DNA from: Ruegeria atlantica
Lineage (GTDB): Bacteria; Pseudomonadota; Alphaproteobacteria; Rhodobacterales; Rhodobacteraceae
Assembly: GCF_013032455.1 (NCBI RefSeq)
Contig: NZ_WQCF01000002.1
Span: 124,001 to 188,000, forward strand
Direction of reading: 5' to 3'
DNA: 64,000 nucleotides
Shown: positions 1 through 64,000 of the stretch, piece by piece
Layout of the letters: every line of letters starts with the position of its first letter
Numbering within the stretch: the stretch's first letter is position 1
Notes under the pieces: generated by a model
What the model was told of the DNA's origin: nothing
The model's database searches: none
Seen by the model: the letters and a program-made list of their open reading frames with translations, nothing else
Made by a program: the position numbers and the translations under genes

Positions 1-249
1 GTCTTCCATCGGCAGATCAAAGAAGCGGCGGGTCACGTCAAAAACTTGATCAACGAAGCTCTGCGTGATGCCGTGGTTTTTTACATACATGAAGCCAGCA
101 TTCGACAGCGCCCAGCGGATTTCCTTCGCCACTTGCTGTTTGTCGCTGCCGTCTAGCAGCGGCGCGATGTCGATCACCGGTAGTCTGTCAAAGGATTCAC
201 GCTTGGCGCGCAGTTTGTCATCCAATTGAGCGAGGAGATCTTGTGCCAT
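1..249 (-). CDS. 2-oxoglutarate/Fe(II)-dependent oxygenase, N-terminal part
   Basis: Partial gene running off the left edge; 83 codons are present from an ATG at 247-249. The translation contains PVIDIAPLL followed by WALSNAGFMYVKNHGI and FDVTRRFFDLP. This is the typical N-terminal domain (DIOX_N) of isopenicillin-N-synthase-like non-haem iron oxygenases, in which a G-F-x-Y/F-x-x-N-H-G-I segment precedes the catalytic double-stranded beta-helix. The iron-binding HxD...H residues lie outside the window, so activity and substrate cannot be judged. A purine-rich GAGAACCCC stretch sits just upstream on the coding strand. The family assignment is good; the substrate is unknown. Confidence 0.85.
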   Translation of the reverse strand, partial: MAQDLLAQLDDKLRAKRESFDRLPVIDIAPLLDGSDKQQVAKEIRWALSNAGFMYVKNHGITQSFVDQVFDVTRRFFDLPMED

Positions 250-920
250 TGGGGTTCTCTTTTCCATCCTGAGAAAGGCCTGATTGCGCACGCTAAACTG
301 ACAGGGAGCGATTGTTTTTCAACATTCTAAAAATTCGAAGAGGCATGAAGGTGATTCATCTTAAAGATTTTAGTTTCGCAATTTACTGCAGCATTTTGTT
401 GGTTTCTGCCTAATACGGGTGAAATCAGCTCGTGACATATGCTTGATGAACGTACAATCTCCCCACTGAATTTTGTCGCTTGGCGCCGACGACCTCAGCG
501 ACCGGGTCTGCGAAGAAGTCGGATTTGAGGGTAAGTGTCTTTACGTTATCTTCCGGCGCTTCAAGAAATGCTGATACTCGTATCTGAAGCTGCTTGAGTG
601 GCGGCATTCCAATCGTCCAATGCCAGGAGCTTGTGATTTCGGACTGTTAGGGCCGCACTACGACAGCGGGGGCGCGGAAGCTATTTCGTATGACTGAATG
701 GGTGGCCAGGAAGCCGCCATTCACGGCATTTTGTGCGAACGCCCGCTTTGCCTTTATCAGTGGTGTTTCCAATAGGACTTACCCTGGGCAAATTGATCCT
801 AACGGTGGCGGCCAGACGCCAGCAATAATCTTCTGCTGTTCCAGCCAGGCCCGGAAACGTTCCCATCTATATCAAGATTATCTTTGAACGTCGTCACGAT
901 CATCTTTCTTTGGCTCTTTG
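250..920. other. 671-bp gap with no convincing gene
   Basis: Lies between the oxygenase and the short-chain dehydrogenase. Short open frames of about 60 codons exist on both strands (for example 425-607 and 681-866 minus), but none shows a recognisable motif, a good ribosome binding site or coding-type composition. The first 150 bp hold the oxygenase promoter region. I see no RNA gene or insertion sequence. Confidence 0.5.
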
Positions 921-1670
921 CTACCTTACCGCGCGGTTCATCCCGCCGTCGGACAGTATACTCTGACCATTGATATACCTGGCTCCATCGCTGGCGAGGA
1001 ACACGCAGGCTTGCCCAATTTCTTCGAAGGTTGCGGGTCGCTGAGCGGGGATTTCCCGGCGGGCCTGTTCTGACAGGTTAACGTTCTCACAGAATCCGGG
1101 CAGCAGGTTGTTCATGCGAATGTTATGCCGTGCATAGCGATCACCATAAAGTTTTGAGAAACTGTGCAGAGCACCGCGCAACATGCTCATGGGATAGGGT
1201 GCTCGCGGTTCGATTGTATTCATGGACGAGATATTTACGAACGCACCGCCGCCTTGTTCGATCAGAATAGGCGTGACGATGCGTGCAATCTTCACAACGT
1301 TAAGCACATACATGTCCAGACTTTCGTGCCACAACTCATCGCTGAGTTCCAAAAGCGGGCCATCAAAGTCAGGATCGAAACCGACAGTTTTAATGGCTTC
1401 CGGTACTGTACCCCCATGCCCCATATTGCTGACGATTGCATCAATACGTCCGTACTTGCTCATGGTGTCGTCGATCATCGCTTGCAAATCATCGACATCC
1501 AGCACCGAGCCTCGGCGGCCAATGCCCCCAAGCTCCTCTGCCAATTCAACCGAGCGATTGGATGGGGACATCAGTGAGACCTTGTAGCCTGCCTTTGCCA
1601 TTTCAATGGCGCAGCCCCGGCCAATGCCTTGTCCGGTCCCTGTCATCAGCGCGACTTTGGTATCGGGCAT
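921..1670 (-). CDS. SDR-family protein with non-canonical active site
   Basis: 249 residues, the usual length of a classical short-chain dehydrogenase/reductase. The N-terminal nucleotide-binding motif is intact (T10-G-x-x-x-G-I-G17). The core NISS serines (148/149) are present, and the C-terminal IRMNNLLPGF and ILSDGG segments fit the fold. The catalytic YxxxK is not: Tyr159 is followed at +4 by Met163, and the residue aligning best with the Lys is Arg165. The protein may therefore have lost or altered oxidoreductase activity. It is transcribed away from the LysR gene at 1787, a common regulator-target arrangement. Family membership is well supported; the reaction is unknown. Confidence 0.85.
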   Translation of the reverse strand: MPDTKVALMTGTGQGIGRGCAIEMAKAGYKVSLMSPSNRSVELAEELGGIGRRGSVLDVDDLQAMIDDTMSKYGRIDAIVSNMGHGGTVPEAIKTVGFDPDFDGPLLELSDELWHESLDMYVLNVVKIARIVTPILIEQGGGAFVNISSMNTIEPRAPYPMSMLRGALHSFSKLYGDRYARHNIRMNNLLPGFCENVNLSEQARREIPAQRPATFEEIGQACVFLASDGARYINGQSILSDGGMNRAVR

Positions 1671-1786
1671 GGTATGTCCTTTCTTTGGGCAGATGATGTG
1701 AGGTTTTCTGGGTTGAATTCAGGGTAGCCCTAGTAAACCGGCAGTTCCTATCGAGTTTTTTGAACATTGCTGTTAGATTTTCTCAT

Positions 1787-2665
1787 ATGGCGGAAAACCT
1801 CAGACACCTTCGTGCCCTTCAGGCATTTGACGAAACCGCAACCCATTCCAGCCTGACCAAGGCAGCGGATGTTCTGAACGTCACCCACGGGGCGATCAGC
1901 CGGCAAATCAAGTTGCTGGAACTGCATCTTGGCGTGACGCTTTTTCACCGCCGCCCAAATGGCGTGGAACTGACCCAAGCCGGGGAACGCCTGTATCAGT
2001 CAACGCGGGGGGCGTTTTCGGCCTTGCAACTCGGTGTTTCGGAGGTGAAGCGATTACATCACCGCCAGTCTATTACGGTGTCTTTGTCGACGTCGTTGGC
2101 GCTCAAATGGCTTGTGCCGCTACTGAGTTCGTTTCAGCAAGAACATCCGGGTATCGCATTGTTGCTGGACACAAATGATGCCTTTGCGGAATTCGATACG
2201 TCCGAGGTGGATGTTGCCCTGCGGTTTGGGCAACCTAGCTGGGACGGGTTGTATCATGAGCAGATAAGACAAGAGGAACTGGTAGTCGTGGCCGCGCCGT
2301 CCCTTGTTGGCAAAACTCGCCTACCGATGCGCGCCGAGGACGTGGCTGACCTGCCGTTATTGCACGATGCCTTCAACGTCGGATGGGAAAGCTGGGCAGC
2401 GCAAGTTGGGCTGAGCGCTGATCGGATCAATTCGCAGAGCATCAAATACGTAGATAGCGCTGTTCTGCTGGAGGCTGCAATTGACGGACAGGGTGTGGCA
2501 TTGGCCAGACGTCTTCTGGCGGCCAGGGACTTGGAGCTTGGACGACTGATCCGTCTCGATGAAAGCCGTATTCCACTGGATCGCGGGCTCTACTTTGTGT
2601 GCCGACGCGGCGACCAGGAACGGGTTACGGTAAGAATTTTCAAGAAATGGCTCATGTCGCTTTGA
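1787..2665 (+). CDS. LysR-family transcriptional regulator (GcvA-like)
   Basis: About 292 residues from the ATG at 1787; a TTG at 1760 would add nine residues. The N-terminal winged helix-turn-helix is clear: LRHLRALQAFDE, then SLTKAADVLNVTHGAISRQIKLLE. A type-2 periplasmic-binding-like effector domain follows (SLSTSLALKWLVPLL, EVDVALRFG). The wording of the HTH and RFG segments is closest to GcvA-type LysR proteins. It is divergent from the SDR gene with 116 bp between start codons, so it probably controls that gene and itself. The inducer cannot be told from sequence. Confidence 0.92.
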   Translation: MAENLRHLRALQAFDETATHSSLTKAADVLNVTHGAISRQIKLLELHLGVTLFHRRPNGVELTQAGERLYQSTRGAFSALQLGVSEVKRLHHRQSITVSLSTSLALKWLVPLLSSFQQEHPGIALLLDTNDAFAEFDTSEVDVALRFGQPSWDGLYHEQIRQEELVVVAAPSLVGKTRLPMRAEDVADLPLLHDAFNVGWESWAAQVGLSADRINSQSIKYVDSAVLLEAAIDGQGVALARRLLAARDLELGRLIRLDESRIPLDRGLYFVCRRGDQERVTVRIFKKWLMSL

Positions 2666-3073
2666 TCTTTATGTCCGCGATGCGCAAATTGGCTTGGATT
2701 TGTGGATAGAAATTGCTGCGCGCACCCAGTCAAACGGGCCGCGTCGCAGCGTCGAGCCGACGCTGTGAATGGCGTGTTAGGGCCGTTCTTGCCCTATCTA
2801 ATGGTGCTTTCTCTGGTTCGGGGCCAGTTAGGTAAGCTATGCAGGATAGTGACGAGCTTTCTAGCGACGGTTGTGGTGATGACTCTGTGCGTTTTTGTCG
2901 AAACATCACGGCACCTACACAAGAGATCGTTTAGAACTTGCGGTAAGTAGGCAAAGCCTGAGCAGAAGACTCATCCAATTAGCCGATCAGAGCCAATATC
3001 ATCTTATTCTTAAAGTACTGTAACGCCCAATAAAATTGGCTACCCTCATCATGCTCAGTGAATTTGTCCGACC
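2666..3073. other. 408-bp gap between lysR and acr3, no feature recognised
   Basis: The gap separates the ends of two convergent genes (LysR and acr3). An open frame at 2702-2950 has no motif and poor composition. No strong terminator hairpin with a T tract was found by eye. Confidence 0.4.
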
Positions 3074-4120
3074 TTAAGACTGAAGCTCTTTGCCTCCGAG
3101 CGTATCCAGTGGATCCGGGAATCGGGCACGGGTGCGGTTGGCAAATGCCACCAGAGAAAGCATCACCGGCACTTCGACCAGAACGCCCACAACTGTTGCC
3201 AGGGCTGCACCAGAGTTCAGGCCGAATAGGCTGATGGCGACGGCAACGGCCAGCTCGAAAAAGTTCGACGTGCCGATCATGGCGCAGGGGGCAGCTATGC
3301 GGTGAGGAACCTTCAGCGCGTAAGCTGCACCGTAGGCCAACGCAAAGATTCCATAGCTTTGGATCAGAATAGGCACCGCGATCAGAACGATAACGAAAGG
3401 TTTTGCCAGAATGGTTTGACTTTGCAGGCCGAACAGGATGACGACTGTGACGATCAGGCCCATGATCGACCAAGGCTTCACCTTAGTTGAGAAAGCGTCG
3501 ATGGCCGCTTGAGAGCCCAGCTTTCTGCGTGTGATTAGGCCAGCGATCAGGGGTAGAACTACATAGAGCACTGTGGCCAATACCAGTGTTTGCCACGGGA
3601 CCGAGATGTCGGTGACCCCCAACAGGAACGCCACGATAGGGGCAAAGGCCACAACCATTATCAAGTCGTTCACAGACACCTGAACCAACGTATAGGTCGC
3701 GTCGCCCTTGGTCAGTTGGGACCAAACAAACACCATCGCGGTGCAGGGGGCCGCGCCCAACAGGATCAGGCCCGCAGTGTATTGTGCTGCATCTTCAGGC
3801 TGAACCCAGGGGGCGAAGAAATAGTCAAAGAAAAGTACCGCTAGCAGAGCCATGGTAAATGGTTTGATCAGCCAATTGACCACCAGCGTCACGATCAGCC
3901 CTCTTGGTTGGCGCGCGACACCAACGACTGCGCCGAAATCGACACCGACCATCATGGGGTAAACCATAGCCCAGATCAGAACAGCTACCACCAGATTGAC
4001 ACTGGCGACTTCGGCAGAAGCCACAAGAGCGACAAGATTTGGTGCGGCCAGGCCGATCAGAACTCCACCAACCATTGCAAGGGCAACCCAGACGGTCAGA
4101 TAACGCTCAAAGATGCTCAT
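3074..4120 (-). CDS. acr3: Acr3-family arsenite efflux permease
   Basis: 348 residues with about ten hydrophobic segments, the normal size for Acr3. Characteristic pieces are [14 protein letters not shown], the [15 protein letters not shown] segment containing the conserved transmembrane cysteine (Cys126), and [13 protein letters not shown]. The protein exports arsenite across the inner membrane by proton exchange. It is the last gene of the arsenic operon, and its ATG overlaps the arsJ stop codon by four bases (ATGA at 4117-4120), which implies translational coupling. With ArsC reducing arsenate, Acr3 gives the classical arsenite exit route beside the ArsJ route. Confidence 0.95.
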
Positions 4121-5382
4121 GTGTACGCCTCAGTTGTTTGATCGGTGAGCTTGCCCGAGGTCAGCGCTGCCAGCGCGACCATCAAAGCGGCAGTGCCCAA
4201 GACCAGGGGCAACCCTGCGACCTGATAGGTGAAGCCGGATAGGACGGTGCCCACAAGGCGGCCCGTTGCGTTGGCCATGTAGTAAAAGCCCACATCCATC
4301 GTCACCCGTTCAGACTTGGTGAATGCTAGGATCAGATAAGAATGCAGCGCAGAATTCACCGCGAATATGACTCCGAACACCAACAGGCCCAGAACCAGTG
4401 CAACGGTCAGCCAAGCCTGCGGCCCCGAGGACAGCAGGGCGGCGAGGGTGAGCGCGGCGGGTACGCAAAACAGCGTCGCGGCCCAGCTGCGGGCGGCGCG
4501 GATCAGGTCGCCTTCTGTACGTTCACTCGCGCGCAGAATTTTGGGTGCGCTGGCCTGAACGGCTCCGTAGAGGATGACCCAGACCGCCATGAAGGTACCG
4601 ATCATAAAGAACGCGGCGCGGTTGCCTTCTTCTGTGCCATCGGACAGCACGGCGTAGAAATAGATCGGAATGCCGACCACGAACCACACGTCCCGCGCGC
4701 CGAACAGAAAGACACGCGCAGCCGATAACCAGTTTACGTTGGCCGATTTCGAAAAGACCTCGGAGAACTTTGTACCCTTGCGCCCTTTGGGCAGCCCTGG
4801 TGGCATAAAGACAATTATCGCAATCAGGATGATTGCCAGAACAGCCGCCATAACGAGGATCGCCATCATAAATCCCAGCGTCGCAAGCATTGCAGCGCCC
4901 AGCAGGAAGCCCAGCCCTTTTACGGCGTTTTTTGATCCGGTTAGAATCGCAACCCAGCGAAACAGCCCTCCGCCTTCGGTGGGGGCGAGCAACTTCACAG
5001 AAGATTTCGAGGACATTTTCGCAAGATCTTTGGCTACACCGCTGGCTCCCTGCACCATCATTACGAATGCCACCGAAGCCCCGATGGTCCAGTTCGGATC
5101 AATCTGTGTCATCGCCAGCAGCGCCAAAACCTGCAGTCCCAGCCCGGCATAGAGGGTGGAGGTCAGCCCGAACCGGGCGGCAATCCAGCCTGCAGTCAAG
5201 TTGGTGACGATGCCCGCAATCTCATACAGGACAAACAGATAAGCCAGCTGTACCGGAGAGAATCCCATCGTATGAAAGTGCAGAAGCACCAGCATTCGTA
5301 GGGCTCCGTCGGTCAGCATAAAGGCCCAATAGGCCGCCGTAACCGCGATATAGGCCGACAAACCTTTGGGCCGCTGTGTCAC
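4117..5382 (-). CDS. arsJ: ArsJ, MFS exporter for organoarsenical (1-arseno-3-phosphoglycerate)
   Basis: 421 residues from a GTG at 5380-5382, chosen because it forms a GTGA overlap with the gapdh stop. A longer in-frame extension (to 5451) would run far into gapdh and lacks support. The protein begins [36 protein letters not shown] and has about twelve membrane segments, as expected of ArsJ-type major facilitator proteins. Known ArsJ proteins export 1-arseno-3-phosphoglycerate made by a neighbouring GAPDH, a pathway of arsenate resistance. The direct gapdh-arsJ pairing here matches that and strengthens the assignment. Confidence 0.93.
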
Positions 5383-6377
5383 AGCGAAGCTCCAACCATC
5401 AGTGCCACGTCGACCAGACGGTGGGCATAGCCCATCTCGTTGTCGTACCACGCATAGATCTTCACCTGCGTCCCGTTCACTACCATGGTCGAGGGCGCAT
5501 CGACGATCGAAGACCGTTCGTCATTGGTGTAATCGGTCGAGACCAGTGGGCGGGTCTCGTAACCCAAAATGCCCTTCAACTCGCCCTCGGCTGCGGCTTT
5601 GACGATGGCGTTGACCTCCTCAGCGGTGGTTTCGCGTTCCACCTCGAACACGCAGTCGGTCAGTGAGGCGTTCAGCAGCGGCACCCGCACGGCGTGACCG
5701 TTCAAACGCCCCTTGAGTTCCGGATAGATCAGCGTGATCGCCGTGGCCGAACCGGTGGTTGTCGGGATCAGCGAGTTCAGCGCCGACCGCGCGCGGCGCA
5801 GGTCCTTGGCGGGGCGGTCCACGATAGTCTGCGTATTAGTCACGTCATGGATTGTGGTCATTGAGCCGTGGCGAATGCTTAGATTCTCGTGGATCACTTT
5901 GACAACCGGAGCCAGACAATTGGTGGTGCAGGATGCGGCTGTCACGATCTGATGGATTGCCGGGTCGTAGGTCTCGTCATTGACGCCAACGACGATATTG
6001 GCGGTCGGACCATCTTTGACCGGGGCGGAAACTACAACCTTCTTCACACCAGCCTCGAAATACGGGGTCAGCTTGGCCTCGGTTTTGAAGATGCCGGTAC
6101 AATCAATCACCACGTCTACACCGTCCAGCGGCAGAGCGGTTAAATCTTTGGTGCCGATAAAAGGCAGGTGGGTGCCATTGATGGTGATGCTGTCGGTGTC
6201 ATGTTCAAACGTCGCGTCCCAGCGGCCATGCACCGTGTCAAATTCCAGCAGGTGAGCGTGCATTTCGGGGCCGCCAACCGCATCGTTGATCCATGCGATC
6301 CGGGCGCCCTTTTCCAACAACGGTTTCAGGGCCAGCTTTCCCATCCGGCCCAGGCCGTTCAGTGCGTAGGTCGTCAT
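5379..6377 (-). CDS. gapdh: ArsJ-associated glyceraldehyde-3-phosphate dehydrogenase
   Basis: 332 residues, complete type-I GAPDH. The NAD-binding start is [20 protein letters not shown], the catalytic motif is ASCTTNC with Cys150, and the C-terminal [14 protein letters not shown] is intact. In arsenic operons this enzyme uses arsenate in place of phosphate to make 1-arseno-3-phosphoglycerate, which ArsJ exports. Its ATG overlaps the upstream arsR-arsC stop by one base (TAATG) and its stop overlaps the arsJ GTG, so it is embedded in the operon and not a central-metabolism copy. The GR(M)G N terminus (usual GRIGR) is somewhat divergent, in keeping with a dedicated paralogue. Confidence 0.93.
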
Positions 6378-7207
6378 TATTCTTCCTCAACAGATGTTCT
6401 GCCGATGTCATCGACCGCAGATTGCAATGCGATCCGGTCGAGGCTCTCGACGGGCAAAGAGCTAAAGGCCTGAATCCGGCGCTTGAGAGCACCGTAGGCG
6501 TTTTGGAAGGCCAGGCTTTTCTCGGCGTCGGTGCCTTCGGTGTTGACCGGGTCAGTCATGCCCCAATGGCCACTGATCGGCTGGCCTTCCCAGGCGGGGC
6601 ATTCTTCGATTGCGGCCTTGTTGCATACGGTGAACACAAAATCCAATTTTGGCGCATTCGGGCCTGAAAATTCGGATATGTTCTTTGCCCGCAGAATATC
6701 GGTGTTGTGCCCCTTGTCTTTCAGAACTTGCATCGCGAATGGGTTCAGTTCGGAACTAGGTTTGGTTCCAGCAGAAAAGACATTGAACCGATCGCCGGCA
6801 ATATCTCGCAGTAGTGACTCGGCAAAAATGGAGCGCGCCGAGTTGCCGACACATATGAATAATACATTAAATTTCCGATCCGTCATTTTGCTGTTTCCTT
6901 GCTCCAAGGGCATGCAGATATCAGGGCGACCACGGCAGCAATCATTCAGCAAAAAGCCGAGCATGTGCTGCACATTTTTCATTTCAACTGAATAGAGCAG
7001 AGAGGTTCCCGACCGCTCTTGCGTCACCAGACCTGAGCGCTGCAGGGCGTTCAGGTAATTCGACAGGGTGCTGGGCTTGATGTCCAGTTCTGTCGCCAGC
7101 TCGCCTGCGGAAACAGTGTCAGGAAAACGTCGCATTAACATGCGAAACACCGAAATGCGTTGCGGATGGCCGAGGATGGCTAGTTGGCTTGCAGTCTCTT
7201 CTATCAT
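6377..7207 (-). CDS. arsRC: ArsR-ArsC fusion: arsenic repressor joined to arsenate reductase
   Basis: 276 residues. Residues 1-100 are an ArsR/SmtB winged helix ([44 protein letters not shown]) ending with a Cys-rich tail, Cys90, Cys91 and Cys98, plausible arsenite ligands. Residues 112-250 are a low-molecular-weight-phosphatase-type arsenate reductase ([14 protein letters not shown] with nucleophile Cys119; Cys195 and Cys203 fit the redox relay). One continuous frame links the two. The start codon lies inside a perfect palindrome (7205-7222) that is probably its own operator. It leads the operon arsRC-gapdh-arsJ-acr3. Confidence 0.93.
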
Positions 7208-7222
7208 ATTTCATGAAATATG
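7205..7222. promoter_or_regulatory. Perfect 18-bp palindrome, putative ArsR operator over the start codon
   Basis: CATATTTCATGAAATATG reads identically on both strands. Its left end is the reverse complement of the arsRC initiation codon, so bound repressor would cover the translation start as well as block transcription. ArsR-family operators are AT-rich imperfect palindromes near the promoter. The function is inferred from position and symmetry. Confidence 0.6.
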
Positions 7223-7250
7223 GAAATAGATTTGTGGCGTCAATCAACAT

Positions 7251-7452
7251 TGCGAACTTTTACAAAAGTTTCATACTTCGATTTTTCGGCTGGATTCTTG
7301 GGCAGGGGGGCTGACGCATAGTAATGTGTCTCGCAGATCAGTACCTTCGTCAAAAACAAGCTTGGAGCCCTACAAAGTCAAACTGGCGGCATCAATCCGA
7401 CGTTATACTTCAACAAAGTGCAAACTTCACCTTGCGAACTTATCGAAAGTTT
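7251..7452. repeat. Two related short inverted repeats upstream of the arsenic operon
   Basis: At 7251-7271 and 7433-7452 there are two copies of a ~20-bp element that begins TGCGAACTT and ends AAAGTTT, each internally near-palindromic (AACTT...AAGTT). They flank about 160 bp without genes. They could be regulator sites or hairpins; the second overlaps the downstream flank of the host tRNA-Thr. No function can be assigned. Confidence 0.35.
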
Positions 7453-7492
7453 TGGTTCCATTTCTAAATTTTATGGGTGTCAAAAGTAAGAG

Positions 7493-7537
7493 TGGTGCCG
7501 CATGAGGGACTTGAACCCCCGACCCATCGCTTACGAA
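7493..7537 (-). pseudogene. 3' part of split host tRNA-Thr(CGU)
   Basis: On the minus strand this reads anticodon loop, anticodon 3' stem GCGAT, variable region, T arm GGGGG-TTCAAGT-CCCTC, acceptor ATGCGGC, A and CCA. There is no 5' half next to it: the sequence beyond 7537 does not contain a D arm or GCCGCAT acceptor strand. The missing 5' part is found 16.4 kb away at 23959-23997. 7493-7537 (45 nt) plus 23967-23997 (31 nt) gives a 76-nt tRNA with perfect acceptor GCCGCAT/ATGCGGC and anticodon stem ATCGC/GCGAT. Confidence 0.9.
7530..7537. repeat. Left attachment core (att)
   Basis: CTTACGAA, identical to 23959-23966. It corresponds to the anticodon loop TTCGTAA plus one stem base of the split tRNA-Thr. 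Identity stops abruptly outside these eight bases on both sides, which marks the strand-exchange region. Confidence 0.85.
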
Positions 7538-7670
7538 TTTTAACGTCGAGTTATTGCACGGTGGTAGACAGCGCCACAGGAAGTCTCATAAGGCTCTACA
7601 ATTGCTTGACTAATTTAGGATTCGCCCTTGGACATCATCGCACAGCGTTTCAGAGCTTTTGACGACCACG

Positions 7671-7725
7671 CCCTACTAATGCCCTACTAACCCAATTTGT
7701 AGGACCCTACTAATTGACCCTACCC
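7671..7725. repeat. Cluster of CCCTACTA boxes, putative integrase arm sites (left)
   Basis: Exact CCCTACTA occurs at 7671-7678, 7682-7689 and 7705-7712, with a weaker CCCTACCC at 7718-7725. The same octamer occurs twice near the right end (23880-23887, 23891-23898). Short direct repeats close to the attachment core on both sides are what tyrosine integrases use as arm-type binding sites. Function inferred from distribution. Confidence 0.65.
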
Positions 7726-7971
7726 ATTCGACGAGTCTGTAGGCACCTCAACAACGAACGCTCTCGCATATCTCACTTCACAAATCACCGCGTGGGACAC
7801 TCAGCATCGGTTTGCCAACATCATACATTGATGTGTTAGGGTCGTTTTTGCTGATCAATTGGGAGCAATCGATAAAGCAATCTAAACAACAAAGCGGCTA
7901 TGTGATTGGTGGACAGAAACCGCCCAGTCCTCGAAGGGTTGCACTGGGCGGTAAGGAGCAGCGATAGATCA

Positions 7972-8454
7972 CTAGAGATAGCCGCGAAGCTCAAGCCTCT
8001 GCTGGAGCGGTAACATCGCCACAACCGCCTTTAGGAGTTCCAGTAGCCGACGGTCTTCGTCCATTTCTTGATCAAAAAACTGGGGCTTCAACACCATTAT
8101 TCGAACTTTCTTCCTAGGCGAACGCCCCATGCCGCCAAGCCAGTCCGTTAGTTCTTCATGATAATGCTGATAGTCCGTGGTCCCCGGCTGGAGTTCATCA
8201 AAAAAATCCTTAAGGATCCACTCAGTATTGCGACCATCTAAGTCTTTGTAATTATCAAGATAAATCTTAGAATCTAGTTTCTTGTAACCGACGAACTTTG
8301 AAAAGCCGAAGCGAGGATGGTCTTTGTCACGCGTATCGACATACCAAGCGTGAACAAGGCCAAGCCTCTCAACCAACTCTGGGGATTGAGCCAACTCGGT
8401 TTGCAACCGGTCAATATTGTCCAGCGCTTGTTGAGCATCAGAAATCAAATTCAT
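7972..8454 (-). CDS. Hypothetical protein, 160 residues
   Basis: Unrecognised. Starts MNLISDAQQALDNIDRLQTEL, a predicted amphipathic helix, followed by an alpha/beta-looking segment (VHAWYVDTRDKDHPRFGFSKFVGY, KIYLDNYKDLDGRNTEW) and a charged helical C terminus (MDEDRRLLELLKAVVAM). No signal peptide or membrane segment. It is the first gene inside the left end of the element and stands alone on the minus strand. Its place next to a DUF3800 gene and a restriction-like locus suggests, but does not show, a defence or accessory role. Confidence 0.6.
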   Translation of the reverse strand: MNLISDAQQALDNIDRLQTELAQSPELVERLGLVHAWYVDTRDKDHPRFGFSKFVGYKKLDSKIYLDNYKDLDGRNTEWILKDFFDELQPGTTDYQHYHEELTDWLGGMGRSPRKKVRIMVLKPQFFDQEMDEDRRLLELLKAVVAMLPLQQRLELRGYL

Positions 8455-8703
8455 AATCAGCCTCCTTCACCTACTTCGTGGTAGGTGGCATGTGTCGGCC
8501 ATCCAGTCAAGTACCACGTGGTAGATGAAGTACGAAATTTGATCGACATAAGCGAACTCGCAAAGAGACCCATCAGGAAGATGTGGTGCACTCAAATCGC
8601 CGATATAGATGGCTGCTGAGGCCCACAACGCGGCTAACATAGCGAGGAAAGCAGACAGTCACTTAATGTCCATTTTGTTGAGCGGATTGGAATATCCGAC
8701 AGG

Positions 8704-9510
8704 TCATCGGGGTCTGGCTATTCGCTGTGCTTTTGACCGAGGTTGTGCCGATACAGGGTCGACATATTGATACAGTTCGTCGTGCCAATCCTTAACTTCG
8801 GTCTCTCCGAGTTGAGAAGCATCAAGTTCGAAACCAAGCAAGTATCGATTTCCATTGTGTGAAATCCCGACAGCAGATGCCGGTCCGGCACTTCCTAGCC
8901 GGACTATTTGGGGTGAACCGCCGGTAAACTTATCTGCGCCGGAGGCCAAATGGTCAATAAATGCCCAATAAACAGCTCGGCTCATGTATCCTTGCTGTTT
9001 GGCATGCACAGCAGCGTACATCTTCATGAAGTCATTCTCGTCAGTACCAAAAGCTCGGATGAGCATTGACTGCGCACCGCCCGTTTGAATCGCTGTAGTC
9101 TTTCCCGCCCCCTTTCCAGGCGCGAAGAAAATGGAAAAGATTTGAAGTGGTAGAGAATTCTGTCGGTCGTCGCGCGTCGCGTAAACTATCTCGACGGATC
9201 GAGTTTTAGGAAAGCTCCCAATGGTAGCATCAAGGTATGACTTGTATTTTGACACACGCAGAGCCGGATCTGGTGAGCGCGCACCTAACGATTTGGTGTC
9301 TATTGCATCTATTAGCTGCGCAAGCGCCGTTTGCGGCGGCAGCGCCTCTCCGACAAATCCGAACACATCCGGAAAAACTTTAGAGAAGAACAACTTCTTT
9401 CCGCAGTCCCAGACATTTCCCGCATCATCCCCGAACCGACTGTCAGAACAAAGATTTAGAGTCTGTCGCTTATTTTGATCGACAGATTTCCAGCAAACCA
9501 TCGTAGTCAT
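8704..9510 (-). CDS. Hypothetical protein with possible HslV/proteasome-like Ntn-hydrolase start
   Basis: 268 residues from ATG at 9510. The N terminus MTTMVCWKS..., with LCSDSRFGDDAG, KKLFFSKVFPDVFGFVGEA downstream, resembles the layout of proteasome beta/HslV-type proteins: Thr2 after Met removal, an A/C-x-D-S-R strand, and a GF-x-G segment. Beyond about residue 110 the similarity is not clear, and a GKGAGKTT stretch near residues 132-139 is P-loop-like but lacks a context I trust. Divergent from the DUF3800 gene with a 133-bp shared upstream region. The fold is a guess from motif order; function unknown. Confidence 0.55.
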   Translation of the reverse strand: MTTMVCWKSVDQNKRQTLNLCSDSRFGDDAGNVWDCGKKLFFSKVFPDVFGFVGEALPPQTALAQLIDAIDTKSLGARSPDPALRVSKYKSYLDATIGSFPKTRSVEIVYATRDDRQNSLPLQIFSIFFAPGKGAGKTTAIQTGGAQSMLIRAFGTDENDFMKMYAAVHAKQQGYMSRAVYWAFIDHLASGADKFTGGSPQIVRLGSAGPASAVGISHNGNRYLLGFELDASQLGETEVKDWHDELYQYVDPVSAQPRSKAQRIARPR

Positions 9511-9643
9511 TTCAAAAATTCCATCCAGTTAGTTCCTTGTTACTAGCCCAGAGCTACCTCTTTCGGTAGTGTGAGTTCCAATTCTTGCCCGCGGCCGCTA
9601 CTGAGTTTCTGGCAGAGCCCGTGCCATTAATGAGGTACTGCAC

Positions 9644-10774
9644 ATGCCGGTTGATGAAGAATCCGGGACGTTGATTTCGTTTGACGAGTCTGGCTTCACA
9701 GGCCCCGATCTACTTAACGAAGATCAGCCTTACTTTGTCTACGCTTCACACGATCTCTCGCCACCGGAAGCAAGTGAGTTCTTAGAGTCGTTAAAAACAG
9801 ATTTCCGCCTTCAGGGCGGTGAACTAAAAGCCACTCGCCTCAAGAGACGCCGCGACTGGGACGAGCTATCAGATCGGATTTGCGAGATTACAGATCGAAG
9901 ATCGAGAGTAATTTTTTTCGAAAAGCGCGCGGCGTTGGCTGGAAAGTTCTTTGAGTACTTCTTCGAACCTGTATTGTCCGAGAACAACCTTGCTTTCTAT
10001 CGTATCGATTTTCACCGCTACATGATGAATGCAATCCTCTTCCTGATGCGAGACAGTGGCACAGACTATTCTGGGCTAAGCACCCAAATGCAGGCATTTA
10101 TGCGCTCATTTAGGCCGGCTGACGCACCAGATTTGTTCGGCGCAAACGGCCAACATCATATCGTGATGGAAAGGATTCAGAGTTTTTGCGTGGGATATGC
10201 GGATCGAATTGCTGCTGAAACGGAACATCTACGCCCGGGGAATGATGAAACGGGGAAATGGGCGCTGGACCTAACTTCGACGTCTCTATTCAGTTTGCTG
10301 TTTCAGTGGTGGGGGCATCGCCATCCAAGACTTCAGGTCCTGTGCGACGACTCAAAACCGCTTACTCAGATGGCGGACCATTTCAATGCTTGGGTCGGTC
10401 AAGATCAATCGGTTCCGGTAACTAATGGTCGAACGTCTATCGAACTCCGGGGGAACCTCGTTGCTCCAATCGAGTTTGGATCTTCAGAAGAACATCCGAC
10501 TATCCAGTTGGCAGACCTACTAGCTGGCATGACTGTAGATTTCTGCAATCGAAAGGGAGGTGCACCAAGTGGCATCCAGAAATGGGTTCTGAGAAACTGC
10601 ATGTGGTCTCATTCGGTCGAGTTCGATCCCGAATTGGTACGAAAGGGAAATCCCACCGTTAGAGTGGGTAGGGAGCTATTAAAGGAGTTGGCTCTTAAAG
10701 CCGAAAGAGGAGATGATCCGCTGGATCAGATCGGATCGTTCATCGAGAGAACCCGCGCAAGGTTCGAAGCTTAG
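9644..10774 (+). CDS. DUF3800 family protein (RNase H-like fold predicted)
   Basis: 376 residues from ATG 9644. Diagnostic DUF3800 features: an N-terminal acidic strand ISFDESGF (Asp14, Glu15), a central LQVLCDDSKP with acidic residues, and the C-terminal QLADLLAGMTVDFC. These three acidic positions resemble a metal-binding set of RNase H-like nucleases, and DUF3800 proteins recur in defence islands and mobile elements. No partner gene overlaps it; the methyltransferase starts 274 bp downstream. Assignment to the family is good; enzymatic activity is not established here. Confidence 0.8.
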   Translation: MPVDEESGTLISFDESGFTGPDLLNEDQPYFVYASHDLSPPEASEFLESLKTDFRLQGGELKATRLKRRRDWDELSDRICEITDRRSRVIFFEKRAALAGKFFEYFFEPVLSENNLAFYRIDFHRYMMNAILFLMRDSGTDYSGLSTQMQAFMRSFRPADAPDLFGANGQHHIVMERIQSFCVGYADRIAAETEHLRPGNDETGKWALDLTSTSLFSLLFQWWGHRHPRLQVLCDDSKPLTQMADHFNAWVGQDQSVPVTNGRTSIELRGNLVAPIEFGSSEEHPTIQLADLLAGMTVDFCNRKGGAPSGIQKWVLRNCMWSHSVEFDPELVRKGNPTVRVGRELLKELALKAERGDDPLDQIGSFIERTRARFEA

Positions 10775-11048
10775 TTGTGCACGCCCAAATGGGGCAGCGC
10801 ATTGAACCTAAGTCCACTTGGTGGAAGCGCGAACGGTTTTATTTGACAGTTTTGCATCAAACGTCTGGCTCGAAATCGAAGAAAATCGGCTGTGTTGACC
10901 GCAAACAGCAAACCGGAGCATTTCTGTGATGGCGGTATCCCGCCCCCAATCTATTGACCGGTTCTCAAAAATTTACATGCCCCGCGTTTCTGACCTGGCA
11001 GAACAGCTCATTACATGATCTACTGCGCAAAAAGACTGCACCCGATAC

Positions 11049-12710
11049 ATGCACATACCATTTATTGACATCTTTGCTGGCCCTGGCGGCTTAGGAGAAG
11101 GGTTTTCGCGATTTGGATCCTTCCGTGGCAGGGACGTTCACTTTCAATCGCGTTTATCAATCGAGAAAGACGCAGTCGCCTCGAAAACGTTATCTCTTCG
11201 TGCATTTGTGCATCAATTTGAGGGCTCTGATCTCCCCGAAGAATACTACAGGGTCATTCGTGGTCAGGCCGAATTGTATGAGCTGCGTAAGTATGACCAG
11301 TGGGAAGCGGCGCAAGGCCGCGTATGGAATGCAGAACTCGGCAGGGTAGCGGAAGCTTCTCTTCATCTGCGTATCAGAGAGGCTCTGAGTGGCGCCAAGC
11401 AATGGGTATTGCTTGGCGGTCCTCCTTGCCAAGCCTATTCCCTTGTAGGTCGGTCCCGTATGACTGGATTGGGTGCAGTCCTTTCTCACGACGACCTAGA
11501 CGAAGATAGTATCAAGCGGATCGAAACTGATCGTCTGAATAAGTTCTATAACGATCACAGGCATAGGCTGTATCGAGAATACCTCAGAATAGTTGCAGTC
11601 CACCAGCCATCTGTTTTCGTGATGGAGAATGTGAAGGGGTTGTTATCTTCTCGGATACCAGACCCAGAGCGCGCTGACGAATTCATTCCCGTGTTCAAAC
11701 AGATGAGAGAAGACCTTTCGAACCCGTGGACTGCGCTCGAAAACGACGAGCTTTTTGACGAGTTGGATGGGTTTCGTCAGGGAAAGAGGTACCGATACAA
11801 GCTTTTTTCCTTTGTTCTTCCTCGTGAAGACGACGTTGAACTTCGTGATAGAGATTTTCTAATACGGTGCGAAAACTTTGGTATCCCGCAAGCCCGCCAC
11901 CGTGTGATTATCCTAGGCCTCAGAGAGGACATTGAGGGCACACCTGCGAGTCTAACCCCACTCAACTCTGTTGACCTTCGGAGTGTTTTGGGCGGATTGC
12001 CTCGTTTGCGAAGTGGTGTCTCTCGAGTTTCTGACAACGCTCAAAATTGGCTGGGTGCATTAAGATTTGAGCTGGATCAATGCGACAGGGACACACTAAA
12101 CGCGCTGGGCATCCTCGAGAAGTATGAAAGCATCTCGCAGCGAACCAAAACGGACTTAGAACGTGGTGATGCCTTTTTGCCCCATGTGACGAAAGCAAAA
12201 GCCAGTTCAGAGCTAACGCGATGGCTGGCAGACGAACGACTGGAGGGCATTATTCAGCATGAAACTCGAACTCACATGGCCTCCGATCTGAGACGCTATC
12301 TTTTTGCGGCGTTGGCAACTGAGAAACTCGGTAGTACACCGAAACTGCAACATTGGCCCGAAGGATTTCTCCCTTCCCACCGCAATATAAGGGACGCCAA
12401 AACAAACAAAGTCAAAGTAAGGGGGTTCGGTGATCGGTTTCGCGTGCAAGCGATGCAGCTACCATCAACGACGATAACGTCCCATATTTCCAAGGACGGG
12501 CACTACTATATCCATCCTGACCCTGAGCAATGTCGAAGCCTTACTGTTCGGGAAGCAGCGCGCCTTCAAACGTTTCCAGATAACTACTATTTTGTTGGCA
12601 ACCGCACACAACAGTATCAGCAAGTCGGCAATGCAGTGCCACCATTTCTAGCCCTGCAACTTGCCAGCATAGTTTCTGAGCTATTTGATCCAGAGAATGC
12701 AGATGGTTGA
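11049..12710 (+). CDS. dcm: DNA cytosine-5 methyltransferase (Dcm-like)
   Basis: 553 residues, longer than the typical ~400 because of inserts around residues 80-130 and in the middle. All main C5-methyltransferase motifs are visible: motif I FIDIFAGPGGLGEGFS, motif IV GGPPCQAYS with nucleophile Cys127, motif VI FVMENVKG, motif VIII QARHRVIILG, motif IX REAARLQTFPD and motif X QQVGNAVPP. The enzyme would methylate cytosine in a specific sequence, shielding host DNA. The target site cannot be predicted. Its 3' end overlaps the vsr-like gene, and it heads the restriction-like cluster. Confidence 0.95.
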   Translation: MHIPFIDIFAGPGGLGEGFSRFGSFRGRDVHFQSRLSIEKDAVASKTLSLRAFVHQFEGSDLPEEYYRVIRGQAELYELRKYDQWEAAQGRVWNAELGRVAEASLHLRIREALSGAKQWVLLGGPPCQAYSLVGRSRMTGLGAVLSHDDLDEDSIKRIETDRLNKFYNDHRHRLYREYLRIVAVHQPSVFVMENVKGLLSSRIPDPERADEFIPVFKQMREDLSNPWTALENDELFDELDGFRQGKRYRYKLFSFVLPREDDVELRDRDFLIRCENFGIPQARHRVIILGLREDIEGTPASLTPLNSVDLRSVLGGLPRLRSGVSRVSDNAQNWLGALRFELDQCDRDTLNALGILEKYESISQRTKTDLERGDAFLPHVTKAKASSELTRWLADERLEGIIQHETRTHMASDLRRYLFAALATEKLGSTPKLQHWPEGFLPSHRNIRDAKTNKVKVRGFGDRFRVQAMQLPSTTITSHISKDGHYYIHPDPEQCRSLTVREAARLQTFPDNYYFVGNRTQQYQQVGNAVPPFLALQLASIVSELFDPENADG

Positions 12711-13122
12711 TGTGCATTCACGTAAGCAGCGTGCGTTCAATATGTCCCGAATAAGGGGGCAAGACACCAAACCGGAAACGGCTCTACGCTCTCGGTTGCA
12801 CAAAGAGGGGTTTCGCTTCCGCAAGAATGTGAAGGGCTTACCGGGAACGCCCGACATCGTTCTACCCAAATACAAGACTGTCATATTTGTGCATGGGTGT
12901 TTCTGGCATCGGCATCGAGATTGCCGCTTCGCTACGACACCAAAAACTAATACAGAGTTTTGGGAACTGAAGTTTCGCGACACTATCGCGCGGGACAAAA
13001 AACAGGTTCAACTCCTAGAGAGCCTGGGTTGGAAAACCATAACGATATGGGAATGCAGTATTAATGATGATCTTGACCGAACGATCGATCGGATAAAAAT
13101 TCAACTAAAATGTGATCACTAA
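12703..13122 (+). CDS. vsr: Very short patch repair (Vsr) endonuclease
   Basis: 139 residues from ATG 12703 (ATG 12697 and TTG 12685 are in-frame alternatives), starting inside the end of dcm. Classic Vsr blocks: FNMSRIRGQDTKPE, GTPDIVLPKYKTVIFVHGCFWHRH and KKQVQLLESLGWKTITIWEC. Vsr nicks DNA at T:G mismatches produced by deamination of 5-methylcytosine, and its gene usually accompanies a C5-methyltransferase as here. In systems with MutL-like GHKL ATPases, Vsr-fold proteins have also been proposed to act as the restriction nuclease, so its role here could be repair or cleavage. Confidence 0.93.
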   Translation: MVDVHSRKQRAFNMSRIRGQDTKPETALRSRLHKEGFRFRKNVKGLPGTPDIVLPKYKTVIFVHGCFWHRHRDCRFATTPKTNTEFWELKFRDTIARDKKQVQLLESLGWKTITIWECSINDDLDRTIDRIKIQLKCDH

Positions 13123-13241
13123 TTTGCCGCCGACCCCGAAAAACACTTCGACCACTACCTACTATTCAAGAACAAGTGTCAATTTTTCTTATGCACTATA
13201 CTTCGAATTGGTTTTGACGAAACGGCAAGGGATGAAGGTCT

Positions 13242-15482
13242 TTGGGCAAAAATTTGGAAGTTGCGGAGGCAAACTTGGAAGAAACTGAAAAGAACGTTCT
13301 ACGCTTTCACCCCAAGGCAAGGATTATCCGGACAATTGGTGATCAACTCATCAGCGGACCGGAAGCTGCGGTCATTGAGTTGGTGAAAAACGCATATGAT
13401 GCGGATGCCACCTATGTTGCGATCAAGTTTGCTCCACCGCTGGAGAAGGGTGATGGTAGGATCTCGATTTCAGATGATGGTCACGGTATGGCGCTTTCTG
13501 ACATTCAGACAAAGTGGATGGAACCGGCAACATCGTCCAAACTTAAGTCTAGGCATTCACCTAAGAAGAAAAGAATAATGATGGGGTCGAAGGGTATCGG
13601 CAGATTTGCCGCGGCGAAGCTTGGCCAAACGATGTCGCTTGTTTCAACTACGTCATTGAACGATCAAGGCGTTTCGATACTGATTCCTGAGCTAGATTGG
13701 AACATATTTAATGACGATGTATACCTGTCTGATATTGAGATCGACTATCTAGAGCAATCGACCGATGGTCCTACTGGAACAACCATAGAAATTAACCGGT
13801 TGCACGAGGATTGGACCAAAGAAAGGCTAGCCAAACTCCACCAAGAACTACGGCGTTTATTGTCTCCCTTTTTGGTCCGAAGTGAAGACCAAGAAGACTT
13901 TAAAGTATACATGGACTTGTCCGAGTGTACGCCTAAAACATGTGGCTTCGACGGTAACGAAATCCTTGGCGATGCCGAACCCGGAAGCGAGGGTGTTGTA
14001 TATACTGGGCCCGGAAAGAGAATTCACCCCTTTGCGCTACTGACGGCTTGCGACTATCAGCTGACCGGCACACTGGAAGCCGACGGGTCATTCAAAGGTG
14101 AGTTTATTAATCATCGTGCTGGACAGGGGGCACAAGAAATTGTGCTGCCTGGAACCGGAATTGCGCAGAAAAGTTCTCCAGGACAGGTAGGGGTTCAGCT
14201 TTATGTGTTTGATCGTGAGTCAGACGCCGTAAAAAGTAACATGAGAAACGCAGGCCTTGGGGACATGTCAGCCAACGAAGCCAAACAGGTTCTGAACCGC
14301 ATTTCCGGGGTCAGCATCTATAGACAAGGTTTCAGAATCAGACCTTACGGTGACGAAGCGAACGACTGGCTCGCACTGGATACGCGGCGCGTTCAAAACC
14401 CATCTCTGCGAATTGGGCACAACCAAATTGCAGGCTATCTCAAGGTTGGCAGCGAAGAAGAATCTAATCTCTTTGAGCGCAGTAGCCGCGAAGGGTTTGA
14501 AGACAACGAAGCCTTCATGAATTTGACAAATTCCGTCAAGAGACTTCTTGCAGCGGAGTTGGAGCCGCGCCGCTTCGACTTTCGAGATAAAGCGGGGATT
14601 GCTCGATCGCGCAACGGCACATTTGATGAGCTGAAAGAGCTTTCCGAACTTAAACGCGTGCGAAAATTTTTAAAGTTACTTGACCCCAACGAACAAGAAA
14701 AAGCCGAGCGTATCATAGATGCTGAAAGTGAGAGACTTTCCGCGCGCATCGAAGGAATGCGTGAGCGGCAGCGAGTGCTTGAAGCAAAATCCTCGTTAGG
14801 GGCTATTCTTGCTGAGGTATTGCATGAAGGGCGCCCCGAAGCAGCTTACGTTCAAAACACTTCGGAGAAACTACAACTGCGATTGAAAGCGCTGTTGTCT
14901 GCTTCTGGTACCGCCAAAGATGATGCCCATAGGTTTTATCAGAAAAAAATTCCAAACTTGAAGGCTTCTGGTGACAAGCTCGCTATGCTTTTTAACCGAT
15001 TGAGCCCTCTAGCTGGGGGACGGCGGCAACAACCTTCGCATTTCTATCCGATGGAAGTCATTCGTGATGCAGTTGAGCTTTTTGATGGACATCACATTGA
15101 AACATCGTTTGAAACTGAAGCTCCTGGTCTAAAATTGTTCGGCCATCCAGAAGACTTGACAACCGCAATTGTGAATCTCACTGGAAATTCTATTCACTGG
15201 CTGGAAGACAAGAAGATCGCGGATCCCAAAATTAGCGTGATTGTGACGCGTACAGAAGAGGGTGGGCATATATTTTTCGAAGACAATGGCCACGGTGTCC
15301 CGCAGGAATTTGCAGAGCGAATATTTGAGGTTCGTTTCACATTAAAAGACGGTGGCACCGGACTTGGTTTGAACATAGCACGCGAGGCTTTGGCACGATC
15401 AGGTGCAAGCCTAAAATTCCATTCGGAACATCGTTCCGGCACGCTCTTTGAGATTGTCTTTCCAGCGGAGATCGAAAATTGA
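13242..15482 (+). CDS. Protein with two GHKL ATPase modules: MORC/MutL-like N terminus, histidine-kinase-like C terminus
   Basis: 746 residues from a TTG at 13242 preceded by a purine-rich AAGG. The N-terminal GHKL module shows ELVKNAYDADA (N box), DDGHGM (G1) and GSKGIGRFAAAKLG (G2), of the Hsp90/MutL/MORC class. A middle helical region contains LHEGRPEAAY with His528 where a histidine-kinase dimerisation helix would carry its phospho-acceptor. The C terminus is a second GHKL module of histidine-kinase type: NLTGNSIHW with Asn645/Asn649, EDNGHGV with Asp681, and GGTGLGLNIA. The next gene encodes a receiver domain and overlaps by four bases, supporting phosphotransfer between them. Confidence 0.88.
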   Translation: MGKNLEVAEANLEETEKNVLRFHPKARIIRTIGDQLISGPEAAVIELVKNAYDADATYVAIKFAPPLEKGDGRISISDDGHGMALSDIQTKWMEPATSSKLKSRHSPKKKRIMMGSKGIGRFAAAKLGQTMSLVSTTSLNDQGVSILIPELDWNIFNDDVYLSDIEIDYLEQSTDGPTGTTIEINRLHEDWTKERLAKLHQELRRLLSPFLVRSEDQEDFKVYMDLSECTPKTCGFDGNEILGDAEPGSEGVVYTGPGKRIHPFALLTACDYQLTGTLEADGSFKGEFINHRAGQGAQEIVLPGTGIAQKSSPGQVGVQLYVFDRESDAVKSNMRNAGLGDMSANEAKQVLNRISGVSIYRQGFRIRPYGDEANDWLALDTRRVQNPSLRIGHNQIAGYLKVGSEEESNLFERSSREGFEDNEAFMNLTNSVKRLLAAELEPRRFDFRDKAGIARSRNGTFDELKELSELKRVRKFLKLLDPNEQEKAERIIDAESERLSARIEGMRERQRVLEAKSSLGAILAEVLHEGRPEAAYVQNTSEKLQLRLKALLSASGTAKDDAHRFYQKKIPNLKASGDKLAMLFNRLSPLAGGRRQQPSHFYPMEVIRDAVELFDGHHIETSFETEAPGLKLFGHPEDLTTAIVNLTGNSIHWLEDKKIADPKISVIVTRTEEGGHIFFEDNGHGVPQEFAERIFEVRFTLKDGGTGLGLNIAREALARSGASLKFHSEHRSGTLFEIVFPAEIEN

Positions 15483-16573
15483 ATAAAAAGACATTGCTTG
15501 CAGTTGAAGACGAAGCACGCATGGTTGAATTACTTGAAGATGCGGTTGCTGATTGGAATGAAGCAAACCACGATCAGAACATAGTTCTCGAGCCTTTAAT
15601 CGCTAATGACCTAGCATCTGCTTACAACATTATTCGGCAGCGAAAGATAGACTGTGCACTTGTCGATCTTCGATTGCCAGAAGATCCAGATACACCCGGC
15701 ACCTCTGCCGACCGCGGAAACCAATTAACAAGTGATCTGCTGTTTAAATGCGGGATACCAGTAGCTATCGTTTCCGGTTATTCAGCGGAAGTGGAGCCAG
15801 AACTCCGTCAAACCGGTATCATTCGGACGTTCACAAAAGCACAACATGCCTACGACGAAGCCATTTCTTGGATAACAAACCATTGGGACCTCATGGATAC
15901 TCTGAAGGCTGTCCGTGAGAAGCTGGAACAATCTACAAGCGAAGTGTTTGCTAGGCGGATATGGCCGAACTGGGAGACAATGAAGGATGCGTTCCAAGGT
16001 GAAACAGACGCTTTGGTTACTGCGGTCTCTCGGCAATATGCCAGCCACACAGCGGAGTTCTTAGGCGCCGATGACGATTCAACTTGGCATCCTTATGAAA
16101 GCTATATTGTTCCCTCATATTTGTCGAAACGCGCCCACACAGGAGACATCTTTGACTTCGAGGACGGCCGATGGATTATTTTAACGCCACAATGCGATAT
16201 GGCTAACGGTAAGGCGACGAATGTCCTCTTGGCCTCATGCAAAGTCGGGGTTGACAATTGGGGTGAAAAAAAAGCCCGCGTGCGTGATGCCCAAAACCAT
16301 GCGCAAAAAGAAAAGCATTCAAAATATTTTCGTGATTTAGTGAATCAGAACATCCCTCAGTCACGCCACTTTCTTCCACCTATTCCTGGCGAAAACGAAG
16401 CTTGCTTAGTGGACTTTCAAAAGCTCAAAACAACCTCATACGAAGAACTCAGCAATCTGCTTGCTAATCGCAAGGCTTCGCTCGCCCCTGCCTTTCTAAG
16501 CAACTTGGTACAGAGATTTGGTGCATTTATGAGTAGAACAGGCCAACCAAATATAGACGTTGATCACTTTTGA
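15479..16573 (+). CDS. Receiver-domain protein with unrecognised C-terminal domain
   Basis: 364 residues from a TTG at 15479 that overlaps the kinase stop (TTGA). Residues 4-130 form a response-regulator receiver: LLAVEDEARM (acidic pair), CALVDLRLP with Asp63 as phospho-acceptor, VAIVSGYS and FTKAQ with the conserved Lys. There is no DNA-binding domain of a known class. The C-terminal 200 residues contain WIILTPQCDMANGKATNVLLASC and FLPPIPG...CLVDFQKLKT, an unfamiliar domain with a conserved-looking Cys. The protein is the likely phosphorylation target of the dual-GHKL kinase; output may be a nuclease switch and not transcription. Confidence 0.82.
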   Translation: MNKKTLLAVEDEARMVELLEDAVADWNEANHDQNIVLEPLIANDLASAYNIIRQRKIDCALVDLRLPEDPDTPGTSADRGNQLTSDLLFKCGIPVAIVSGYSAEVEPELRQTGIIRTFTKAQHAYDEAISWITNHWDLMDTLKAVREKLEQSTSEVFARRIWPNWETMKDAFQGETDALVTAVSRQYASHTAEFLGADDDSTWHPYESYIVPSYLSKRAHTGDIFDFEDGRWIILTPQCDMANGKATNVLLASCKVGVDNWGEKKARVRDAQNHAQKEKHSKYFRDLVNQNIPQSRHFLPPIPGENEACLVDFQKLKTTSYEELSNLLANRKASLAPAFLSNLVQRFGAFMSRTGQPNIDVDHF

Positions 16574-16723
16574 ACGTTACCGGTGTGTCGGAGTGTTTTT
16601 CGAACAAGTTTTTGGAGAGGGATTACCCATTTGATCGCAAGAGTAAAATAGGCCGCAAACATTCGGCGACACCGCTAGATTTAGAAGTTTTATACATGCA
16701 GATCCAGCTGAAACTACAAAGCA

Positions 16724-18439
16724 ATGAACTCAAGCAACGTAGCTGAAACATTAGAAAGGCTTGCCCTTCAAGAGTATTCTTCAGTAGAGCATGAGCTTTC
16801 CCGTACTTCCAACATTTCCGCCACCTCTATCCTGATTGGGGCATGCCAAGCACTCGACTACTGGTTGTTGGTCGACAACTTTCTTGAGGACGCCAAGTCT
16901 TCGCTTTCTGTGCCTGATATGAGCCTTGTATCCCGAGGTTGGAATCCGCTGCTAAAACTCTTGCAAGGACGAGTGGGCAAGCAAACTGGTGTCCCAGTAT
17001 CATCAGTGGGCTCGAAACAATTCCAGGCCAGCACAACGCTTCTCCACCAACTTGGGCGCAGCGTAATCCTAAAGAAAACAGCTGAGCTCGTTAGGCACGG
17101 CAACTTTTCTGCTGAGCATTCTGGCCAAGAGATACGCGTTAGAATGTTGCTCTCCACAGAAAACGATCTGTTTTCAGATAGGATTGATGACTTTAAATGG
17201 CGCGATCTAGAACAACGAAAGAAGAAGCTAGAGATTGAGAGAAAGCTCCTCACTGTATGGCAACAAGAGGACATTCAGGAGGAGATGTCACAAGTAGTTC
17301 ATCCATTTAAAATGCCTCATGGTACTATCGTAGGGTACGCCACGACACCAGAGATCGATGAGCATTTCGCAAGTTTGGTATTACCCCAAGTTTCAGAATG
17401 GCAACGTCAAAGTGGCCTCTTTCCCCAGGCTCGTATCCGAGGGCTAAAGGGGGCAGATATCGCCTCTATTCTTGGTCTATGCATGAGCTCTCGTCTGAGC
17501 CACAGTCAACTTGTAGCGGTTGGGAAAAAGAAATTTGATGAAGTCAACTACTGGCTAGCTAATACTGTATGGAAGCCAAAGTCAGAGATTGTATCTTCAT
17601 TGGCCAACTTCGCAAATCTTGATCCATTTATTGTTTCAACAATTGTTGATCGGTCGACATATGGTGTTGCTCCAAACGTCGATCTGTCATCCGATGTAAC
17701 ACCAGTCTGTCCCCCGTTCATTAAGATCTCCAAAGAATACCTTTTGGAACCCATGTCATTTTTATTTTCTAATCCACTTGATACCTTCAAGAAGTTGAAC
17801 AACGACGCTCCTACAAAGAATTCAGTTCGCATTCATCGAGAAGCCCAGATGGCTGAAGAAATTCACAACCTGTTTGAAGGGAACAGATATCGTCGGTTAC
17901 AAAGTCGTGCCCGCTTGAAACGAAACGGAAAGACTATAACGGATATTGATGCAGCTGTTTTAGATGTTATGACGGGTGAAATTGGCCTCTTTCAACTAAA
18001 GTGGCAAGAATTTAACGGAGCCAATAATAGGCAGCAAATTAGTAGGTCCCGAAACTTCGTGGATCAGGTTGATACTTGGTCAAGTAAGGTTCAGGAATGG
18101 ATAGTATTAGAGGGAACCGAGCGTCTACTGAAGAGTCTACAGTTTCCGGTTGTTAATACGACCCCCAACAATGTCTACTTGTTTGCCATCGGTCAACAGG
18201 CGGCGCGCTTTTCGTCATTTGGCTTCCCTCAAAGAAATTCAAATACTGCACCGGCCACAATGAATCAATTTGTCCGATTGCGCTTGGAAATGGGGCACGT
18301 ACAGAACACAGTAGCAGAATTATTCAAGCGCATCCGAAGTGAAACCCGTTCATCACCTATCCTGACACCTATCCCCTACAATATGACTTCTGGTGAGTAC
18401 TCCATTCATTTTGAAGACATGTGGAACTCCTTCGAATAG
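16724..18439 (+). CDS. Putative PD-(D/E)XK-type nuclease, 571 residues
   Basis: Not a family I can name. Near residues 405-427 it contains TDIDAAVLD followed by GEIGLFQLKWQ, that is Asp407/Asp409 and Gln424-x-Lys426 on adjacent strands. This matches the PD-(D/E)XK restriction-nuclease core, where the last acidic residue is often Gln. A basic helix (RLQSRARLKRNGK) precedes it. The N-terminal 350 residues are mostly helical without membrane segments. It is the last gene of the restriction-like cluster, 150 bp after the receiver gene, and could be the effector that cleaves unmodified DNA. Function inferred from motif and neighbours. Confidence 0.7.
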   Translation: MNSSNVAETLERLALQEYSSVEHELSRTSNISATSILIGACQALDYWLLVDNFLEDAKSSLSVPDMSLVSRGWNPLLKLLQGRVGKQTGVPVSSVGSKQFQASTTLLHQLGRSVILKKTAELVRHGNFSAEHSGQEIRVRMLLSTENDLFSDRIDDFKWRDLEQRKKKLEIERKLLTVWQQEDIQEEMSQVVHPFKMPHGTIVGYATTPEIDEHFASLVLPQVSEWQRQSGLFPQARIRGLKGADIASILGLCMSSRLSHSQLVAVGKKKFDEVNYWLANTVWKPKSEIVSSLANFANLDPFIVSTIVDRSTYGVAPNVDLSSDVTPVCPPFIKISKEYLLEPMSFLFSNPLDTFKKLNNDAPTKNSVRIHREAQMAEEIHNLFEGNRYRRLQSRARLKRNGKTITDIDAAVLDVMTGEIGLFQLKWQEFNGANNRQQISRSRNFVDQVDTWSSKVQEWIVLEGTERLLKSLQFPVVNTTPNNVYLFAIGQQAARFSSFGFPQRNSNTAPATMNQFVRLRLEMGHVQNTVAELFKRIRSETRSSPILTPIPYNMTSGEYSIHFEDMWNSFE

Positions 18440-18600
18440 TGTCAATCTGATTTGACGTCATAGATAAAATTTGACCCGCTTTCGTAGCAGTCGCTTTCAT
18501 TGTTACTGAGCGCACTGCACCAGATTTCATAACTCGATGAAAAGTCGAGCTTTTTATCTGAGTATGCTTATAATGACATGTGGCCATAAGGAGGGTCACA

Positions 18601-19767
18601 ATGCCAAATCTACGTCTTACACGTCGTGCCGTTGATGATATCCCATTTCCGCACAGCGGTCAGGTTTTCTACCGCGACACTATGCTTTCAGGTTTTGGCC
18701 TACGGGTCGGCGCCAATTCCAAGGTGTTCTTTGCCGAGGGGCAGGTGAACCGACGCACACGCCGCGTCACAATAGGCCGGGCGGATGTATTCGCACCCGA
18801 GATCGCCCGCAAGAAGGCGTTGGTCATTCTCGGTGAAATGGCCGAAGGGCGTGATCCTAACGCCGAAAAACGTAAGGAAAAACAGGAGCGGGTCACCTTG
18901 GAATTGGCCAAGGATCGGTTCTTCGAGACGCGCAACACTTTGTCACCCAGTACAGTGGAACACTACAGGCGGACCGTACAACTGTATCTCAAAGCGTGGC
19001 GCAAACTGGAGATGAAGGAAATTACCCGTCAGATGGTGCTTAAGAAGCATCAGGATATCGGCAAGAAACATGGGAAAACCACCGCCAACAACGTGATGCG
19101 GCACTTTCGCTCTCTCTACAATTTCACGTCTGCAACTCAGGATGATTATCCGCCTAATCCGGTGCAAATCCTGACCCAAGCGCGGGCATGGTTTAAGGAT
19201 CAGCGCCGTCAGACTGTCGTGACTTCGGCTGATTTGCCTGCTTGGTGGAAAGCCGTGATGGCGGAGCCGGACTACTCCCGGGACTTCCTGCTTACAACCC
19301 TGTTCACAGGAATGCGCCGCAGCGAGGTGTTGAAACTGCGCTGGGACAACGTGGACCTGTCTGCAAAGACGCTTCACCTGCCGACGACCAAGAACGGCGA
19401 CCCCTTGACCCTGCCTTTGTCAGAGTTTCTGGTGGACCTATTGGCCCAACGGCGTGAATTGAACAAAGGCTCCCCTTGGGTATTCCCCGGACCGGGTAAG
19501 ACCGGTCATCTTGTCGAAACGAAGAAGTTCCTCCAGCGAGTCACCGCAGGGTCTGGTGTCAGTTTCACCCTGCACGACCTGCGACGCACCTTCATCACCA
19601 TCGCTGAGAGCCTTGACGTGCCCTACTATGCGCTCAAGCGCTTGCTTAATCACCGGACCAATGGCGATGTGACCGGAGGCTATATCGTGGTGAACGTTGA
19701 GCGTCTGCGGGAACCGGTCGAACTGGTGGCGCAGCGCATCTTGGAGCTGAAAGAGCCGCGCGACTGA
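18601..19767 (+). CDS. int: Tyrosine recombinase/integrase of the element
   Basis: 388 residues from ATG 18601, preceded at six bases by a strong AAGGAGG. The N-terminal domain (LPHSGQ..YRDTMLSGFGLRV..) is of the DUF4102/arm-binding type found in P4-like integrases, followed by a SAM-like core-binding domain. Catalytic residues: Arg in TGMRRSEVLKLRW, His-x-x-Arg in HDLRRTF, His in LLNHRT, and a Tyr nucleophile in GGYIVV. It should join the 8-bp core in the tRNA anticodon loop and bind the CCCTACTA boxes. Unusually it lies 4.2 kb from the nearer end and not beside the att site. Confidence 0.95.
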   Translation: MPNLRLTRRAVDDIPFPHSGQVFYRDTMLSGFGLRVGANSKVFFAEGQVNRRTRRVTIGRADVFAPEIARKKALVILGEMAEGRDPNAEKRKEKQERVTLELAKDRFFETRNTLSPSTVEHYRRTVQLYLKAWRKLEMKEITRQMVLKKHQDIGKKHGKTTANNVMRHFRSLYNFTSATQDDYPPNPVQILTQARAWFKDQRRQTVVTSADLPAWWKAVMAEPDYSRDFLLTTLFTGMRRSEVLKLRWDNVDLSAKTLHLPTTKNGDPLTLPLSEFLVDLLAQRRELNKGSPWVFPGPGKTGHLVETKKFLQRVTAGSGVSFTLHDLRRTFITIAESLDVPYYALKRLLNHRTNGDVTGGYIVVNVERLREPVELVAQRILELKEPRD

Positions 19768-19809
19768 TCGTGCGGTGACCCCGCCCCATCGACGGCTGTC
19801 AGGATACCC

Positions 19810-19830
19810 AGCGGGACGGCGTGTCCCGCT
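19810..19830 (+). terminator. Hairpin after int, possible terminator without a T tract
   Basis: AGCGGGAC at 19810-19817 pairs perfectly with GTCCCGCT at 19823-19830 around a 5-base loop, 43 bp after the integrase stop. No run of T follows, so it may act as a processing or Rho-assisted site. Confidence 0.35.
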
Positions 19831-19956
19831 CCGACGGAATCCGTGAGCGTCCTTGACCACACAATTTGCGAAAAGCATGTGTTTTACGGGTGATCATTCG
19901 GTTGCACCCTCGCGCGTGCGCGCGCGATGTATCAAGCCGATGCACAACCATTCTAA

Positions 19957-20568
19957 ATGATGGGGAGACTTGGGATGTCCGACGAAGATTTCAACCAGAC
20001 CGAAGAAGACTATGAAAGTTATTCAGTCGGCACATTATTTGGCCGCTCGTTTCTGGAAAAGCTGCTCTTGGCAATCATTAAAGCCCATCCAATTGGAGAA
20101 GATACACCAGAATCCCGTCTCAGAAATGCAATGCGCGCCCTTACGGGAGAGAATTCAAAGGCAAGAGTTGTTGCTCAGGACGGAGATTTGCCTGCGCTGT
20201 TGTTTATGGGTCATGAACATCATGTCGACAAAGGAAATAAATTCCTTTGGGTCATGAAGCACCGCAGAGAGAAGAACCCGCCCAAGCCACCCAAAATTCG
20301 CAAAGATTTGGCTCTCGCTAAGGAGGCAACCGACAAATTCTTCAATCCACCTAACGAACAGGCGAGGAAAGCGATCTACGACCGTCTTCGTGAGAAGTTC
20401 AGCGGCAGCTATTATCGGAAGCGGGGTAAAGGTGAAGGGATCAATTTCCGCGAGTATTTTGTTTATCAGGCCGTTGAGCACGACTACGTCGCGGAAACAT
20501 TGGAAGCACAAAGTCTTGATTTAATTTGCAAAGAACTGCGGGAAAATGGGGTAAAAACGAGTCGCTAG
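19957..20568 (+). CDS. Hypothetical protein, about 200 residues
   Basis: Start could be ATG 19957 or ATG 19975. Acidic N terminus (SDEDFNQTEEDYESY), then a helical, lysine/arginine-rich centre (KHRREKNPPKPPKIRKDL) and C-terminal helices. Soluble, no recognisable domain. It lies between integrase and the AlpA-like gene, a position often taken by element-specific regulators or replication accessories. GC-rich alternating CG sequence (19911-19927) precedes it. Real coding status is supported by length and codon composition; no function proposed. Confidence 0.65.
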   Translation: MMGRLGMSDEDFNQTEEDYESYSVGTLFGRSFLEKLLLAIIKAHPIGEDTPESRLRNAMRALTGENSKARVVAQDGDLPALLFMGHEHHVDKGNKFLWVMKHRREKNPPKPPKIRKDLALAKEATDKFFNPPNEQARKAIYDRLREKFSGSYYRKRGKGEGINFREYFVYQAVEHDYVAETLEAQSLDLICKELRENGVKTSR

Positions 20569-20671
20569 TCAAAACACTCGTGTTGCGAATTAAATGGGAA
20601 TTGTTTCGCAACACCGATCGTCAGGTGGTTGGCAATGTCCTCGTCATCATACGATGACAAAGGAGGACAAA

Positions 20672-20893
20672 ATGTCCAAACAATCTGAACTTCTGACAAC
20701 CAAGCAGTTGCCGGAAATCACCGGCCTCAGCGCGAGCTACTTCGAGAAAGGCCGCGGTCTCGGCTACGGCCCCCGTTTCATTCGGGTCAATTCCGGGGGC
20801 CGCTCGGGTAAAATTCTCTACCGCCGGGTAGACGTTGAAAACTGGCTGTCTGATCTGACCTGTGAGCCGCAGGGAGGCGCGGATGTCCAGTAA
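20672..20893 (+). CDS. AlpA/excisionase-like helix-turn-helix protein
   Basis: 73 residues from ATG 20672, five bases after a strong AAAGGAGG. The sequence LLTTKQLPEITGLSASYFEKGR, then YGPRFIRV and ILYRRVDVENWL is the MerR-like/AlpA winged-helix pattern (HTH_17 type) of small excisionase or satellite activator proteins. In P4-like elements such a protein regulates integrase direction and the replication operon. The primase gene begins inside its last codons, so the two are co-translated. Confidence 0.88.
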   Translation: MSKQSELLTTKQLPEITGLSASYFEKGRGLGYGPRFIRVNSGGRSGKILYRRVDVENWLSDLTCEPQGGADVQ

Positions 20894-23174
20894 CCTTCGC
20901 CCCGATCCCAACAAGGCCATCGCATTCTTGCGGTGGCTGACCATTGGAGCAAAGCTCTATCTGGAAAACATGAACAGCCAAGGGGCATCCCGCCCCAAGG
21001 GTAAGACTTATCTGCAAGGAGACGATACAGCCGCAATCCAGTTCGTGGCGAGCAATAACAACGATCAATGGCAGCGCAATCTGTACTTCGTCGCGGACGC
21101 CGAGTTTCTTGCCGGACCTCGTAAGAAGGAAAACCTGACCGCAGTTCGCTTTTTGCATGTCGACCTGGATCACAAGGACTATCCAGGAGGAGAGAAGGAA
21201 CAAGACGAACGGATTTTGAACCTCCTGTTCGAAGTAGAACATCGTCCGAAGGGCATTCCGCATCCCACTGCCATTTGGTTTACGGGAGGTGGATACCAAG
21301 CCGTGTGGCGTTTGGCTGAACCGATTTCGATTGCGGAGGCCGAAGAACTGAACCGCGCCCTTTTGTTCGCGCTGCAGGGCGGGGCAGGTACTCACGACGC
21401 GGGGCGCTTGCTGCGTCTGCCTTGGACTATGAACTGGCTGAACGACAAGAAACGCGCGTCCGGACGCGCTCCGAAGGTGGCTGTTCATTTGCACCCGGCG
21501 CATTTTGACGAACCGCCCGTTTCTTATTCGGTGAATGATTTCGATCTGCCTCGTGCCGAACGCGAACCGAAGCTTCCGTTGGTTCCCGCAGCCAATTCGG
21601 GCGCTCAGCTTGAAATCCGTGCCGAGCCTCTGCCGGATGACTTGAGCGAGATTGTTCCCCCAGACGAGAAATGGGCGAAAGTGATCATGACTGGGAAGAA
21701 CCCTCCGAATAAGCCTTATGGATCTCGCTCCGAGTTGGTATTCGCGGCGACACTTTGGATGCTCGGCAAGGGAATGAAACCGGGCCACGTGGTCTCCATC
21801 ATTACCGACCCCGATTTCGGCATCAGTGCCCACGTTCTCGACAACCCGAATCCGCTGAAATACGGGATACGTCAGGTTCAGCGCGCGCTGACTGTTCTGG
21901 AAACCAAGATTGGTGGCTGGCCTGCCGTCAATAAGGACGGTTTCCCTTATGCTCACAATCCGAAGAATATTCGTTACGCTTTCGCGCAATTGGGGATTCA
22001 TGCACAACGGAACTTGTTTACCCAAACGGATGAAGTTTCTGGTTTTCAACTCGGCGGGCGCGATCTCAATGATATCGGTGAGATTTTGTGCAGCGCATTT
22101 AGCCGTGATCTCAACTTCGTCGCCAGCCCTGCAGCTATCAAGCGCGAACTGATTTCTGTCGCCCACGAAAACCGGTTCCATCCTGTAATTGAATATCTTG
22201 ATGATCTGGTATGGGATGGCGTACCGCGCATTGACCGTTGGTTGGCCACCTATTGTGGGGCGAACGATAACGAACTGAACGCCGAGTTTGGCAGCAAGTT
22301 CCTGATCGCAGGCGTCCGTCGGATCAAACAGCCGGGTGTTAAGTTCGATACGATGCTCGTGCTTGAAGGTGCGCAAGGTGCGGGTAAGTCCCAGTTGGCA
22401 GTGAAGTTAGCCATCCGGGATGAATGGTTCTGTGGCAGTCTGGATCTCAAGAGCGATGACAAAACAAAGGCCGAGTTGTTGTCTCGCGCCTGGATTGTGG
22501 AATGTCAGGAACTGGACGGTCTGAACAAGACCACCAGCCAGAGCCTTAAGAAGTTTCTCAGCACCGCGATCGATCTATTCCGCGCAGCCTATGCGCGCAA
22601 CGCCACGGAGTTTCGCCGCCATTGCATAATCCTGGGTACCACAAACGATTTCAGATACCTGCGCGACCTGACAGGTAATCGTCGGATTTGGCCTGTCGCA
22701 GCTGGCGAGATCGACATGAAAGGCTTTTTTGCGGACGTAGACCAACTTTGGGCAGAGGCGGTTGTTAGGGAACGCCAAGGTGGTTCTATCGTTCTATCCA
22801 AACACCTGTGGGAAGAGGCTAGGCGTGTCCAAGGCTTCCGCATGGTGGAAGATGAATTTGCCGAGGTTTTGATCGACAACTTTGACGGCCGTACTGGCAA
22901 GGTTTCGATGGACAGCATCAAGCTTTTGCTGAATCTCGACACTTCTCGGATGTCGCCTGACAATGCCCGCCGGATTAACGCGGCTATGGAACGTCTCGGT
23001 TGGGAATTTGGCACCCATCGCCTGCACGATCTCGCTGGCAAGAACCATCGGCCCAGAAAGGGGTTCGCACGTGGCACACCAGATGAGCGTTCCCAAGAGA
23101 TATACGTGACCCAGAATCAGGGCGGAGCGGTTGTGGTTGAATATCGGAAGGGGCCACCGGATATACCTTTTTGA
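20883..23174 (+). CDS. Primase fused to VapE-type (SF3-like) helicase
   Basis: 763 residues from ATG 20883 with GGAGG just upstream; overlaps the AlpA-like gene by 11 bp. The N-terminal ~250 residues look like an archaeo-eukaryotic/RepB-like primase: VRFLHVDLDHKDYP supplies acidic metal ligands, then WFTGGGYQAVWRL and GRLLRLPWTMNW. The C-terminal ~350 residues are a virulence-associated-E helicase/ATPase: LEGAQGAGKSQLAVKL (Walker A), WIVECQELDG (Walker B region), IILGTTNDFRYLRDLTGNRRIWPV (sensor/arginine region). It would initiate replication of the excised element. Confidence 0.92.
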   Translation: MSSNLRPDPNKAIAFLRWLTIGAKLYLENMNSQGASRPKGKTYLQGDDTAAIQFVASNNNDQWQRNLYFVADAEFLAGPRKKENLTAVRFLHVDLDHKDYPGGEKEQDERILNLLFEVEHRPKGIPHPTAIWFTGGGYQAVWRLAEPISIAEAEELNRALLFALQGGAGTHDAGRLLRLPWTMNWLNDKKRASGRAPKVAVHLHPAHFDEPPVSYSVNDFDLPRAEREPKLPLVPAANSGAQLEIRAEPLPDDLSEIVPPDEKWAKVIMTGKNPPNKPYGSRSELVFAATLWMLGKGMKPGHVVSIITDPDFGISAHVLDNPNPLKYGIRQVQRALTVLETKIGGWPAVNKDGFPYAHNPKNIRYAFAQLGIHAQRNLFTQTDEVSGFQLGGRDLNDIGEILCSAFSRDLNFVASPAAIKRELISVAHENRFHPVIEYLDDLVWDGVPRIDRWLATYCGANDNELNAEFGSKFLIAGVRRIKQPGVKFDTMLVLEGAQGAGKSQLAVKLAIRDEWFCGSLDLKSDDKTKAELLSRAWIVECQELDGLNKTTSQSLKKFLSTAIDLFRAAYARNATEFRRHCIILGTTNDFRYLRDLTGNRRIWPVAAGEIDMKGFFADVDQLWAEAVVRERQGGSIVLSKHLWEEARRVQGFRMVEDEFAEVLIDNFDGRTGKVSMDSIKLLLNLDTSRMSPDNARRINAAMERLGWEFGTHRLHDLAGKNHRPRKGFARGTPDERSQEIYVTQNQGGAVVVEYRKGPPDIPF

Positions 23175-23242
23175 TGCGAATGGTGCAGGCGACGTTACTT
23201 GTTACCTGCACCTAAACCACAAACATTAGCGCAGCGTAAGCA

Positions 23243-23267
23243 GGGGGGGGCACCCCCCCCCTTTTTT
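23243..23267 (+). terminator. Rho-independent terminator after the primase gene
   Basis: Eight Gs (23243-23250), a CA loop, nine Cs (23253-23261) and six Ts (23262-23267). It lies about 70 bp after the primase stop. The stem is a pure G:C homopolymer, which is unusual and prone to length changes. Confidence 0.8.
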
Positions 23268-23786
23268 GCTGTTCGACCAAAGTTACAGTTACAAGTAACA
23301 TCCAAGGGAAGTGTGCTGAGGCTGTGTTTTTAGCCCTTCTACTGGGCGAAATAGGGAACCAGAAGGTGTGCCCCTAACCCAGCCATTTACCACTAGCCAA
23401 CGGACGTAATAGGACGCGTGGCGGCCCATTTTTTTGCCATAGGCTTATCCTTGCACATCCAGGGTCAACGTCCGCCAACTTCTACTTTCTGGATAGTGTT
23501 CTATCGTGCCAGTGAAACTGCCTCGCAACATTGCCCCAAACCCATTCTGGGCGTCGAAGTTCCCAATGATCCTATAAACGCAGTTGCCAATATGCCCAGT
23601 GCCTCGCCCATATCGACCGGGAAACTTTGCCGTAGAGGGGTTACTACGCCCCGAGACTGGCTCTAACTGCCAGTCCTGAACGCAGCCTAGCCCGGATGTC
23701 TTAAAATCGAAAGCGCAAACGTCACCTTGCGGGTTTGCCGAAGATGTTGATTCCAGTGCTAAAATCGGTGTGCTGTCGAAGAAGGG
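23268..23786. other. Non-coding stretch before the carried tRNA-Thr
   Basis: No gene recognised. The last ~85 bp (about 23702-23786) resemble, base for base with scattered changes, the ~85 bp next to the host tRNA 3' end at about 7408-7492 (shared GCAAAC, TCACCTTGCG, TTCCA, CTAAA and GTGGTGCCGC blocks). It therefore looks like the native 3' flank of a tRNA-Thr gene from a related genome. Confidence 0.55.
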
Positions 23787-23862
23787 TGGTGCCGCTGATA
23801 GGACTCGAACCTACGACCCCATCATTACGAATGACGTGCTCTACCAGCTGAGCTACAGCGGC
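23787..23862 (-). tRNA. tRNA-Thr(CGU), complete, carried by the element
   Basis: 76 nt with encoded CCA. Acceptor GCCGCTG/CAGCGGC with A discriminator, D arm GCTCAGCTGGTAGAGC, anticodon stem CGTCA/TGATG (one G-U), loop TTCGTAA with anticodon CGT, T arm GTAGG-TTCGAGT-CCTAT. Foldable and apparently functional. It differs from the split host gene in acceptor, anticodon-stem and T-stem bases, so it is not a simple duplicate. It lies inside the element, 96 bp from the right core, in the same orientation as the disrupted gene. Confidence 0.95.
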
Positions 23863-23879
23863 ATCCTTCTTTTCCGCGG

Positions 23880-23898
23880 CCCTACTATGGCCCTACTA
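23880..23898. repeat. CCCTACTA boxes, putative integrase arm sites (right)
   Basis: CCCTACTA at 23880-23887 and 23891-23898, the same octamer in the same orientation as the left cluster at 7671-7712. Together they bracket the element just inside the two cores. Confidence 0.65.
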
Positions 23899-23958
23899 GT
23901 TACTGCGCGCCATCTCTAACCCACTGGCCTCGAACGTCAATTGCGGATGGACCCGCTA

Positions 23959-23966
23959 CTTACGAA
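23959..23966. repeat. Right attachment core (att)
   Basis: CTTACGAA, identical to 7530-7537. On one side it continues into the host tRNA-Thr 5' half and on the other into element sequence that does not restore the tRNA. Confidence 0.85.
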
Positions 23967-23997
23967 GCGATTGCTCTACCAGCTGAGCTAATGCGGC
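23959..23997 (-). pseudogene. 5' part of split host tRNA-Thr(CGU)
   Basis: On the minus strand it reads GCCGCAT acceptor strand, D arm GCTCAGCTGGTAGAGC, anticodon 5' stem ATCGC, then the TTCGTAAG core. Sequence beyond the core cannot pair to complete the acceptor (no ATGCGGC). Its partner is 7493-7537. Transcription from the host tRNA promoter, which lies to the right, would now run into the element and through the complete tRNA-Thr 97 bp further on. Confidence 0.9.
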
Positions 23998-24461
23998 GAT
24001 ACCGACTGACCGTGTAGTCGCTCGACGCTACGTGCGCAAGGTGATTCAGATGAGATTTCGGTCGACATAGTGACCGCGCATTCATCACATGTTGCGCAGG
24101 CCATAGGGTACCCCTGCCATCCCATCAAATAGATCGCCTCATAAAACCCAGGATCAAACAATAGAGAATAAAGTCTATATTGCCGGTAATACATGATTGT
24201 ATTGGGCGTAGGTTCACGTAGCCCTGCCTTTCGGGCCAAAGAAACACCTTGAACGGTCGTGAATGTCATTCGCCGATGACAGCTCCATTCGCGCGGGTTA
24301 CAAAGTCTTAGTTGTCGCGCATGTATTTTGAAGAGGGATGCCTCCCGCGAATTGACGATAGTTTCCAAATCGGCAGGCAATGGAGTCAAAATTGCCTCAT
24401 TGATGCCGCAAATATTGGAGAAGGTTGTGCCACTATATTCTCAGATCAGAAAGAAACAGGC
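23998..24461. other. Host flank before the membrane hydroxylase gene
   Basis: 464 bp containing the tRNA-Thr promoter side and the leader of the next gene. An open frame at 23988-24389 on the minus strand has no motif and overlaps the tRNA fragment, so I do not call it. No clear terminator. Confidence 0.4.
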
Positions 24462-25460
24462 ATGGAATTCATAGAAAGCATGATCACGACCATGTGGCAG
24501 AACACCGGCGGCGTTCTGTTCAATGCAGGTCACTTTCTGAGCATTGCTCCGCTTCTGATCGCGTTTTTGCTTGCCTTTGTTGTTATCGCGGTACGAATTC
24601 GCAAACGGACTGGCGATCTACCAGCATTACGGCGGGTTTTGTCGATGTTGTTTCCGCGAAAAGTTTTTTTTCACGGATCTGCCAGGATCGACTATTGGGT
24701 TTTCCTGATCAACCAAGGTTTTCTTTTTTGGATGACGGCTACCGTTGTTTTCAGCCCTGCGCTGGTATCAGAGTTGTTTCTAGGCTTGGCGAATTGGGTT
24801 GGCTTTGAGGGCGGAAACGTCGAAACTGGCCTTGCCGGACGGATCTTGTATTCGGTGATGCTGGTTCTGCTCTGGGATTTTGGCGCATCTTGGGCTCACT
24901 ATCTCAAGCACAGAGTTCCAATTCTCTGGGAACTGCACAAGGTTCATCATTCAGCCGAAGTGATGACCCCGGTAACCGCAATGCGCCGCCACCCGATCGA
25001 GGCCGTTTTCGGCTCAATGGTGAGTGCTTTAGTCCTCGGGACAGGTGTTGCCGTTTGGGTATTCGCATTCGGTCAAAGTCCGATGCCATTCACGATTTTT
25101 GGTACGCTCGCAGGTATTTGGGTGTGGCGTATGGCAGGTTACAATCTGAGGCACACGCATGTCTGGATCAGCTATGGCGATTTCTGGAACCGGATTTTTA
25201 TTTCTCCAGCTCAGCATCAGGTTCATCACAGTAACTCTCCGGAGCATTTCGACACAAATTTCGGTCACATCTTTTCGTTCTGGGACGCGCTGTTCGGGAC
25301 GCTTTACCTGCCCAAGAGCGACGAGCGTGTGGAATTTGGTATTGATGAAGGCGACATGGATCAGTTCCGTTCGCTTTCGGGGGTGTACATTACGCCTTTG
25401 GTAAAAATCTGGCGGTATCTGCGAAAAAAAGAGGACCGAAGCCAGATCGCACCTGAATAA
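24462..25460 (+). CDS. Fatty acid hydroxylase/sterol desaturase superfamily membrane protein
   Basis: 332 residues from ATG 24462; the longer open frame upstream has no signal for initiation. Several membrane segments and the histidine clusters of this di-iron family: HYLKH, ELHKVHHS, RHPIE, NLRHTH and QHQVHHSN. These ligate two irons at the cytoplasmic face for C-H hydroxylation or desaturation of a lipid. The substrate is unknown. The MBOAT gene starts 21 bp after its stop, so the two are probably co-transcribed and may act on the same lipid or envelope glycan. Confidence 0.9.
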   Translation: MEFIESMITTMWQNTGGVLFNAGHFLSIAPLLIAFLLAFVVIAVRIRKRTGDLPALRRVLSMLFPRKVFFHGSARIDYWVFLINQGFLFWMTATVVFSPALVSELFLGLANWVGFEGGNVETGLAGRILYSVMLVLLWDFGASWAHYLKHRVPILWELHKVHHSAEVMTPVTAMRRHPIEAVFGSMVSALVLGTGVAVWVFAFGQSPMPFTIFGTLAGIWVWRMAGYNLRHTHVWISYGDFWNRIFISPAQHQVHHSNSPEHFDTNFGHIFSFWDALFGTLYLPKSDERVEFGIDEGDMDQFRSLSGVYITPLVKIWRYLRKKEDRSQIAPE

Positions 25461-25481
25461 CCGGCAAAGGACTTTGAAGCC

Positions 25482-26903
25482 GTGCTCTTCGCATCAATCC
25501 CATTTCTGGTTGGATTCCTACCGGCGGTACTGATCACGACCTTCGCCATGCGACGTTGGTTTGGGCTGCGCGGAGCTTTGGCAACATTGGTGATTGGTTC
25601 TCTTGTTTTCTATGGTTGGTACCATCCGCCGTTCCTGCTGCTGCTGCTGGGTTCTGTGGCTGTTAACTATGTTCTCGCTCAGAAGATTTCGGCGAGCCTG
25701 TCCAGGCTGCTCACAGGAATGGGCGTGGCGTTCAATCTAGCGCTTCTTGGCTGGTACAAATACGCAGGCTTTTTTGACGATATCGCGCGTGCTTTATCCG
25801 GAAACGGGTTCGGCATCCCTGATGTTCTGTTGCCTTTGGGCATTTCATTCTTCACCTTCCAGCAGATCGCTTATTTGGTGGATATCTACCAAGGCAAAGC
25901 AAAACCGGGCGATGCTTTGGAATACCTGTTTTTTGTTGCCTTTTTTCCGCAACTTATCGCCGGACCAATTGTTCACCATAGCGAAATGATCCCCCAGTTG
26001 TCGCAACCTCGTTTTGCCATGTTCAAGGCAGAGGACATTGCGTCAGGGTTAGTTCTTTTTTGCATAGGTCTTGCAAAGAAAGTTCTTATTGCTGACGGGT
26101 TGGCGCCCGGTGCTGATGCCATGTTCGAAGCGCAGGCATTGGGAATAGAACTGAGTGCAACCGAAGCATGGTTAGGTATGCTGTGTTACACGTTCCAGAT
26201 ATACTTCGATTTTTCGGGCTATGCAGACATGGCATTGGGTCTGGGGCTGCTGTTTGGCCTGAAATTGCCAGTCAACTTCAACTCTCCGTATAAAGCTACT
26301 GACATTATCGAGTTCTGGCGCCGGTGGCATATCACGCTGTCCAAGTTCCTGCGGGACTATCTCTACATCCCTCTTGGCGGTAATCGTCACGGGCCTTTTC
26401 GACGATATGCCAATCTTTGGCTTGTCATGCTTCTTGGTGGCCTGTGGCACGGTGCTGGATGGCAGTTTGTTGTCTGGGGCGGGTTACATGGGGCATATTT
26501 GACCACAGCCCATTTCTGGCGGGCAAATAATATGCCCAGGCTCTCGCCGACTATCGGGTTTGCATTGACCTTTGCCGCTGTCGTAATAGCCTGGGTGTTT
26601 TTCCGAGCAGAGACATTTGGCCAAGCTTATGCAGTTCTGCAGGCAATGTTTGGTTTTACGGCTGTGAACTATCTGTCCTCGGCCATCTTTGTAGAATTGA
26701 ACTCGATCTTGGTCACGCTCTTGCTGGCTATGCTTCTTGCGTTTTTTGCCCCGAATTCAATCGAGATCTCAAAGAGATTGGAGAAGCGGCCCATCGGAAT
26801 ATTTTCTCCACTTTGGTATGCCATTGCAGGGTGCATAGCTGCGCTGTCCCTCACTCATATTTATTCAAGCGGAAGCCATGCGTTCATCTACTTCCAGTTC
26901 TGA
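25482..26903 (+). CDS. MBOAT-family membrane O-acyltransferase (AlgI-like)
   Basis: 473 residues from GTG 25482, with about ten hydrophobic segments. AlgI/DltB-type signatures: LLPLGISFFTFQQIAYLVD, FFPQLIAGPIVHH, YFDFSGYADMALGL, FWRRWHITLSKFLRDY and GGLWHGAGWQFVVWGGLHG, the last containing the catalytic His. Members pass acyl groups from the cytoplasm to a periplasmic or extracellular glycan, working with an SGNH-like partner. That partner follows one base after the stop codon. The glycan cannot be named from sequence. Confidence 0.93.
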   Translation: MLFASIPFLVGFLPAVLITTFAMRRWFGLRGALATLVIGSLVFYGWYHPPFLLLLLGSVAVNYVLAQKISASLSRLLTGMGVAFNLALLGWYKYAGFFDDIARALSGNGFGIPDVLLPLGISFFTFQQIAYLVDIYQGKAKPGDALEYLFFVAFFPQLIAGPIVHHSEMIPQLSQPRFAMFKAEDIASGLVLFCIGLAKKVLIADGLAPGADAMFEAQALGIELSATEAWLGMLCYTFQIYFDFSGYADMALGLGLLFGLKLPVNFNSPYKATDIIEFWRRWHITLSKFLRDYLYIPLGGNRHGPFRRYANLWLVMLLGGLWHGAGWQFVVWGGLHGAYLTTAHFWRANNMPRLSPTIGFALTFAAVVIAWVFFRAETFGQAYAVLQAMFGFTAVNYLSSAIFVELNSILVTLLLAMLLAFFAPNSIEISKRLEKRPIGIFSPLWYAIAGCIAALSLTHIYSSGSHAFIYFQF

Positions 26904-26904
26904 T

Positions 26905-27801
26905 ATGGCAAACAAGGCGCTGTTGCGCATAGTGTCGTTCTTCGCGGCTACACTGGCGATTGCGATTCTGGCCAGTGAAGCTCTTGTAAGATTACAGGTC
27001 CTTCCACAGGACAACTACGCAAATCATGTGTCGATCTTAATGGCTACTGATCGTCCTGACGTTGCGTTTGGGGATAGTCGCACTGCTCGTGGCTTTGTGG
27101 CAGGCGACGGATTTGTCAATCTTGCTTTTCCGTCCGAGGGCATATCTCATATGGCCTGGAAAGCAGAAACTCATTTCGCCGAGCTGCAACCCGGACGTGT
27201 GATACTCCAGGCTGATCCACACTTTTTTGCCCCATATCGCTTGAACCGAAGGTTCGAGCCCTATCCCGAGTTATCTGCTGAATTTGCATCACCCAAAGCT
27301 TTTCATATGGCAGAGCCTCGTCACCGGGTACGGTTGCCTGGCTATTGGGTGCGATTTATTGAAAACGGGTTCATTCTGAACAGTAAAATTATGCAGACTG
27401 GGGACGGTGCCCTGCTATCTCCCGGAGATTTTGCCGCGCTGGATCCTCGAGCACAGATGTTGCAAGCCAGAAAGCGGGCAATAATTCACCAAACAGGTGC
27501 GAGCGTGTTGGTGAAGCGTGCACAAGTCGAATACGCGCAGATGCTAGATGCACTTGTGGAGAAGGGGGCAGAGGTTTGCTTGGTTAGCTATCCAGTTTCC
27601 CAAGCCTATATGGCGGCCGTGGGGAGCTCGTCTCGGGACCATATTCGATTCTTCAAAAATGAAGCTCAAAGAACAGGTGTTCGCTATGTTGACGCACGAA
27701 CAATTGTTCCCAATCAGCACTATTTTCGCGATTCTGACCATCTTAATGCCGCAGGAGCCAAGGTGTTTTCAAATACACTGGTAAGCTTGTGCTTTGGCTG
27801 A
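26905..27801 (+). CDS. SGNH/AlgX-like periplasmic protein, MBOAT partner
   Basis: 298 residues from ATG 26905 (one base after the MBOAT stop; an upstream in-frame ATG at 26878 would overlap). A single N-terminal membrane anchor (LLRIVSFFAATLAIAILASEALV) is followed by an SGNH-type catalytic layout: VAFGDSRTARG with the nucleophile Ser region, and DSDHLNAAGA with the Asp-x-x-His pair. Such proteins receive the acyl group delivered by an MBOAT and place it on a polysaccharide. Sequence is divergent and the middle is not recognisable, so the assignment rests on these two motifs and gene order. Confidence 0.8.
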   Translation: MANKALLRIVSFFAATLAIAILASEALVRLQVLPQDNYANHVSILMATDRPDVAFGDSRTARGFVAGDGFVNLAFPSEGISHMAWKAETHFAELQPGRVILQADPHFFAPYRLNRRFEPYPELSAEFASPKAFHMAEPRHRVRLPGYWVRFIENGFILNSKIMQTGDGALLSPGDFAALDPRAQMLQARKRAIIHQTGASVLVKRAQVEYAQMLDALVEKGAEVCLVSYPVSQAYMAAVGSSSRDHIRFFKNEAQRTGVRYVDARTIVPNQHYFRDSDHLNAAGAKVFSNTLVSLCFG

Positions 27802-28086
27802 CGAACGGTGGCCGTTGCACTTGAGGAGGCCCACCTTTTTCCGGCTTATCTGATTAACATCACAGGTGTTGGTGACAGACATAAGTTGAGCGAAGGCTAT
27901 AGATCGATTTCGTGCCAGGATGAATTTGATTGGCGTGGCTAACCAGTAATCCGTTGCATGAAACCCCATTATTGAGAGAATGTAACCTGAAGCAGGATGT
28001 GCGTCCTGATCATTGGGTCATGTTTGGCCAGTACTTCATCCGGTCTCGACCGTTCGAAGTTATTGGTGCGGTTTGCAGGGGGTGAG

Positions 28087-28455
28087 TTGGCCAAAGTTCT
28101 ATTAGTTGAAGACAACGAAATGAATCGAGATATGCTGTCGCGTCGGTTGACACGCAAAGGTTATCTCGTCGTTGTTGCGAAGGATGGGCTGGACGGTGTT
28201 TCCATGGCTGGAAGCGAAGCTCCGGATATTATTCTGATGGACATGAGCTTGCCTGAGATTGATGGATGGGAAGCTACGCGACGAATAAAACGCGCGCCCG
28301 AAACAGCCTCGATTCCGGTGATTGCGCTGACAGCGCACGCAATGGCCAGTGATCGGGAGAAAGCACTAGCTGCGGGTTGCGATGATTTCGATACCAAGCC
28401 TGTCGAACTTAGTCGCCTGCTGGAAAAAATGGAAAGACTGTTGCCTGCGCTTTGA
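28087..28455 (+). CDS. Single-domain response regulator (DivK/CheY-like)
   Basis: 122 residues from TTG 28087 with AGGGGG upstream; in-frame sequence before it is unlike a receiver. Complete receiver: AKVLLVEDNEMN (acidic pair), IILMDMSLPEIDGWEA with phospho-acceptor Asp, VIALTAHAM, and DTKPVELSRL with the conserved Lys. No output domain, so it probably relays phosphate or binds another protein. It faces the convergent cyclase gene and may belong to the same pathway as the hybrid kinase at 30073-33183. Confidence 0.9.
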   Translation: MAKVLLVEDNEMNRDMLSRRLTRKGYLVVVAKDGLDGVSMAGSEAPDIILMDMSLPEIDGWEATRRIKRAPETASIPVIALTAHAMASDREKALAAGCDDFDTKPVELSRLLEKMERLLPAL

Positions 28456-28466
28456 CAGGCAAAAGG

Positions 28467-30086
28467 CTAACCAGACACAGATTTACGCGCAGTGACATAA
28501 TGAGTTCTGACCTGCCCCTTGCCTTTTATTCGGGTCCAAACCGGATTGGTTAGGTCAAAACGATGTTTAACACGGTTTGCGGTTGCCTCGGAAATCTGTA
28601 TCCGACCCGGCGCACCGGTTGTTTCCAGTCGGCTGGCAAAATTCACGGTATCGCCCCAGACATCGTACAGAAAACGGTGTGAGCCAACTATTCCCGCAAC
28701 GACAGGCCCGCTATGGACACCTATTCTGATGTGCATCGGGGTATTGATTTGCAGGTTTAGTGCCTCGACTTGCTCGAGCATGCGAAGAGCCATCTCCACT
28801 ATAACCTCGGCATGATCAGAGCGGCCATCAGGAACGCCAGCGGCGACCATATACGCGTCACCGATTGTCTTGATTTTTTCTACGCCAAGCTCCATCGCTG
28901 CCCGGTCGAACCCCGAGAACACCCGGTTCAGATCGCGAACCACCTGCGCTGGGGGCAAGCTTGCCGACATCTCGGTGAAACCTACGATATCGGAAAACAG
29001 GACAGTCACATCTTCGTAGCGGTCAGCAATTGTGGTTTCCCCATCGTGCAACCGAGTAACGATTGGCTGCGGTAAAATACTATGTAAAAGGGTTTCGTAT
29101 TTCTGCTTCTCAGCGTTCATCTGCTTCAGATAGTGACGCTCTCGTTCGTGCCAGCGTTTTTTCTCCAGTGCCGCATTGATCCGGGCCTGCAACAGGATGG
29201 GGTCAAATGGTTTGGGTAAATAATCTTCGGCGCCCGCCTCGATGCATCGCGCTACATTTTCGATCTCGTCCAGGGCTGAAATCATTATGACAGGCAAATT
29301 GCGATGGGCGTCGTCTTCCTTCAATTTTGCCAATACGTCAAAGCCGTTAATGTCGGGCATCATAAGATCAAGAAGCACCAGATCGAACTGCTGTTGAGAC
29401 ACCATTTCCAACGCGGCGTGCCCACCCGCAGCAGTCCAGACCTGGTGGCCATCGCGTTCCAGACGGCGGGCAAGAAGGCTTCGGTTGGCCTCGACATCAT
29501 CCACTACCAGAATCTTGCCTTTTTCAGGCTGAGTGAGCTTGGACCGGTCAACTGGCTGCATACTTTTGACCAGATTGGCAAACATTGCGGCTGTTGTTGG
29601 CGGCGTGCCGGCCCCTTCAAAGTCGTCGCTTGGAGGGGTTTCAGGCAGGGTTGCAGCCGAGTCTACGTGACGGAGCAGGGCATCTGTATGTTCGAGAAGT
29701 CCAAGCAAATCCGGTTCAAGATGACCGGCCTGCAAATCCTCCAGGTCCTCCAGCAACATCTCGCTGTAACCTTTGATCGCATTCATGGGCGTACGCAGGT
29801 CGTGGCGCAACCTTTTCAGGCCCTCATCGCCGTTGTTCGTAAGATTGAGCGCCACGTCTCGATGTAAAAGCTCGTCCACCAAAGCATTTAACTCTGCTGC
29901 GGCATTTGAAATCTTGTCGAGATCAGAGGCAACATCCTGCAGTGCCAGACGGGCCGCATCAGTTCGTAGAAGATCGCAAATGCCGACGATCGCACTGACA
30001 GGCGAGATCAGGTTTTGGCGCAAATTCGCCAGCCACGCCTTCCCTGCATACCGTGTTGCGTTTTCCTGATCGTCATTCACGATCAC
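28467..30086 (-). CDS. DHp-receiver-adenylate/guanylate cyclase protein without kinase ATPase domain
   Basis: 539 residues from GTG 30086 (GTG 30080 possible), overlapping the kinase stop. Domains in order: a degenerate histidine-kinase dimerisation helix (LRQNLISPVSAI, Asn25 in place of His); a second, intact one (RHDLRTPMNAIKGYSEML, His95); a receiver (ILVVDDVEANR, LVLLDLMMPDINGF, PKPFDP); and a class III cyclase (VTVLFSDIVGFTEMSA, IKTIGDAYMVAAG, VWGDTVNFASRLE). No GHKL ATPase is present, so His95 and the receiver Asp are probably phosphorylated by the neighbouring hybrid kinase. The output would be a cyclic nucleotide. The combination is uncommon. Confidence 0.9.
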   Translation of the reverse strand: MIVNDDQENATRYAGKAWLANLRQNLISPVSAIVGICDLLRTDAARLALQDVASDLDKISNAAAELNALVDELLHRDVALNLTNNGDEGLKRLRHDLRTPMNAIKGYSEMLLEDLEDLQAGHLEPDLLGLLEHTDALLRHVDSAATLPETPPSDDFEGAGTPPTTAAMFANLVKSMQPVDRSKLTQPEKGKILVVDDVEANRSLLARRLERDGHQVWTAAGGHAALEMVSQQQFDLVLLDLMMPDINGFDVLAKLKEDDAHRNLPVIMISALDEIENVARCIEAGAEDYLPKPFDPILLQARINAALEKKRWHERERHYLKQMNAEKQKYETLLHSILPQPIVTRLHDGETTIADRYEDVTVLFSDIVGFTEMSASLPPAQVVRDLNRVFSGFDRAAMELGVEKIKTIGDAYMVAAGVPDGRSDHAEVIVEMALRMLEQVEALNLQINTPMHIRIGVHSGPVVAGIVGSHRFLYDVWGDTVNFASRLETTGAPGRIQISEATANRVKHRFDLTNPVWTRIKGKGQVRTHYVTARKSVSG

Positions 30087-33000
30087 TGTCCCTATCAGCA
30101 GCGGGGCTAGAACCGGGCAGGATTTCGTTCAATTGCCTGAGGATCGTTTCGATTTGATCCCCATCTTTTTCAATCAACGTCTTGATCGAGCCATTCAACC
30201 GAGCCCGATCTTCGTTCGATACTGTTTTCGCCGTCACGACGATAACCGGTATTTCTTTCCAGTCAGTGTTTTTTCTCATGTTTGCCAGAAACTCGAAACC
30301 GTTCATCTCGGGCATCAGAAGATCCAGTAAAATCACATCCGGCACGGATTCTGAAAGACATCTGAGTGCATCCATGCCGTTTACCGCTTCCTCTATTTGC
30401 CAGCCGTCTTTGCTCAGAACTCTGCAGATGAGCTCCCGTGTTGCGGTTTCGTCCTCCACGACCAGAACCCGAGGTGCCGGGACAACAGGGCAGTGCTGTT
30501 TCAAGGCATTTAGCAGTTCAACAGTGTCAATGGGTTTGCCGAGGTATTCGCTGGCCCCCAGTGACAGCCCTTTGGTTCGGTCTTCTGCAAAGGTCAGCAT
30601 GATAACCGGAATTTCCGACAGCTCAGGATCTTCTTTCAGCTTCGACAAAACGGCCCAGCCGTCTATCTCGGGCATGAACACATCCAGCGTTATTGCGTCT
30701 GGTTTGGTTGCACGGGCCAGCGCCAGCGCATCTTCACCCTTGGTCGAAGCAAGAATACGGTATCCCTCCTTGCGCAATCGCCGTCCCAAAAGATCATGTA
30801 CCGTGGGGTCATCATCCACCAATAGAACCAGCGGCGCGTTAGGATCGCTGTGCAGATCGTTCTCTGAATAATCTGCTTTCTTCAGCCAACCGACCGAAGG
30901 ATCTTGGCAGACGGCCGGTAAGCGGATGATGAAGTTGGATCCTTCACCAAGGGTGCTGGTACACTGAATACTACCCCCCAATTGTTCGCAGAAGACTTTG
31001 GTGATGGACAGTCCCAGACCGGTACCACCATAGTGACGTGTCGTGGATGAATCCGCCTGAGTGAATGCGTCAAATACCTTGTCGACTTGTTCTGGGGACA
31101 TGCCGATGCCCTGGTCAGCAACAGAAAACTCCAACTCATCCGGTGTCGACGACCTTGCAACCGTCAGCGTGATCGTCGCATTTTCAGTGAATTTGCAGGC
31201 ATTCGAAAGCAGGTTTAGCAATGCCTGACGTACCTTGGTCAGGTCGCAGACCATCTGCCCGACATCAACAGGGCATATTATCTCTAAGGTGTTGTTGTTC
31301 TTATCGGCCAACGGTTGCACCGTGGTTCTGACGTCTTTAACCATCTGGAATACGTCAAAGGATTCCAGATTAAACTCCATCTTGCCGGCTTCGATTTTGG
31401 ATAAATCCAAAATATCATTGATCAGTGCCAGCAAGTGTTTCCCGGCCGATTGGATTTTACGAAGATCGCTTAGATTCGCCTGGTCATTCTGGTCAGTGGC
31501 TTCTTCCAGCATCAACTCGCTGTATCCGATAATCGCATTCAGCGGCGTGCGAAGTTCGTGACTCATATTCGCAAGGAATGTGCTTTTGGTTTTGTTGGCG
31601 GCTTCGGCGATATCCCTTGCCACGCGCAATTCGCTTTCCACCTGTTTCTGGGTGGTGATGTCGCGGCCATAGATATTTGCATATCCGCCTTCGGGAACCG
31701 GCCACAGCAACAGGGCATAAATCAGACCTCCTGCTTCGTATTCGAAATCCTGCCGCTGATCCTCAAGCAACCCTTTAGCGACACGCTTGCGCCACCCTGT
31801 TCCCACCCGGTCACCGACCTTTAACTGTAAGGCAGTGATAAGTGGGGCGCTTGCCCGGTTGGCGTAGATCAGTTTGCCCTGACTGGTGATCCGCAAGACC
31901 GGGTTTGGGTTCTCCTCTGGGATGCGCGCCAGCTCGCGCATCCTGTTTTCGGCCTGCTTTAACTGCGTGACATCCCGCCCATACAGGTTGACATGCTTGG
32001 CATCCGGAACTGGCCAGAGCAGAAATGTATAAACCATACCCCCGGCGTGACATTCAAAGTCCTGGCGTTCGTTTTCGCGCAACCCTTTCTCAACGCGTAC
32101 CAGCCAGTCCTCGCAGACTTCGGCCCCGACCTTGAGGTTCAGCGCATCCAGCAACTGTGCGCAGGCTCTATTCGCAAAGATCAGTTTTCCATCGTTGCTG
32201 ATGCACATCACCGGGTTGGGGTTTTCTTCCGGGATTTGTGCCAGTTCGGCATTCCGCGCCACGACCTTTTTCAGCTCGGTGACATCGCTGTAGATCGCGG
32301 CGATGCCATTATCGGCAGTTTTACGTTCGCTTATCTTGATCCACTCCCCAGATGCCCGACCTTGCATTTGGGAACCTTGGGGATTTTTGTGTCTTTCCAG
32401 CCGTTGCGTCAGCCATTCCTCTTCGCGCCCGACTGCATCTGCGATCACATTGAGCGACAGCGCTTTTCGAACAACTTGTTCAAATTTCATCCCCGGTTTG
32501 ACCAGGTTTTCCTGCCCCGGATACAGCATCTTACGATACATCTCGTTCGCTAAAACCAAGCGATCATCCGCATCGTAAAGCGCAAAGCCCTCGGGTATCA
32601 CGTCAATTGCATCAATAATTCTGTTCAGGGCCTGTCTTGGCGATGATTGCCCCAGATGGCCGGAATCCACGATCAGAGCGCATTGGGTCATGACACTTTG
32701 GGCGATTTCAATATCTTCTCGAGAGTAGCCCGAGGCAAGATTGGTGCTGAATGTGATGGCTCCGACAACCTTGCCAAAGGCTTTCATCGGCAGCACCATC
32801 GTCATGATCGGTTCTGTAGGGGCGGCAGTTTTACTGGCAATTCCATCCGTATTCTGTTCTCGTGCCTGGCCACGAAGCAGCTGCATTTGCCCGCTCTTTA
32901 TCACCTTGCCAGCGTGGCCCTGTGATACAGGGATATGCGTTTGTGACAATACGGGTCGCGGGTTCTGGGTATCCAGCAGCGACCCTTCTTGATACGTATT

Positions 33001-33183
33001 TCCATCTGCACTTAGCACTGCCAACGTGCATTCATCGAAATCAAAAGCGCCCCTCAACCGACGTGTGATCTCAAAAAGTACACCATCTTGTTCCAGGCTA
33101 TCCGCGATCAGAGTTTCTATTTCCGCAAGTATTTGCGATTTTTTATTGAGTTCAGGCTCTGGATGATCACCGGATCGGTTCAT
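30073..33183 (-). CDS. Hybrid histidine kinase: GAF, three PAS, DHp, HATPase, two receivers
   Basis: 1036 residues from ATG 33183, preceded by GGGAGAG. A GAF domain (residues about 15-160) is followed by a first PAS (VIPEGFALYDADDRL) and two near-identical PAS repeats (RIPEENPNPVMCISNDGKL and RIPEENPNPVLRITSQGKL). Then come the DHp with NMSHELRTPLNAIIGYSEL, an ATPase with DQGIGM and GGTGLGLSI, and two receivers (LLVDDDPTVHD with DVFMPEIDGW; VLVVEDETATR with DLLMPEMNGF). Soluble, no membrane segment. It overlaps the cyclase gene start and likely feeds it. The signal is unknown. Confidence 0.94.
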   Translation of the reverse strand: MNRSGDHPEPELNKKSQILAEIETLIADSLEQDGVLFEITRRLRGAFDFDECTLAVLSADGNTYQEGSLLDTQNPRPVLSQTHIPVSQGHAGKVIKSGQMQLLRGQAREQNTDGIASKTAAPTEPIMTMVLPMKAFGKVVGAITFSTNLASGYSREDIEIAQSVMTQCALIVDSGHLGQSSPRQALNRIIDAIDVIPEGFALYDADDRLVLANEMYRKMLYPGQENLVKPGMKFEQVVRKALSLNVIADAVGREEEWLTQRLERHKNPQGSQMQGRASGEWIKISERKTADNGIAAIYSDVTELKKVVARNAELAQIPEENPNPVMCISNDGKLIFANRACAQLLDALNLKVGAEVCEDWLVRVEKGLRENERQDFECHAGGMVYTFLLWPVPDAKHVNLYGRDVTQLKQAENRMRELARIPEENPNPVLRITSQGKLIYANRASAPLITALQLKVGDRVGTGWRKRVAKGLLEDQRQDFEYEAGGLIYALLLWPVPEGGYANIYGRDITTQKQVESELRVARDIAEAANKTKSTFLANMSHELRTPLNAIIGYSELMLEEATDQNDQANLSDLRKIQSAGKHLLALINDILDLSKIEAGKMEFNLESFDVFQMVKDVRTTVQPLADKNNNTLEIICPVDVGQMVCDLTKVRQALLNLLSNACKFTENATITLTVARSSTPDELEFSVADQGIGMSPEQVDKVFDAFTQADSSTTRHYGGTGLGLSITKVFCEQLGGSIQCTSTLGEGSNFIIRLPAVCQDPSVGWLKKADYSENDLHSDPNAPLVLLVDDDPTVHDLLGRRLRKEGYRILASTKGEDALALARATKPDAITLDVFMPEIDGWAVLSKLKEDPELSEIPVIMLTFAEDRTKGLSLGASEYLGKPIDTVELLNALKQHCPVVPAPRVLVVEDETATRELICRVLSKDGWQIEEAVNGMDALRCLSESVPDVILLDLLMPEMNGFEFLANMRKNTDWKEIPVIVVTAKTVSNEDRARLNGSIKTLIEKDGDQIETILRQLNEILPGSSPAADRDSDRE

Positions 33184-33813
33184 GAAAATGCTCTCCCACG
33201 GGCGAAACCAGTATGTCGGCGAAGCATTCTTCCTTGGTTTCCCATCCCGTTTGCAGTTCAAAGGAAATAAGGGAACAAAACAAGTTTTTTTGAGACTGAC
33301 TGTTTGTACCTGCGGATTGAGGCGGGCCAAACGAGCTTACTTTGACTTCCTGACTGCATTTTTTTTCAAAAGAACAATACGTTCCATGCAAAAAACTTAC
33401 TCGACTACGAGTTAGCTGGGATACCCGCTCGCCAGCCCTAGACAATGGAGACAGAGGGACGCGAACAGTGCGCGAGAGTTCTGCATAGGCTGAGCGATCT
33501 GGATGTTATTGCCCTAGTCGCCGCATTCTGGGTGTCCCCATACTGCCGACAGATAAGGCGGGCTGGTTTTACAGTCCATGTCATGATTTGCAAAAAACAA
33601 AAACTAATTTACGATAATATCGCATATGTGTGTTTGTCACGTCTGCCTCTTGATGGGTAGCATGCTGGCATGTTTCACTTTTCCGGTCAAAACGGTGCAA
33701 TCATGCCGTTGGCCAAAATGATCCGGAGGCTTTGCCTGCCGACAATTGTCTAAAAGGCGCGCCCCGTCCGGACCGAGACAAAAAACGACAGACTACCAAC
33801 ATGGAGATATCAG
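33184..33813. other. 630-bp intergenic region, divergent promoters
   Basis: Separates the hybrid kinase (minus) from the ABC transporter (plus), so it should hold both promoters. An open frame at 33445-33660 has no motif and I do not call it. AT-rich runs (ttttttt near 33359; caaaaaacaaaaac near 33592) are present. No RNA element recognised. Confidence 0.4.
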
Positions 33814-34764
33814 ATGAAAAAATTTGCAACGCTACTGGGAGGCGTATCAATGGCGGTCGCCGGACCGGCGATGGCAGCGGATATCGTAATAGGTGTGCCG
33901 AACTGGCCTTCGGTGAACGCTACCGCGCATATCCTGAAGGTGGCGATTGAACAGAACCTAGGGCTGGAAGTTGAATTGCAGAACGGTACCAACCCGATCG
34001 TTTTCGAGGCAATGGATTCCGGTGCGATGCATGTCCACCCTGAGGTTTGGATGCCGAACCAGCAAAACCTACACGATACATACGTCACCGATAAAGGCAC
34101 CGTTGCGTTCAACGCCAATGGTGTTGAAGCCTTCCAAGGCATGTGCGTCGACAAGGCAACAGCGGATGCAAACGATATCCGCTCAATCGACGATTTGACA
34201 AACCCCGACATTGCCGCGCTATTTGATAGCAATGGCGACGGTCAGGGCGAGGTCTGGATCGGCGCGCCGGGTTGGGCCTCGACCAATGTCGAGAAAATCC
34301 GCGCCAAATCATATGGTTATGATCAGGTCATGGAGCTGACCGAGATCGACGAAACTGTGGCGTACGCGAATCTGGATAACGCGATCAAGGCAGGCGAGCC
34401 GTGGGTCGGATTCTGCTACACGCCTCATTACGTGTTTGCGCTGCATGACATGCAGATTTTGGAAGAACCAGCTTATGACGCCTCCAAGTGGAATGTTCTC
34501 CAGCCCACTGACGATCCTGAATGGCTTGAGAAATCCGAAGCAGGGGTAGCGTGGGATCTGGCGTATCTGCACCTGCATTATGCAAAGTCTCTTGAAGAGG
34601 AGTATCCCGAGGTCGCCCAGATGCTGGCCAACATGAAGTTGGACACCGATGCGGTATCCGCCATGACCTACGCGCTGGTAATCGAAGGCAAAGAGCCGTT
34701 GGCCTATGCCGAAGAATGGGTCGCCACGAACGAGGATGCCGTTCTGGACTGGATGTCTCAGTGA
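33814..34764 (+). CDS. proX: Glycine betaine/quaternary amine ABC transporter substrate-binding protein (ProX-like)
   Basis: 316 residues from ATG 33814 with GGAGATATC upstream. Signal peptide MKKFATLLGGVSMAVAGPAMA. The mature protein starts ADIVIGVPNWPS and has HPEVWMPNQ, aromatic and acidic pieces typical of OpuAC/ProX proteins that cage a trimethylammonium group with Trp/Tyr rings. It is followed after 77 bp by the ATPase and permease genes. The precise ligand may be betaine, choline, a sulfonium compound or a guanidino-betaine; neighbours encode a methyltransferase and two ureohydrolases. Confidence 0.93.
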   Translation: MKKFATLLGGVSMAVAGPAMAADIVIGVPNWPSVNATAHILKVAIEQNLGLEVELQNGTNPIVFEAMDSGAMHVHPEVWMPNQQNLHDTYVTDKGTVAFNANGVEAFQGMCVDKATADANDIRSIDDLTNPDIAALFDSNGDGQGEVWIGAPGWASTNVEKIRAKSYGYDQVMELTEIDETVAYANLDNAIKAGEPWVGFCYTPHYVFALHDMQILEEPAYDASKWNVLQPTDDPEWLEKSEAGVAWDLAYLHLHYAKSLEEEYPEVAQMLANMKLDTDAVSAMTYALVIEGKEPLAYAEEWVATNEDAVLDWMSQ

Positions 34765-34841
34765 TTGACGCTGATCCAAGCTGAAACTCAGACAGGCTGC
34801 CGGATTCGTTCGGTGGCCTGTTCTGCATCAAAGGGACAAAA

Positions 34842-35879
34842 ATGACCGAAACAGTCGTAAAGCTGACGGATGTCTGGAAGATCTTTGGCGCACGGGCCGA
34901 AGAAGCCATGACCGCCGTGCGGAACGAGGGCATCGGAAAGCCTGAAGTTCTTGAGAGATTCAATTGCGTCGTGGGTGTGCAAGGCGCCACCTTCGAAGTG
35001 CCTCGGGGTGAGATTTTCTGCATCATGGGCCTGTCGGGCTCGGGCAAATCTACCCTGGTGCGGCACGTGAACCGCCTGATCGAGCCAACTTCGGGCAAGA
35101 TCGAGATTCTGGGCCATGACGTGTCCAAAATTTCCGAGTCCGAGTTGCGCCGTATCCGGGCACAGCAGATTGGGATGGTGTTCCAGCATATGGCGCTGAT
35201 GCCGCACCGCTCGGTGCGGGATAACGTGGCCTATCCGTTGGAAATCCGGAAGGTATCGAAATCCAAGCGCTGGGCGGTCTCCGATCACGCGCTGGGATTG
35301 GTTGATCTGACCGGGTACGAAGATCGTCTGCCAAAGGAATTGTCAGGCGGGATGCAGCAACGGGTGGGGATTGCCCGCGCGCTGGCGTCGGACCCGGAAA
35401 TCCTGCTGATGGATGAGCCATTCTCGGCCCTTGACCCGCTGATCCGACTGCAATTGCAGGATCAGTTCAAGGCGCTGGTGGCGCAGCTTCAGAAAACAAC
35501 GTTGTTCATTACCCACGATCTGGATGAGGCCATCCGCATCGGCCACCGGATTGCCATCATGAAAGATGGTGTGATCGTGCAAATCGGCACGCCGGAAGAC
35601 ATCGTCATGAATCCGGCGGATGATTATGTGCGCGAGTTCGTACAGGGCATTTCAAAGCTCAAACTGGTCAAGGCGCATTCGATCATGGAGCCGATGGACA
35701 GCTATTCCGGGCCGCTCGACGGTGCGCCACGCGCGGATGAGGGATCAGATTTGGATCAGTTGATTGATCTGGCCGTGAATACTGAAATGCCGGTCGTCAT
35801 CACCGATGCGGGCGCAGATGTAGGCGTTGTAACCAAGCCGCGCCTGCTGCGTGGAATTCAGGGGGGTAAAAATGACTGA
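34842..35879 (+). CDS. proV: ABC transporter ATP-binding protein (ProV/OpuAA-like)
   Basis: 345 residues. Walker A GLSGSGKSTL, signature LSGGMQQRVGIARALA, Walker B ILLMDEPFSALDP and the switch His in LFITHD are all present. N-terminal residues 1-45 include the VWKIFG segment seen in ProV. The C-terminal ~60 residues look like a shortened CBS region (MPVVITDAGADVGVVTKPRLL), the ionic-strength sensor of some ProV proteins. It energises betaine-type uptake with the adjacent permease, whose start overlaps its end by eight bases. Confidence 0.95.
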   Translation: MTETVVKLTDVWKIFGARAEEAMTAVRNEGIGKPEVLERFNCVVGVQGATFEVPRGEIFCIMGLSGSGKSTLVRHVNRLIEPTSGKIEILGHDVSKISESELRRIRAQQIGMVFQHMALMPHRSVRDNVAYPLEIRKVSKSKRWAVSDHALGLVDLTGYEDRLPKELSGGMQQRVGIARALASDPEILLMDEPFSALDPLIRLQLQDQFKALVAQLQKTTLFITHDLDEAIRIGHRIAIMKDGVIVQIGTPEDIVMNPADDYVREFVQGISKLKLVKAHSIMEPMDSYSGPLDGAPRADEGSDLDQLIDLAVNTEMPVVITDAGADVGVVTKPRLLRGIQGGKND

Positions 35880-37461
35880 TGCAGCAATGGAAGTGAAAGT
35901 CACGGCCGCCTCTGATATCGAGGTCGACCGCGAGGCGCTGGACCAGTCTATTCACGACTTTGCCGGACCAAATGGCGACTACTATGTCAACGCCTTCCAC
36001 AAAATCCACGATGCGACCAGCCCGGTGCCCAATACGTTTAACAAATGGGCGGCAGTGCTGGGGCCTTTCTGGTCGGCGTCGCGCGCAATCTGGGGCATGT
36101 TCTGGACCTTCCTGATCCTGGAAATCATTGCGTGGGTGCAGATTGGTCGTGGTGCATGGGGCAACCCCGGTGCTGATCTGGCCGAACGGGCCGAACGCCA
36201 GCAAGCCCGCGCAGACGAGTTGCTGGGAAGGGCAGCCGATGCCACGGAAAAAGCCGACATAGACCGGTTCACCAAACTGGCCGAGAACATCCAGAAGGCT
36301 GCGGATAACAGCTTTGCGCAGGCGCAGGCCGCACAGTCCGAGGCGACGGGGATCATGATCACTGGCCTGCTGATGTTGCTGGTTTTCAAGCTGGCTCAGG
36401 GTTTCTACGCGGACCGTGTCTATGAAAAGCAGTACTCGAAATGGCGGATTGACCCGGCCAGTACGGAAAGTGGCCGGTCGACGCGCAACACGGTACTGGG
36501 TGCCGTACTGGTGGCTGCAATTGCACCGCTAATCATCTACAAGTTCACGGTGAACGCCTCATTGGCGATGCTGGATGCCTTCCCTGAACAACAGGTCTCG
36601 GCCATGATTTTGGGGGAAGGGCAGGGAACATTGTTCTCAAACCTCGCCAGTTGGATGGAGGCGCAGATCGACGCTGCGGCTGCTGCCGGGGGCGATGTCT
36701 TTGACGGGATTGTGGCTGGTGTCAGGTCGGTTCTTGATGCGTTGACCATTGCGTTGATAGGGTCTCCGTGGCCGGTTGTGATGCTGGTCATCTGCGTGAC
36801 CGCATGGCGTGCGGCGGGGCCGCGGGTGGCGATCTTCACTGCAGCCTCGTTGGCCTATATCGCCCTGCTGGGCTACTGGGATGTGGCAATGGAGACGGTG
36901 GCACTGGTTGGTGCTGCTGTGTTGCTGTGCGTCGTTTTCGGTATTCCGTTGGGTATCTGGTTCGGCAAGTCCAAACGCGCCTATCGCGCGGCCGAGCCGG
37001 TGCTGGACCTGATGCAGACGCTTCCAGCCTTCGTCTATCTGATCCCGATTATCGCCTTTTTCGGCACCGGTAACCCGCCGGGTATTCTGGCTACGATCAT
37101 CTTTGGCATGCCGCCTGTCATTCGTCTGACGGCATTGGGGATGCGCGGGGTTCCGGACAGCATCAAAGAGGCCGCCGTTGCCTTTGGTGCCTCGAAATGG
37201 CAGCTGCTGAAGGACGTCGAAATCCCGCTGGCCTTGCCGTCGATCATGACTGGGGTCAATCAGACCATCCTGATGTGCCTGTCGATGGTGGTGATCATCT
37301 CGCTGATCGGTGGTGGTGGTCTGGGCAAGGAAATCCTTGAGGCGCTGCAATACGCCGCCAAGGGACCGGGCCTGCTGGGCGGCTTCGCAATCCTGTTCCT
37401 GGCCATGGTCATGGATCGGATCGTGCAAGGGGCGTTCCGGCGAGAAGACGAGAAAATCTAA
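35872..37461 (+). CDS. proW: ABC transporter permease (ProW-like) with extended N-terminal half
   Basis: 529 residues from ATG 35872, much longer than the usual ~280-350 of ProW. The C-terminal half is a normal binding-protein-dependent permease: PVLDLMQTLPAFVYLIPI, the EAA loop GVPDSIKEAAVAFGASKWQLLKDVEIPLALPSIMTG and closing membrane segments. The N-terminal ~250 residues add two or three membrane segments around a charged alanine-rich coiled coil (LAERAERQQARADELLG...) of about 55 residues. That part may sense osmotic or membrane state; its role is unknown. The gene is followed at once by a strong terminator. Confidence 0.93.
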   Translation: MTDAAMEVKVTAASDIEVDREALDQSIHDFAGPNGDYYVNAFHKIHDATSPVPNTFNKWAAVLGPFWSASRAIWGMFWTFLILEIIAWVQIGRGAWGNPGADLAERAERQQARADELLGRAADATEKADIDRFTKLAENIQKAADNSFAQAQAAQSEATGIMITGLLMLLVFKLAQGFYADRVYEKQYSKWRIDPASTESGRSTRNTVLGAVLVAAIAPLIIYKFTVNASLAMLDAFPEQQVSAMILGEGQGTLFSNLASWMEAQIDAAAAAGGDVFDGIVAGVRSVLDALTIALIGSPWPVVMLVICVTAWRAAGPRVAIFTAASLAYIALLGYWDVAMETVALVGAAVLLCVVFGIPLGIWFGKSKRAYRAAEPVLDLMQTLPAFVYLIPIIAFFGTGNPPGILATIIFGMPPVIRLTALGMRGVPDSIKEAAVAFGASKWQLLKDVEIPLALPSIMTGVNQTILMCLSMVVIISLIGGGGLGKEILEALQYAAKGPGLLGGFAILFLAMVMDRIVQGAFRREDEKI

Positions 37462-37468
37462 ACAAACC

Positions 37469-37497
37469 CGCCCCCGGTTTTCGCCGGGGGCGTTTTT
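37469..37497 (+). terminator. Rho-independent terminator after proW
   Basis: CGCCCCCGG (37469-37477) pairs with CCGGGGGCG (37484-37492) around a six-base loop, followed by five Ts. It ends 18 bp before the ureohydrolase start codon, so that gene depends on read-through or processing unless it has a promoter inside the hairpin region. Confidence 0.88.
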
Positions 37498-37515
37498 CTG
37501 TTACCGGGGAAGACA

Positions 37516-38496
37516 ATGACCGACCGTTATGAACAATCCATGATGGAAAACCTTTACTGGTGGGGAGTGCCCACCTTGTTCCGCTGCCCGAATGTAGGGC
37601 CTGAAGGGCAGGATATCGCGCTTGCAGGCGTGCCCCATTCCACCGGCAACGGCACGACTGAACGGGATCAGCATCTGGGTCCACGTGCTCTGCGTCACGT
37701 GTCGGCCGTGCAGCGTCGGGTGCATTCACTGTTCGGGATCGACCCCTGGAACAGTGCGCGAATTGCCGATGTGGGGGACGTGCCGTTCCCCAAGGCCAAT
37801 GACAACGAAGACTGCATCGAACGCATCACTGAATTCTACAAAGAAATCGACGCAGCAGGCGCGCGGCCTGTTTCTGTCGGAGGCGATCATTCGATCACCG
37901 GCGGGATCGTACAGGCGCTGGGCCGGGGCAAGCTGGCAGGTGGTGAACCGATCAGCTTTCTGCATCTGGACGCGCATACTGACGTGTTCACCAAGGTTGA
38001 TCATTTTCTGGGCGCCAAGAAGTCGGCGGCGCATTGGGGGGCGTATCTGGCCGATCAGGGACAGGTCGATCCGACACGGTCCATGCAGATTGGCCTGCGG
38101 GGCCATCCCCGCAGTCTGGACTGGCTGCAACCCTCATACGACTATGGATATAACATCGTCACTATGCGCGAATTCCGGCAGCGCGGGCTTGAGGATGTAG
38201 TGGCACAGACGCGCGAGGTTCTGGGCGACCGTCCGGTCTATATCACCTTCGATCTGGATTGCCTCGACCCGACGGTTGCACCGGCGGTATCCAATCTGGA
38301 ACCCGGTGAAAAGGGGTTCGACATTGACGAAGCCGTCGGCATCCTGCGCGCCGCACGCGGATTGAATATCGTAGGCGGAGACGTCGTCTGCATGATGCCC
38401 ACCAAGGACAGCCCCAACAACATCACCGCCCTGACAGCTGCAGCGGTGATGTTCGAGATGATCTCGATGATCGCTGAAAACGTAAGCGGGGCTTAA
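37516..38496 (+). CDS. Ureohydrolase (agmatinase/guanidino-acid hydrolase family)
   Basis: 326 residues from ATG 37516 with GGGGAAG upstream. Dinuclear metal motifs are intact: GGDHSITGG, LHLDAHTDVF and ITFDLDCLDPTVAP. The segment after the last motif (AVSNLEPGEKGFD) lacks the common GTPEPGG, so it is a divergent member. The reaction is expected to be hydrolysis of a guanidino group to urea plus an amine. Agmatine is only the family default; the betaine-type transporter upstream and methyl-group enzymes downstream suggest another guanidino compound. Confidence 0.88.
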   Translation: MTDRYEQSMMENLYWWGVPTLFRCPNVGPEGQDIALAGVPHSTGNGTTERDQHLGPRALRHVSAVQRRVHSLFGIDPWNSARIADVGDVPFPKANDNEDCIERITEFYKEIDAAGARPVSVGGDHSITGGIVQALGRGKLAGGEPISFLHLDAHTDVFTKVDHFLGAKKSAAHWGAYLADQGQVDPTRSMQIGLRGHPRSLDWLQPSYDYGYNIVTMREFRQRGLEDVVAQTREVLGDRPVYITFDLDCLDPTVAPAVSNLEPGEKGFDIDEAVGILRAARGLNIVGGDVVCMMPTKDSPNNITALTAAAVMFEMISMIAENVSGA

Positions 38497-39464
38497 GGCC
38501 GCCGCGCGTCCACTGCCTGCGCCAGAACGCAGAGCAGTTCGAACATCAGCGAAATACCAAGCCAGGCCGTGCCGCCCTCGGGATCGAAGGGTGGCGCGAC
38601 CTCGACCAGATCGGCGCCGACCAGATTGACGCCAGCCAACTTGCGAATGACCTGTTGCGCTTGAAAACTGTTCGGCCCGCCTATTTCCGGCGTGCCGGTG
38701 CCGGGCGCATAGGTCGGGTCGACAAAGTCGATATCATAGGTGCAATAGGTCGGCGCCGTTCCGACAATGCTGCGCACCTCGGCCATGACGTCGTCGATAC
38801 CCCGATCGAACAGCTCCTCGATGCGGATGATGCGGATGCCCTGCGCTTCACCCCATTCTATGTCTTCCGTGTTATAGGCGGTGCCGCGGATGCCTACCTG
38901 AACAAAGCGTTTCGGGTCAACCAGCCCTTCCTCGACCGCACGACGGAACGGGGTGCCGTGGGTGAATTTGTGGCCGCCGAAATAACTGTCGAACAGGTCG
39001 GTATGGCTGTCGAATTGGATCAGACCAAGCGGGCCGGATTTCGCCAGCGCACGCAGAACGGGCAAGGTGGTCAGGTGGTCCCCTCCGGCGGTCAGGGGCG
39101 CAATGCCCCGGTCGTGAAGGTTCGAGTAGAATGCAGTCACCCGATCCAGCGTATCTCCGATATCCACGGGGTTTGGCGCGACGTCGCCCAGATCGGCACA
39201 ATTGACCAGTGAAAACGGCGCGACGCCTGTTACCGGGTTCATCGCCCGGATCATTGTCGAATAATCCCTCAGTTGGCGCGGCCCGTGCCGAGCGCCGGGG
39301 CGGTTGGTGGTGCCTCCATCCCACGGGATGCCGACCAGGCCCAACTCAACCTCGGCAATACGGTCGTGGTCCAGCGTCAGGCTGGGCAGGCGCATAAAGG
39401 TTGGAATGCCGGCGAACCGGGCTAGCTCCATCGCTGAAACCGGCTGAAAAAATGAACTGGTCAT
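38493..39464 (-). CDS. Second ureohydrolase (agmatinase/guanidinobutyrase-like)
   Basis: 323 residues, convergent with the previous gene and overlapping its stop by four bases. Motifs: TAGGDHLTTLP, IQFDSHTDLFDS, and TYDIDFVDPTYAPGTGTPEIGG, the full metal and substrate signature of agmatinase-like enzymes. N terminus FAGIPTFMRLP and GIPWDGGTTNRPGARHGPR are typical. It is a different subfamily from its neighbour (little sequence in common outside motifs), so the two probably have distinct substrates or form a mixed complex. Substrate not determined by sequence. Confidence 0.9.
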   Translation of the reverse strand: MTSSFFQPVSAMELARFAGIPTFMRLPSLTLDHDRIAEVELGLVGIPWDGGTTNRPGARHGPRQLRDYSTMIRAMNPVTGVAPFSLVNCADLGDVAPNPVDIGDTLDRVTAFYSNLHDRGIAPLTAGGDHLTTLPVLRALAKSGPLGLIQFDSHTDLFDSYFGGHKFTHGTPFRRAVEEGLVDPKRFVQVGIRGTAYNTEDIEWGEAQGIRIIRIEELFDRGIDDVMAEVRSIVGTAPTYCTYDIDFVDPTYAPGTGTPEIGGPNSFQAQQVIRKLAGVNLVGADLVEVAPPFDPEGGTAWLGISLMFELLCVLAQAVDARRP

Positions 39465-39531
39465 GAGGTCCCCGTCTTCTGTGTTACTTGAGGTGAGCCT
39501 AGCCGCAGAATTGTGGCTTGGAAATGCGCGT

Positions 39532-41052
39532 TCAGATCAGGATGCGAAAGCGATTGCGAATCTTGGCATCCTGCTCGGGCGTCAGATATTCTGGATGATG
39601 CGTAGCCAACACTTCTTTGGCCTTTTCGCGCGCAGCTGACCAGGCGTCGGTCGCGCCTTCCTCCTGCCACGTGCGCGGCTCGTTCCGGTCGGCGAGGGCG
39701 GGGTAGAAATAGTCCCGCTCCATCGCTGCGTAAGTGTGGGCACTGCCAAGGAAATGCCCGTCGCCCAAAACCGATTGACAGATCGCATCAAAGCCCAGGT
39801 TTTCTTCGGTCACTTCGATCCCGCGCAAGGCGCGGTAGGTATGAGAGTGCATCTCGTTGTCCAACACGAAGGCTTCGAAACTGGCACCCAAAAGCGAGGC
39901 TGTCATGCCCGAGCTTTCATAGATCAGGTTGCCCCCGGCCAGCGCTGCGGCAAGGGACGTTATTCCTTTCTCGGCCCCATATTGCGCATCAATGGCCTTG
40001 GCGTCGGTCATTGAGGCCGCAACACCCGAGGGCAGGCCCATCCAGTTAGTGATTTGCGCCGATGCGGCGTTCAAAATGGCAGTTTCACCACTGCCTCCGG
40101 CGAAGGATCCTGTGCGCAAGTCCACGATGAAGGGCCAGTTGGAAAACACCATTGGAAAGCCAGGTTGGATCGTGTTGACCATGACCAGACTGGCCAGCGT
40201 TTCCGCCAGAGATTGCGCTAGAAAGCCAGCGAAAGTCGCAGGGGCGGTCGCACCCGCCTGCGCGGCGGTGATGCAAGACATGGGGATATTGTGGGCCACA
40301 CATTCATAGACCACGTCCACCGCATCCTCGCCATATCGCAGCGGAGAGATCACCGGGCTGATATGTGCTTTCAAAAAGGGGCGCTTGGCGAACTCTCCGG
40401 GTCCTCCGGCTACGATGTCCAGCATCTCGACAATGGGTGCGACGTGTTCGGCCAATGTGAACGAGGTTGCCACCGGTTTGGTCGTGTTGCGCACCAGCGC
40501 GTAAACCGTGTTGACGTCCAGATCGAGGACGTCGGGCAGATCGGTCGCGACGCAACAGCGAGTGAACCAACTGACATTGGCCAATGTATCTTGTAGCCGC
40601 GTAAAGTCGTGTAGATCAGCCAGCGTCGAGGGGCGGTAAAGGCCGCTTTCCATGTCTAGTGTTTGCACAGCCGCGCCTCCGGTTCCAAAGAACACGCGGT
40701 CGCCGCCGACTTCGATTGAGCGCGCCTGATCCCGGCCATGGAAGGTGAACGTCTTGGCGGCGGTCGCAATCGCGCGTTCCACCATATTGCGCGGGAAGAT
40801 CAGCCTGCCCGGCTCTCCGGGTTGTGCGCCCGCTGCCCTCAGTTCGGCGGCCAATCGGTCAGGGACATCGCCCATGCCGAGCGTTTCCAACAAGCGTAAA
40901 GCGGTGTCATAGATTTGCTGGATTTCGGGTTGTGTCAACGGTTTGAACATGCCGCCGCTTTGGCCAGGAGGGCAGGGATCGACAACAGGTTTTGCCGCAC
41001 GCTGCGCATGCCGGGCGCGGCGACCGCTTCTTTTGGCTCCTTTCGAGGGCAT
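39532..41052 (-). CDS. MttB-family (non-pyrrolysine) methyltransferase
   Basis: 506 residues. The N-terminal 40 residues are basic (MPSKGAKRSGRRARHAQRAAK), then the TIM-barrel of trimethylamine methyltransferase MttB/COG5598 begins (GGMFKPLTQPEIQQIYDTALRLLETLGM). There is one uninterrupted frame with no in-frame amber codon, so this is a non-pyrrolysine member like glycine-betaine methyltransferase MtgB. Such enzymes move a methyl from a quaternary amine to a corrinoid protein. No corrinoid protein or activator gene is seen nearby. The adjacent FAD/GcvT enzyme may handle later demethylations. Confidence 0.88.
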   Translation of the reverse strand: MPSKGAKRSGRRARHAQRAAKPVVDPCPPGQSGGMFKPLTQPEIQQIYDTALRLLETLGMGDVPDRLAAELRAAGAQPGEPGRLIFPRNMVERAIATAAKTFTFHGRDQARSIEVGGDRVFFGTGGAAVQTLDMESGLYRPSTLADLHDFTRLQDTLANVSWFTRCCVATDLPDVLDLDVNTVYALVRNTTKPVATSFTLAEHVAPIVEMLDIVAGGPGEFAKRPFLKAHISPVISPLRYGEDAVDVVYECVAHNIPMSCITAAQAGATAPATFAGFLAQSLAETLASLVMVNTIQPGFPMVFSNWPFIVDLRTGSFAGGSGETAILNAASAQITNWMGLPSGVAASMTDAKAIDAQYGAEKGITSLAAALAGGNLIYESSGMTASLLGASFEAFVLDNEMHSHTYRALRGIEVTEENLGFDAICQSVLGDGHFLGSAHTYAAMERDYFYPALADRNEPRTWQEEGATDAWSAAREKAKEVLATHHPEYLTPEQDAKIRNRFRILI

Positions 41053-41232
41053 CCAGTTCCTTTCCCGATTGTCTTTCGCGAAGGGTAATCGGCAATCTGC
41101 GTCCGCTGCAAAGGGGAACTGCGAATTTCAGAATCCTCAATCGCAGTTTCGTTTTTTCAATAGAACCGACACCTTTGTTGTTTGAACCTTTTGTTTCGCA
41201 AAACTTACCTCAAGCCAGAGGGAGCAGAGCCA

Positions 41233-43668
41233 ATGAAGTCGCGCACCAAGGTTGTTGTGATAGGCGGCGGGATCGCCGGATGTTCAACGCTGTATCACCT
41301 GACGCAAGAGGGGTGGACGGATGTGGTTCTGGTTGAACGGAACGAATTGACCTCGGGCACCACTTGGCATTCTGCGGCGCAGGTGACGAATTTCGGCATG
41401 AACCAGACGATGGTGGGCCTGAAAACGCACTCAATTCAGCTGTACAAGGAACTGGCCGAGGATCCGGACTATCCAATCAACTACCACCATGGCGATGGCG
41501 GAATTCGCTTGGCCAATACCGAGGCGCAGATGCAGGGGTACCGTCATTTCACCTCGATGGCGCGCGGGATGGATGTGCATTTCGAGGTGATCGATGCCGA
41601 GGAATGCGCCCGTCGGCATCCCTTGATCTCGACCGAGAACCTGATCGGCGGGTTGTGGGATCCGATGGACGGCGATATCGACCCGGCGCAACTGTGTCAG
41701 GCGTTGGCGCGGAGGGCGCGCAAAGCAGGCGCCGAGGTTTATCGGAACACACCCGTCACGGCCTTGACCCAGCACAGCGACGACACTTGGACCGTGCATA
41801 CCGAACATGGCGACATCGAGTGCGATATCGTGGTGAATGCCTGCGGCTACAGGGTCAATGAGGTTGGCGCGATGATGGGGGTACATCATCCGGTCGCGTC
41901 GATGGAGCATCAATATTTCCTGACTGAAGAAATCCCGGCCATTCGGGACGCGGGACACCGGATGCCGCTGCTGCGCTGTCCGATCGGCGACTATTACTGC
42001 CGACAGGAAAAGAACGGACTGCTGCTGGGTTTCTATGAGCAGGATTGCAAGACCTGGGGCATGGACGGGATCGATCCGAACTTCGTCAACGCTCTGTGCC
42101 CGGACGATCTGGACCGGGTGACCGATGTGCTGGAGGGTGCCTTTGCCCGTATGCCTGCGTTGATGGAGGTCGGGGTGCACACGGTCGTCAATGGACCAAT
42201 CACCTATACGATCGACGGCGCGCCACTGGTCGGGCCGACCCCTGGCAAACGTAATGCGTTCTGCATCATCGGGCTGCGCGCTGGGCTGGGTGAGGGGGGC
42301 GGCCATGGTTGGTTGCTGGCCCAACAGATCGTCCATGGTGAGGCGAGTTATGACACGTGGTGCCTGGATCCACGTCGGTTCACAGGCCATGCGAACGTGG
42401 AGTTGACGGCATTGAAGGCGATCGAGGACTATCAGAACGAGTTCCGCTTTCATTTCCCGCATGAACACCGCCCCGCAGGCAGACCGGCGAAAACAACGCC
42501 TCTGACACCTGTTCTGGCCGCCGAAGGTGCCGCGTTCACGGTAATCAATGGATGGGAGAGAGTGGAGTATATAAAACCTTCCCCGGATTTCTCCCCAACA
42601 CTCAGTTTCGATTTTGACGAAACATTCGACCTGATCGCGGATGAGGTGGCCAATGTCCAGACAGGCGTTGGGCTGGCCGAGGTAAACGGTTTCAACCGGA
42701 TTGAAGTCACGGGCACAGACCGGCACAGCTTTCTGGATCGGATGTTCTGCGGCACCGTCACGCGGCGCGACGGTCGGGTAGGGCTGGGTTATCTGCTGAA
42801 CCATCATGGCATGGTCAAGGCCGAAGCGACTGTCGCCAACCTGCCTGCCAGCGATCGAGGGCCAGACCGCCTGTGGTATGGGTCCGCCGCCGCGAGCGAG
42901 TTTCATGACATGGACTGGCTCACCCAACACATGCGCGTTGGCGAAGACGTGCACCTGCGCAGCTTGACCAATGAACAGACCATCTTGGTGCTTGCGGGCC
43001 CCAAGGCGCGCGATGTCTTGTCCGCCTGCGCTCGCGGCGACTGGTCTGCTACGGCTTTCCCGTGGCTCAGCGTCCGAGAATGTTTTGTCGGGATCGCTCC
43101 GGCCACGGTCATGGGTGTCAGTTTCTCGGGCGAGTTGGCTTATGAAATTCATGTTCCCAACGCCTCGCTTTATGCGGCTTATCTTGCGTTGCGGCAGGCT
43201 GGCGAGACGCATGGGTTGAAGCTGTTCGGTGCGCGGGCGGTTGAATCCATGCGCATGGAGAAAAGCTTTATGCATTGGAAAGCCGATCTGATCACAGAAT
43301 TCGATCCGTTCGAAACCGGGCTGGATCGATTTGTAAAGCTGGATAAGGGCGCTTTCATCGGGCGTGACGCCTTGCTGGCGCGCCAAGCGGTGGGGCCGCA
43401 AAAGAAACTCGTTGTGATGCAAATCCACGAAACACAACGGCCCGCCCATCCGGGCGCGTCGCTGCTGCGGGGGGATCAGGTTGTGGGTACGGTTACCTCT
43501 GGCGATTGGGGGCATCGCACCGGCCTGAACCTTGCGCATGCGTTTGTTGATCCAGAACAGTCCGAGGTAGGAGCCGATATGGAGCTGGATTCCTGCGGTC
43601 AACGCGTGCGGGCCACAGTTATACCGCCTTCGCCGTACGATCCGGGGTTTGAGCGAATGAAGGCGTGA
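41233..43668 (+). CDS. FAD-dependent demethylating dehydrogenase with GcvT-like C terminus (dimethylglycine/sarcosine dehydrogenase family)
   Basis: 811 residues from ATG 41233. Residues 1-390 are a DAO-type flavoprotein: VVVIGGGIAGCSTLYHL, and SGTTWHSAAQV with the His that covalently binds FAD in this family. An FAO_M-like linker (YKxSP-type) follows, then an aminomethyltransferase (GcvT) region (GVGLAEVNGFNRIEVTG, LAGPKARDVLSA, GARAVESMRMEKSFMHW). It should oxidise an N-methyl amine and pass the C1 unit to tetrahydrofolate. Divergent from the mttB-like gene with about 180 bp between starts. Substrate probably a dimethylated or monomethylated amine. Confidence 0.92.
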   Translation: MKSRTKVVVIGGGIAGCSTLYHLTQEGWTDVVLVERNELTSGTTWHSAAQVTNFGMNQTMVGLKTHSIQLYKELAEDPDYPINYHHGDGGIRLANTEAQMQGYRHFTSMARGMDVHFEVIDAEECARRHPLISTENLIGGLWDPMDGDIDPAQLCQALARRARKAGAEVYRNTPVTALTQHSDDTWTVHTEHGDIECDIVVNACGYRVNEVGAMMGVHHPVASMEHQYFLTEEIPAIRDAGHRMPLLRCPIGDYYCRQEKNGLLLGFYEQDCKTWGMDGIDPNFVNALCPDDLDRVTDVLEGAFARMPALMEVGVHTVVNGPITYTIDGAPLVGPTPGKRNAFCIIGLRAGLGEGGGHGWLLAQQIVHGEASYDTWCLDPRRFTGHANVELTALKAIEDYQNEFRFHFPHEHRPAGRPAKTTPLTPVLAAEGAAFTVINGWERVEYIKPSPDFSPTLSFDFDETFDLIADEVANVQTGVGLAEVNGFNRIEVTGTDRHSFLDRMFCGTVTRRDGRVGLGYLLNHHGMVKAEATVANLPASDRGPDRLWYGSAAASEFHDMDWLTQHMRVGEDVHLRSLTNEQTILVLAGPKARDVLSACARGDWSATAFPWLSVRECFVGIAPATVMGVSFSGELAYEIHVPNASLYAAYLALRQAGETHGLKLFGARAVESMRMEKSFMHWKADLITEFDPFETGLDRFVKLDKGAFIGRDALLARQAVGPQKKLVVMQIHETQRPAHPGASLLRGDQVVGTVTSGDWGHRTGLNLAHAFVDPEQSEVGADMELDSCGQRVRATVIPPSPYDPGFERMKA

Positions 43669-43758
43669 TCGAGGCTCTTTGAACAACTTCCCCATTGCCG
43701 ATGGCGCTAAACTTTGCTTGGGTTCTTTTCGAAGAAATCGAAACAATGGGTGTGTGCG

Positions 43759-44730
43759 GTGTCGAAAACTCTGAGCCTTCGATGGCTGGAAGTCTTCCGT
43801 TTGGTTGCCAGATCGGGGTCGATCCAGCAGGTCGCCTCCGAGACGGGGCTGTCGATCAGCACTGTTTCGAACCACCTGCGCAGCCTTGAGGGAGCACTGG
43901 GTGTAGATCTGGTTGATCACGGGCGACGTCCAATGGGCCTGACACCTGCCGGAGAGGTGTTTGCGCGCTATGTCCGTGATGGGCTGACGGTGCTGAAACG
44001 GGGCGAGGCCGAAATCCGTTCCGGAAACTGGCGGCACGCGACTGACCTGCGGCTAGCTTTGATCGACGATTTTGACAATCAGATCGCGCCGGATTTGTTC
44101 CGCTTTCTCGCTCAGGCCCTGCCACGATGCAGTTTCCGCCACTACACGCGCCCTAGTCATGAAATCATTGCCAATCTGCAGGAACACAAGCTGGATGCAG
44201 GGGTGGCCACCCGGCCGTCTGAGCGGACTGAGGGGTTGATTGAATATCCGCTAATGCGCGATCCGTTTATCGTTATCCTGCCAAATGCCTATCAGGGCGC
44301 GCCTGAAGATTTGTTGAAGCCAGACGCGGATTTGCCGCTGCTGCGCTATTCTCGGGATCTTATGATCGGCAAGCAGATCGAGATTCAGTTGACCCGGAGC
44401 AAGTACAACCTGCCCAATCGGTTTGAGATGGAATGCAACCATTCAATCATTGGTCTGGTGGCCGAGGGCAGCGGCTGGGCGATAACGACCGCCGCCTGTT
44501 TCCACCGCGGTCAGAGGTTTCATGACAGTGTCCGAGCCATTCCGTTTCCCGGTCGAAATTTCGTTCGCACGGTGTCTTTGTTTACAACCGAGGTATACCC
44601 GGAAACGACCTCGAAACTGATTCAGAAGGCGATGGCCAATCTGATCCGGCAGCATTTCACCGAACCGATGTGCGAAAATCATAGCTGGTTGAAGGACGAT
44701 TTCCGAACGATGGAGGCTGAGGCCGCCTAA
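43759..44730 (+). CDS. LysR-family transcriptional regulator
   Basis: About 323 residues from a GTG at 43759; an in-frame TTG at 43714 would add 15 residues, and neither has a strong ribosome site. HTH: LSLRWLEVFRLVARSGSIQQVASETGLSISTVSNHLRSLE. An effector domain follows, with LRLALIDDFDNQIAPDL opening it. It sits directly after the FAD/GcvT gene in the same direction and may regulate the methylated-amine locus. It overlaps the LacI gene end by four bases (convergent). The ligand is unknown. Confidence 0.88.
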   Translation: MSKTLSLRWLEVFRLVARSGSIQQVASETGLSISTVSNHLRSLEGALGVDLVDHGRRPMGLTPAGEVFARYVRDGLTVLKRGEAEIRSGNWRHATDLRLALIDDFDNQIAPDLFRFLAQALPRCSFRHYTRPSHEIIANLQEHKLDAGVATRPSERTEGLIEYPLMRDPFIVILPNAYQGAPEDLLKPDADLPLLRYSRDLMIGKQIEIQLTRSKYNLPNRFEMECNHSIIGLVAEGSGWAITTAACFHRGQRFHDSVRAIPFPGRNFVRTVSLFTTEVYPETTSKLIQKAMANLIRQHFTEPMCENHSWLKDDFRTMEAEAA

Positions 44731-45746
44731 GCTGGTGGCCCAAGTGATTGACGTTCTACTATGCGAGTGGACAGCCGTACGCCTGTGCCAGCCCTGCGAT
44801 TTTCAAGCATCCCGACCAACTCCAGCGCTGCGCGGCGGCCCATTTCCCGATGGGGCACATGCACGGTTGTCAGGGCCGGCGTGGCGATCCGAGCCAGCTC
44901 GATATCGTCAAATCCAGTGATTGAAACGTCCCTGGGCACCTGCAGCCCCATTTCTCTTGCCCTGTGCAAGGCACCCACGGCCAGAACGTCGTTGCCGCAC
45001 AAAATTGCGGTGGGCGGGTTGGGCCGGGACATCATCTGGGAAAATGCCTCGGCACCATTTTCAATCTCATATGGTGTTTCGATGATGGCCAGATCAGATG
45101 AAGGCATATCATGCTGCTTTAATGCGTTTTTGACGCCTTCGATCCTCAGCCGTGCGCGATCATTGCCCGCGCTGATGCCGGAAATCACGCCGATCTTTCT
45201 GTGTCCCAGTTCGATTACACGGGTTGCCAGCTCGGCCATCGCCATTCGGTTGTCAAATCCGATTGAGGTAACCTGCGCGTGGGGCAGATAGGACCAGGCT
45301 ACCAGGGCGGGGATGTTCCTGCGCTCAAGGTCATTGTAAATTCGCGGATTGCGATCGTGCCCGATTAGCAGCAACCCATCTGCGCCACGCGCGACCAGAG
45401 TGCGGATCTGCTCTTCTTCGATATCGGGTTCATAGGCCGAGCTTGAGACCAGCAGGGTATAGCCGTGTTTGTGCAACTCTTCCTGAAACGCCTGTAGGCC
45501 GCGGGCAAAGATAGCATTTTCCATGGTGGGAATGATCGCGCCGATCGTCGAACTCCGCTTGGCTGCCATCACCCGCGCGGCAAAGTTCGGCATATAGCCC
45601 AACGTATCCACTGCGGACAGCACCCGCTGGCGCGTTGCCTCGACCACGCGATCCGGGTTGTTCAGACAGCGCGAAACGGTGGCCGTCGACACCCCGGCCA
45701 GTTTGGCGACATCATCCAATGTTGGCGCTGATCCAAGTTTCGACAT
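44727..45746 (-). CDS. LacI-family transcriptional regulator of the DHPS locus
   Basis: 339 residues from ATG 45746. N-terminal HTH and hinge: LDDVAKLAGVSTATVSRCLNNPD, then VLSAVDTLGYMPNFAARVMAA. A periplasmic-binding-like sugar/ligand domain follows (GAIIPTMENAIFARGLQAFQ). It is divergent from the transporter and catabolic genes, and two LacI-type palindromes lie between them, so it is the probable repressor or activator of the sulfonate operon. The inducer could be DHPS or a pathway intermediate. The assignment as local regulator is strong by operator position. Confidence 0.93.
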   Translation of the reverse strand: MSKLGSAPTLDDVAKLAGVSTATVSRCLNNPDRVVEATRQRVLSAVDTLGYMPNFAARVMAAKRSSTIGAIIPTMENAIFARGLQAFQEELHKHGYTLLVSSSAYEPDIEEEQIRTLVARGADGLLLIGHDRNPRIYNDLERRNIPALVAWSYLPHAQVTSIGFDNRMAMAELATRVIELGHRKIGVISGISAGNDRARLRIEGVKNALKQHDMPSSDLAIIETPYEIENGAEAFSQMMSRPNPPTAILCGNDVLAVGALHRAREMGLQVPRDVSITGFDDIELARIATPALTTVHVPHREMGRRAALELVGMLENRRAGTGVRLSTRIVERQSLGPPA

Positions 45747-45812
45747 TTTCAAACCCGTAATTTGCTTTTGCCAATAACTCTAAACTTAAGAATGGTGCAA
45801 GAAAAGCGATTG

Positions 45813-45847
45813 TGTAAGCGCTTGCATTTTTCATGTAAGCGCTTACA
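45813..45847. promoter_or_regulatory. Two LacI-family operators, 21 bp apart
   Basis: TGTAAGCGCTTGCA (45813-45826) and the perfect palindrome TGTAAGCGCTTACA (45834-45847). Centres are 21 bp apart, two helical turns, allowing two dimers on the same DNA face. They lie between the lacI-type gene and the divergent operon. The central GCGC/CG step matches the usual LacI-family half-site symmetry. Confidence 0.88.
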
Positions 45848-45883
45848 AATAGCGTCGGGCCGAATCTATAGGGAGTCCGGAGA

Positions 45884-46069
45884 ATGTTTCTGATCGCATC
45901 CGTCATCGTGTTCGTCATCTACTTTGCGAACGTCGCAATGGGGGCTTTTGCGGGCAGTGCGTTTCTTGGGGACGTAGGAGAAATGTTGGTCCTGTTCGCG
46001 GCGTCGATCCTGTTCGTTGTCGCAATTTTGAAAAAGGAAGCTGATCGTGACGCTGAAAGCGACAGCTGA
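45884..46069 (+). CDS. Small membrane protein, 61 residues
   Basis: ATG 45884 with GGAGTCCGGAG upstream. Two hydrophobic stretches (FLIASVIVFVIYFANVAM and EMLVLFAASILFVVAIL) and an acidic C terminus. It is the first gene behind the two operators and precedes the TRAP binding protein by 24 bp, so it is part of the operon. Not recognised as a known family. It could assist the TRAP permease; this is only suggested by position. Confidence 0.75.
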   Translation: MFLIASVIVFVIYFANVAMGAFAGSAFLGDVGEMLVLFAASILFVVAILKKEADRDAESDS

Positions 46070-46093
46070 CTTTTTTGCTTGGGAGGGCAATTG

Positions 46094-47239
46094 ATGAACA
46101 ACGACAAGAACGAACTGGCATCGGAAGAGCGCCGCAATTTCCTGAAACTCAGCGCAACTGGCGCCTTTACCGCTGCAATGGTCGCTGGCGCCGCTGGCGT
46201 GCTTTGGTCGTCCGAGGCCGCTGCGCAAACCGCCAAAGAAGAGAGTGAGCGCGAGAAGGCCGCTGAGCATGTGATGACCATCGCCACAGCCTATGTGCTG
46301 GGCGCATCACGCAGCTATCCGATCATGCAGTTGGACCTGAAAGAAAACATCCAGAACGCCACGAATGGTAAGGTCTACGTAAAGCTTGCTCCGGGCGGGC
46401 AACTGGGCGCGGGTGGTTCGCTGGTTCAAAAGGTGCAGGGCGGCACCATTCAGGCGGCACAGCATTCGCTGTCGAACTTCGCCCCGTTTGCATCGACAGT
46501 TGACCTGATCAACATGCCATATCTTTGTGGTTCGAACCAGCGCTTCACCAACCTTGTGCACTCCGACACCTGGAAGAATGAAGTTCATCCCAAGGTCGAG
46601 GCCGCGGGGTTCAAGGCGCTGTTCTACGTGGTGATCGACCCGCGCGTTGTTGCGGTGCGTCAAGGTGGTAATCCGGTCGTCACACCGGGTGATATGAGCG
46701 GTATCAAGTTCCGCGTGCCGGGATCAAAAATGCTGCAGCAATATTACCGTATGGTCGGTGCGAACCCGACGCCAGTGGCATGGGGCGAGACACCTTCGGC
46801 GATCAAACAGGGCGTGGCCGATGCGCTCGATCCGTCCGTTGGCGCGCTGTATGTCTTTGGCTTCAAGGATATCCTAAGCCACGTGACCTTTACGCAGGCG
46901 GTGCCGGACAGTCAGGTCTATTCCTGTAATCTTGAGTGGTTCAACTCGATGCCCGCCGATGTGCAGGAAGGCATCATGTGGGGTTCGGAAATGACCAGCC
47001 ACCAGAACCTGTCCAAAGTGCCCTCGGCGCGTGCTTATGCCATGGCCGAGCTGAATAAGGCAGGCGTACAATTCCAGTCGCTGACCGGTGATCAGTTGGC
47101 CGAATGGCAAGACGCTGGCGGTTATCAACGGTCCGAATGGGATCCGTTCAAGACCGAACTGGCTGGCTCGATGGACAACTTCGAGAAACTGGTCGAGGCC
47201 GCCGGAACGCAGGGCAAATACTACGTCCACGACGCGTGA
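46094..47239 (+). CDS. TRAP transporter substrate-binding protein (DctP family), probable DHPS uptake
   Basis: 381 residues from ATG 46094. N terminus has a twin-arginine signal (RRNFLKLSATGAF) ending near EAAAQ. Then the TRAP-binding fold: NATNGKVYVKLAPGGQLG, PGDMSGIKFRVPGSKML, PVAWGETPSAIKQGVADALDP, the last containing the conserved carboxylate/sulfonate-binding region. It captures the substrate in the periplasm and delivers it to the two membrane genes that follow. Neighbouring enzymes make 2,3-dihydroxypropane-1-sulfonate the likely ligand. Confidence 0.92.
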   Translation: MNNDKNELASEERRNFLKLSATGAFTAAMVAGAAGVLWSSEAAAQTAKEESEREKAAEHVMTIATAYVLGASRSYPIMQLDLKENIQNATNGKVYVKLAPGGQLGAGGSLVQKVQGGTIQAAQHSLSNFAPFASTVDLINMPYLCGSNQRFTNLVHSDTWKNEVHPKVEAAGFKALFYVVIDPRVVAVRQGGNPVVTPGDMSGIKFRVPGSKMLQQYYRMVGANPTPVAWGETPSAIKQGVADALDPSVGALYVFGFKDILSHVTFTQAVPDSQVYSCNLEWFNSMPADVQEGIMWGSEMTSHQNLSKVPSARAYAMAELNKAGVQFQSLTGDQLAEWQDAGGYQRSEWDPFKTELAGSMDNFEKLVEAAGTQGKYYVHDA

Positions 47240-47349
47240 TGCCATTTTGGGCACCCATGCAGGGTGCCCGGTTTTACCACTGACAGTCAGGCCTGAATGG
47301 CCCGAGACAGAAGGCCTGCGCCTGGCTGTTCCATCGCCGAGGGATACGG

Positions 47350-47862
47350 ATGACCGTTCTTCAAAACATAGATCGCAACGCCGAACGCTGGCTGCTGCTG
47401 GTTTTTTACGTGATGCTGGTCATAACCATGGCCATCGAGGTTTTGCGGCGTGAGATTTTCGCGTTTTCCTCGATCTGGGGCGAAGAGATCGTCCGTTATT
47501 CCTTTATCTATCTCGCGTGGATCGGGGCGGCGGCGGCAGTCAAGGAACGTGCCCATATCCGCATCGACGTGATCATGCATTATTTACCGCAACGTCCCAA
47601 GGCGCTGCTGTATATCTTTGGCGATCTGGTGATGTTCGCCGTAGCGATCATCGCGTTGTACTGGTCGTTCGAGGCGGTTCACGTCTCGGCCAAGTTTGGG
47701 TCGGTGACGGATGGTCTTCGGGTTTCCAAAGTCTGGTTCCTGATGGCTGTACCCACTGGGTTTGCGCTGATGATATGGCGGCTGCTCCAGTCTTTCCTGC
47801 GTGATTTGAAATCCCTTCGCGACGGCACGCCCGTCTTCGAAGGCGACAAGCTGTTTGACTGA
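47350..47862 (+). CDS. TRAP transporter small permease (DctQ family)
   Basis: 170 residues, four membrane segments. Family wording: NAERWLLLVFYVMLVITMAIEVLRREIFAFSSIWGEEIVRY and FIYLAWIGAAAAVKERAHIRIDV. It stabilises and works with the large permease, whose gene starts 11 bp after its stop. Part of the DHPS operon. Confidence 0.93.
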   Translation: MTVLQNIDRNAERWLLLVFYVMLVITMAIEVLRREIFAFSSIWGEEIVRYSFIYLAWIGAAAAVKERAHIRIDVIMHYLPQRPKALLYIFGDLVMFAVAIIALYWSFEAVHVSAKFGSVTDGLRVSKVWFLMAVPTGFALMIWRLLQSFLRDLKSLRDGTPVFEGDKLFD

Positions 47863-47873
47863 GGAGAGACCGG

Positions 47874-49202
47874 ATGCTTTGGAATACCCTCAATCAAACC
47901 GTTGAACTGGGTTGGGATTTCTATATCCCGGTCATTCTGTTCGTTGCTCTGATCGCTGTGGCCGTTCCGGTATGGGCCGCCATCGGTTCTGCTGCGATTG
48001 TTATGTTGATCATGTCCGGTGACCTGCCACTGAGCCTTGTAGGTGAGAGCCTGTTCACTGGCATCGACGCCTTTGCCCTGACTGCCGTCCCACTGTTTAT
48101 CCTGACCGGAGACGTGTTGGTGCGCACCGGTCTGTCGCGCAAGTTTCTGGATGTGGCCGAGGCTTTGACCTGTTTCGCCAAAGGTGGTTTCGGATCAGCC
48201 ACGGTGCTTGTCTGCGGTATGTTCGCGGCCATTTCGGGCTCGGACGCGGCAGGAGCCGCAGCGGTGGGCCGCATGACGATCAACCGACTGGTCGAAAGCG
48301 GCTATCCGCGCCCCTATGCCTGCGCGCTGGTGGCGGCCGGGGCCTGTACAGGCATCCTGATCCCGCCCTCGATTGCCTATATCATCATCGGTTTGGTGCT
48401 GGGCATATCCGCCTCGACCCTGTTCCTGGCGGCGCTGATCCCTGGTCTGGCCATTCTGATCTCGATCCTGATCACAAACATCATCATGAACCGCATCTAC
48501 GCCTATGAGGGCGGCGGCATGATGACCATGGGCGAATGGCTGGCCAATCTGGGCAAGGCACTGAAATCTGGCTGGTATGCCTTCATCGTACCCGGCATCA
48601 TCTTCTACGGCATCTTCTCGGGCCGCCTGACGCCGACCGAGGCCGGTGCAACAGCCGTGGTTGTCACCATCATCATGGGCTTTATCCTGCGCACGCTGAC
48701 ACTGGCTGACTTCCCCTCGATGCTGGTTAGCTCGGCCAAGGTGAATGGTGTGATCCTTCCGATCATTGCTTTCTCGGCCCCTCTGGCCGAGGCGCTGGCG
48801 ATCATGGGCGTGCCGCAGGGCTTTGTTACCTCGGTGACCTCGCTGACAGATGATCCGTACCTACTGATATTGCTGATGATCGGAATTCTGATCGCTGCGG
48901 GCTGCGTCATGGAAACGACGCCGAACATCGTGATCCTTGCGCCGATCCTGAAACCGCTGGCCGACAATATCGGCATGAACGAAATCCAGTTTTGCATCAT
49001 GATGATCACCGCGTTGGGTGTGGGTTTTATCACTCCGCCACTTGGTCTTAACCTGTTCGTCGTATCTGGCATTACAGGTGAGTCCATTCTGAAGATTGCT
49101 GCCCGCGCCGTGCCTTTCGTACTAACGATGCTGATCGTGGTGATCCTGATCGCCTATGTTCCGGCGGTGTCGACCACCTTGCTTCCTGAAATCTACCAAT
49201 AG
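47874..49202 (+). CDS. TRAP transporter large permease (DctM family)
   Basis: 442 residues with about twelve membrane segments. Conserved DctM blocks: PLFILTGDVLVRTGLSRK, ISGSDAAGAAAVGRM, GYPRPYACALVAAGACTGILIPPSIAYI, GRLTPTEAGATAVV and VGFITPPLGLNLFVVSG. It forms the sodium-driven transport path. Only three bases separate its stop from the region leading to hpsN. Confidence 0.95.
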   Translation: MLWNTLNQTVELGWDFYIPVILFVALIAVAVPVWAAIGSAAIVMLIMSGDLPLSLVGESLFTGIDAFALTAVPLFILTGDVLVRTGLSRKFLDVAEALTCFAKGGFGSATVLVCGMFAAISGSDAAGAAAVGRMTINRLVESGYPRPYACALVAAGACTGILIPPSIAYIIIGLVLGISASTLFLAALIPGLAILISILITNIIMNRIYAYEGGGMMTMGEWLANLGKALKSGWYAFIVPGIIFYGIFSGRLTPTEAGATAVVVTIIMGFILRTLTLADFPSMLVSSAKVNGVILPIIAFSAPLAEALAIMGVPQGFVTSVTSLTDDPYLLILLMIGILIAAGCVMETTPNIVILAPILKPLADNIGMNEIQFCIMMITALGVGFITPPLGLNLFVVSGITGESILKIAARAVPFVLTMLIVVILIAYVPAVSTTLLPEIYQ

Positions 49203-49214
49203 GACTTGCTGACT

Positions 49215-50522
49215 ATGCCGCGTGACTATCTGAAAAAGGCGACCCTGACGGCGCAATCCCATGCCACCGAGGTGCACGATACGGTCAAGACGATCCTTGC
49301 CGATATCGAGGCAGGAGGCGACGCCAAGGCGTTGGAATATGCAGCCAAGTTCGACAAGTTCGATGGGAATGTCCTGATGACCCAGGATGAAATCGACGCT
49401 GCCATCGCGTTGGTGCCCGAGAAGCTTAAGGAAGATATTCGCTTTGCCCATGACAATGTGCGCCGCTTTGCCGAGACGCAAAAGGCCACCGTGTCGGATG
49501 TGCAGATGGAGATCGTGCCTGGCTTTGTCGCAGGTCAAAAGGCGATCCCGGTGGATGCGGCAGGCTGCTATGTGCCCGGCGGGCGGTATAGCCATATCGC
49601 CAGTGCCATCATGACGGTTACAACGGCCAAAGTGGCGGGTTGCCGCCATATCACAGCGTGCTCCCCGCCAAAGCCGGGTGAAGGCGTCGCACCCGCGATC
49701 GTCTATGCCGCGCATATCTGTGGGGCCGACAGCATTCTGGCCATGGGCGGCGTGCAGGGTGTGGCGGCGATGACATACGGCTTATTCGGTTTGCCGCGCG
49801 CCAATATCCTTGTGGGTCCGGGCAATCAGTTCGTGGCCGAGGCCAAGCGCATACTCTACGGCAAGGTCGGCATCGACATGATTGCAGGCCCAACCGATAG
49901 TCTGATCTTGGCCGACAGCAGCGCTGACGCCAAAGTCGTTGCGACCGATTTGGTCAGTCAAGCCGAGCACGGATACAACTCGCCGGTCTGGCTGGTGACG
50001 GATGATCGCGGGTTGGCGCAGAAGGTCATGGAACTGGTGCCTTCGCTTATTGAAGACCTGCCCGAGTTGAATCGCGATAACGCCGCTGCTGCTTGGCGTG
50101 ACTATGCTGAGGTCATCGTCTGTTCGGACCGTGACGAAATGGCGGCCTGTTCGGATGAATACGCGCCGGAACACCTGACCGTTCAGGCCGAGGATCTTGA
50201 TTGGTGGCTGAACCGGTTGACCTGCTATGGATCTCTCTTTCTGGGTGAGGAAACCACGGTATCGTATGGCGACAAGGCCACAGGCACCAACCACGTGCTG
50301 CCCACCTCGGGTGCGGCCAGCTATACAGGCGGGTTGAGTGTCCACAAATATATGAAAATCGTGACATGGCAGCGGGCAACGCGGGAAGGTTCCAAATCCA
50401 TAGCGGTGGCAACCGCCCGCATTTCGCGTCTGGAAGGGATGGAAGGGCATGCCCGCGCCGCAGATGTGCGCCTGGCCAAGTATTTCCCCGATGAACAGTT
50501 CGACCTGACCGCAGATGGATGA
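49215..50522 (+). CDS. hpsN: DHPS 3-dehydrogenase (HpsN), histidinol dehydrogenase family
   Basis: 435 residues from ATG 49215. Histidinol-dehydrogenase fold with PVDAAGCYVPGGRYSHIASA, DMIAGPTDSLILAD, EYAPEHLTVQ and NHVLPTSGAASYTGGLSVHKYMK. HpsN uses NAD to oxidise (R)-2,3-dihydroxypropane-1-sulfonate twice to (R)-sulfolactate. Biosynthetic HisD is excluded by neighbours: TRAP transporter, two further dehydrogenases and sulfopyruvate decarboxylase. The stop overlaps the next start (ATGGATGA region at 50515-50522). Confidence 0.9.
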   Translation: MPRDYLKKATLTAQSHATEVHDTVKTILADIEAGGDAKALEYAAKFDKFDGNVLMTQDEIDAAIALVPEKLKEDIRFAHDNVRRFAETQKATVSDVQMEIVPGFVAGQKAIPVDAAGCYVPGGRYSHIASAIMTVTTAKVAGCRHITACSPPKPGEGVAPAIVYAAHICGADSILAMGGVQGVAAMTYGLFGLPRANILVGPGNQFVAEAKRILYGKVGIDMIAGPTDSLILADSSADAKVVATDLVSQAEHGYNSPVWLVTDDRGLAQKVMELVPSLIEDLPELNRDNAAAAWRDYAEVIVCSDRDEMAACSDEYAPEHLTVQAEDLDWWLNRLTCYGSLFLGEETTVSYGDKATGTNHVLPTSGAASYTGGLSVHKYMKIVTWQRATREGSKSIAVATARISRLEGMEGHARAADVRLAKYFPDEQFDLTADG

Positions 50523-51276
50523 CCCCAGAACACTGTTTGATCTGACGGGGCGCGTCGCCTGTGTCACCGGCGCCAGCTCGGGTCTTGGCCGCCGGTCAGC
50601 TGCGGCGCTGGCTGCCGCGGGGGCGCGTGTCGTCGGTGTTGCGCGGCGCGCCGAGGCGTTAGCCGAAATGAAGAACGAGATCGGTGAAAATGCCGATGCC
50701 GTAGTGGCTGACATCGCTGATAGGTCAAACATCGTTGCTCTAGTTGATCGCATCGGTGCCAAGTTCGGCGCGCCGGACATTGTCGTCCATGCCGCCGGAG
50801 TAAACACCCGCGAGACAGCGGATGAAGTCACACCAGAAGGATGGGACGCGACGCTGGCGCTGAACCTGAGCGCTCCGTTTTTCCTGAGTCAGGCGATGGT
50901 TCCTGCCATGAAGGACCGGGGCTGGGGGCGGATCGTCAATTTCGCATCCTTGCAAACCACGCGGGCCTTTCCGGGCGGTATCGCTTATGGGGCAACCAAG
51001 GCCGGGATAGGGCAGTTGACCCGCGCAATGGCCGAGGCGTGGTCGCGTTTCGGCATCACCGCAAACGCAATCGGTCCGGGTTTCTTTCCGACGGAACTGA
51101 CGCAAACGGTATTCGATGACCCTGATCGTGCAGCGCGAAACGCGGCCCAAACTTGCGTCCAGCGAAACGGAAGAATGGACGATATCGACGGGCCGATCCT
51201 GTTTTTGAGTTCGAAAGCATCAGACTATGTCACCGGGCAGGTCCTGATGGTTGACGGAGGATTTACGGCGAAATGA
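50515..51276 (+). CDS. hpsO: SDR-family DHPS 2-dehydrogenase (HpsO-like)
   Basis: 253 residues, classical SDR. CVTGASSGLGRRSA (cofactor), NFASLQ with catalytic Ser, YGATKAGIGQLTRAMA with Tyr-x-x-x-Lys, and NAIGPGFFPTELT. In known DHPS pathways HpsO and HpsP interconvert the DHPS enantiomers through the 2-keto compound, so that (S)-DHPS can enter via HpsN. Start ATG 50515 overlaps hpsN by eight bases. Function assigned by family plus operon order. Confidence 0.85.
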   Translation: MDDPRTLFDLTGRVACVTGASSGLGRRSAAALAAAGARVVGVARRAEALAEMKNEIGENADAVVADIADRSNIVALVDRIGAKFGAPDIVVHAAGVNTRETADEVTPEGWDATLALNLSAPFFLSQAMVPAMKDRGWGRIVNFASLQTTRAFPGGIAYGATKAGIGQLTRAMAEAWSRFGITANAIGPGFFPTELTQTVFDDPDRAARNAAQTCVQRNGRMDDIDGPILFLSSKASDYVTGQVLMVDGGFTAK

Positions 51277-52253
51277 AAGCGCTGGTCTATGAAAGTATTG
51301 AACAGGTGGCGTTTCGGGATGTTCCCGATGCCACTCCGCAGTTCGGCGAACACCTCATCCGTATCGAAGCAGTTGGCATTTGCGGCTCGGACATGCACGC
51401 CTATCTGGGCCATGACGCGCGCCGTCCGGCCCCGTTGATCCTTGGGCATGAAGCGGCAGGAACGATCACTGGGGGACCACGTGATGGGACCCGCGTGACC
51501 ATCAATCCGCTGGTAGCCTGCGGCATCTGCCCTGCGTGTACCTCGGGGCGCGAGAACCTATGCGCGGATCGTCAAATCATCTCGATGCCGCCACGTGAGG
51601 GTGCCTTTGCCCAATACGTTGCTATGCCCGACACCAATTTGGTCGAAGTGCCGAACCACGTGAGCTTTGCAAAGGCCGCATTGGCCGAGCCTCTGGCGGT
51701 CAGTTGGCATGCGGTGCGGCTGGGCCTAGAAGCATTGCACCCGGCAATGGCGCTCAAAGCACTGGTGATCGGCGGTGGTGCCATCGGTGTGGCCGCGGCT
51801 TTGGCCTTGTTAGCGATGGGGGTCGAAGATGTTGTGATCGTTGAGCCGAATGACGGTCGTCGGGCCTACTTGCAAGGCATCGGAACTTTCAATGTGGTCA
51901 AAGAGACGGTGGATTCCTTCCCGCTGGTGATAGACGCGGTCGGTTATGCGGCCACGCGCGCCTGGGCTTCGGCGCAGGCGCAACCGGGTGGGGTGATCGC
52001 GCATGTTGGGCTTGGTGAAGACGCCGGAGGGCTGGATATACGCCGCATGACCTTGCAGGAAATCACTTTTATCGGCACCTATACATATACGGCCGAGGAT
52101 TTCCGGCAGACCGCGCAGGCTATTTTTGATGGCCGCCTTGGCGCGCTGGACTGGATCGAGGAACGGAAACTGTCTGAAGGGGCAGAGGCGTTCCGTGAAT
52201 TGCGAAAAGGGGTCGTTGCAGCTCCGAAAATCATCCTCGCGCCGTGGGCGTAG
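51273..52253 (+). CDS. hpsP: Zinc-type alcohol dehydrogenase, DHPS 2-dehydrogenase (HpsP-like)
   Basis: 326 residues. GICGSDMHAYLGHD and LGHEAAG carry the catalytic zinc ligands. CGICPACTSGRENLC supplies the structural-zinc cysteines. VIGGGAIGVAAALALLAMG binds NAD. Start overlaps the hpsO stop (ATGA). Predicted partner of HpsO in racemising DHPS. Family certain, substrate inferred from the operon. Confidence 0.85.
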   Translation: MKALVYESIEQVAFRDVPDATPQFGEHLIRIEAVGICGSDMHAYLGHDARRPAPLILGHEAAGTITGGPRDGTRVTINPLVACGICPACTSGRENLCADRQIISMPPREGAFAQYVAMPDTNLVEVPNHVSFAKAALAEPLAVSWHAVRLGLEALHPAMALKALVIGGGAIGVAAALALLAMGVEDVVIVEPNDGRRAYLQGIGTFNVVKETVDSFPLVIDAVGYAATRAWASAQAQPGGVIAHVGLGEDAGGLDIRRMTLQEITFIGTYTYTAEDFRQTAQAIFDGRLGALDWIEERKLSEGAEAFRELRKGVVAAPKIILAPWA

Positions 52254-52276
52254 GCCCGGAAGAAACGGAGGGATTC

Positions 52277-52687
52277 ATGTATAAGAAAATTCTTGTTCCA
52301 CTGGCGCTGGATCACGGTATCTCACAGCACACACTTGAGGTCGCTCGCGCGCTGTCCGCAAACGACGCTGAGATCGTCGCGCTGCATGTCTATGAAATGC
52401 CTCAGGGTTCGGTCAGCGCCTACCTCGATAAGGATATGGTCGCCGAAGGTTTCCGCGCGGCCAACAGGTTGCTGCGCGAAAAGACCGAGGGGCTTGAGGG
52501 CGTCACGCCCGAGATCATAAAGGGGCATACCGCCCGGACCATCATCGACTACGCCAACGACAACGATGTGGATTGCATCGTCATCGGCTCGCACAAGCCG
52601 GGCCTCAGCGACTATTTCCTTGGCTCGACAGCGTCGCGCGTTGTCCGCCACGCCAAATGCGCGGTGCATGTGCATCGCAGGATCTGA
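52277..52687 (+). CDS. Universal stress protein (UspA family)
   Basis: 136 residues from ATG 52277 with GGAGGGA upstream. Starts MYKKILVPLALDH and ends with the ATP-binding signature GSHKPGLSDYFLGSTASRVVRHAKCAVHV. It may bind ATP and respond to energy state. Usp genes accompany several roseobacter TRAP operons. A specific role in DHPS use is not known. Confidence 0.93.
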   Translation: MYKKILVPLALDHGISQHTLEVARALSANDAEIVALHVYEMPQGSVSAYLDKDMVAEGFRAANRLLREKTEGLEGVTPEIIKGHTARTIIDYANDNDVDCIVIGSHKPGLSDYFLGSTASRVVRHAKCAVHVHRRI

Positions 52688-52734
52688 CCTTTCAATCGCG
52701 CCCATGCGCCCCAAACAGGACTGACAGACCGGAT

Positions 52735-53241
52735 ATGAACATAGACAAGAAGATCACTGACGATCTGGTCGCAAACGATATCTCGTTTGTAACCACCGTG
52801 CCGTGCAAGCAACTGGCCGGAGTCATAGATGAAATCGACAAGAGCGCCAGCATCTATCACATTCCTTCGAACAAAGAAGACGAGGGCATGGGCCTGTGCG
52901 CGGGCGCGTGGATGGGTGGCAAGCGCCCCGCCATCATCATGCAGAACACGGCAATTGGCGTAACCATCAACACGCTGGCAACGCTGATCCAGTTCTACCG
53001 CATGCCGTTGCCCATGCTGATTTCCTATCGCGGAGAGCTGCGTGAACCCATCGCCTGTCAGGTCGAGATGGCGGTACACACCAAGGCGCTGCTGGCGCAG
53101 CTGAATATTCCGACCTACCACTTCCATCATCAGGCGGATGTCGAGGAACTGGATGCGATCCTCAAATATACCTTCATGTGCAATAAACCGGTCGCCATTC
53201 TGACCGACGCCAATTTCTGGGGAGGCTACGGCGACCAATGA
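52735..53241 (+). CDS. comD: Sulfopyruvate decarboxylase alpha subunit (ComD)
   Basis: 168 residues from ATG 52735. TPP-enzyme Pyr domain: ISFVTTVPCKQLAGVIDEI, IPSNKEDEGMGLCAGAWMGG with the catalytic Glu, and IIMQNTAIGVTINTLATL. It pairs with the following gene; the two form sulfopyruvate decarboxylase giving sulfoacetaldehyde and CO2. In methanogens this serves coenzyme M synthesis; here the operon points to catabolism. Stop and next start overlap (ATGA). Confidence 0.93.
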   Translation: MNIDKKITDDLVANDISFVTTVPCKQLAGVIDEIDKSASIYHIPSNKEDEGMGLCAGAWMGGKRPAIIMQNTAIGVTINTLATLIQFYRMPLPMLISYRGELREPIACQVEMAVHTKALLAQLNIPTYHFHHQADVEELDAILKYTFMCNKPVAILTDANFWGGYGDQ

Positions 53242-53792
53242 TCCGTTCTGAAATTCTGAAAGAAATCGCTCCGATCCTGCGTGATCAACTGGTTGTCTGT
53301 AATATCGGCATTCCCAGCCAGGAACTGCACGCCATCGACGACCAGCCAACCAATTTCTACATGCTGGGCACGATGGGTCTGGCCTCGTCCATTGGCCTCG
53401 GGCTGGCGCTGTCGCAACCGAAACCGGTGATCGTGATTGACGGGGACGGCTCGGTTCTGACCAATCTGGGTACGCTGCCGACCATCGCCAACAATGTGGC
53501 GGACAACTATATTCTGCTGATCGTGGACAATGGGTCTTATGGCTCTACCGGGGATCAGCCGACCTATGCGGGTCAGAAAACATCGTTGGCGAGAATGGCC
53601 GAGGCGGCTGGGTGCGAGCGGGTCATAGAATGTCAGGCGCAGGACACAGGCCGAGTGCTGCAAGAAGCGCTGGATGCCAAGCAGATGACCATCATCGTCA
53701 GCAAATGCGAAAGCGGTAACGCCAAGATGCCGCCGATCACAATGGACCCGGTGGTGATCCGTGACCGCTTTATGAAGGCCGTTCAGGCCTGA
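53238..53792 (+). CDS. comE: Sulfopyruvate decarboxylase beta subunit (ComE)
   Basis: 184 residues. TPP-binding PP domain: IGIPSQELHAIDD, MLGTMGLASSIGLGLA, VIDGDGSVLTNLG and ILLIVDNGSYGSTGDQPTY (GDG...N motif for Mg-TPP). Overlaps comD by four bases and the next gene by one base. Together with ComD it makes the C2 intermediate that sulfoacetaldehyde acetyltransferase (Xsc) would desulfonate; xsc is not in the window. Confidence 0.94.
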   Translation: MIRSEILKEIAPILRDQLVVCNIGIPSQELHAIDDQPTNFYMLGTMGLASSIGLGLALSQPKPVIVIDGDGSVLTNLGTLPTIANNVADNYILLIVDNGSYGSTGDQPTYAGQKTSLARMAEAAGCERVIECQAQDTGRVLQEALDAKQMTIIVSKCESGNAKMPPITMDPVVIRDRFMKAVQA

Positions 53793-54883
53793 TGTCAGCC
53801 AGCGCCATCCACAGCGCCGAGGACGCCCGCCGTCTGGCCCGGCGGCGTCTGCCGTGGATGGTGTTCGACTATATTGATGGCGCAGCGGGGGCCGAGATGG
53901 GTGCCGCCCGTAACCGCGCCGCGTTGGACGCGATGACCCTGCGCCCACGCGTGTTGCGAGATGTGAGTGAGCGGTCCCTCGCGACCACATTGTTCGGTAA
54001 ACCCGCGCAACGTCCCTTTGGTATCGCGCCGATGGGCATGTGCAACCTGTCCACACCGGGCGCTGATCTGATGCTGGCACGTTTGGCGGCGCGGTACGAG
54101 GTGCCGTTGGGGGTGTCGACTGTTGCTTCCACCCCGATGGAGAAAGTGATTGAGGTTGCCGAGGGTAATGCCTGGTTTCAGCTCTATTTCAGCGGGGATG
54201 GGGCAGGAACGTTTAAGCTGGTCGAGCGCGCGCGCGCTGCAGGATATGAAACTCTGGTCCTGACCGTCGATGTCCCCGAGGTTGGCCGCCGCCCGCGCGA
54301 ACTGCGTCACGGGTTCAAGATGCCTTTCCGCATCGGCCCGCGCCAGTTTGTCGACTTTGCCCTGCATCCACGTTGGTCGATCGCGACGTTGACGGCTGGA
54401 AAACCGCAGATGGCCAATTTCCTGACGGAGGGGTACGAATTCGACCGCACCGAAAGCCGGGCCAAGGCGACGTGGGAAACGCTCGCCCGGCTGCGGGATC
54501 AGTGGGATGGGAAACTGGTCGTCAAAGGCGTTCTCGATCCCGAGGACGCCGTGGCTGTGAAAGCAGCTGGGGCGGATGCTGTTCAGGTCTCAAGCCACGG
54601 GGCGCGTCAGTTGGACAGCGCACCGGCAGCCTTTGAGGCCTTGCAGCAAGTCCGGGCTGTGGTGGGCGATGACTACCCGGTGTTTTACGATAGCGGGTTG
54701 CGGTCGGGCGAAGACGCCGTCAAAGCGCTGATCGCGGGCGCGGACTTTGTGTTTTTTGGCCGCGTCGTGCAATTCGCCATGGCTGCCGCCGGTGAAGCGG
54801 GTCTGCAGCAGCTCTGGGATGTTCTGAGTGATGAGTTCAGTATCGCAATGGCCCAGATCGGAGTGACCTCCATCGAGATCTGA
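53792..54883 (+). CDS. FMN-dependent alpha-hydroxyacid dehydrogenase, candidate sulfolactate dehydrogenase
   Basis: 363 residues, full length for the lactate/glycolate oxidase family. FDYIDGAAGAE, PFGIAPMGMCNL, WFQLYF, LVLTVDVPEVGRR, VVKGVLDPEDA, and the catalytic His-Arg segment SSHGARQLD, ending with the FMN phosphate region (DSGLRSGED and FFGRVVQF). Its start overlaps comE by one base (TGATG), so it is co-translated. The pathway needs sulfolactate converted to sulfopyruvate between HpsN and ComDE; this enzyme fits that gap. Family sure; substrate inferred. Confidence 0.9.
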   Translation: MSASAIHSAEDARRLARRRLPWMVFDYIDGAAGAEMGAARNRAALDAMTLRPRVLRDVSERSLATTLFGKPAQRPFGIAPMGMCNLSTPGADLMLARLAARYEVPLGVSTVASTPMEKVIEVAEGNAWFQLYFSGDGAGTFKLVERARAAGYETLVLTVDVPEVGRRPRELRHGFKMPFRIGPRQFVDFALHPRWSIATLTAGKPQMANFLTEGYEFDRTESRAKATWETLARLRDQWDGKLVVKGVLDPEDAVAVKAAGADAVQVSSHGARQLDSAPAAFEALQQVRAVVGDDYPVFYDSGLRSGEDAVKALIAGADFVFFGRVVQFAMAAAGEAGLQQLWDVLSDEFSIAMAQIGVTSIEI

Positions 54884-55011
54884 AACCCTGACAAACACGC
54901 ATTCGCGTGCCCCCTTAAAATTTGGTGCAAATCCAGAGATATGGTATGACGTTAGGTAAGGCGCATCCCACTCTGAAGTGTTCTGGAACTGCATTAAAAA
55001 GGGGGTAAGTC

Positions 55012-56310
55012 ATGTACTTCAGTCAATTCAAACAAAGCGTTCTGGTCGGGGCTGGCCTGATACTGACAAGCTTGTCACCGGCGATGTCTCAGGATCGCGA
55101 AGAAAGCCAGGGCATGGTTCTGCTGCGTGGGTTGCCCACGCTGGATACCAGCCACAGCATCGCGATTGTCGAACTGGACCCTGAGTCTGATCGGTTTGGG
55201 GAAATCCTGAGCGAGGTCGAGCAACCTGAAATGGAGCATCCTCTGCACCATCTGTACTACAGCCCCAACGGCAGGCTCTATTCGACCGGATTGGACCCGT
55301 CGTGCAGCTTGGCAGAAGTGGGCCTTTCCCGTGATGCGGATGGTGCACCCGTGATTTCGGGTTTTACCTGTCTGGATACACAGGGCCAGATGGTCGGTGA
55401 AGACATCATGTGGGCCAATTCGAACGGGCAGGAATACATGTTCGTGACCTTCATGGGCGGAACCGGTGGGGATGATGGTGGTTCGGTCGGAGTGTTCGAC
55501 ACACAAACGAATGAGGTCGTCAAGATCATAGAAGCGCGTAAAAGTCAGGTGGGTGAGGGCGAACCCTATATCATGTACCCGCATGGCATTTCCGCCTTTG
55601 AAGACCGGATGGTTGTGACCTCGACTGTACACCCGGACTTGGCCACAGGGGTCGGCAATGTGCTGACGATCATTGATCTGAACGCCTTGGAACCCATTGA
55701 GAACATCTTGGTCGAGAAGGAAAAGCCGCTGAACTTCCCGTCGTCTCCGGTCGAAGTGCTGTTTGCCCGACCAGATATGCACCCGGAAATCGAACCGGCC
55801 ATTCTGGCCAATACGATGTTCGGCTTCGAGACATGGAAAGTGCCGTATGACGCCAGCTCGAAAACCTTTGGTTTGGCCGAGGTAATCTATAGCGGCGTGG
55901 CCAACAAAACGGCCGTACCGCTGGAGTTCTACGGTACCGAGGACGAGCTGTTTATCTCTCATGCCTTGCCGGGTGTGGTGAAACGCTATGAATTGGCCGC
56001 GTTGCCTGAACTGGTTTCCAGCGGACCGGATATCGTCGCCGATCCGGGCGCGCATCACATGATCTTTTACACCTCGGCCTCGGGCCGCGACTTAATCGCC
56101 ATTCAGAACAACCTACTGAATCTGGGCAACGGCGCGGATGATGATCCGACGGATGTGGATTTCATCGCCGATCTGGCTAGCCATACGATTTCGGTCCACG
56201 ATCTGGAAACCGGTGAGCGCTTGGCAACGATCGACTTTAAGGAACGCTACAATAAGGGGGTGGACAACCTCGAAGGCCTGTTTGGCTCGGGTTTTGTGCA
56301 CCACCACTAA
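55012..56310 (+). CDS. Secreted beta-propeller-like protein
   Basis: 432 residues from ATG 55012. Signal peptide MYFSQFKQSVLVGAGLILTSLSPAMS. The mature part shows repeated strand patterns with Gly-Asp and His-rich turns (HHLYYSPNGRLYSTGLD, GSVGVFDTQTNEVVKI, MYPHGISAF, LTIIDLNALEPI, HTISVHDLETGERLATIDF), consistent with a seven-bladed propeller of the YVTN or selenium-binding type. The C terminus is HHH. The two next genes encode MbnH- and MbnP-like proteins, so a periplasmic copper or redox role is likely. Family not certain. Confidence 0.75.
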   Translation: MYFSQFKQSVLVGAGLILTSLSPAMSQDREESQGMVLLRGLPTLDTSHSIAIVELDPESDRFGEILSEVEQPEMEHPLHHLYYSPNGRLYSTGLDPSCSLAEVGLSRDADGAPVISGFTCLDTQGQMVGEDIMWANSNGQEYMFVTFMGGTGGDDGGSVGVFDTQTNEVVKIIEARKSQVGEGEPYIMYPHGISAFEDRMVVTSTVHPDLATGVGNVLTIIDLNALEPIENILVEKEKPLNFPSSPVEVLFARPDMHPEIEPAILANTMFGFETWKVPYDASSKTFGLAEVIYSGVANKTAVPLEFYGTEDELFISHALPGVVKRYELAALPELVSSGPDIVADPGAHHMIFYTSASGRDLIAIQNNLLNLGNGADDDPTDVDFIADLASHTISVHDLETGERLATIDFKERYNKGVDNLEGLFGSGFVHHH

Positions 56311-56325
56311 CGGCTTGAGAGCGTT

Positions 56326-57447
56326 ATGCTTCGGGTGTTTCTGATCCTCGCCGCCGTCGCAGGAATTGCGGCGGCGGGGTGGTTGGTATGGGATCGTTTG
56401 CGTGCTCCAATCGCAACCCCAATTGCCGATTTTTCCGCGCCTTTTGTGTTCGGACGGTTTTCGGTTCCGCCTGACAACCCGCTAACACAGGAAGCCTTCG
56501 CACTGGGTCGGCATCTGTTCTACGACCCTATGTTGTCGGGTAATAATCAAGTCTCTTGCGCCACCTGCCACGTGCAGGCGCTGGGCTTTACCGATGGGCG
56601 TGCCAAATCTCCGTCCCTGTCGGGGGGCGAACTGGACTTCAGTTCGATGAGCCTTGCCAACCTGCTGTGGGGGCAGGAGAGGTTCTTTTGGGATGGCCGC
56701 GCGACCTCGCTTGAGATGCAGGCGCTGATGCCAATCCAGCACCCGGACGAGATGGGGCAGGACATCGACGACCTGATGGCCGAACTTCGGGCTTCTGGTA
56801 CATATCGCAAGATGTTCCGCCGGGCATACGGAGAGGTCTCGCCCGAAAACACGGCCAATGCCTTGGCAACCTTCATGCGTATGCTGATCTCGGCAGATTC
56901 GAAATATGACAAGTACCTGCGGGGCGAGGTCCGACTGACTGCGCAAGAAGAACATGGGCGCAAGCTGTTCATGGCGCATCCGGACACCAAGATTTCTTTA
57001 CGGGGCGGCAACTGCATTGACTGCCACAGTCAGTTCCTGACCTCGGGGTTTCGCGACGCGCTGGACGGTTTTTCCAACAATGGACTGGACCCGGACGAGT
57101 CTTTGCCAGATGGCCTGATGGCCGTGACTGGAAACCCCGCGCACAAGGGCTTCTTCAAAGTGCCAACCCTGCGCAATATCGCCGTCACCGCGCCTTACAT
57201 GCACGACGGCCGGTTTGAAACGCTTGAGGATGTGATGGCGCATTACAATGACGGTATTGTGGTCAGTGACACGCTTAGCCCCTTGATCCTTGAGGCCGAC
57301 AACGCACCCGAGGCCGGGCAGGGCACGGTTGGTCTGCGCATGACATCCGAAGAGATGAAAGCCATCATCGCCTTTCTCCACACGCTGACAGACGATACCT
57401 TTCTGGCCAACCCGCTGTTTTCCAACCCATTTGATGGAGGTTCCTGA
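56326..57447 (+). CDS. Dihaem cytochrome c peroxidase-like protein (MauG/MbnH family)
   Basis: 373 residues. N-terminal membrane anchor or signal (LRVFLILAAVAGIAAAGWLVW). Two c-type haem sites: Cys78-Ala-Thr-Cys81-His82 and Cys230-Ile-Asp-Cys233-His234. Further BCCP/MauG wording: LGRHLFYDPMLSGNNQVSC, LWDGR-type FFWDGRATSLE, FKVPTLRNIAVTAPYMHDG. MbnH uses H2O2 to convert a Trp of its partner MbnP. The partner gene starts at this gene's stop (57447), strongly suggesting such a pair. Confidence 0.93.
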   Translation: MLRVFLILAAVAGIAAAGWLVWDRLRAPIATPIADFSAPFVFGRFSVPPDNPLTQEAFALGRHLFYDPMLSGNNQVSCATCHVQALGFTDGRAKSPSLSGGELDFSSMSLANLLWGQERFFWDGRATSLEMQALMPIQHPDEMGQDIDDLMAELRASGTYRKMFRRAYGEVSPENTANALATFMRMLISADSKYDKYLRGEVRLTAQEEHGRKLFMAHPDTKISLRGGNCIDCHSQFLTSGFRDALDGFSNNGLDPDESLPDGLMAVTGNPAHKGFFKVPTLRNIAVTAPYMHDGRFETLEDVMAHYNDGIVVSDTLSPLILEADNAPEAGQGTVGLRMTSEEMKAIIAFLHTLTDDTFLANPLFSNPFDGGS

Positions 57448-58169
57448 TGCGACGTGTCCTTGGAATTCTAGCTATTGCGGTTGTAATCATCGGTTGGTTT
57501 GCCCTGAGCCCGGGGCAGAAGAAATCCACACCGGTCACGTTGACATTTCACGCCGAAATGGGCGGCGAGCCATTGGTTTATGATCAGTTCGTCTATGACA
57601 ACCCGGGTGGGGCGGGGCAGTTCAGGGTCCGCGATTTCAGGTTTTATCTAAGTAATCTGTCGTTCGGTCAGGGCGATCAAACCTTCGCCGAACCGAACAG
57701 CTATCACCTGCTGCGTTTTGATAATGCGGACAAAACGCACTCGATCACACTGCCCGAAGTGCCTCTGGCTTCGATTGATACAGTCCGCTTCCTGATCGGT
57801 GTCGATCCGGCAGCAAATACATCTATCGAGGTAAGGGGCGATCTGGACCCCAACAGCCAGATGGCCTGGAACTGGGAGGTTGGCTATAAATTCGTGGTCT
57901 TCGAAGGCGCGTTGCAAGTGGGTCAGGAAGTATCACCACTGGTCTATCATGTTGGGTTCTCAGAAAATGCGCGAGAGGTGGCGTTCTCGCTTCCGGCAGA
58001 TGTTCTTACGGAAGCAAATGGCCAGATACATCTGACAGTCGATCCGGCAAAATTGTTCGATGGCAGCGCACGGATTGATATGCAGACACTGCCTTCTGTT
58101 AAATTCAACCGCACGGATGCTGAGATTCTGGCCAACAACTATGCGGCAATGATTACCCCGGCGTTCTAA
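57447..58169 (+). CDS. MbnP-family periplasmic (copper-binding) protein
   Basis: 240 residues, one-base overlap with the dihaem gene (TGATG). Membrane-anchor or signal at residues 5-22. The family-defining pieces are FRVRDFRFYLSNLSF and MAWNWEVGYKF with Trp141 and Trp143, one of which corresponds to the Trp converted to kynurenine by MbnH in characterised pairs to create a copper site. Acidic/His clusters (VYDQFVYD, YHLLRFDNADKTHS) may complete metal binding. Together with the propeller gene it forms a three-gene secreted set. Good family match; metal not proven. Confidence 0.88.
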   Translation: MRRVLGILAIAVVIIGWFALSPGQKKSTPVTLTFHAEMGGEPLVYDQFVYDNPGGAGQFRVRDFRFYLSNLSFGQGDQTFAEPNSYHLLRFDNADKTHSITLPEVPLASIDTVRFLIGVDPAANTSIEVRGDLDPNSQMAWNWEVGYKFVVFEGALQVGQEVSPLVYHVGFSENAREVAFSLPADVLTEANGQIHLTVDPAKLFDGSARIDMQTLPSVKFNRTDAEILANNYAAMITPAF

Positions 58170-58344
58170 TGCCCCTGTAAAGGCGCATCATTGATTTTCG
58201 CCTATGCAAGAGTAATTTTCAAAAAAGTGGCGCTGCACTGATCACGACTTTTCAACAAAGTCTTACTTCTGCCTATATTTCGTCAGATCAACCACAAATT
58301 CATCTTTCACGTTCATTCTCGGCCCACCTGAGAGGATTTGATTG

Positions 58345-58854
58345 ATGCAGTCCATATTTCGACATGTCTATCTTGAACGGCGCAGACTGGCGTTGATCGG
58401 TGCTTTATCGTTTGTGGCAGGGGTGATTTTGTACTCGCACATGGGCACTACTCGGGGGGGAGTGCCAGTTCCGATCATAATTGGCCTTATCTACATGGTA
58501 GCCGTCGTTGGGGCAGCCGCGCTGACCACCTATTTTCTGCCACGCTTGCGTCGGATTACAGACGCCGTGGCAGTTACACGGCTAGGGTTTGCGTTGTGGG
58601 TCGCGTCGACGCATAGCTATGAATTGGCGTCGTCACCGCTTGTCAGCGCAACAGTCGTCGTCGGCAGTGCGATACTCCTGCTAGAGATCAGCCCCAGACT
58701 TCCGGCCTTTGCACGGGCGTTTTCCATCCCGGAAGAGCGTCTAGACTTTACGCAAAACGCGCGGGATTTTCTAAACTGGCTCGATAATGCAGCCGGGTAT
58801 CACGCGCAAACACTTGCAGCGATTACAACCGAGCGTACTCGCGTCCACGGCTAA
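58345..58854 (+). CDS. Small integral membrane protein, unknown
   Basis: 169 residues from ATG 58345, with GAGAGGATTTG upstream. Four hydrophobic segments (RLALIGALSFVAGVILY, IIIGLIYMVAVVGAAALTTYF, AVTRLGFALWVA, ATVVVGSAILLLEI) and a soluble C-terminal ~45 residues. No recognised family. Stands alone between mbnP and the convergent barrel gene, 176 bp after the former. No function proposed. Confidence 0.75.
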   Translation: MQSIFRHVYLERRRLALIGALSFVAGVILYSHMGTTRGGVPVPIIIGLIYMVAVVGAAALTTYFLPRLRRITDAVAVTRLGFALWVASTHSYELASSPLVSATVVVGSAILLLEISPRLPAFARAFSIPEERLDFTQNARDFLNWLDNAAGYHAQTLAAITTERTRVHG

Positions 58855-58877
58855 GGCTTGAGCTTGGCTTCGAATGG

Positions 58878-59630
58878 TCAGAACCGGTAGGTGGCGCCAA
58901 TCAGCGGACCGGATTGATCGAAATCATAATCATTGCCGTCAATCTCGTGCTCGAACGAGATGTACCGATAACCGCCTCGCAGCACCCATCTGTCGTTGAT
59001 GGCGTAATCGGCAGTTAGCAGAACTGACCATGTCTGACTGCCGCTACGGAAGCCTCCATAGTCCACATAAGCAGTGCTGGTCCACGTGTCCGACAGGGTG
59101 AACCGGGCGCGGACACCCAAAACCGGATCGACCCAACTCGCATCGGCGTCACTCTTGCGAGAGGGTAACCCGTCGGGTGTGAGGGTAAATTCTGTGTCTG
59201 TACTATACCACCTGAAACCGCCTGCCAAATCTACTTTTACCGACGGATCGTTGTGCACCCGATACCCCAATAGTGCTGTTAGGAACTGCGTTTTCACCGA
59301 GGTTTCCAAATCCCCGCCCAAAGGCCCCGGTGCGGTATTGCCAAATGACAGGTTGGTATAGTTGTAATCGGCCAGCACACTCCATTGACCATTGGTGGCA
59401 GCCAACGCGCCCATGAAAGCGAAGTCCAGATTTTCCAACGCGTCCGAAAAGCTCAGCGTGCCGTCCAGCGTACCCGAGGGCGTTTCCAGGCGAGTCTCGG
59501 TCTCGGGCATGAAAAGATAGATCGTGGCCTCGTATGACCACCCGGATTCCTGCGCTGCGGTCGTCGTTGCTGCAAATGCAGAAATAGCTGCGGCAAGCGC
59601 GCTTGGTTTAGTACCTCGTATGCGTCCCAT
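58878..59630 (-). CDS. Outer membrane beta-barrel protein
   Basis: 250 residues. Signal peptide up to AAQ (residues 1-27). Alternating hydrophobic strands rich in aromatics and a C-terminal Phe (GGYRYISFEHEIDG...YRF) are diagnostic of outer membrane barrels, eight to ten strands at this size. No OmpA C-terminal domain. It precedes, on the same strand downstream, a sulfatase locus, so it may let sulfated small molecules through, but many such barrels have no known role. Confidence 0.88.
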   Translation of the reverse strand: MGRIRGTKPSALAAAISAFAATTTAAQESGWSYEATIYLFMPETETRLETPSGTLDGTLSFSDALENLDFAFMGALAATNGQWSVLADYNYTNLSFGNTAPGPLGGDLETSVKTQFLTALLGYRVHNDPSVKVDLAGGFRWYSTDTEFTLTPDGLPSRKSDADASWVDPVLGVRARFTLSDTWTSTAYVDYGGFRSGSQTWSVLLTADYAINDRWVLRGGYRYISFEHEIDGNDYDFDQSGPLIGATYRF

Positions 59631-59671
59631 TCTATCCCTTCCTTACTATACTTTTGGTGCTGAAACTGAGG

Positions 59672-60916
59672 TTATGCAGCTACGCCATCTGAGCGTCCCA
59701 TGTCAGCACCGACGCGATTGATGTCGGTGTCAGGGAAAAACTCGGACCAGACGTGCCAGAAAACGCCTGCGCGCAAGGTTTCGACCCTTTGCAGCCTGCC
59801 TTGATCGGACATGCCCCAGAAATCGCAGCGCGTGACGGGTTTGCCGCTGTCATTGTACCAGACGCCAAGGCTTTCATATTTCGGATCGAGACTGACCACG
59901 ACGTCGCGCCCGCCTACAGAGGCATTGACGATCCAGTTGTTGTCCACGACGAAATCATCCGTCCAACAGGCGGCGTCGTTGCCGACGGTTATCCCCCACA
60001 CATAGGTTTTGTTCGGCAGCCGGTCGTCTGATCGGTCCATATTGTCCATTACCGGCGCATCTTCCTGATGTTGGCGGCCGATCCCCCAGCCAAATGTGAT
60101 CTCGGTCACCATGTCCAGCAGCCGCAACAGTGGGTTAGGAGAGGGCATGTTCAGGTACACCTCGCCATCGGGAAACGCCTTTTTAAACCCGCGAAATGTC
60201 ATCCGATAGGTCGGCCAGGGTTTCATTTGCGCCTCGGGGCGTAAGGGGCAGGCAGGACCGTCTGCATTGGGATCGCGGTCAGCCTCGCGGAAACCATAAA
60301 TGTGCTGGATCGGCTCACCAGATTCGTTGTCGCGCAGGATCAGGTTGTTGCCATGCTGGGCCAGAACCTCGAGGTCTAAACGCTTGCCTTCGATCCGAGG
60401 GACATAGCCCTGCCCGAGGTTGGCCATCGCGCAATAGGTCATGACGACGTCCTTACCGCCCAACCCATCCACGTCCCCAGCCAGGTGAGGTCGCATGATC
60501 TGCGCGTCCGGGTGCGCGCGCGCATGGCCATTGTTGTCGAACACGATAACCGGCGCCGTTGGGCCGACATTTTTCTGCGCCTCGCTGATAGGAAAGAAGG
60601 CTGCGTCATTCAACTGATTGCGCAGGCCCAGATGAACCCAGACATAGGGGAACCCATATAGAAACAGAACCAGCAGCGCTGAGATGAACCACAGCCAAAA
60701 TGGCCCGCCGCCTAGTATGAAATGCGCAAGCGTAGCGATGACAAACCCGCCAAGCCCCACGCCGATCAAACGGTATTCGTGTCGGATAAAGCGCACCATA
60801 TTTTCGCGTTTCACCTTCAGCAGCATCTGCGAAATGTCACCCAGATCCCGGAAGTAGACGAAGCCGATCCCAAGCGAGACAACCAAGCCAAGAGCGAAGA
60901 GTATAGTTCCGACCAT
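59672..60916 (-). CDS. DUF3179-domain membrane protein
   Basis: 414 residues from ATG 60916, five bases after AGGAGG. Three N-terminal membrane segments (FALGLVVSLGIGFVYF, LIGVGLGGFVIATLAHFIL, WLWFISALLVLFLYGFPYVWVHL) then a DUF3179 domain: VVMTYCAMANLGQGYVP, NLILRDNESGEPIQ, PTYRMTFRGFKKAFPDGEVYLN. The single Cys in TYC and the Trp/Asp-rich end are typical. Function of the domain is unknown. It follows the sulfatase gene by 19 bp in the same direction, so probably co-transcribed. Confidence 0.85.
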   Translation of the reverse strand: MVGTILFALGLVVSLGIGFVYFRDLGDISQMLLKVKRENMVRFIRHEYRLIGVGLGGFVIATLAHFILGGGPFWLWFISALLVLFLYGFPYVWVHLGLRNQLNDAAFFPISEAQKNVGPTAPVIVFDNNGHARAHPDAQIMRPHLAGDVDGLGGKDVVMTYCAMANLGQGYVPRIEGKRLDLEVLAQHGNNLILRDNESGEPIQHIYGFREADRDPNADGPACPLRPEAQMKPWPTYRMTFRGFKKAFPDGEVYLNMPSPNPLLRLLDMVTEITFGWGIGRQHQEDAPVMDNMDRSDDRLPNKTYVWGITVGNDAACWTDDFVVDNNWIVNASVGGRDVVVSLDPKYESLGVWYNDSGKPVTRCDFWGMSDQGRLQRVETLRAGVFWHVWSEFFPDTDINRVGADMGRSDGVAA

Positions 60917-60935
60917 ATGCACCTCCTGTCTGGTG

Positions 60936-62603
60936 TTACTGCTGCGGCGAGGCGCGTTTGATCATAAACGCTTCGACGGCCTGTTGCGTTTCGGGGCGGA
61001 TGTTCTCGATCCCCTCATAGGGCACGCCAAAGGCGGGCGTAGTATCGGGGAATTTCTCTTTGCGGGCCATGTGACGGCCCAGAATGCGCACGAATTCCTG
61101 CCCTCCCCAGGCACCGACTTCGGTCGAGACCGAGTATTCCTCGCGCGTGTCCCGGTAGAGGTCGAAGAATTTGGCCGCGATGGCGTTCTGTCCTGCTGCG
61201 GGCAGTTTTAGCTTGAGTTGGTCCTTCACGATCGCTTCGGGTTTGGCGATTGAGTAGATGATAACGTGATCGCGACGGGCCTTGGATTCATCAGCGAATA
61301 ACAACGCGGCAGATTGGTCAACTCCGTCCACCAGACGATCCCGGGGGATGAACTGATCGGCCCCGGCAAAACGCGACAGCGTCGTATAGAGGTCAGTGAC
61401 ATGGACAATGCTGTTCAGCAGCCCGTCGGCTTCGATCATGCCGGGCCAGCGGATGAAAGCATCAACGCGGACGCCACCCTCGGTCGTGTCGCCTTTGCCT
61501 CCGGCGTAGATTAACGGAGTGAAGCCGGATTGCGGGGAGTATTTGGTGAAGTGACCGTTGTCCCCCATGACCACAACCACTGTGTTTTCCGTTAACCCGA
61601 GCTCATCCATTCGTGTGAAAAGATCGCCCAGCCACTGGTCTAGTAACTGCATCTTGTCGACATACAGACCGCCATTGGCGCTTTCGGGCCCGTCGCGTCC
61701 AGCGCGGGTGTTGTCCAGCGGGATCATCGGCCAGTATTGCAGGAAAAAGGGGTCTTCACCGCCTGCGAGGCGGTCGAGTTCCTCTAGCGTCTTGTCTTGA
61801 AACGCCTGATTCATCTCGTCATATTTTGCGGCGTTCCAACGCTCGCCGGTTTCCATGCGAATTTCTCGGATCGGGCCGCCAGTTTCGCCTTCGATGACCG
61901 TCATCATCGCGGCGGAGTCAGGACGGAACCAGCCATCCAGCGTGTATTTGTCGTCATAGTCCCGGATTGCGACCGTCACCTGTTCCTTGATTGCGTCGTC
62001 GTTGAAGATGGTCAGCTGACCCTGCTGGTGAATGGCGTGTTGGGCATAATCAAAGCCCTGATTCATCGCCCAGCTTTCAGCGATATCGCCCATGTGCCAT
62101 TTGCCGACGTGACTGGTGGCATAGCCCGCCTGCTTCAACACCTCCGCCAGAGTGATCTCACCCCCCGGCAGACCAAAACCGGCTATGTCCACGGTCGTGT
62201 CGCCCATACCCATGCGCACCGGCAGCCGTCCGGTCATCTGCGCTACACGGGTCGGTGTGCAAGAAGGTTCGGTATACATCCGCACCATTCGCATGGCCTG
62301 ATCCGAGAAATCGTTGATGTTCGGCGTCTCGTATCCCCGCACGGCGTTAAGTTCGGGAATCCCCATGTCGCCAAAGCCCATGTCGTCGATCAATACGCTA
62401 ACGATATTCGGAGGATTGCCCTCGTTCCCCTCACGAAACGTCGCCAGTGCCTCATTTACGGCAGCGTCATCCTGAGCCCATTGCTCGGCGTGTTGCGCCT
62501 GAAGAATGTAAAACTCCGCATCGTGTTGAATTGGGTTTTCCTGTGCCACAGCTGGTGCGGCCACAAGGCCTACTGTCACCGCAATCCACCATCTCAAATC
62601 CAT
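60936..62603 (-). CDS. Secreted arylsulfatase-like sulfatase
   Basis: 555 residues from ATG 62603 with GGAGGGGGAG upstream. Signal peptide cleaved after AVA (residue 20). Metal-binding start NIVSVLIDDMGFGDMG, and sulfatase signature SCTPTRVAQMTGRLP in which Cys115 would be converted to formylglycine. YATSHVGKWHMGD and VVMGDNGHFTKY are the other type-I sulfatase blocks. It would hydrolyse a sulfate ester in the periplasm, using calcium. The activating enzyme is not in the window. Substrate unknown. Confidence 0.94.
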   Translation of the reverse strand: MDLRWWIAVTVGLVAAPAVAQENPIQHDAEFYILQAQHAEQWAQDDAAVNEALATFREGNEGNPPNIVSVLIDDMGFGDMGIPELNAVRGYETPNINDFSDQAMRMVRMYTEPSCTPTRVAQMTGRLPVRMGMGDTTVDIAGFGLPGGEITLAEVLKQAGYATSHVGKWHMGDIAESWAMNQGFDYAQHAIHQQGQLTIFNDDAIKEQVTVAIRDYDDKYTLDGWFRPDSAAMMTVIEGETGGPIREIRMETGERWNAAKYDEMNQAFQDKTLEELDRLAGGEDPFFLQYWPMIPLDNTRAGRDGPESANGGLYVDKMQLLDQWLGDLFTRMDELGLTENTVVVVMGDNGHFTKYSPQSGFTPLIYAGGKGDTTEGGVRVDAFIRWPGMIEADGLLNSIVHVTDLYTTLSRFAGADQFIPRDRLVDGVDQSAALLFADESKARRDHVIIYSIAKPEAIVKDQLKLKLPAAGQNAIAAKFFDLYRDTREEYSVSTEVGAWGGQEFVRILGRHMARKEKFPDTTPAFGVPYEGIENIRPETQQAVEAFMIKRASPQQ

Positions 62604-62707
62604 TCTATACTCCCCCTCCGCTGTCAGAATGCCCCACAATTGTTTTCGCAGAGTAATCTCACATTAAAACATTACGATATTTGTTTTGAATTTTCTACCG
62701 AACTGCA

Positions 62708-64000
62708 TTACTGCCAGCTCATGAATACATCTCGGGTCGTCTCCGACTCTGGGCGCAGATTCTCGATCCCCTCGTAGGGACGGCCCTTGCCGATCTCGGA
62801 ATGGGGGTATTTTGCGATCATCTTCTGGTGGCGTTTGATCATGTCCTGAAACGAAGCTCCGGCCCAAAGAGAGTACCCGACCAACGGATGTTTCTCACGT
62901 GGGTCGCGATAGATGTTGTAGGTGGGTGCCGCTGCGCCGGGCTGGCCGGGGGCGGGCAGGTGCATCTTGAACTCTTGCTTGACGACGGATCGCAGCACCG
63001 GACCTTCGTAGACGTAGACATAATCGCGCCGGCCATGACCTTCGCCGTTCAGCAGTAGGGCTGTTTGGTCGATGCCGTCGATTACCCTGTCGCGCGGGAT
63101 AAAGTCCGTCGCGCCGGCTATTCGGGCCATCGTGGTGTAGATGTCCGAGACGTGAAAGATGTCGCCCGCCGCGCTGTTCGGTTCGATCACATTGGGCCAG
63201 CGGATGAAGGCATCTGTGCGCACACCACCTTCAAGGTGTTGGGTCTTGCCGCCGCGATAGATCAGCTGGTTCAGGCCCGAGCTGCCTTCGTAGTGATACA
63301 TCAGGCCATTATCGGCCATCAGGATCACGATGGTGTTGTCCGCCTTTCCGGTTTCATCCAGCGCCTGCAGCAGGTCACCAATCCAACCGTCCAGCAGTTG
63401 CAGTTTGTCGGCGTGGAACCCGCCGTTGCGCGAGATCGCCTGATCGGCATAAACAAAGTTCAGCGGGTAGAGCGGCCAGTATTGCAGGAAAAAGGGCGCA
63501 TCATCGGCCGCGACACGCTGCAGCTGTTCCAGCGCCTGCTGCTGATAGCGCAGGTTCATGTCCTCGTACTTCGCCTGCGTCCAGACCTCACCCGCCGCCA
63601 TGTCTACTTCGCGCGCCAAACCGCCAGCCTCAGCCTCGACACCGGTGACCAGACCGTAGGGTTTGAAACGCTCGTCCAGAAGGAACTGGTTGTTCTGACC
63701 TTCGGGAACATAGCCGAGCATGGCATTGGACCGCATCGCCTCGGGGGTCATAAGGCTCAGCTGGACTTGCTGGTGCAGGGGGAAGGCGGCCCACTCAAAA
63801 CCCTGATTGTGGGGATAGGATTCTTCGATATCGCCCTGATGCCACTTGCCGACATGGGTGGTCGAATACCCCGCCTGTTTCAGGATTTCGGGCAGGGTGA
63901 CTTCGCTGGCGGGCAGACCTTCGCCCACCAGCGCAACCTTGACCTCTTCAACACCGGCCCGCACCGGGTGACGGCCTGTCAGCAGCGCTGTACGCGTGGG
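62708..64000 (-). CDS. Second sulfatase, N-terminal part outside the window
   Basis: 430 codons are present, entering the window at the Pro-Thr-Arg of the sulfatase CxPxR motif (PTRTALLTGRHPVRAG), so the catalytic Cys lies two codons beyond the edge. Blocks YSTTHVGKWHQGD, ILMADNGLMYHYEG and FIRWPNVIEPN show it is a paralogue of the preceding sulfatase (same block order, similar DFIPRDRVIDGIDQTALL region). About 104 bp separate them. The pair suggests use of sulfated organics such as algal polysaccharide or aryl sulfates. Confidence 0.93.
   Translation of the reverse strand, partial: PTRTALLTGRHPVRAGVEEVKVALVGEGLPASEVTLPEILKQAGYSTTHVGKWHQGDIEESYPHNQGFEWAAFPLHQQVQLSLMTPEAMRSNAMLGYVPEGQNNQFLLDERFKPYGLVTGVEAEAGGLAREVDMAAGEVWTQAKYEDMNLRYQQQALEQLQRVAADDAPFFLQYWPLYPLNFVYADQAISRNGGFHADKLQLLDGWIGDLLQALDETGKADNTIVILMADNGLMYHYEGSSGLNQLIYRGGKTQHLEGGVRTDAFIRWPNVIEPNSAAGDIFHVSDIYTTMARIAGATDFIPRDRVIDGIDQTALLLNGEGHGRRDYVYVYEGPVLRSVVKQEFKMHLPAPGQPGAAAPTYNIYRDPREKHPLVGYSLWAGASFQDMIKRHQKMIAKYPHSEIGKGRPYEGIENLRPESETTRDVFMSWQ

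Follow-up and report, generated by a model that had tools for sequence, protein, structure and literature searches.

What might a DNA methylase, a mismatch endonuclease, a histidine kinase and a receiver protein do together in one locus of Ruegeria atlantica? The genes lie in a 64,000-nucleotide stretch of contig NZ_WQCF01000002.1 (positions 124,001 to 188,000; here called the window), where positions 11049-18439 hold five open reading frames (ORFs), all on the + strand, in the order C5-cytosine methylase, Vsr, 746-aa kinase, 364-aa receiver protein, and 571-aa PD-(D/E)XK-like protein. These places and identities had been given in an earlier reading of the letters (the sequence-only reading) and were borne out by the ORF list, with family matches for the methylase (Dcm), Vsr, and the kinase; the four residues it had singled out were also found in place, Cys127 in GGPPCQ, Lys426 in FQLKWQ, His528 in VLHEGR, and Asp63 in ALVDLR. 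The core of the locus is the methylase, the kinase, and the receiver, and it hints at a form of defence against foreign DNA that has received little study.

Co-expression had also been proposed from gene overlaps. Two overlaps stand, one of 8 bp between dcm and vsr (the Vsr ORF is listed from TTG 12685, with the in-frame ATG 12703 as the likelier start) and one of 4 bp between kinase and receiver (TTGA, 15479-15482); a single operon for all five genes is not established, because gaps of 119 bp (Vsr to kinase) and 150 bp (receiver to 571-aa gene) lie between the others. A promoter scan found 13 candidates (9.5 in shuffles), and a terminator scan found 11 (9.5 in shuffles). The surroundings form a probable genomic island (7229..23786; GC content, 0.455-0.54 in 2-kb windows) with a tyrosine integrase (18580..19767, + strand; PF00589, E 8e-15; PF13356, E 5.2e-10) and a VapE-like protein, ending at a tRNA-Thr gene (23787-23862). 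Of three same-genus genomes compared, one (G1082) has a counterpart of window positions 4157-7228 and, ~230 bp beyond it, 86 bp that match the tRNA-Thr at 98% identity in the opposite orientation. A small ORF in the island looks AlpA-like by eye.

The methylase (553 aa; 11049..12710, + strand; PF00145, E 3e-39; TIGR00675, E 3.9e-34) carries the motifs PPC (with Cys127), ENV, and GNAVP, and its closest relatives among the compared loci are those of L012, L011, and L001. Vsr, a T/G mismatch endonuclease (12703..13122, + strand; TIGR00632, E 5.5e-40; PF03852, E 2.1e-30), was also matched by PADLOC (E 0.1), which gave the methylase as DrmMII, MTase_II, and DruM2 among the best 25 of 54 matches. 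As a type II restriction-modification (R-M) system, the locus has its methylase, and the 571-aa protein is a candidate restriction endonuclease.

The 746-aa protein (13242..15482, + strand; HATPase_c_3, E 4.9e-23; HATPase_c, E 5.4e-23) is a paraMORC/HEF_HK-like histidine kinase with an N-terminal HATPase_c_3 domain (residues 40-138), a middle region with IYRQGFRIRPYGD, a His-box with His528, and a C-terminal HATPase_c domain (635-743). The motifs of both ATP sites are conserved in the alignment of relatives, all 18 of which share His528-Glu529-Gly530. The protein may be described as a histidine-kinase core to which a MORC/MutL-like ATPase, made up of an N-terminal GHKL and a middle domain, is fused. 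That MORC-like GHKL ATPases occur with methylase and Vsr genes in R-M neighbourhoods, as the sequence-only reading had noted, is already described in the available text of Iyer, Abhiman, and Aravind (Iyer 2008, PMC2292703). Of the marks of a paraMORC protein, which are an N-terminal GHKL ATPase, an S5 domain, and an R-M neighbourhood, the window kinase shows the GHKL ATPase and the neighbourhood, with Dcm and Vsr. The same text proposes looping for such systems, and the MORC-like ATPase might itself be a DNA-handling restriction component (by looping, or in a BbrUII/HgiDII-like manner) that the phosphorelay merely tunes. Its N-terminal region matches the BbrUII/HgiDII restriction enzyme model NF050001 (E 3.1e-25; 88.8 bits, far under the cut-off of 550), and the only PADLOC match of the kinase at E 0.1 is REase_II (1.7e-12); however, no nuclease family was matched in the 746-aa protein in Pfam, NCBIfam, or PADLOC, and loci with EcoRII or MvaI/BcnI enzymes already own a restriction endonuclease, so we hold this reading to be unlikely.

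The receiver protein (364 aa; 15479..16573, + strand) matches PF00072 weakly (E 0.03, below the cut-off), and with the family profile as query, the top PDB receiver match has an E of 1.3e-4. Its receiver residues are Asp11, Asp58, Asp63, Ser99, and Lys120; among aligned relatives, Asp63 and Asp11 are kept in 35/35 and Lys120 in 34/35, and position 99 is Ser in 30/35 and otherwise Thr. The window pair thereby has the phospho-His, receiver Asp, acidic residue, Thr/Ser, and Lys of a two-component system. The remainder is a C-terminal domain common to short and long receiver forms (motifs TGDIF, PQCDMA, HFLPP, and QRFGAxxSRxGQP), in which Gly222, Cys239, and Gly355 are invariant, and Asp240 and Arg353 nearly so, across both forms. 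Searches with 18 such domains gave nothing significant in Pfam (best E of any family, 0.031) and no consistent helix-turn-helix (two families, each in 1/18 members; best E, 0.12), and a PDB search by sequence with the domain gave nothing significant (best E, 0.24). PADLOC at E 0.1 matched neither the receiver nor the 571-aa protein. Viral contigs searched for the receiver yielded 19 pattern matches and 0 true relatives, and phages searched for the receiver and for the C-terminal domain of related locus L041 yielded no match. The C-terminal domain appears to be the likeliest output of the receiver; it is by conservation alone that it might be taken for an enzyme.

Related loci, 21 in number and excluding the window, were compared. 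The kinase gene adjoins the receiver gene in all 21, and in 20 of them the receiver has a C5 methylase no more than 4.5 kb away. A randomly chosen gene would be expected to have one that near in ~0.5% of cases, judging by the 1-3 methylase matches per genome in 10 genomes with a receiver. Where a locus had more than one C5 methylase match (L001, L003, L007), the nearest was used; the other L001 copies are fragments. The remaining locus, L085 on an Enterobacter plasmid, carries the pair, but neither it nor two additional stretches, L108 and L109, yielded a C5 methylase. The count leaves out two 3-kb contigs that hold just the kinase and the receiver (L008, L009), a receiver remnant (L015), a fragment with stops (L036), short duplicates of the window or of loci already counted (L016-L019, L030, L031, L033-L035, L037, L052, L053), and weak receiver-only matches (L020-L029, L032, and L038 among them); from 41 Campylobacter plasmid records, only L086 (C. 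armoricus) was counted, and L107 was inspected too. L002 and L004 are truncated by contig ends. Genome searches scored at most five receiver candidates per genome (three for the 571-aa protein), so the counts from these searches are lower bounds. The central claim about the pair, a histidine-kinase-type MORC/MutL-like protein with an adjoining receiver, tied to a methylase and often to Vsr, holds up, with invariant phospho-acceptor residues. The expectation that all five genes would recur together in other islands fails: the pair is constant, the methylase is near in 20 loci, and the nucleases differ.

Vsr was found within 5 kb in 15/21 loci, which would suit a repair accessory, in which the MutL-like module and Vsr act on 5-methylcytosine deamination damage and not in defence; E. 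coli Vsr interacts with MutL, as cited in the available text of Iyer 2008 (PMC2292703). Yet the other 6/21 loci, L085 (also without a methylase) among them, keep the pair without Vsr within 5 kb, and at L015 Vsr accompanies a C5 R-M locus in which no kinase was found, which leaves this the most improbable of the readings weighed. L015 holds a 60-residue receiver remnant (305-364) beside an EcoRII enzyme, Vsr, and methylase, and such R-M loci therefore persist without the pair.

Over 19 loci (including the window, without L002, where the kinase is cut, L040, with the receiver in two pieces, and L085, which lacks a methylase), distances correlate strongly between kinase and receiver (r 0.973) and less so between receiver and methylase (r 0.494). 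The methylases of L001 and L070 come from another clade, a supported tree conflict; long branches occur at L039, L086, and L087 (receiver), L086 and L087 (kinase), and L039 and L007 (methylase). The kinase-receiver pair travels as a unit, attached to different methylases.

Nucleases vary across the loci: EcoRII type at 8/21 (by Pfam at L002, L010, and L014, as at L015; by similarity to these at L003-L006 and L070), MvaI_BcnI at one, the 571-aa type, or none recognised. Two loci, L041 and L071, resemble self-contained insertions of the methylase, kinase, and receiver genes into housekeeping surroundings; the flanking genes are those for release factor 3 and azlC at L041, and an amino-acid-kinase-family gene and a Slam gene at L071. 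Among adjoining ORFs of at least 90 aa, neither locus shows a recognised nuclease gene. L074 is a long-form insertion of the same three genes, with an unnamed 103-aa ORF on its upstream side. The proposal that the receiver releases nuclease activity is, given L041 and L071, unsupported as a general rule. The pair could instead control the R-M genes, sensing the state of the cell and adjusting methylase or nuclease expression or activity without being the effector itself. Tight methylase linkage and the EcoRII-type enzymes, which could be the real effectors, speak for such a controller, and the available text of Bellieny-Rabelo 2021 (PMC8011034) suggests R-M control by a pair of this kind, as speculation. 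Set against it are the lack of a consistent helix-turn-helix in the receiver C terminus, the L041 and L071 units, in which the methylase is the one neighbour that the pair could control, and the close relatives of the pair that work beside unrelated methylases; we consider it rather unlikely, the first alternative to keep in mind.

The 571-aa protein (16724..18439, + strand) is presumably PD-(D/E)XK-like, to judge by its motif, with Glu373, Asp407, Asp409, Gln424, and Lys426 invariant in an alignment of 38 rows. Searches of Pfam, NCBIfam, PADLOC (E 0.1), and PHROGs (E 0.01) assigned it to no family, the PDB gave nothing significant by sequence (best E, 0.14), and partial relatives were found in 1/50,697 phage records and 5/72,556 plasmids. 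As the next gene downstream of the receiver, it might be a dedicated effector that the receiver releases, and four longest contigs of the same size (8826, 21135, 6752, and 7552 bases) among the receiver and 571-aa homologues listed suggest candidate linked cases. Against this, its family stands beside the pair in only 2/21 loci, L004 (a 128-aa piece at a contig start) and L005, both of which also encode an EcoRII enzyme, and no kinase or receiver was found within the stretches examined of seven other loci (L081-L084, L088, L089, L093; L082 appears to be the same sequence as L083). We regard such an effector role as improbable; the protein is not dedicated to the pair, and five genes as one fixed system are ruled out by the 21-locus count and these contexts. 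A fifth size match, of 2188 bases, is too short for both genes.

Pairings of this kind were known before. The sequence-only reading overstated its case in finding no named defence type: a kinase-receiver pair that lies near C5 methylases and Vsr, HEF_HK and Response_reg_2, was published by Bellieny-Rabelo in 2021 (PMC8011034), and one two-component defence system already has a name, Detocs. According to the available text of the 2021 paper, HEF_HK combines HATPase_c_3, a His-box His-Glu, and HATPase_c beside an adjoining receiver, with C5 methylases, Vsr, EcoRII-C, and MvaI_BcnI near. The window kinase has this architecture, the window and its relatives have this context (receiver gene adjoining a GHKL kinase gene, C5 methylase near), the receiver C-terminal motifs are common to both families, and a profile alignment joins window-type and HEF_HK-type kinases (probability 100; E 3.9e-60; 683 columns), with the HEG of the former set against the HEF of the latter. 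In contrast, the window proteins are 746 and 364 aa long, versus 990-1078 and 542-721 aa in nine long-form loci (lengths as listed, some ORFs being read from upstream starts). HEF_HK (PF19191) gave no match for the 746-aa kinase in a Pfam scan or in its own genome at E<=10, nor in the kinases of L039, L040, L041, and L042; Response_reg_2 (PF19192), a model that works as a control (9/349 genomes of the phylum), gave none for the window receiver or those of L039, L041, and L042. Membership of PF19191/PF19192 as modelled is ruled out. The window pair is a shorter sister branch that these models miss, with clear homology of the kinase and weak homology of the receiver.

Detocs shares the two-component logic in phage defence; in the available text of its papers (PMC11249213, PMC9966839), it is a three-gene family whose best-described effector is an ATP-cleaving PNP domain and whose definition does not include a methylase, and Pfam found no PNP in the window receiver or the 18 C-terminal domains. 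VcSduA/paraMORC3 Shedu likewise couples a GHKL ATPase to anti-phage activity, but according to the available text it consists of one protein that bears a DUF4263 nuclease domain (PMC12137116); the window proteins have no DUF4263 match (Pfam) and have a kinase core and receiver instead. Our literature search found no experimental work on this kinase-receiver pair in the text available.

We prefer to read the locus as a C5-methylation R-M locus with a plug-in phosphorelay, a methylation-gated defence, to which we give a little under an even chance. In the mechanism that we infer, from signal and phosphotransfer to output and defence, Dcm would mark the host's own DNA, and Vsr would repair T:G mismatches arising from 5-methylcytosine deamination. 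The kinase would read the state of DNA, most likely unmethylated or foreign DNA or a failure of the methylation barrier, and autophosphorylate His528 via its C-terminal ATPase. The phosphoryl group would pass from His528 to Asp63 of the receiver, whose C-terminal domain would be the output, as either an enzyme or a switch for a partner; the 571-aa protein would be a nuclease that is optional and might, in this locus, be the cognate restriction enzyme. More tentatively, and with somewhat lower confidence, the three genes may be a self-sufficient defence, in which the mark of self comes from the methylase, DNA that lacks it is detected by the kinase, and the phosphorylated receiver acts through its C-terminal effector domain (Cys239-Asp240, Arg353-x-Gly355), with classical restriction enzymes optional and the kinase-receiver cassette swapped between unrelated methylases. 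The data also fit a purely regulatory role.

Should the defence reading prove true, an immune response would be tied to epigenetic self-marking through a phosphorelay, and the role of MORC-like ATPases in R-M loci would become testable in a three-gene unit. The data reveal a sister branch missed by current Pfam models and single out one uncharacterised domain in which to seek its output.

The five open reading frames that the sequence-only reading had placed at 11049-18439 (plus strand) were confirmed at their coordinates, and curated models identified Dcm (C5 methylase), Vsr and both GHKL modules of the 746-aa kinase; the 364-aa receiver gave a weak match only, and the 571-aa PD-(D/E)XK-like protein gave none among the curated models scanned. 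Residues singled out earlier were borne out in all four proteins concerned, namely Dcm Cys127 (in GGPPCQ), kinase His528 (VLHEGR), receiver Asp63 (ALVDLR) and Lys426 of the 571-aa protein (FQLKWQ). Judged from the sequence, the likeliest start codon of Vsr is ATG 12703, giving an 8-bp overlap with dcm, and the kinase and receiver genes overlap by TTGA. Co-expression had been read from these overlaps; both stand, but the remaining junctions are gapped (119 and 150 bp), so expression of the five genes as a single operon is unproven. Upstream of dcm lies a DUF3800 protein (9644-10774, plus strand; PF12686, 3.4e-12; phrog_12991, 2e-38), probably a neighbor rather than a component, since using it as the query against the mapped loci found no similar protein.

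GC content (2-kb windows) was 0.455 to 0.502 at 10-18 kb versus 0.54 to 0.60 in the right half of the window (34 kb onward); GC alone does not delimit the island because 24-33 kb, right of the tRNA, is also low (0.50 to 0.53). The locus is followed by a tyrosine integrase and then a VapE-like protein, with tRNA-Thr at 23787-23862. Three stretches from the same genus, each including the tRNA region (L104, L105 and L106), were compared. L106 (genome G1082) carries the counterpart of window 4157-7228 (77% identity) without the intervening 16.5 kb and, ~230 bp past it, an 86-bp stretch 98% identical to the window tRNA-Thr, which, relative to the shared left flank, is reversed in orientation compared with the tRNA-Thr at the end of the window island (7229-23862); in L104 and L105, the match to the window is limited to the tRNA region. 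Outside the island, 28467-33330 (minus strand) holds an unrelated signaling pair of two overlapping genes, a 1,085-aa GAF-PAS histidine kinase that includes two receiver stretches and a receiver-adenylate/guanylate cyclase protein (539 aa).

Related loci were collected by a receiver search of genome contigs, whole-genome searches (class, family and phylum) and plasmids, giving 21 counted loci besides the window. The proposed association of all five genes held for kinase and receiver (adjoining in 21/21, with the exact 4-bp overlap in 9) and for a C5 methylase (within 4.5 kb in 20/21) and failed for the 571-aa family, present at 2 loci, once as a fragment; the suggestion that this protein is an effector dedicated to the pair does not hold across relatives. 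Vsr lay within 5 kb in 15/21, an EcoRII-type enzyme was present at 8/21 and an MvaI_BcnI enzyme at 1/21, and there are units with no recognized nuclease. Ten receiver-bearing genomes had 1 to 3 methylase matches each, for a chance expectation of ~0.5% per random gene. The sole counted locus without a methylase is on an Enterobacter plasmid; none was found in two further stretches of this plasmid or by six-frame search. L015, not counted, has a 60-residue receiver remnant (10001-10186) adjoining an EcoRII enzyme, Vsr and a methylase; no kinase was found, and it may be a restriction-modification (R-M) locus that has lost the pair. In L040, the receiver gene is split over two ORFs (8768-9845) beside a kinase ORF and Vsr. 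Near-full receivers, own genome included, occurred in at least 4/385 genomes of the class (G000, G001, G267 and, in two pieces, G279), at least 5/394 of the family (G000, G585, G641, G694 and G730, leaving out G439, a fragment with stops) and at least 4/349 of the phylum (G000, G267, G782 and G829). The receiver was also matched by 41 Campylobacter plasmid records; two conjugative plasmids (L086 and L107) carry a relative of the pair and a convergent C5 methylase.

Distances were compared across 19 loci, window included (5,000 permutations). Kinase and receiver distances correlated at r = 0.973 (reached in 0 permutations), receiver and methylase at 0.494 (4 permutations), and kinase and methylase at 0.471 (2 permutations); kinase and receiver are a unit of which the methylase partner, partly but not tightly coinherited, is not part. 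At locus L001, the receiver clusters with L003 to L006 (97/95), but the methylase falls with those of the window, L011 and L012 (99/98); at L070, the receiver clusters with L041, L042 and L071 (99/95), but the methylase falls in the set containing the EcoRII-type loci (100/98). These conflicting groupings point to at least two methylase exchanges, some rows being long branches.

In a 38-row alignment of the 571-aa protein, Glu373, Asp407, Asp409, Gln424 and Lys426 were invariant, which fits a PD-(D/E)XK nuclease with QxK, a reading by motif rather than by a fold or family match. The protein is a possible restriction enzyme for the window locus. The family was found in at least 2/385 class genomes (own included), in four viral contigs (two alike), in G278 near McrBC- and ResIII-type genes, and beside Vsr in two rhizobial plasmids (L088 and L089) without the pair in the stretch. 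There, the relatives lie directly 3′ of Vsr and a 1,600-aa ATP-binding protein, an arrangement that may be another R-M-like system.

The sequence-only reading knew of no named defense type with such a pair in an R-M locus; a link of this kind is already in print, as the sections consulted of Bellieny-Rabelo et al. 2021 (PMC8011034) describe a soluble kinase (HATPase_c_3, HEF_HK and HATPase_c) with a Response_reg_2 receiver, 91.6% linked over 644 regions, with C5 methylases, Vsr, EcoRII-C and MvaI_BcnI in the vicinity. Neither PF19191 (HEF_HK) nor PF19192 (Response_reg_2) was matched by the kinase or receiver of the window, by either protein of L039, L041 and L042 or by the L040 kinase; among 120 listed of 181 receiver homologues (window included), one came with a Pfam domain already assigned (PF00072). 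The long form was sampled from nine genomes that matched Response_reg_2, with kinase ORFs of 990 to 1,078 aa and receiver ORFs of 542 to 721 aa, some from upstream starts. By profile comparison, short and long kinases aligned over 683 columns (probability, 100; E value, 3.9e-60), the window HEG facing the long-form HEF, and receivers aligned weakly (probability, 87; E value, 3.7e-6; 25 confident columns, 125 without realignment). The receiver C-terminal domain had no significant match in Pfam or PDB; across 18 members (14 short and 4 long; window numbering), G222, C239 and G355 were invariant and D240 and R353 at least 90% conserved. Given the kinase homology, weak receiver alignment, common C-terminal residues and lack of PF19191/PF19192 matches, the window is best seen, from sequence comparison, as a shorter sister branch of the published family, beyond its Pfam models. 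This branch, the methylase exchange, the short nuclease-less units and the common C-terminal domain do not appear in those sections of PMC8011034.

All 18 related kinases kept His528-Glu529-Gly530 unchanged, along with the ATP-site motif residues in each of the two GHKL modules. Receiver Asp11, Asp58 and Asp63 were invariant in 35 related receivers (Lys120 in 34), as were C-terminal Gly222, Pro237, Cys239, His297, Arg346, Arg353, Gly355, Gln356 and Pro357, several of which vary in the wider 18-member set (e.g., Arg346 in L086). Rival readings to the mechanism that follows are that the pair might be a controller, that the ATPase might handle DNA, or that there might be a repair role together with Vsr. 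In the mechanism we propose, Dcm would label self DNA, and the MORC-like module would detect unmarked DNA or failure of the barrier; phosphorylation of His528 would follow, with transfer of the phosphoryl group to Asp63, and the receiver C-terminal domain would be the acting part of a putative defense.
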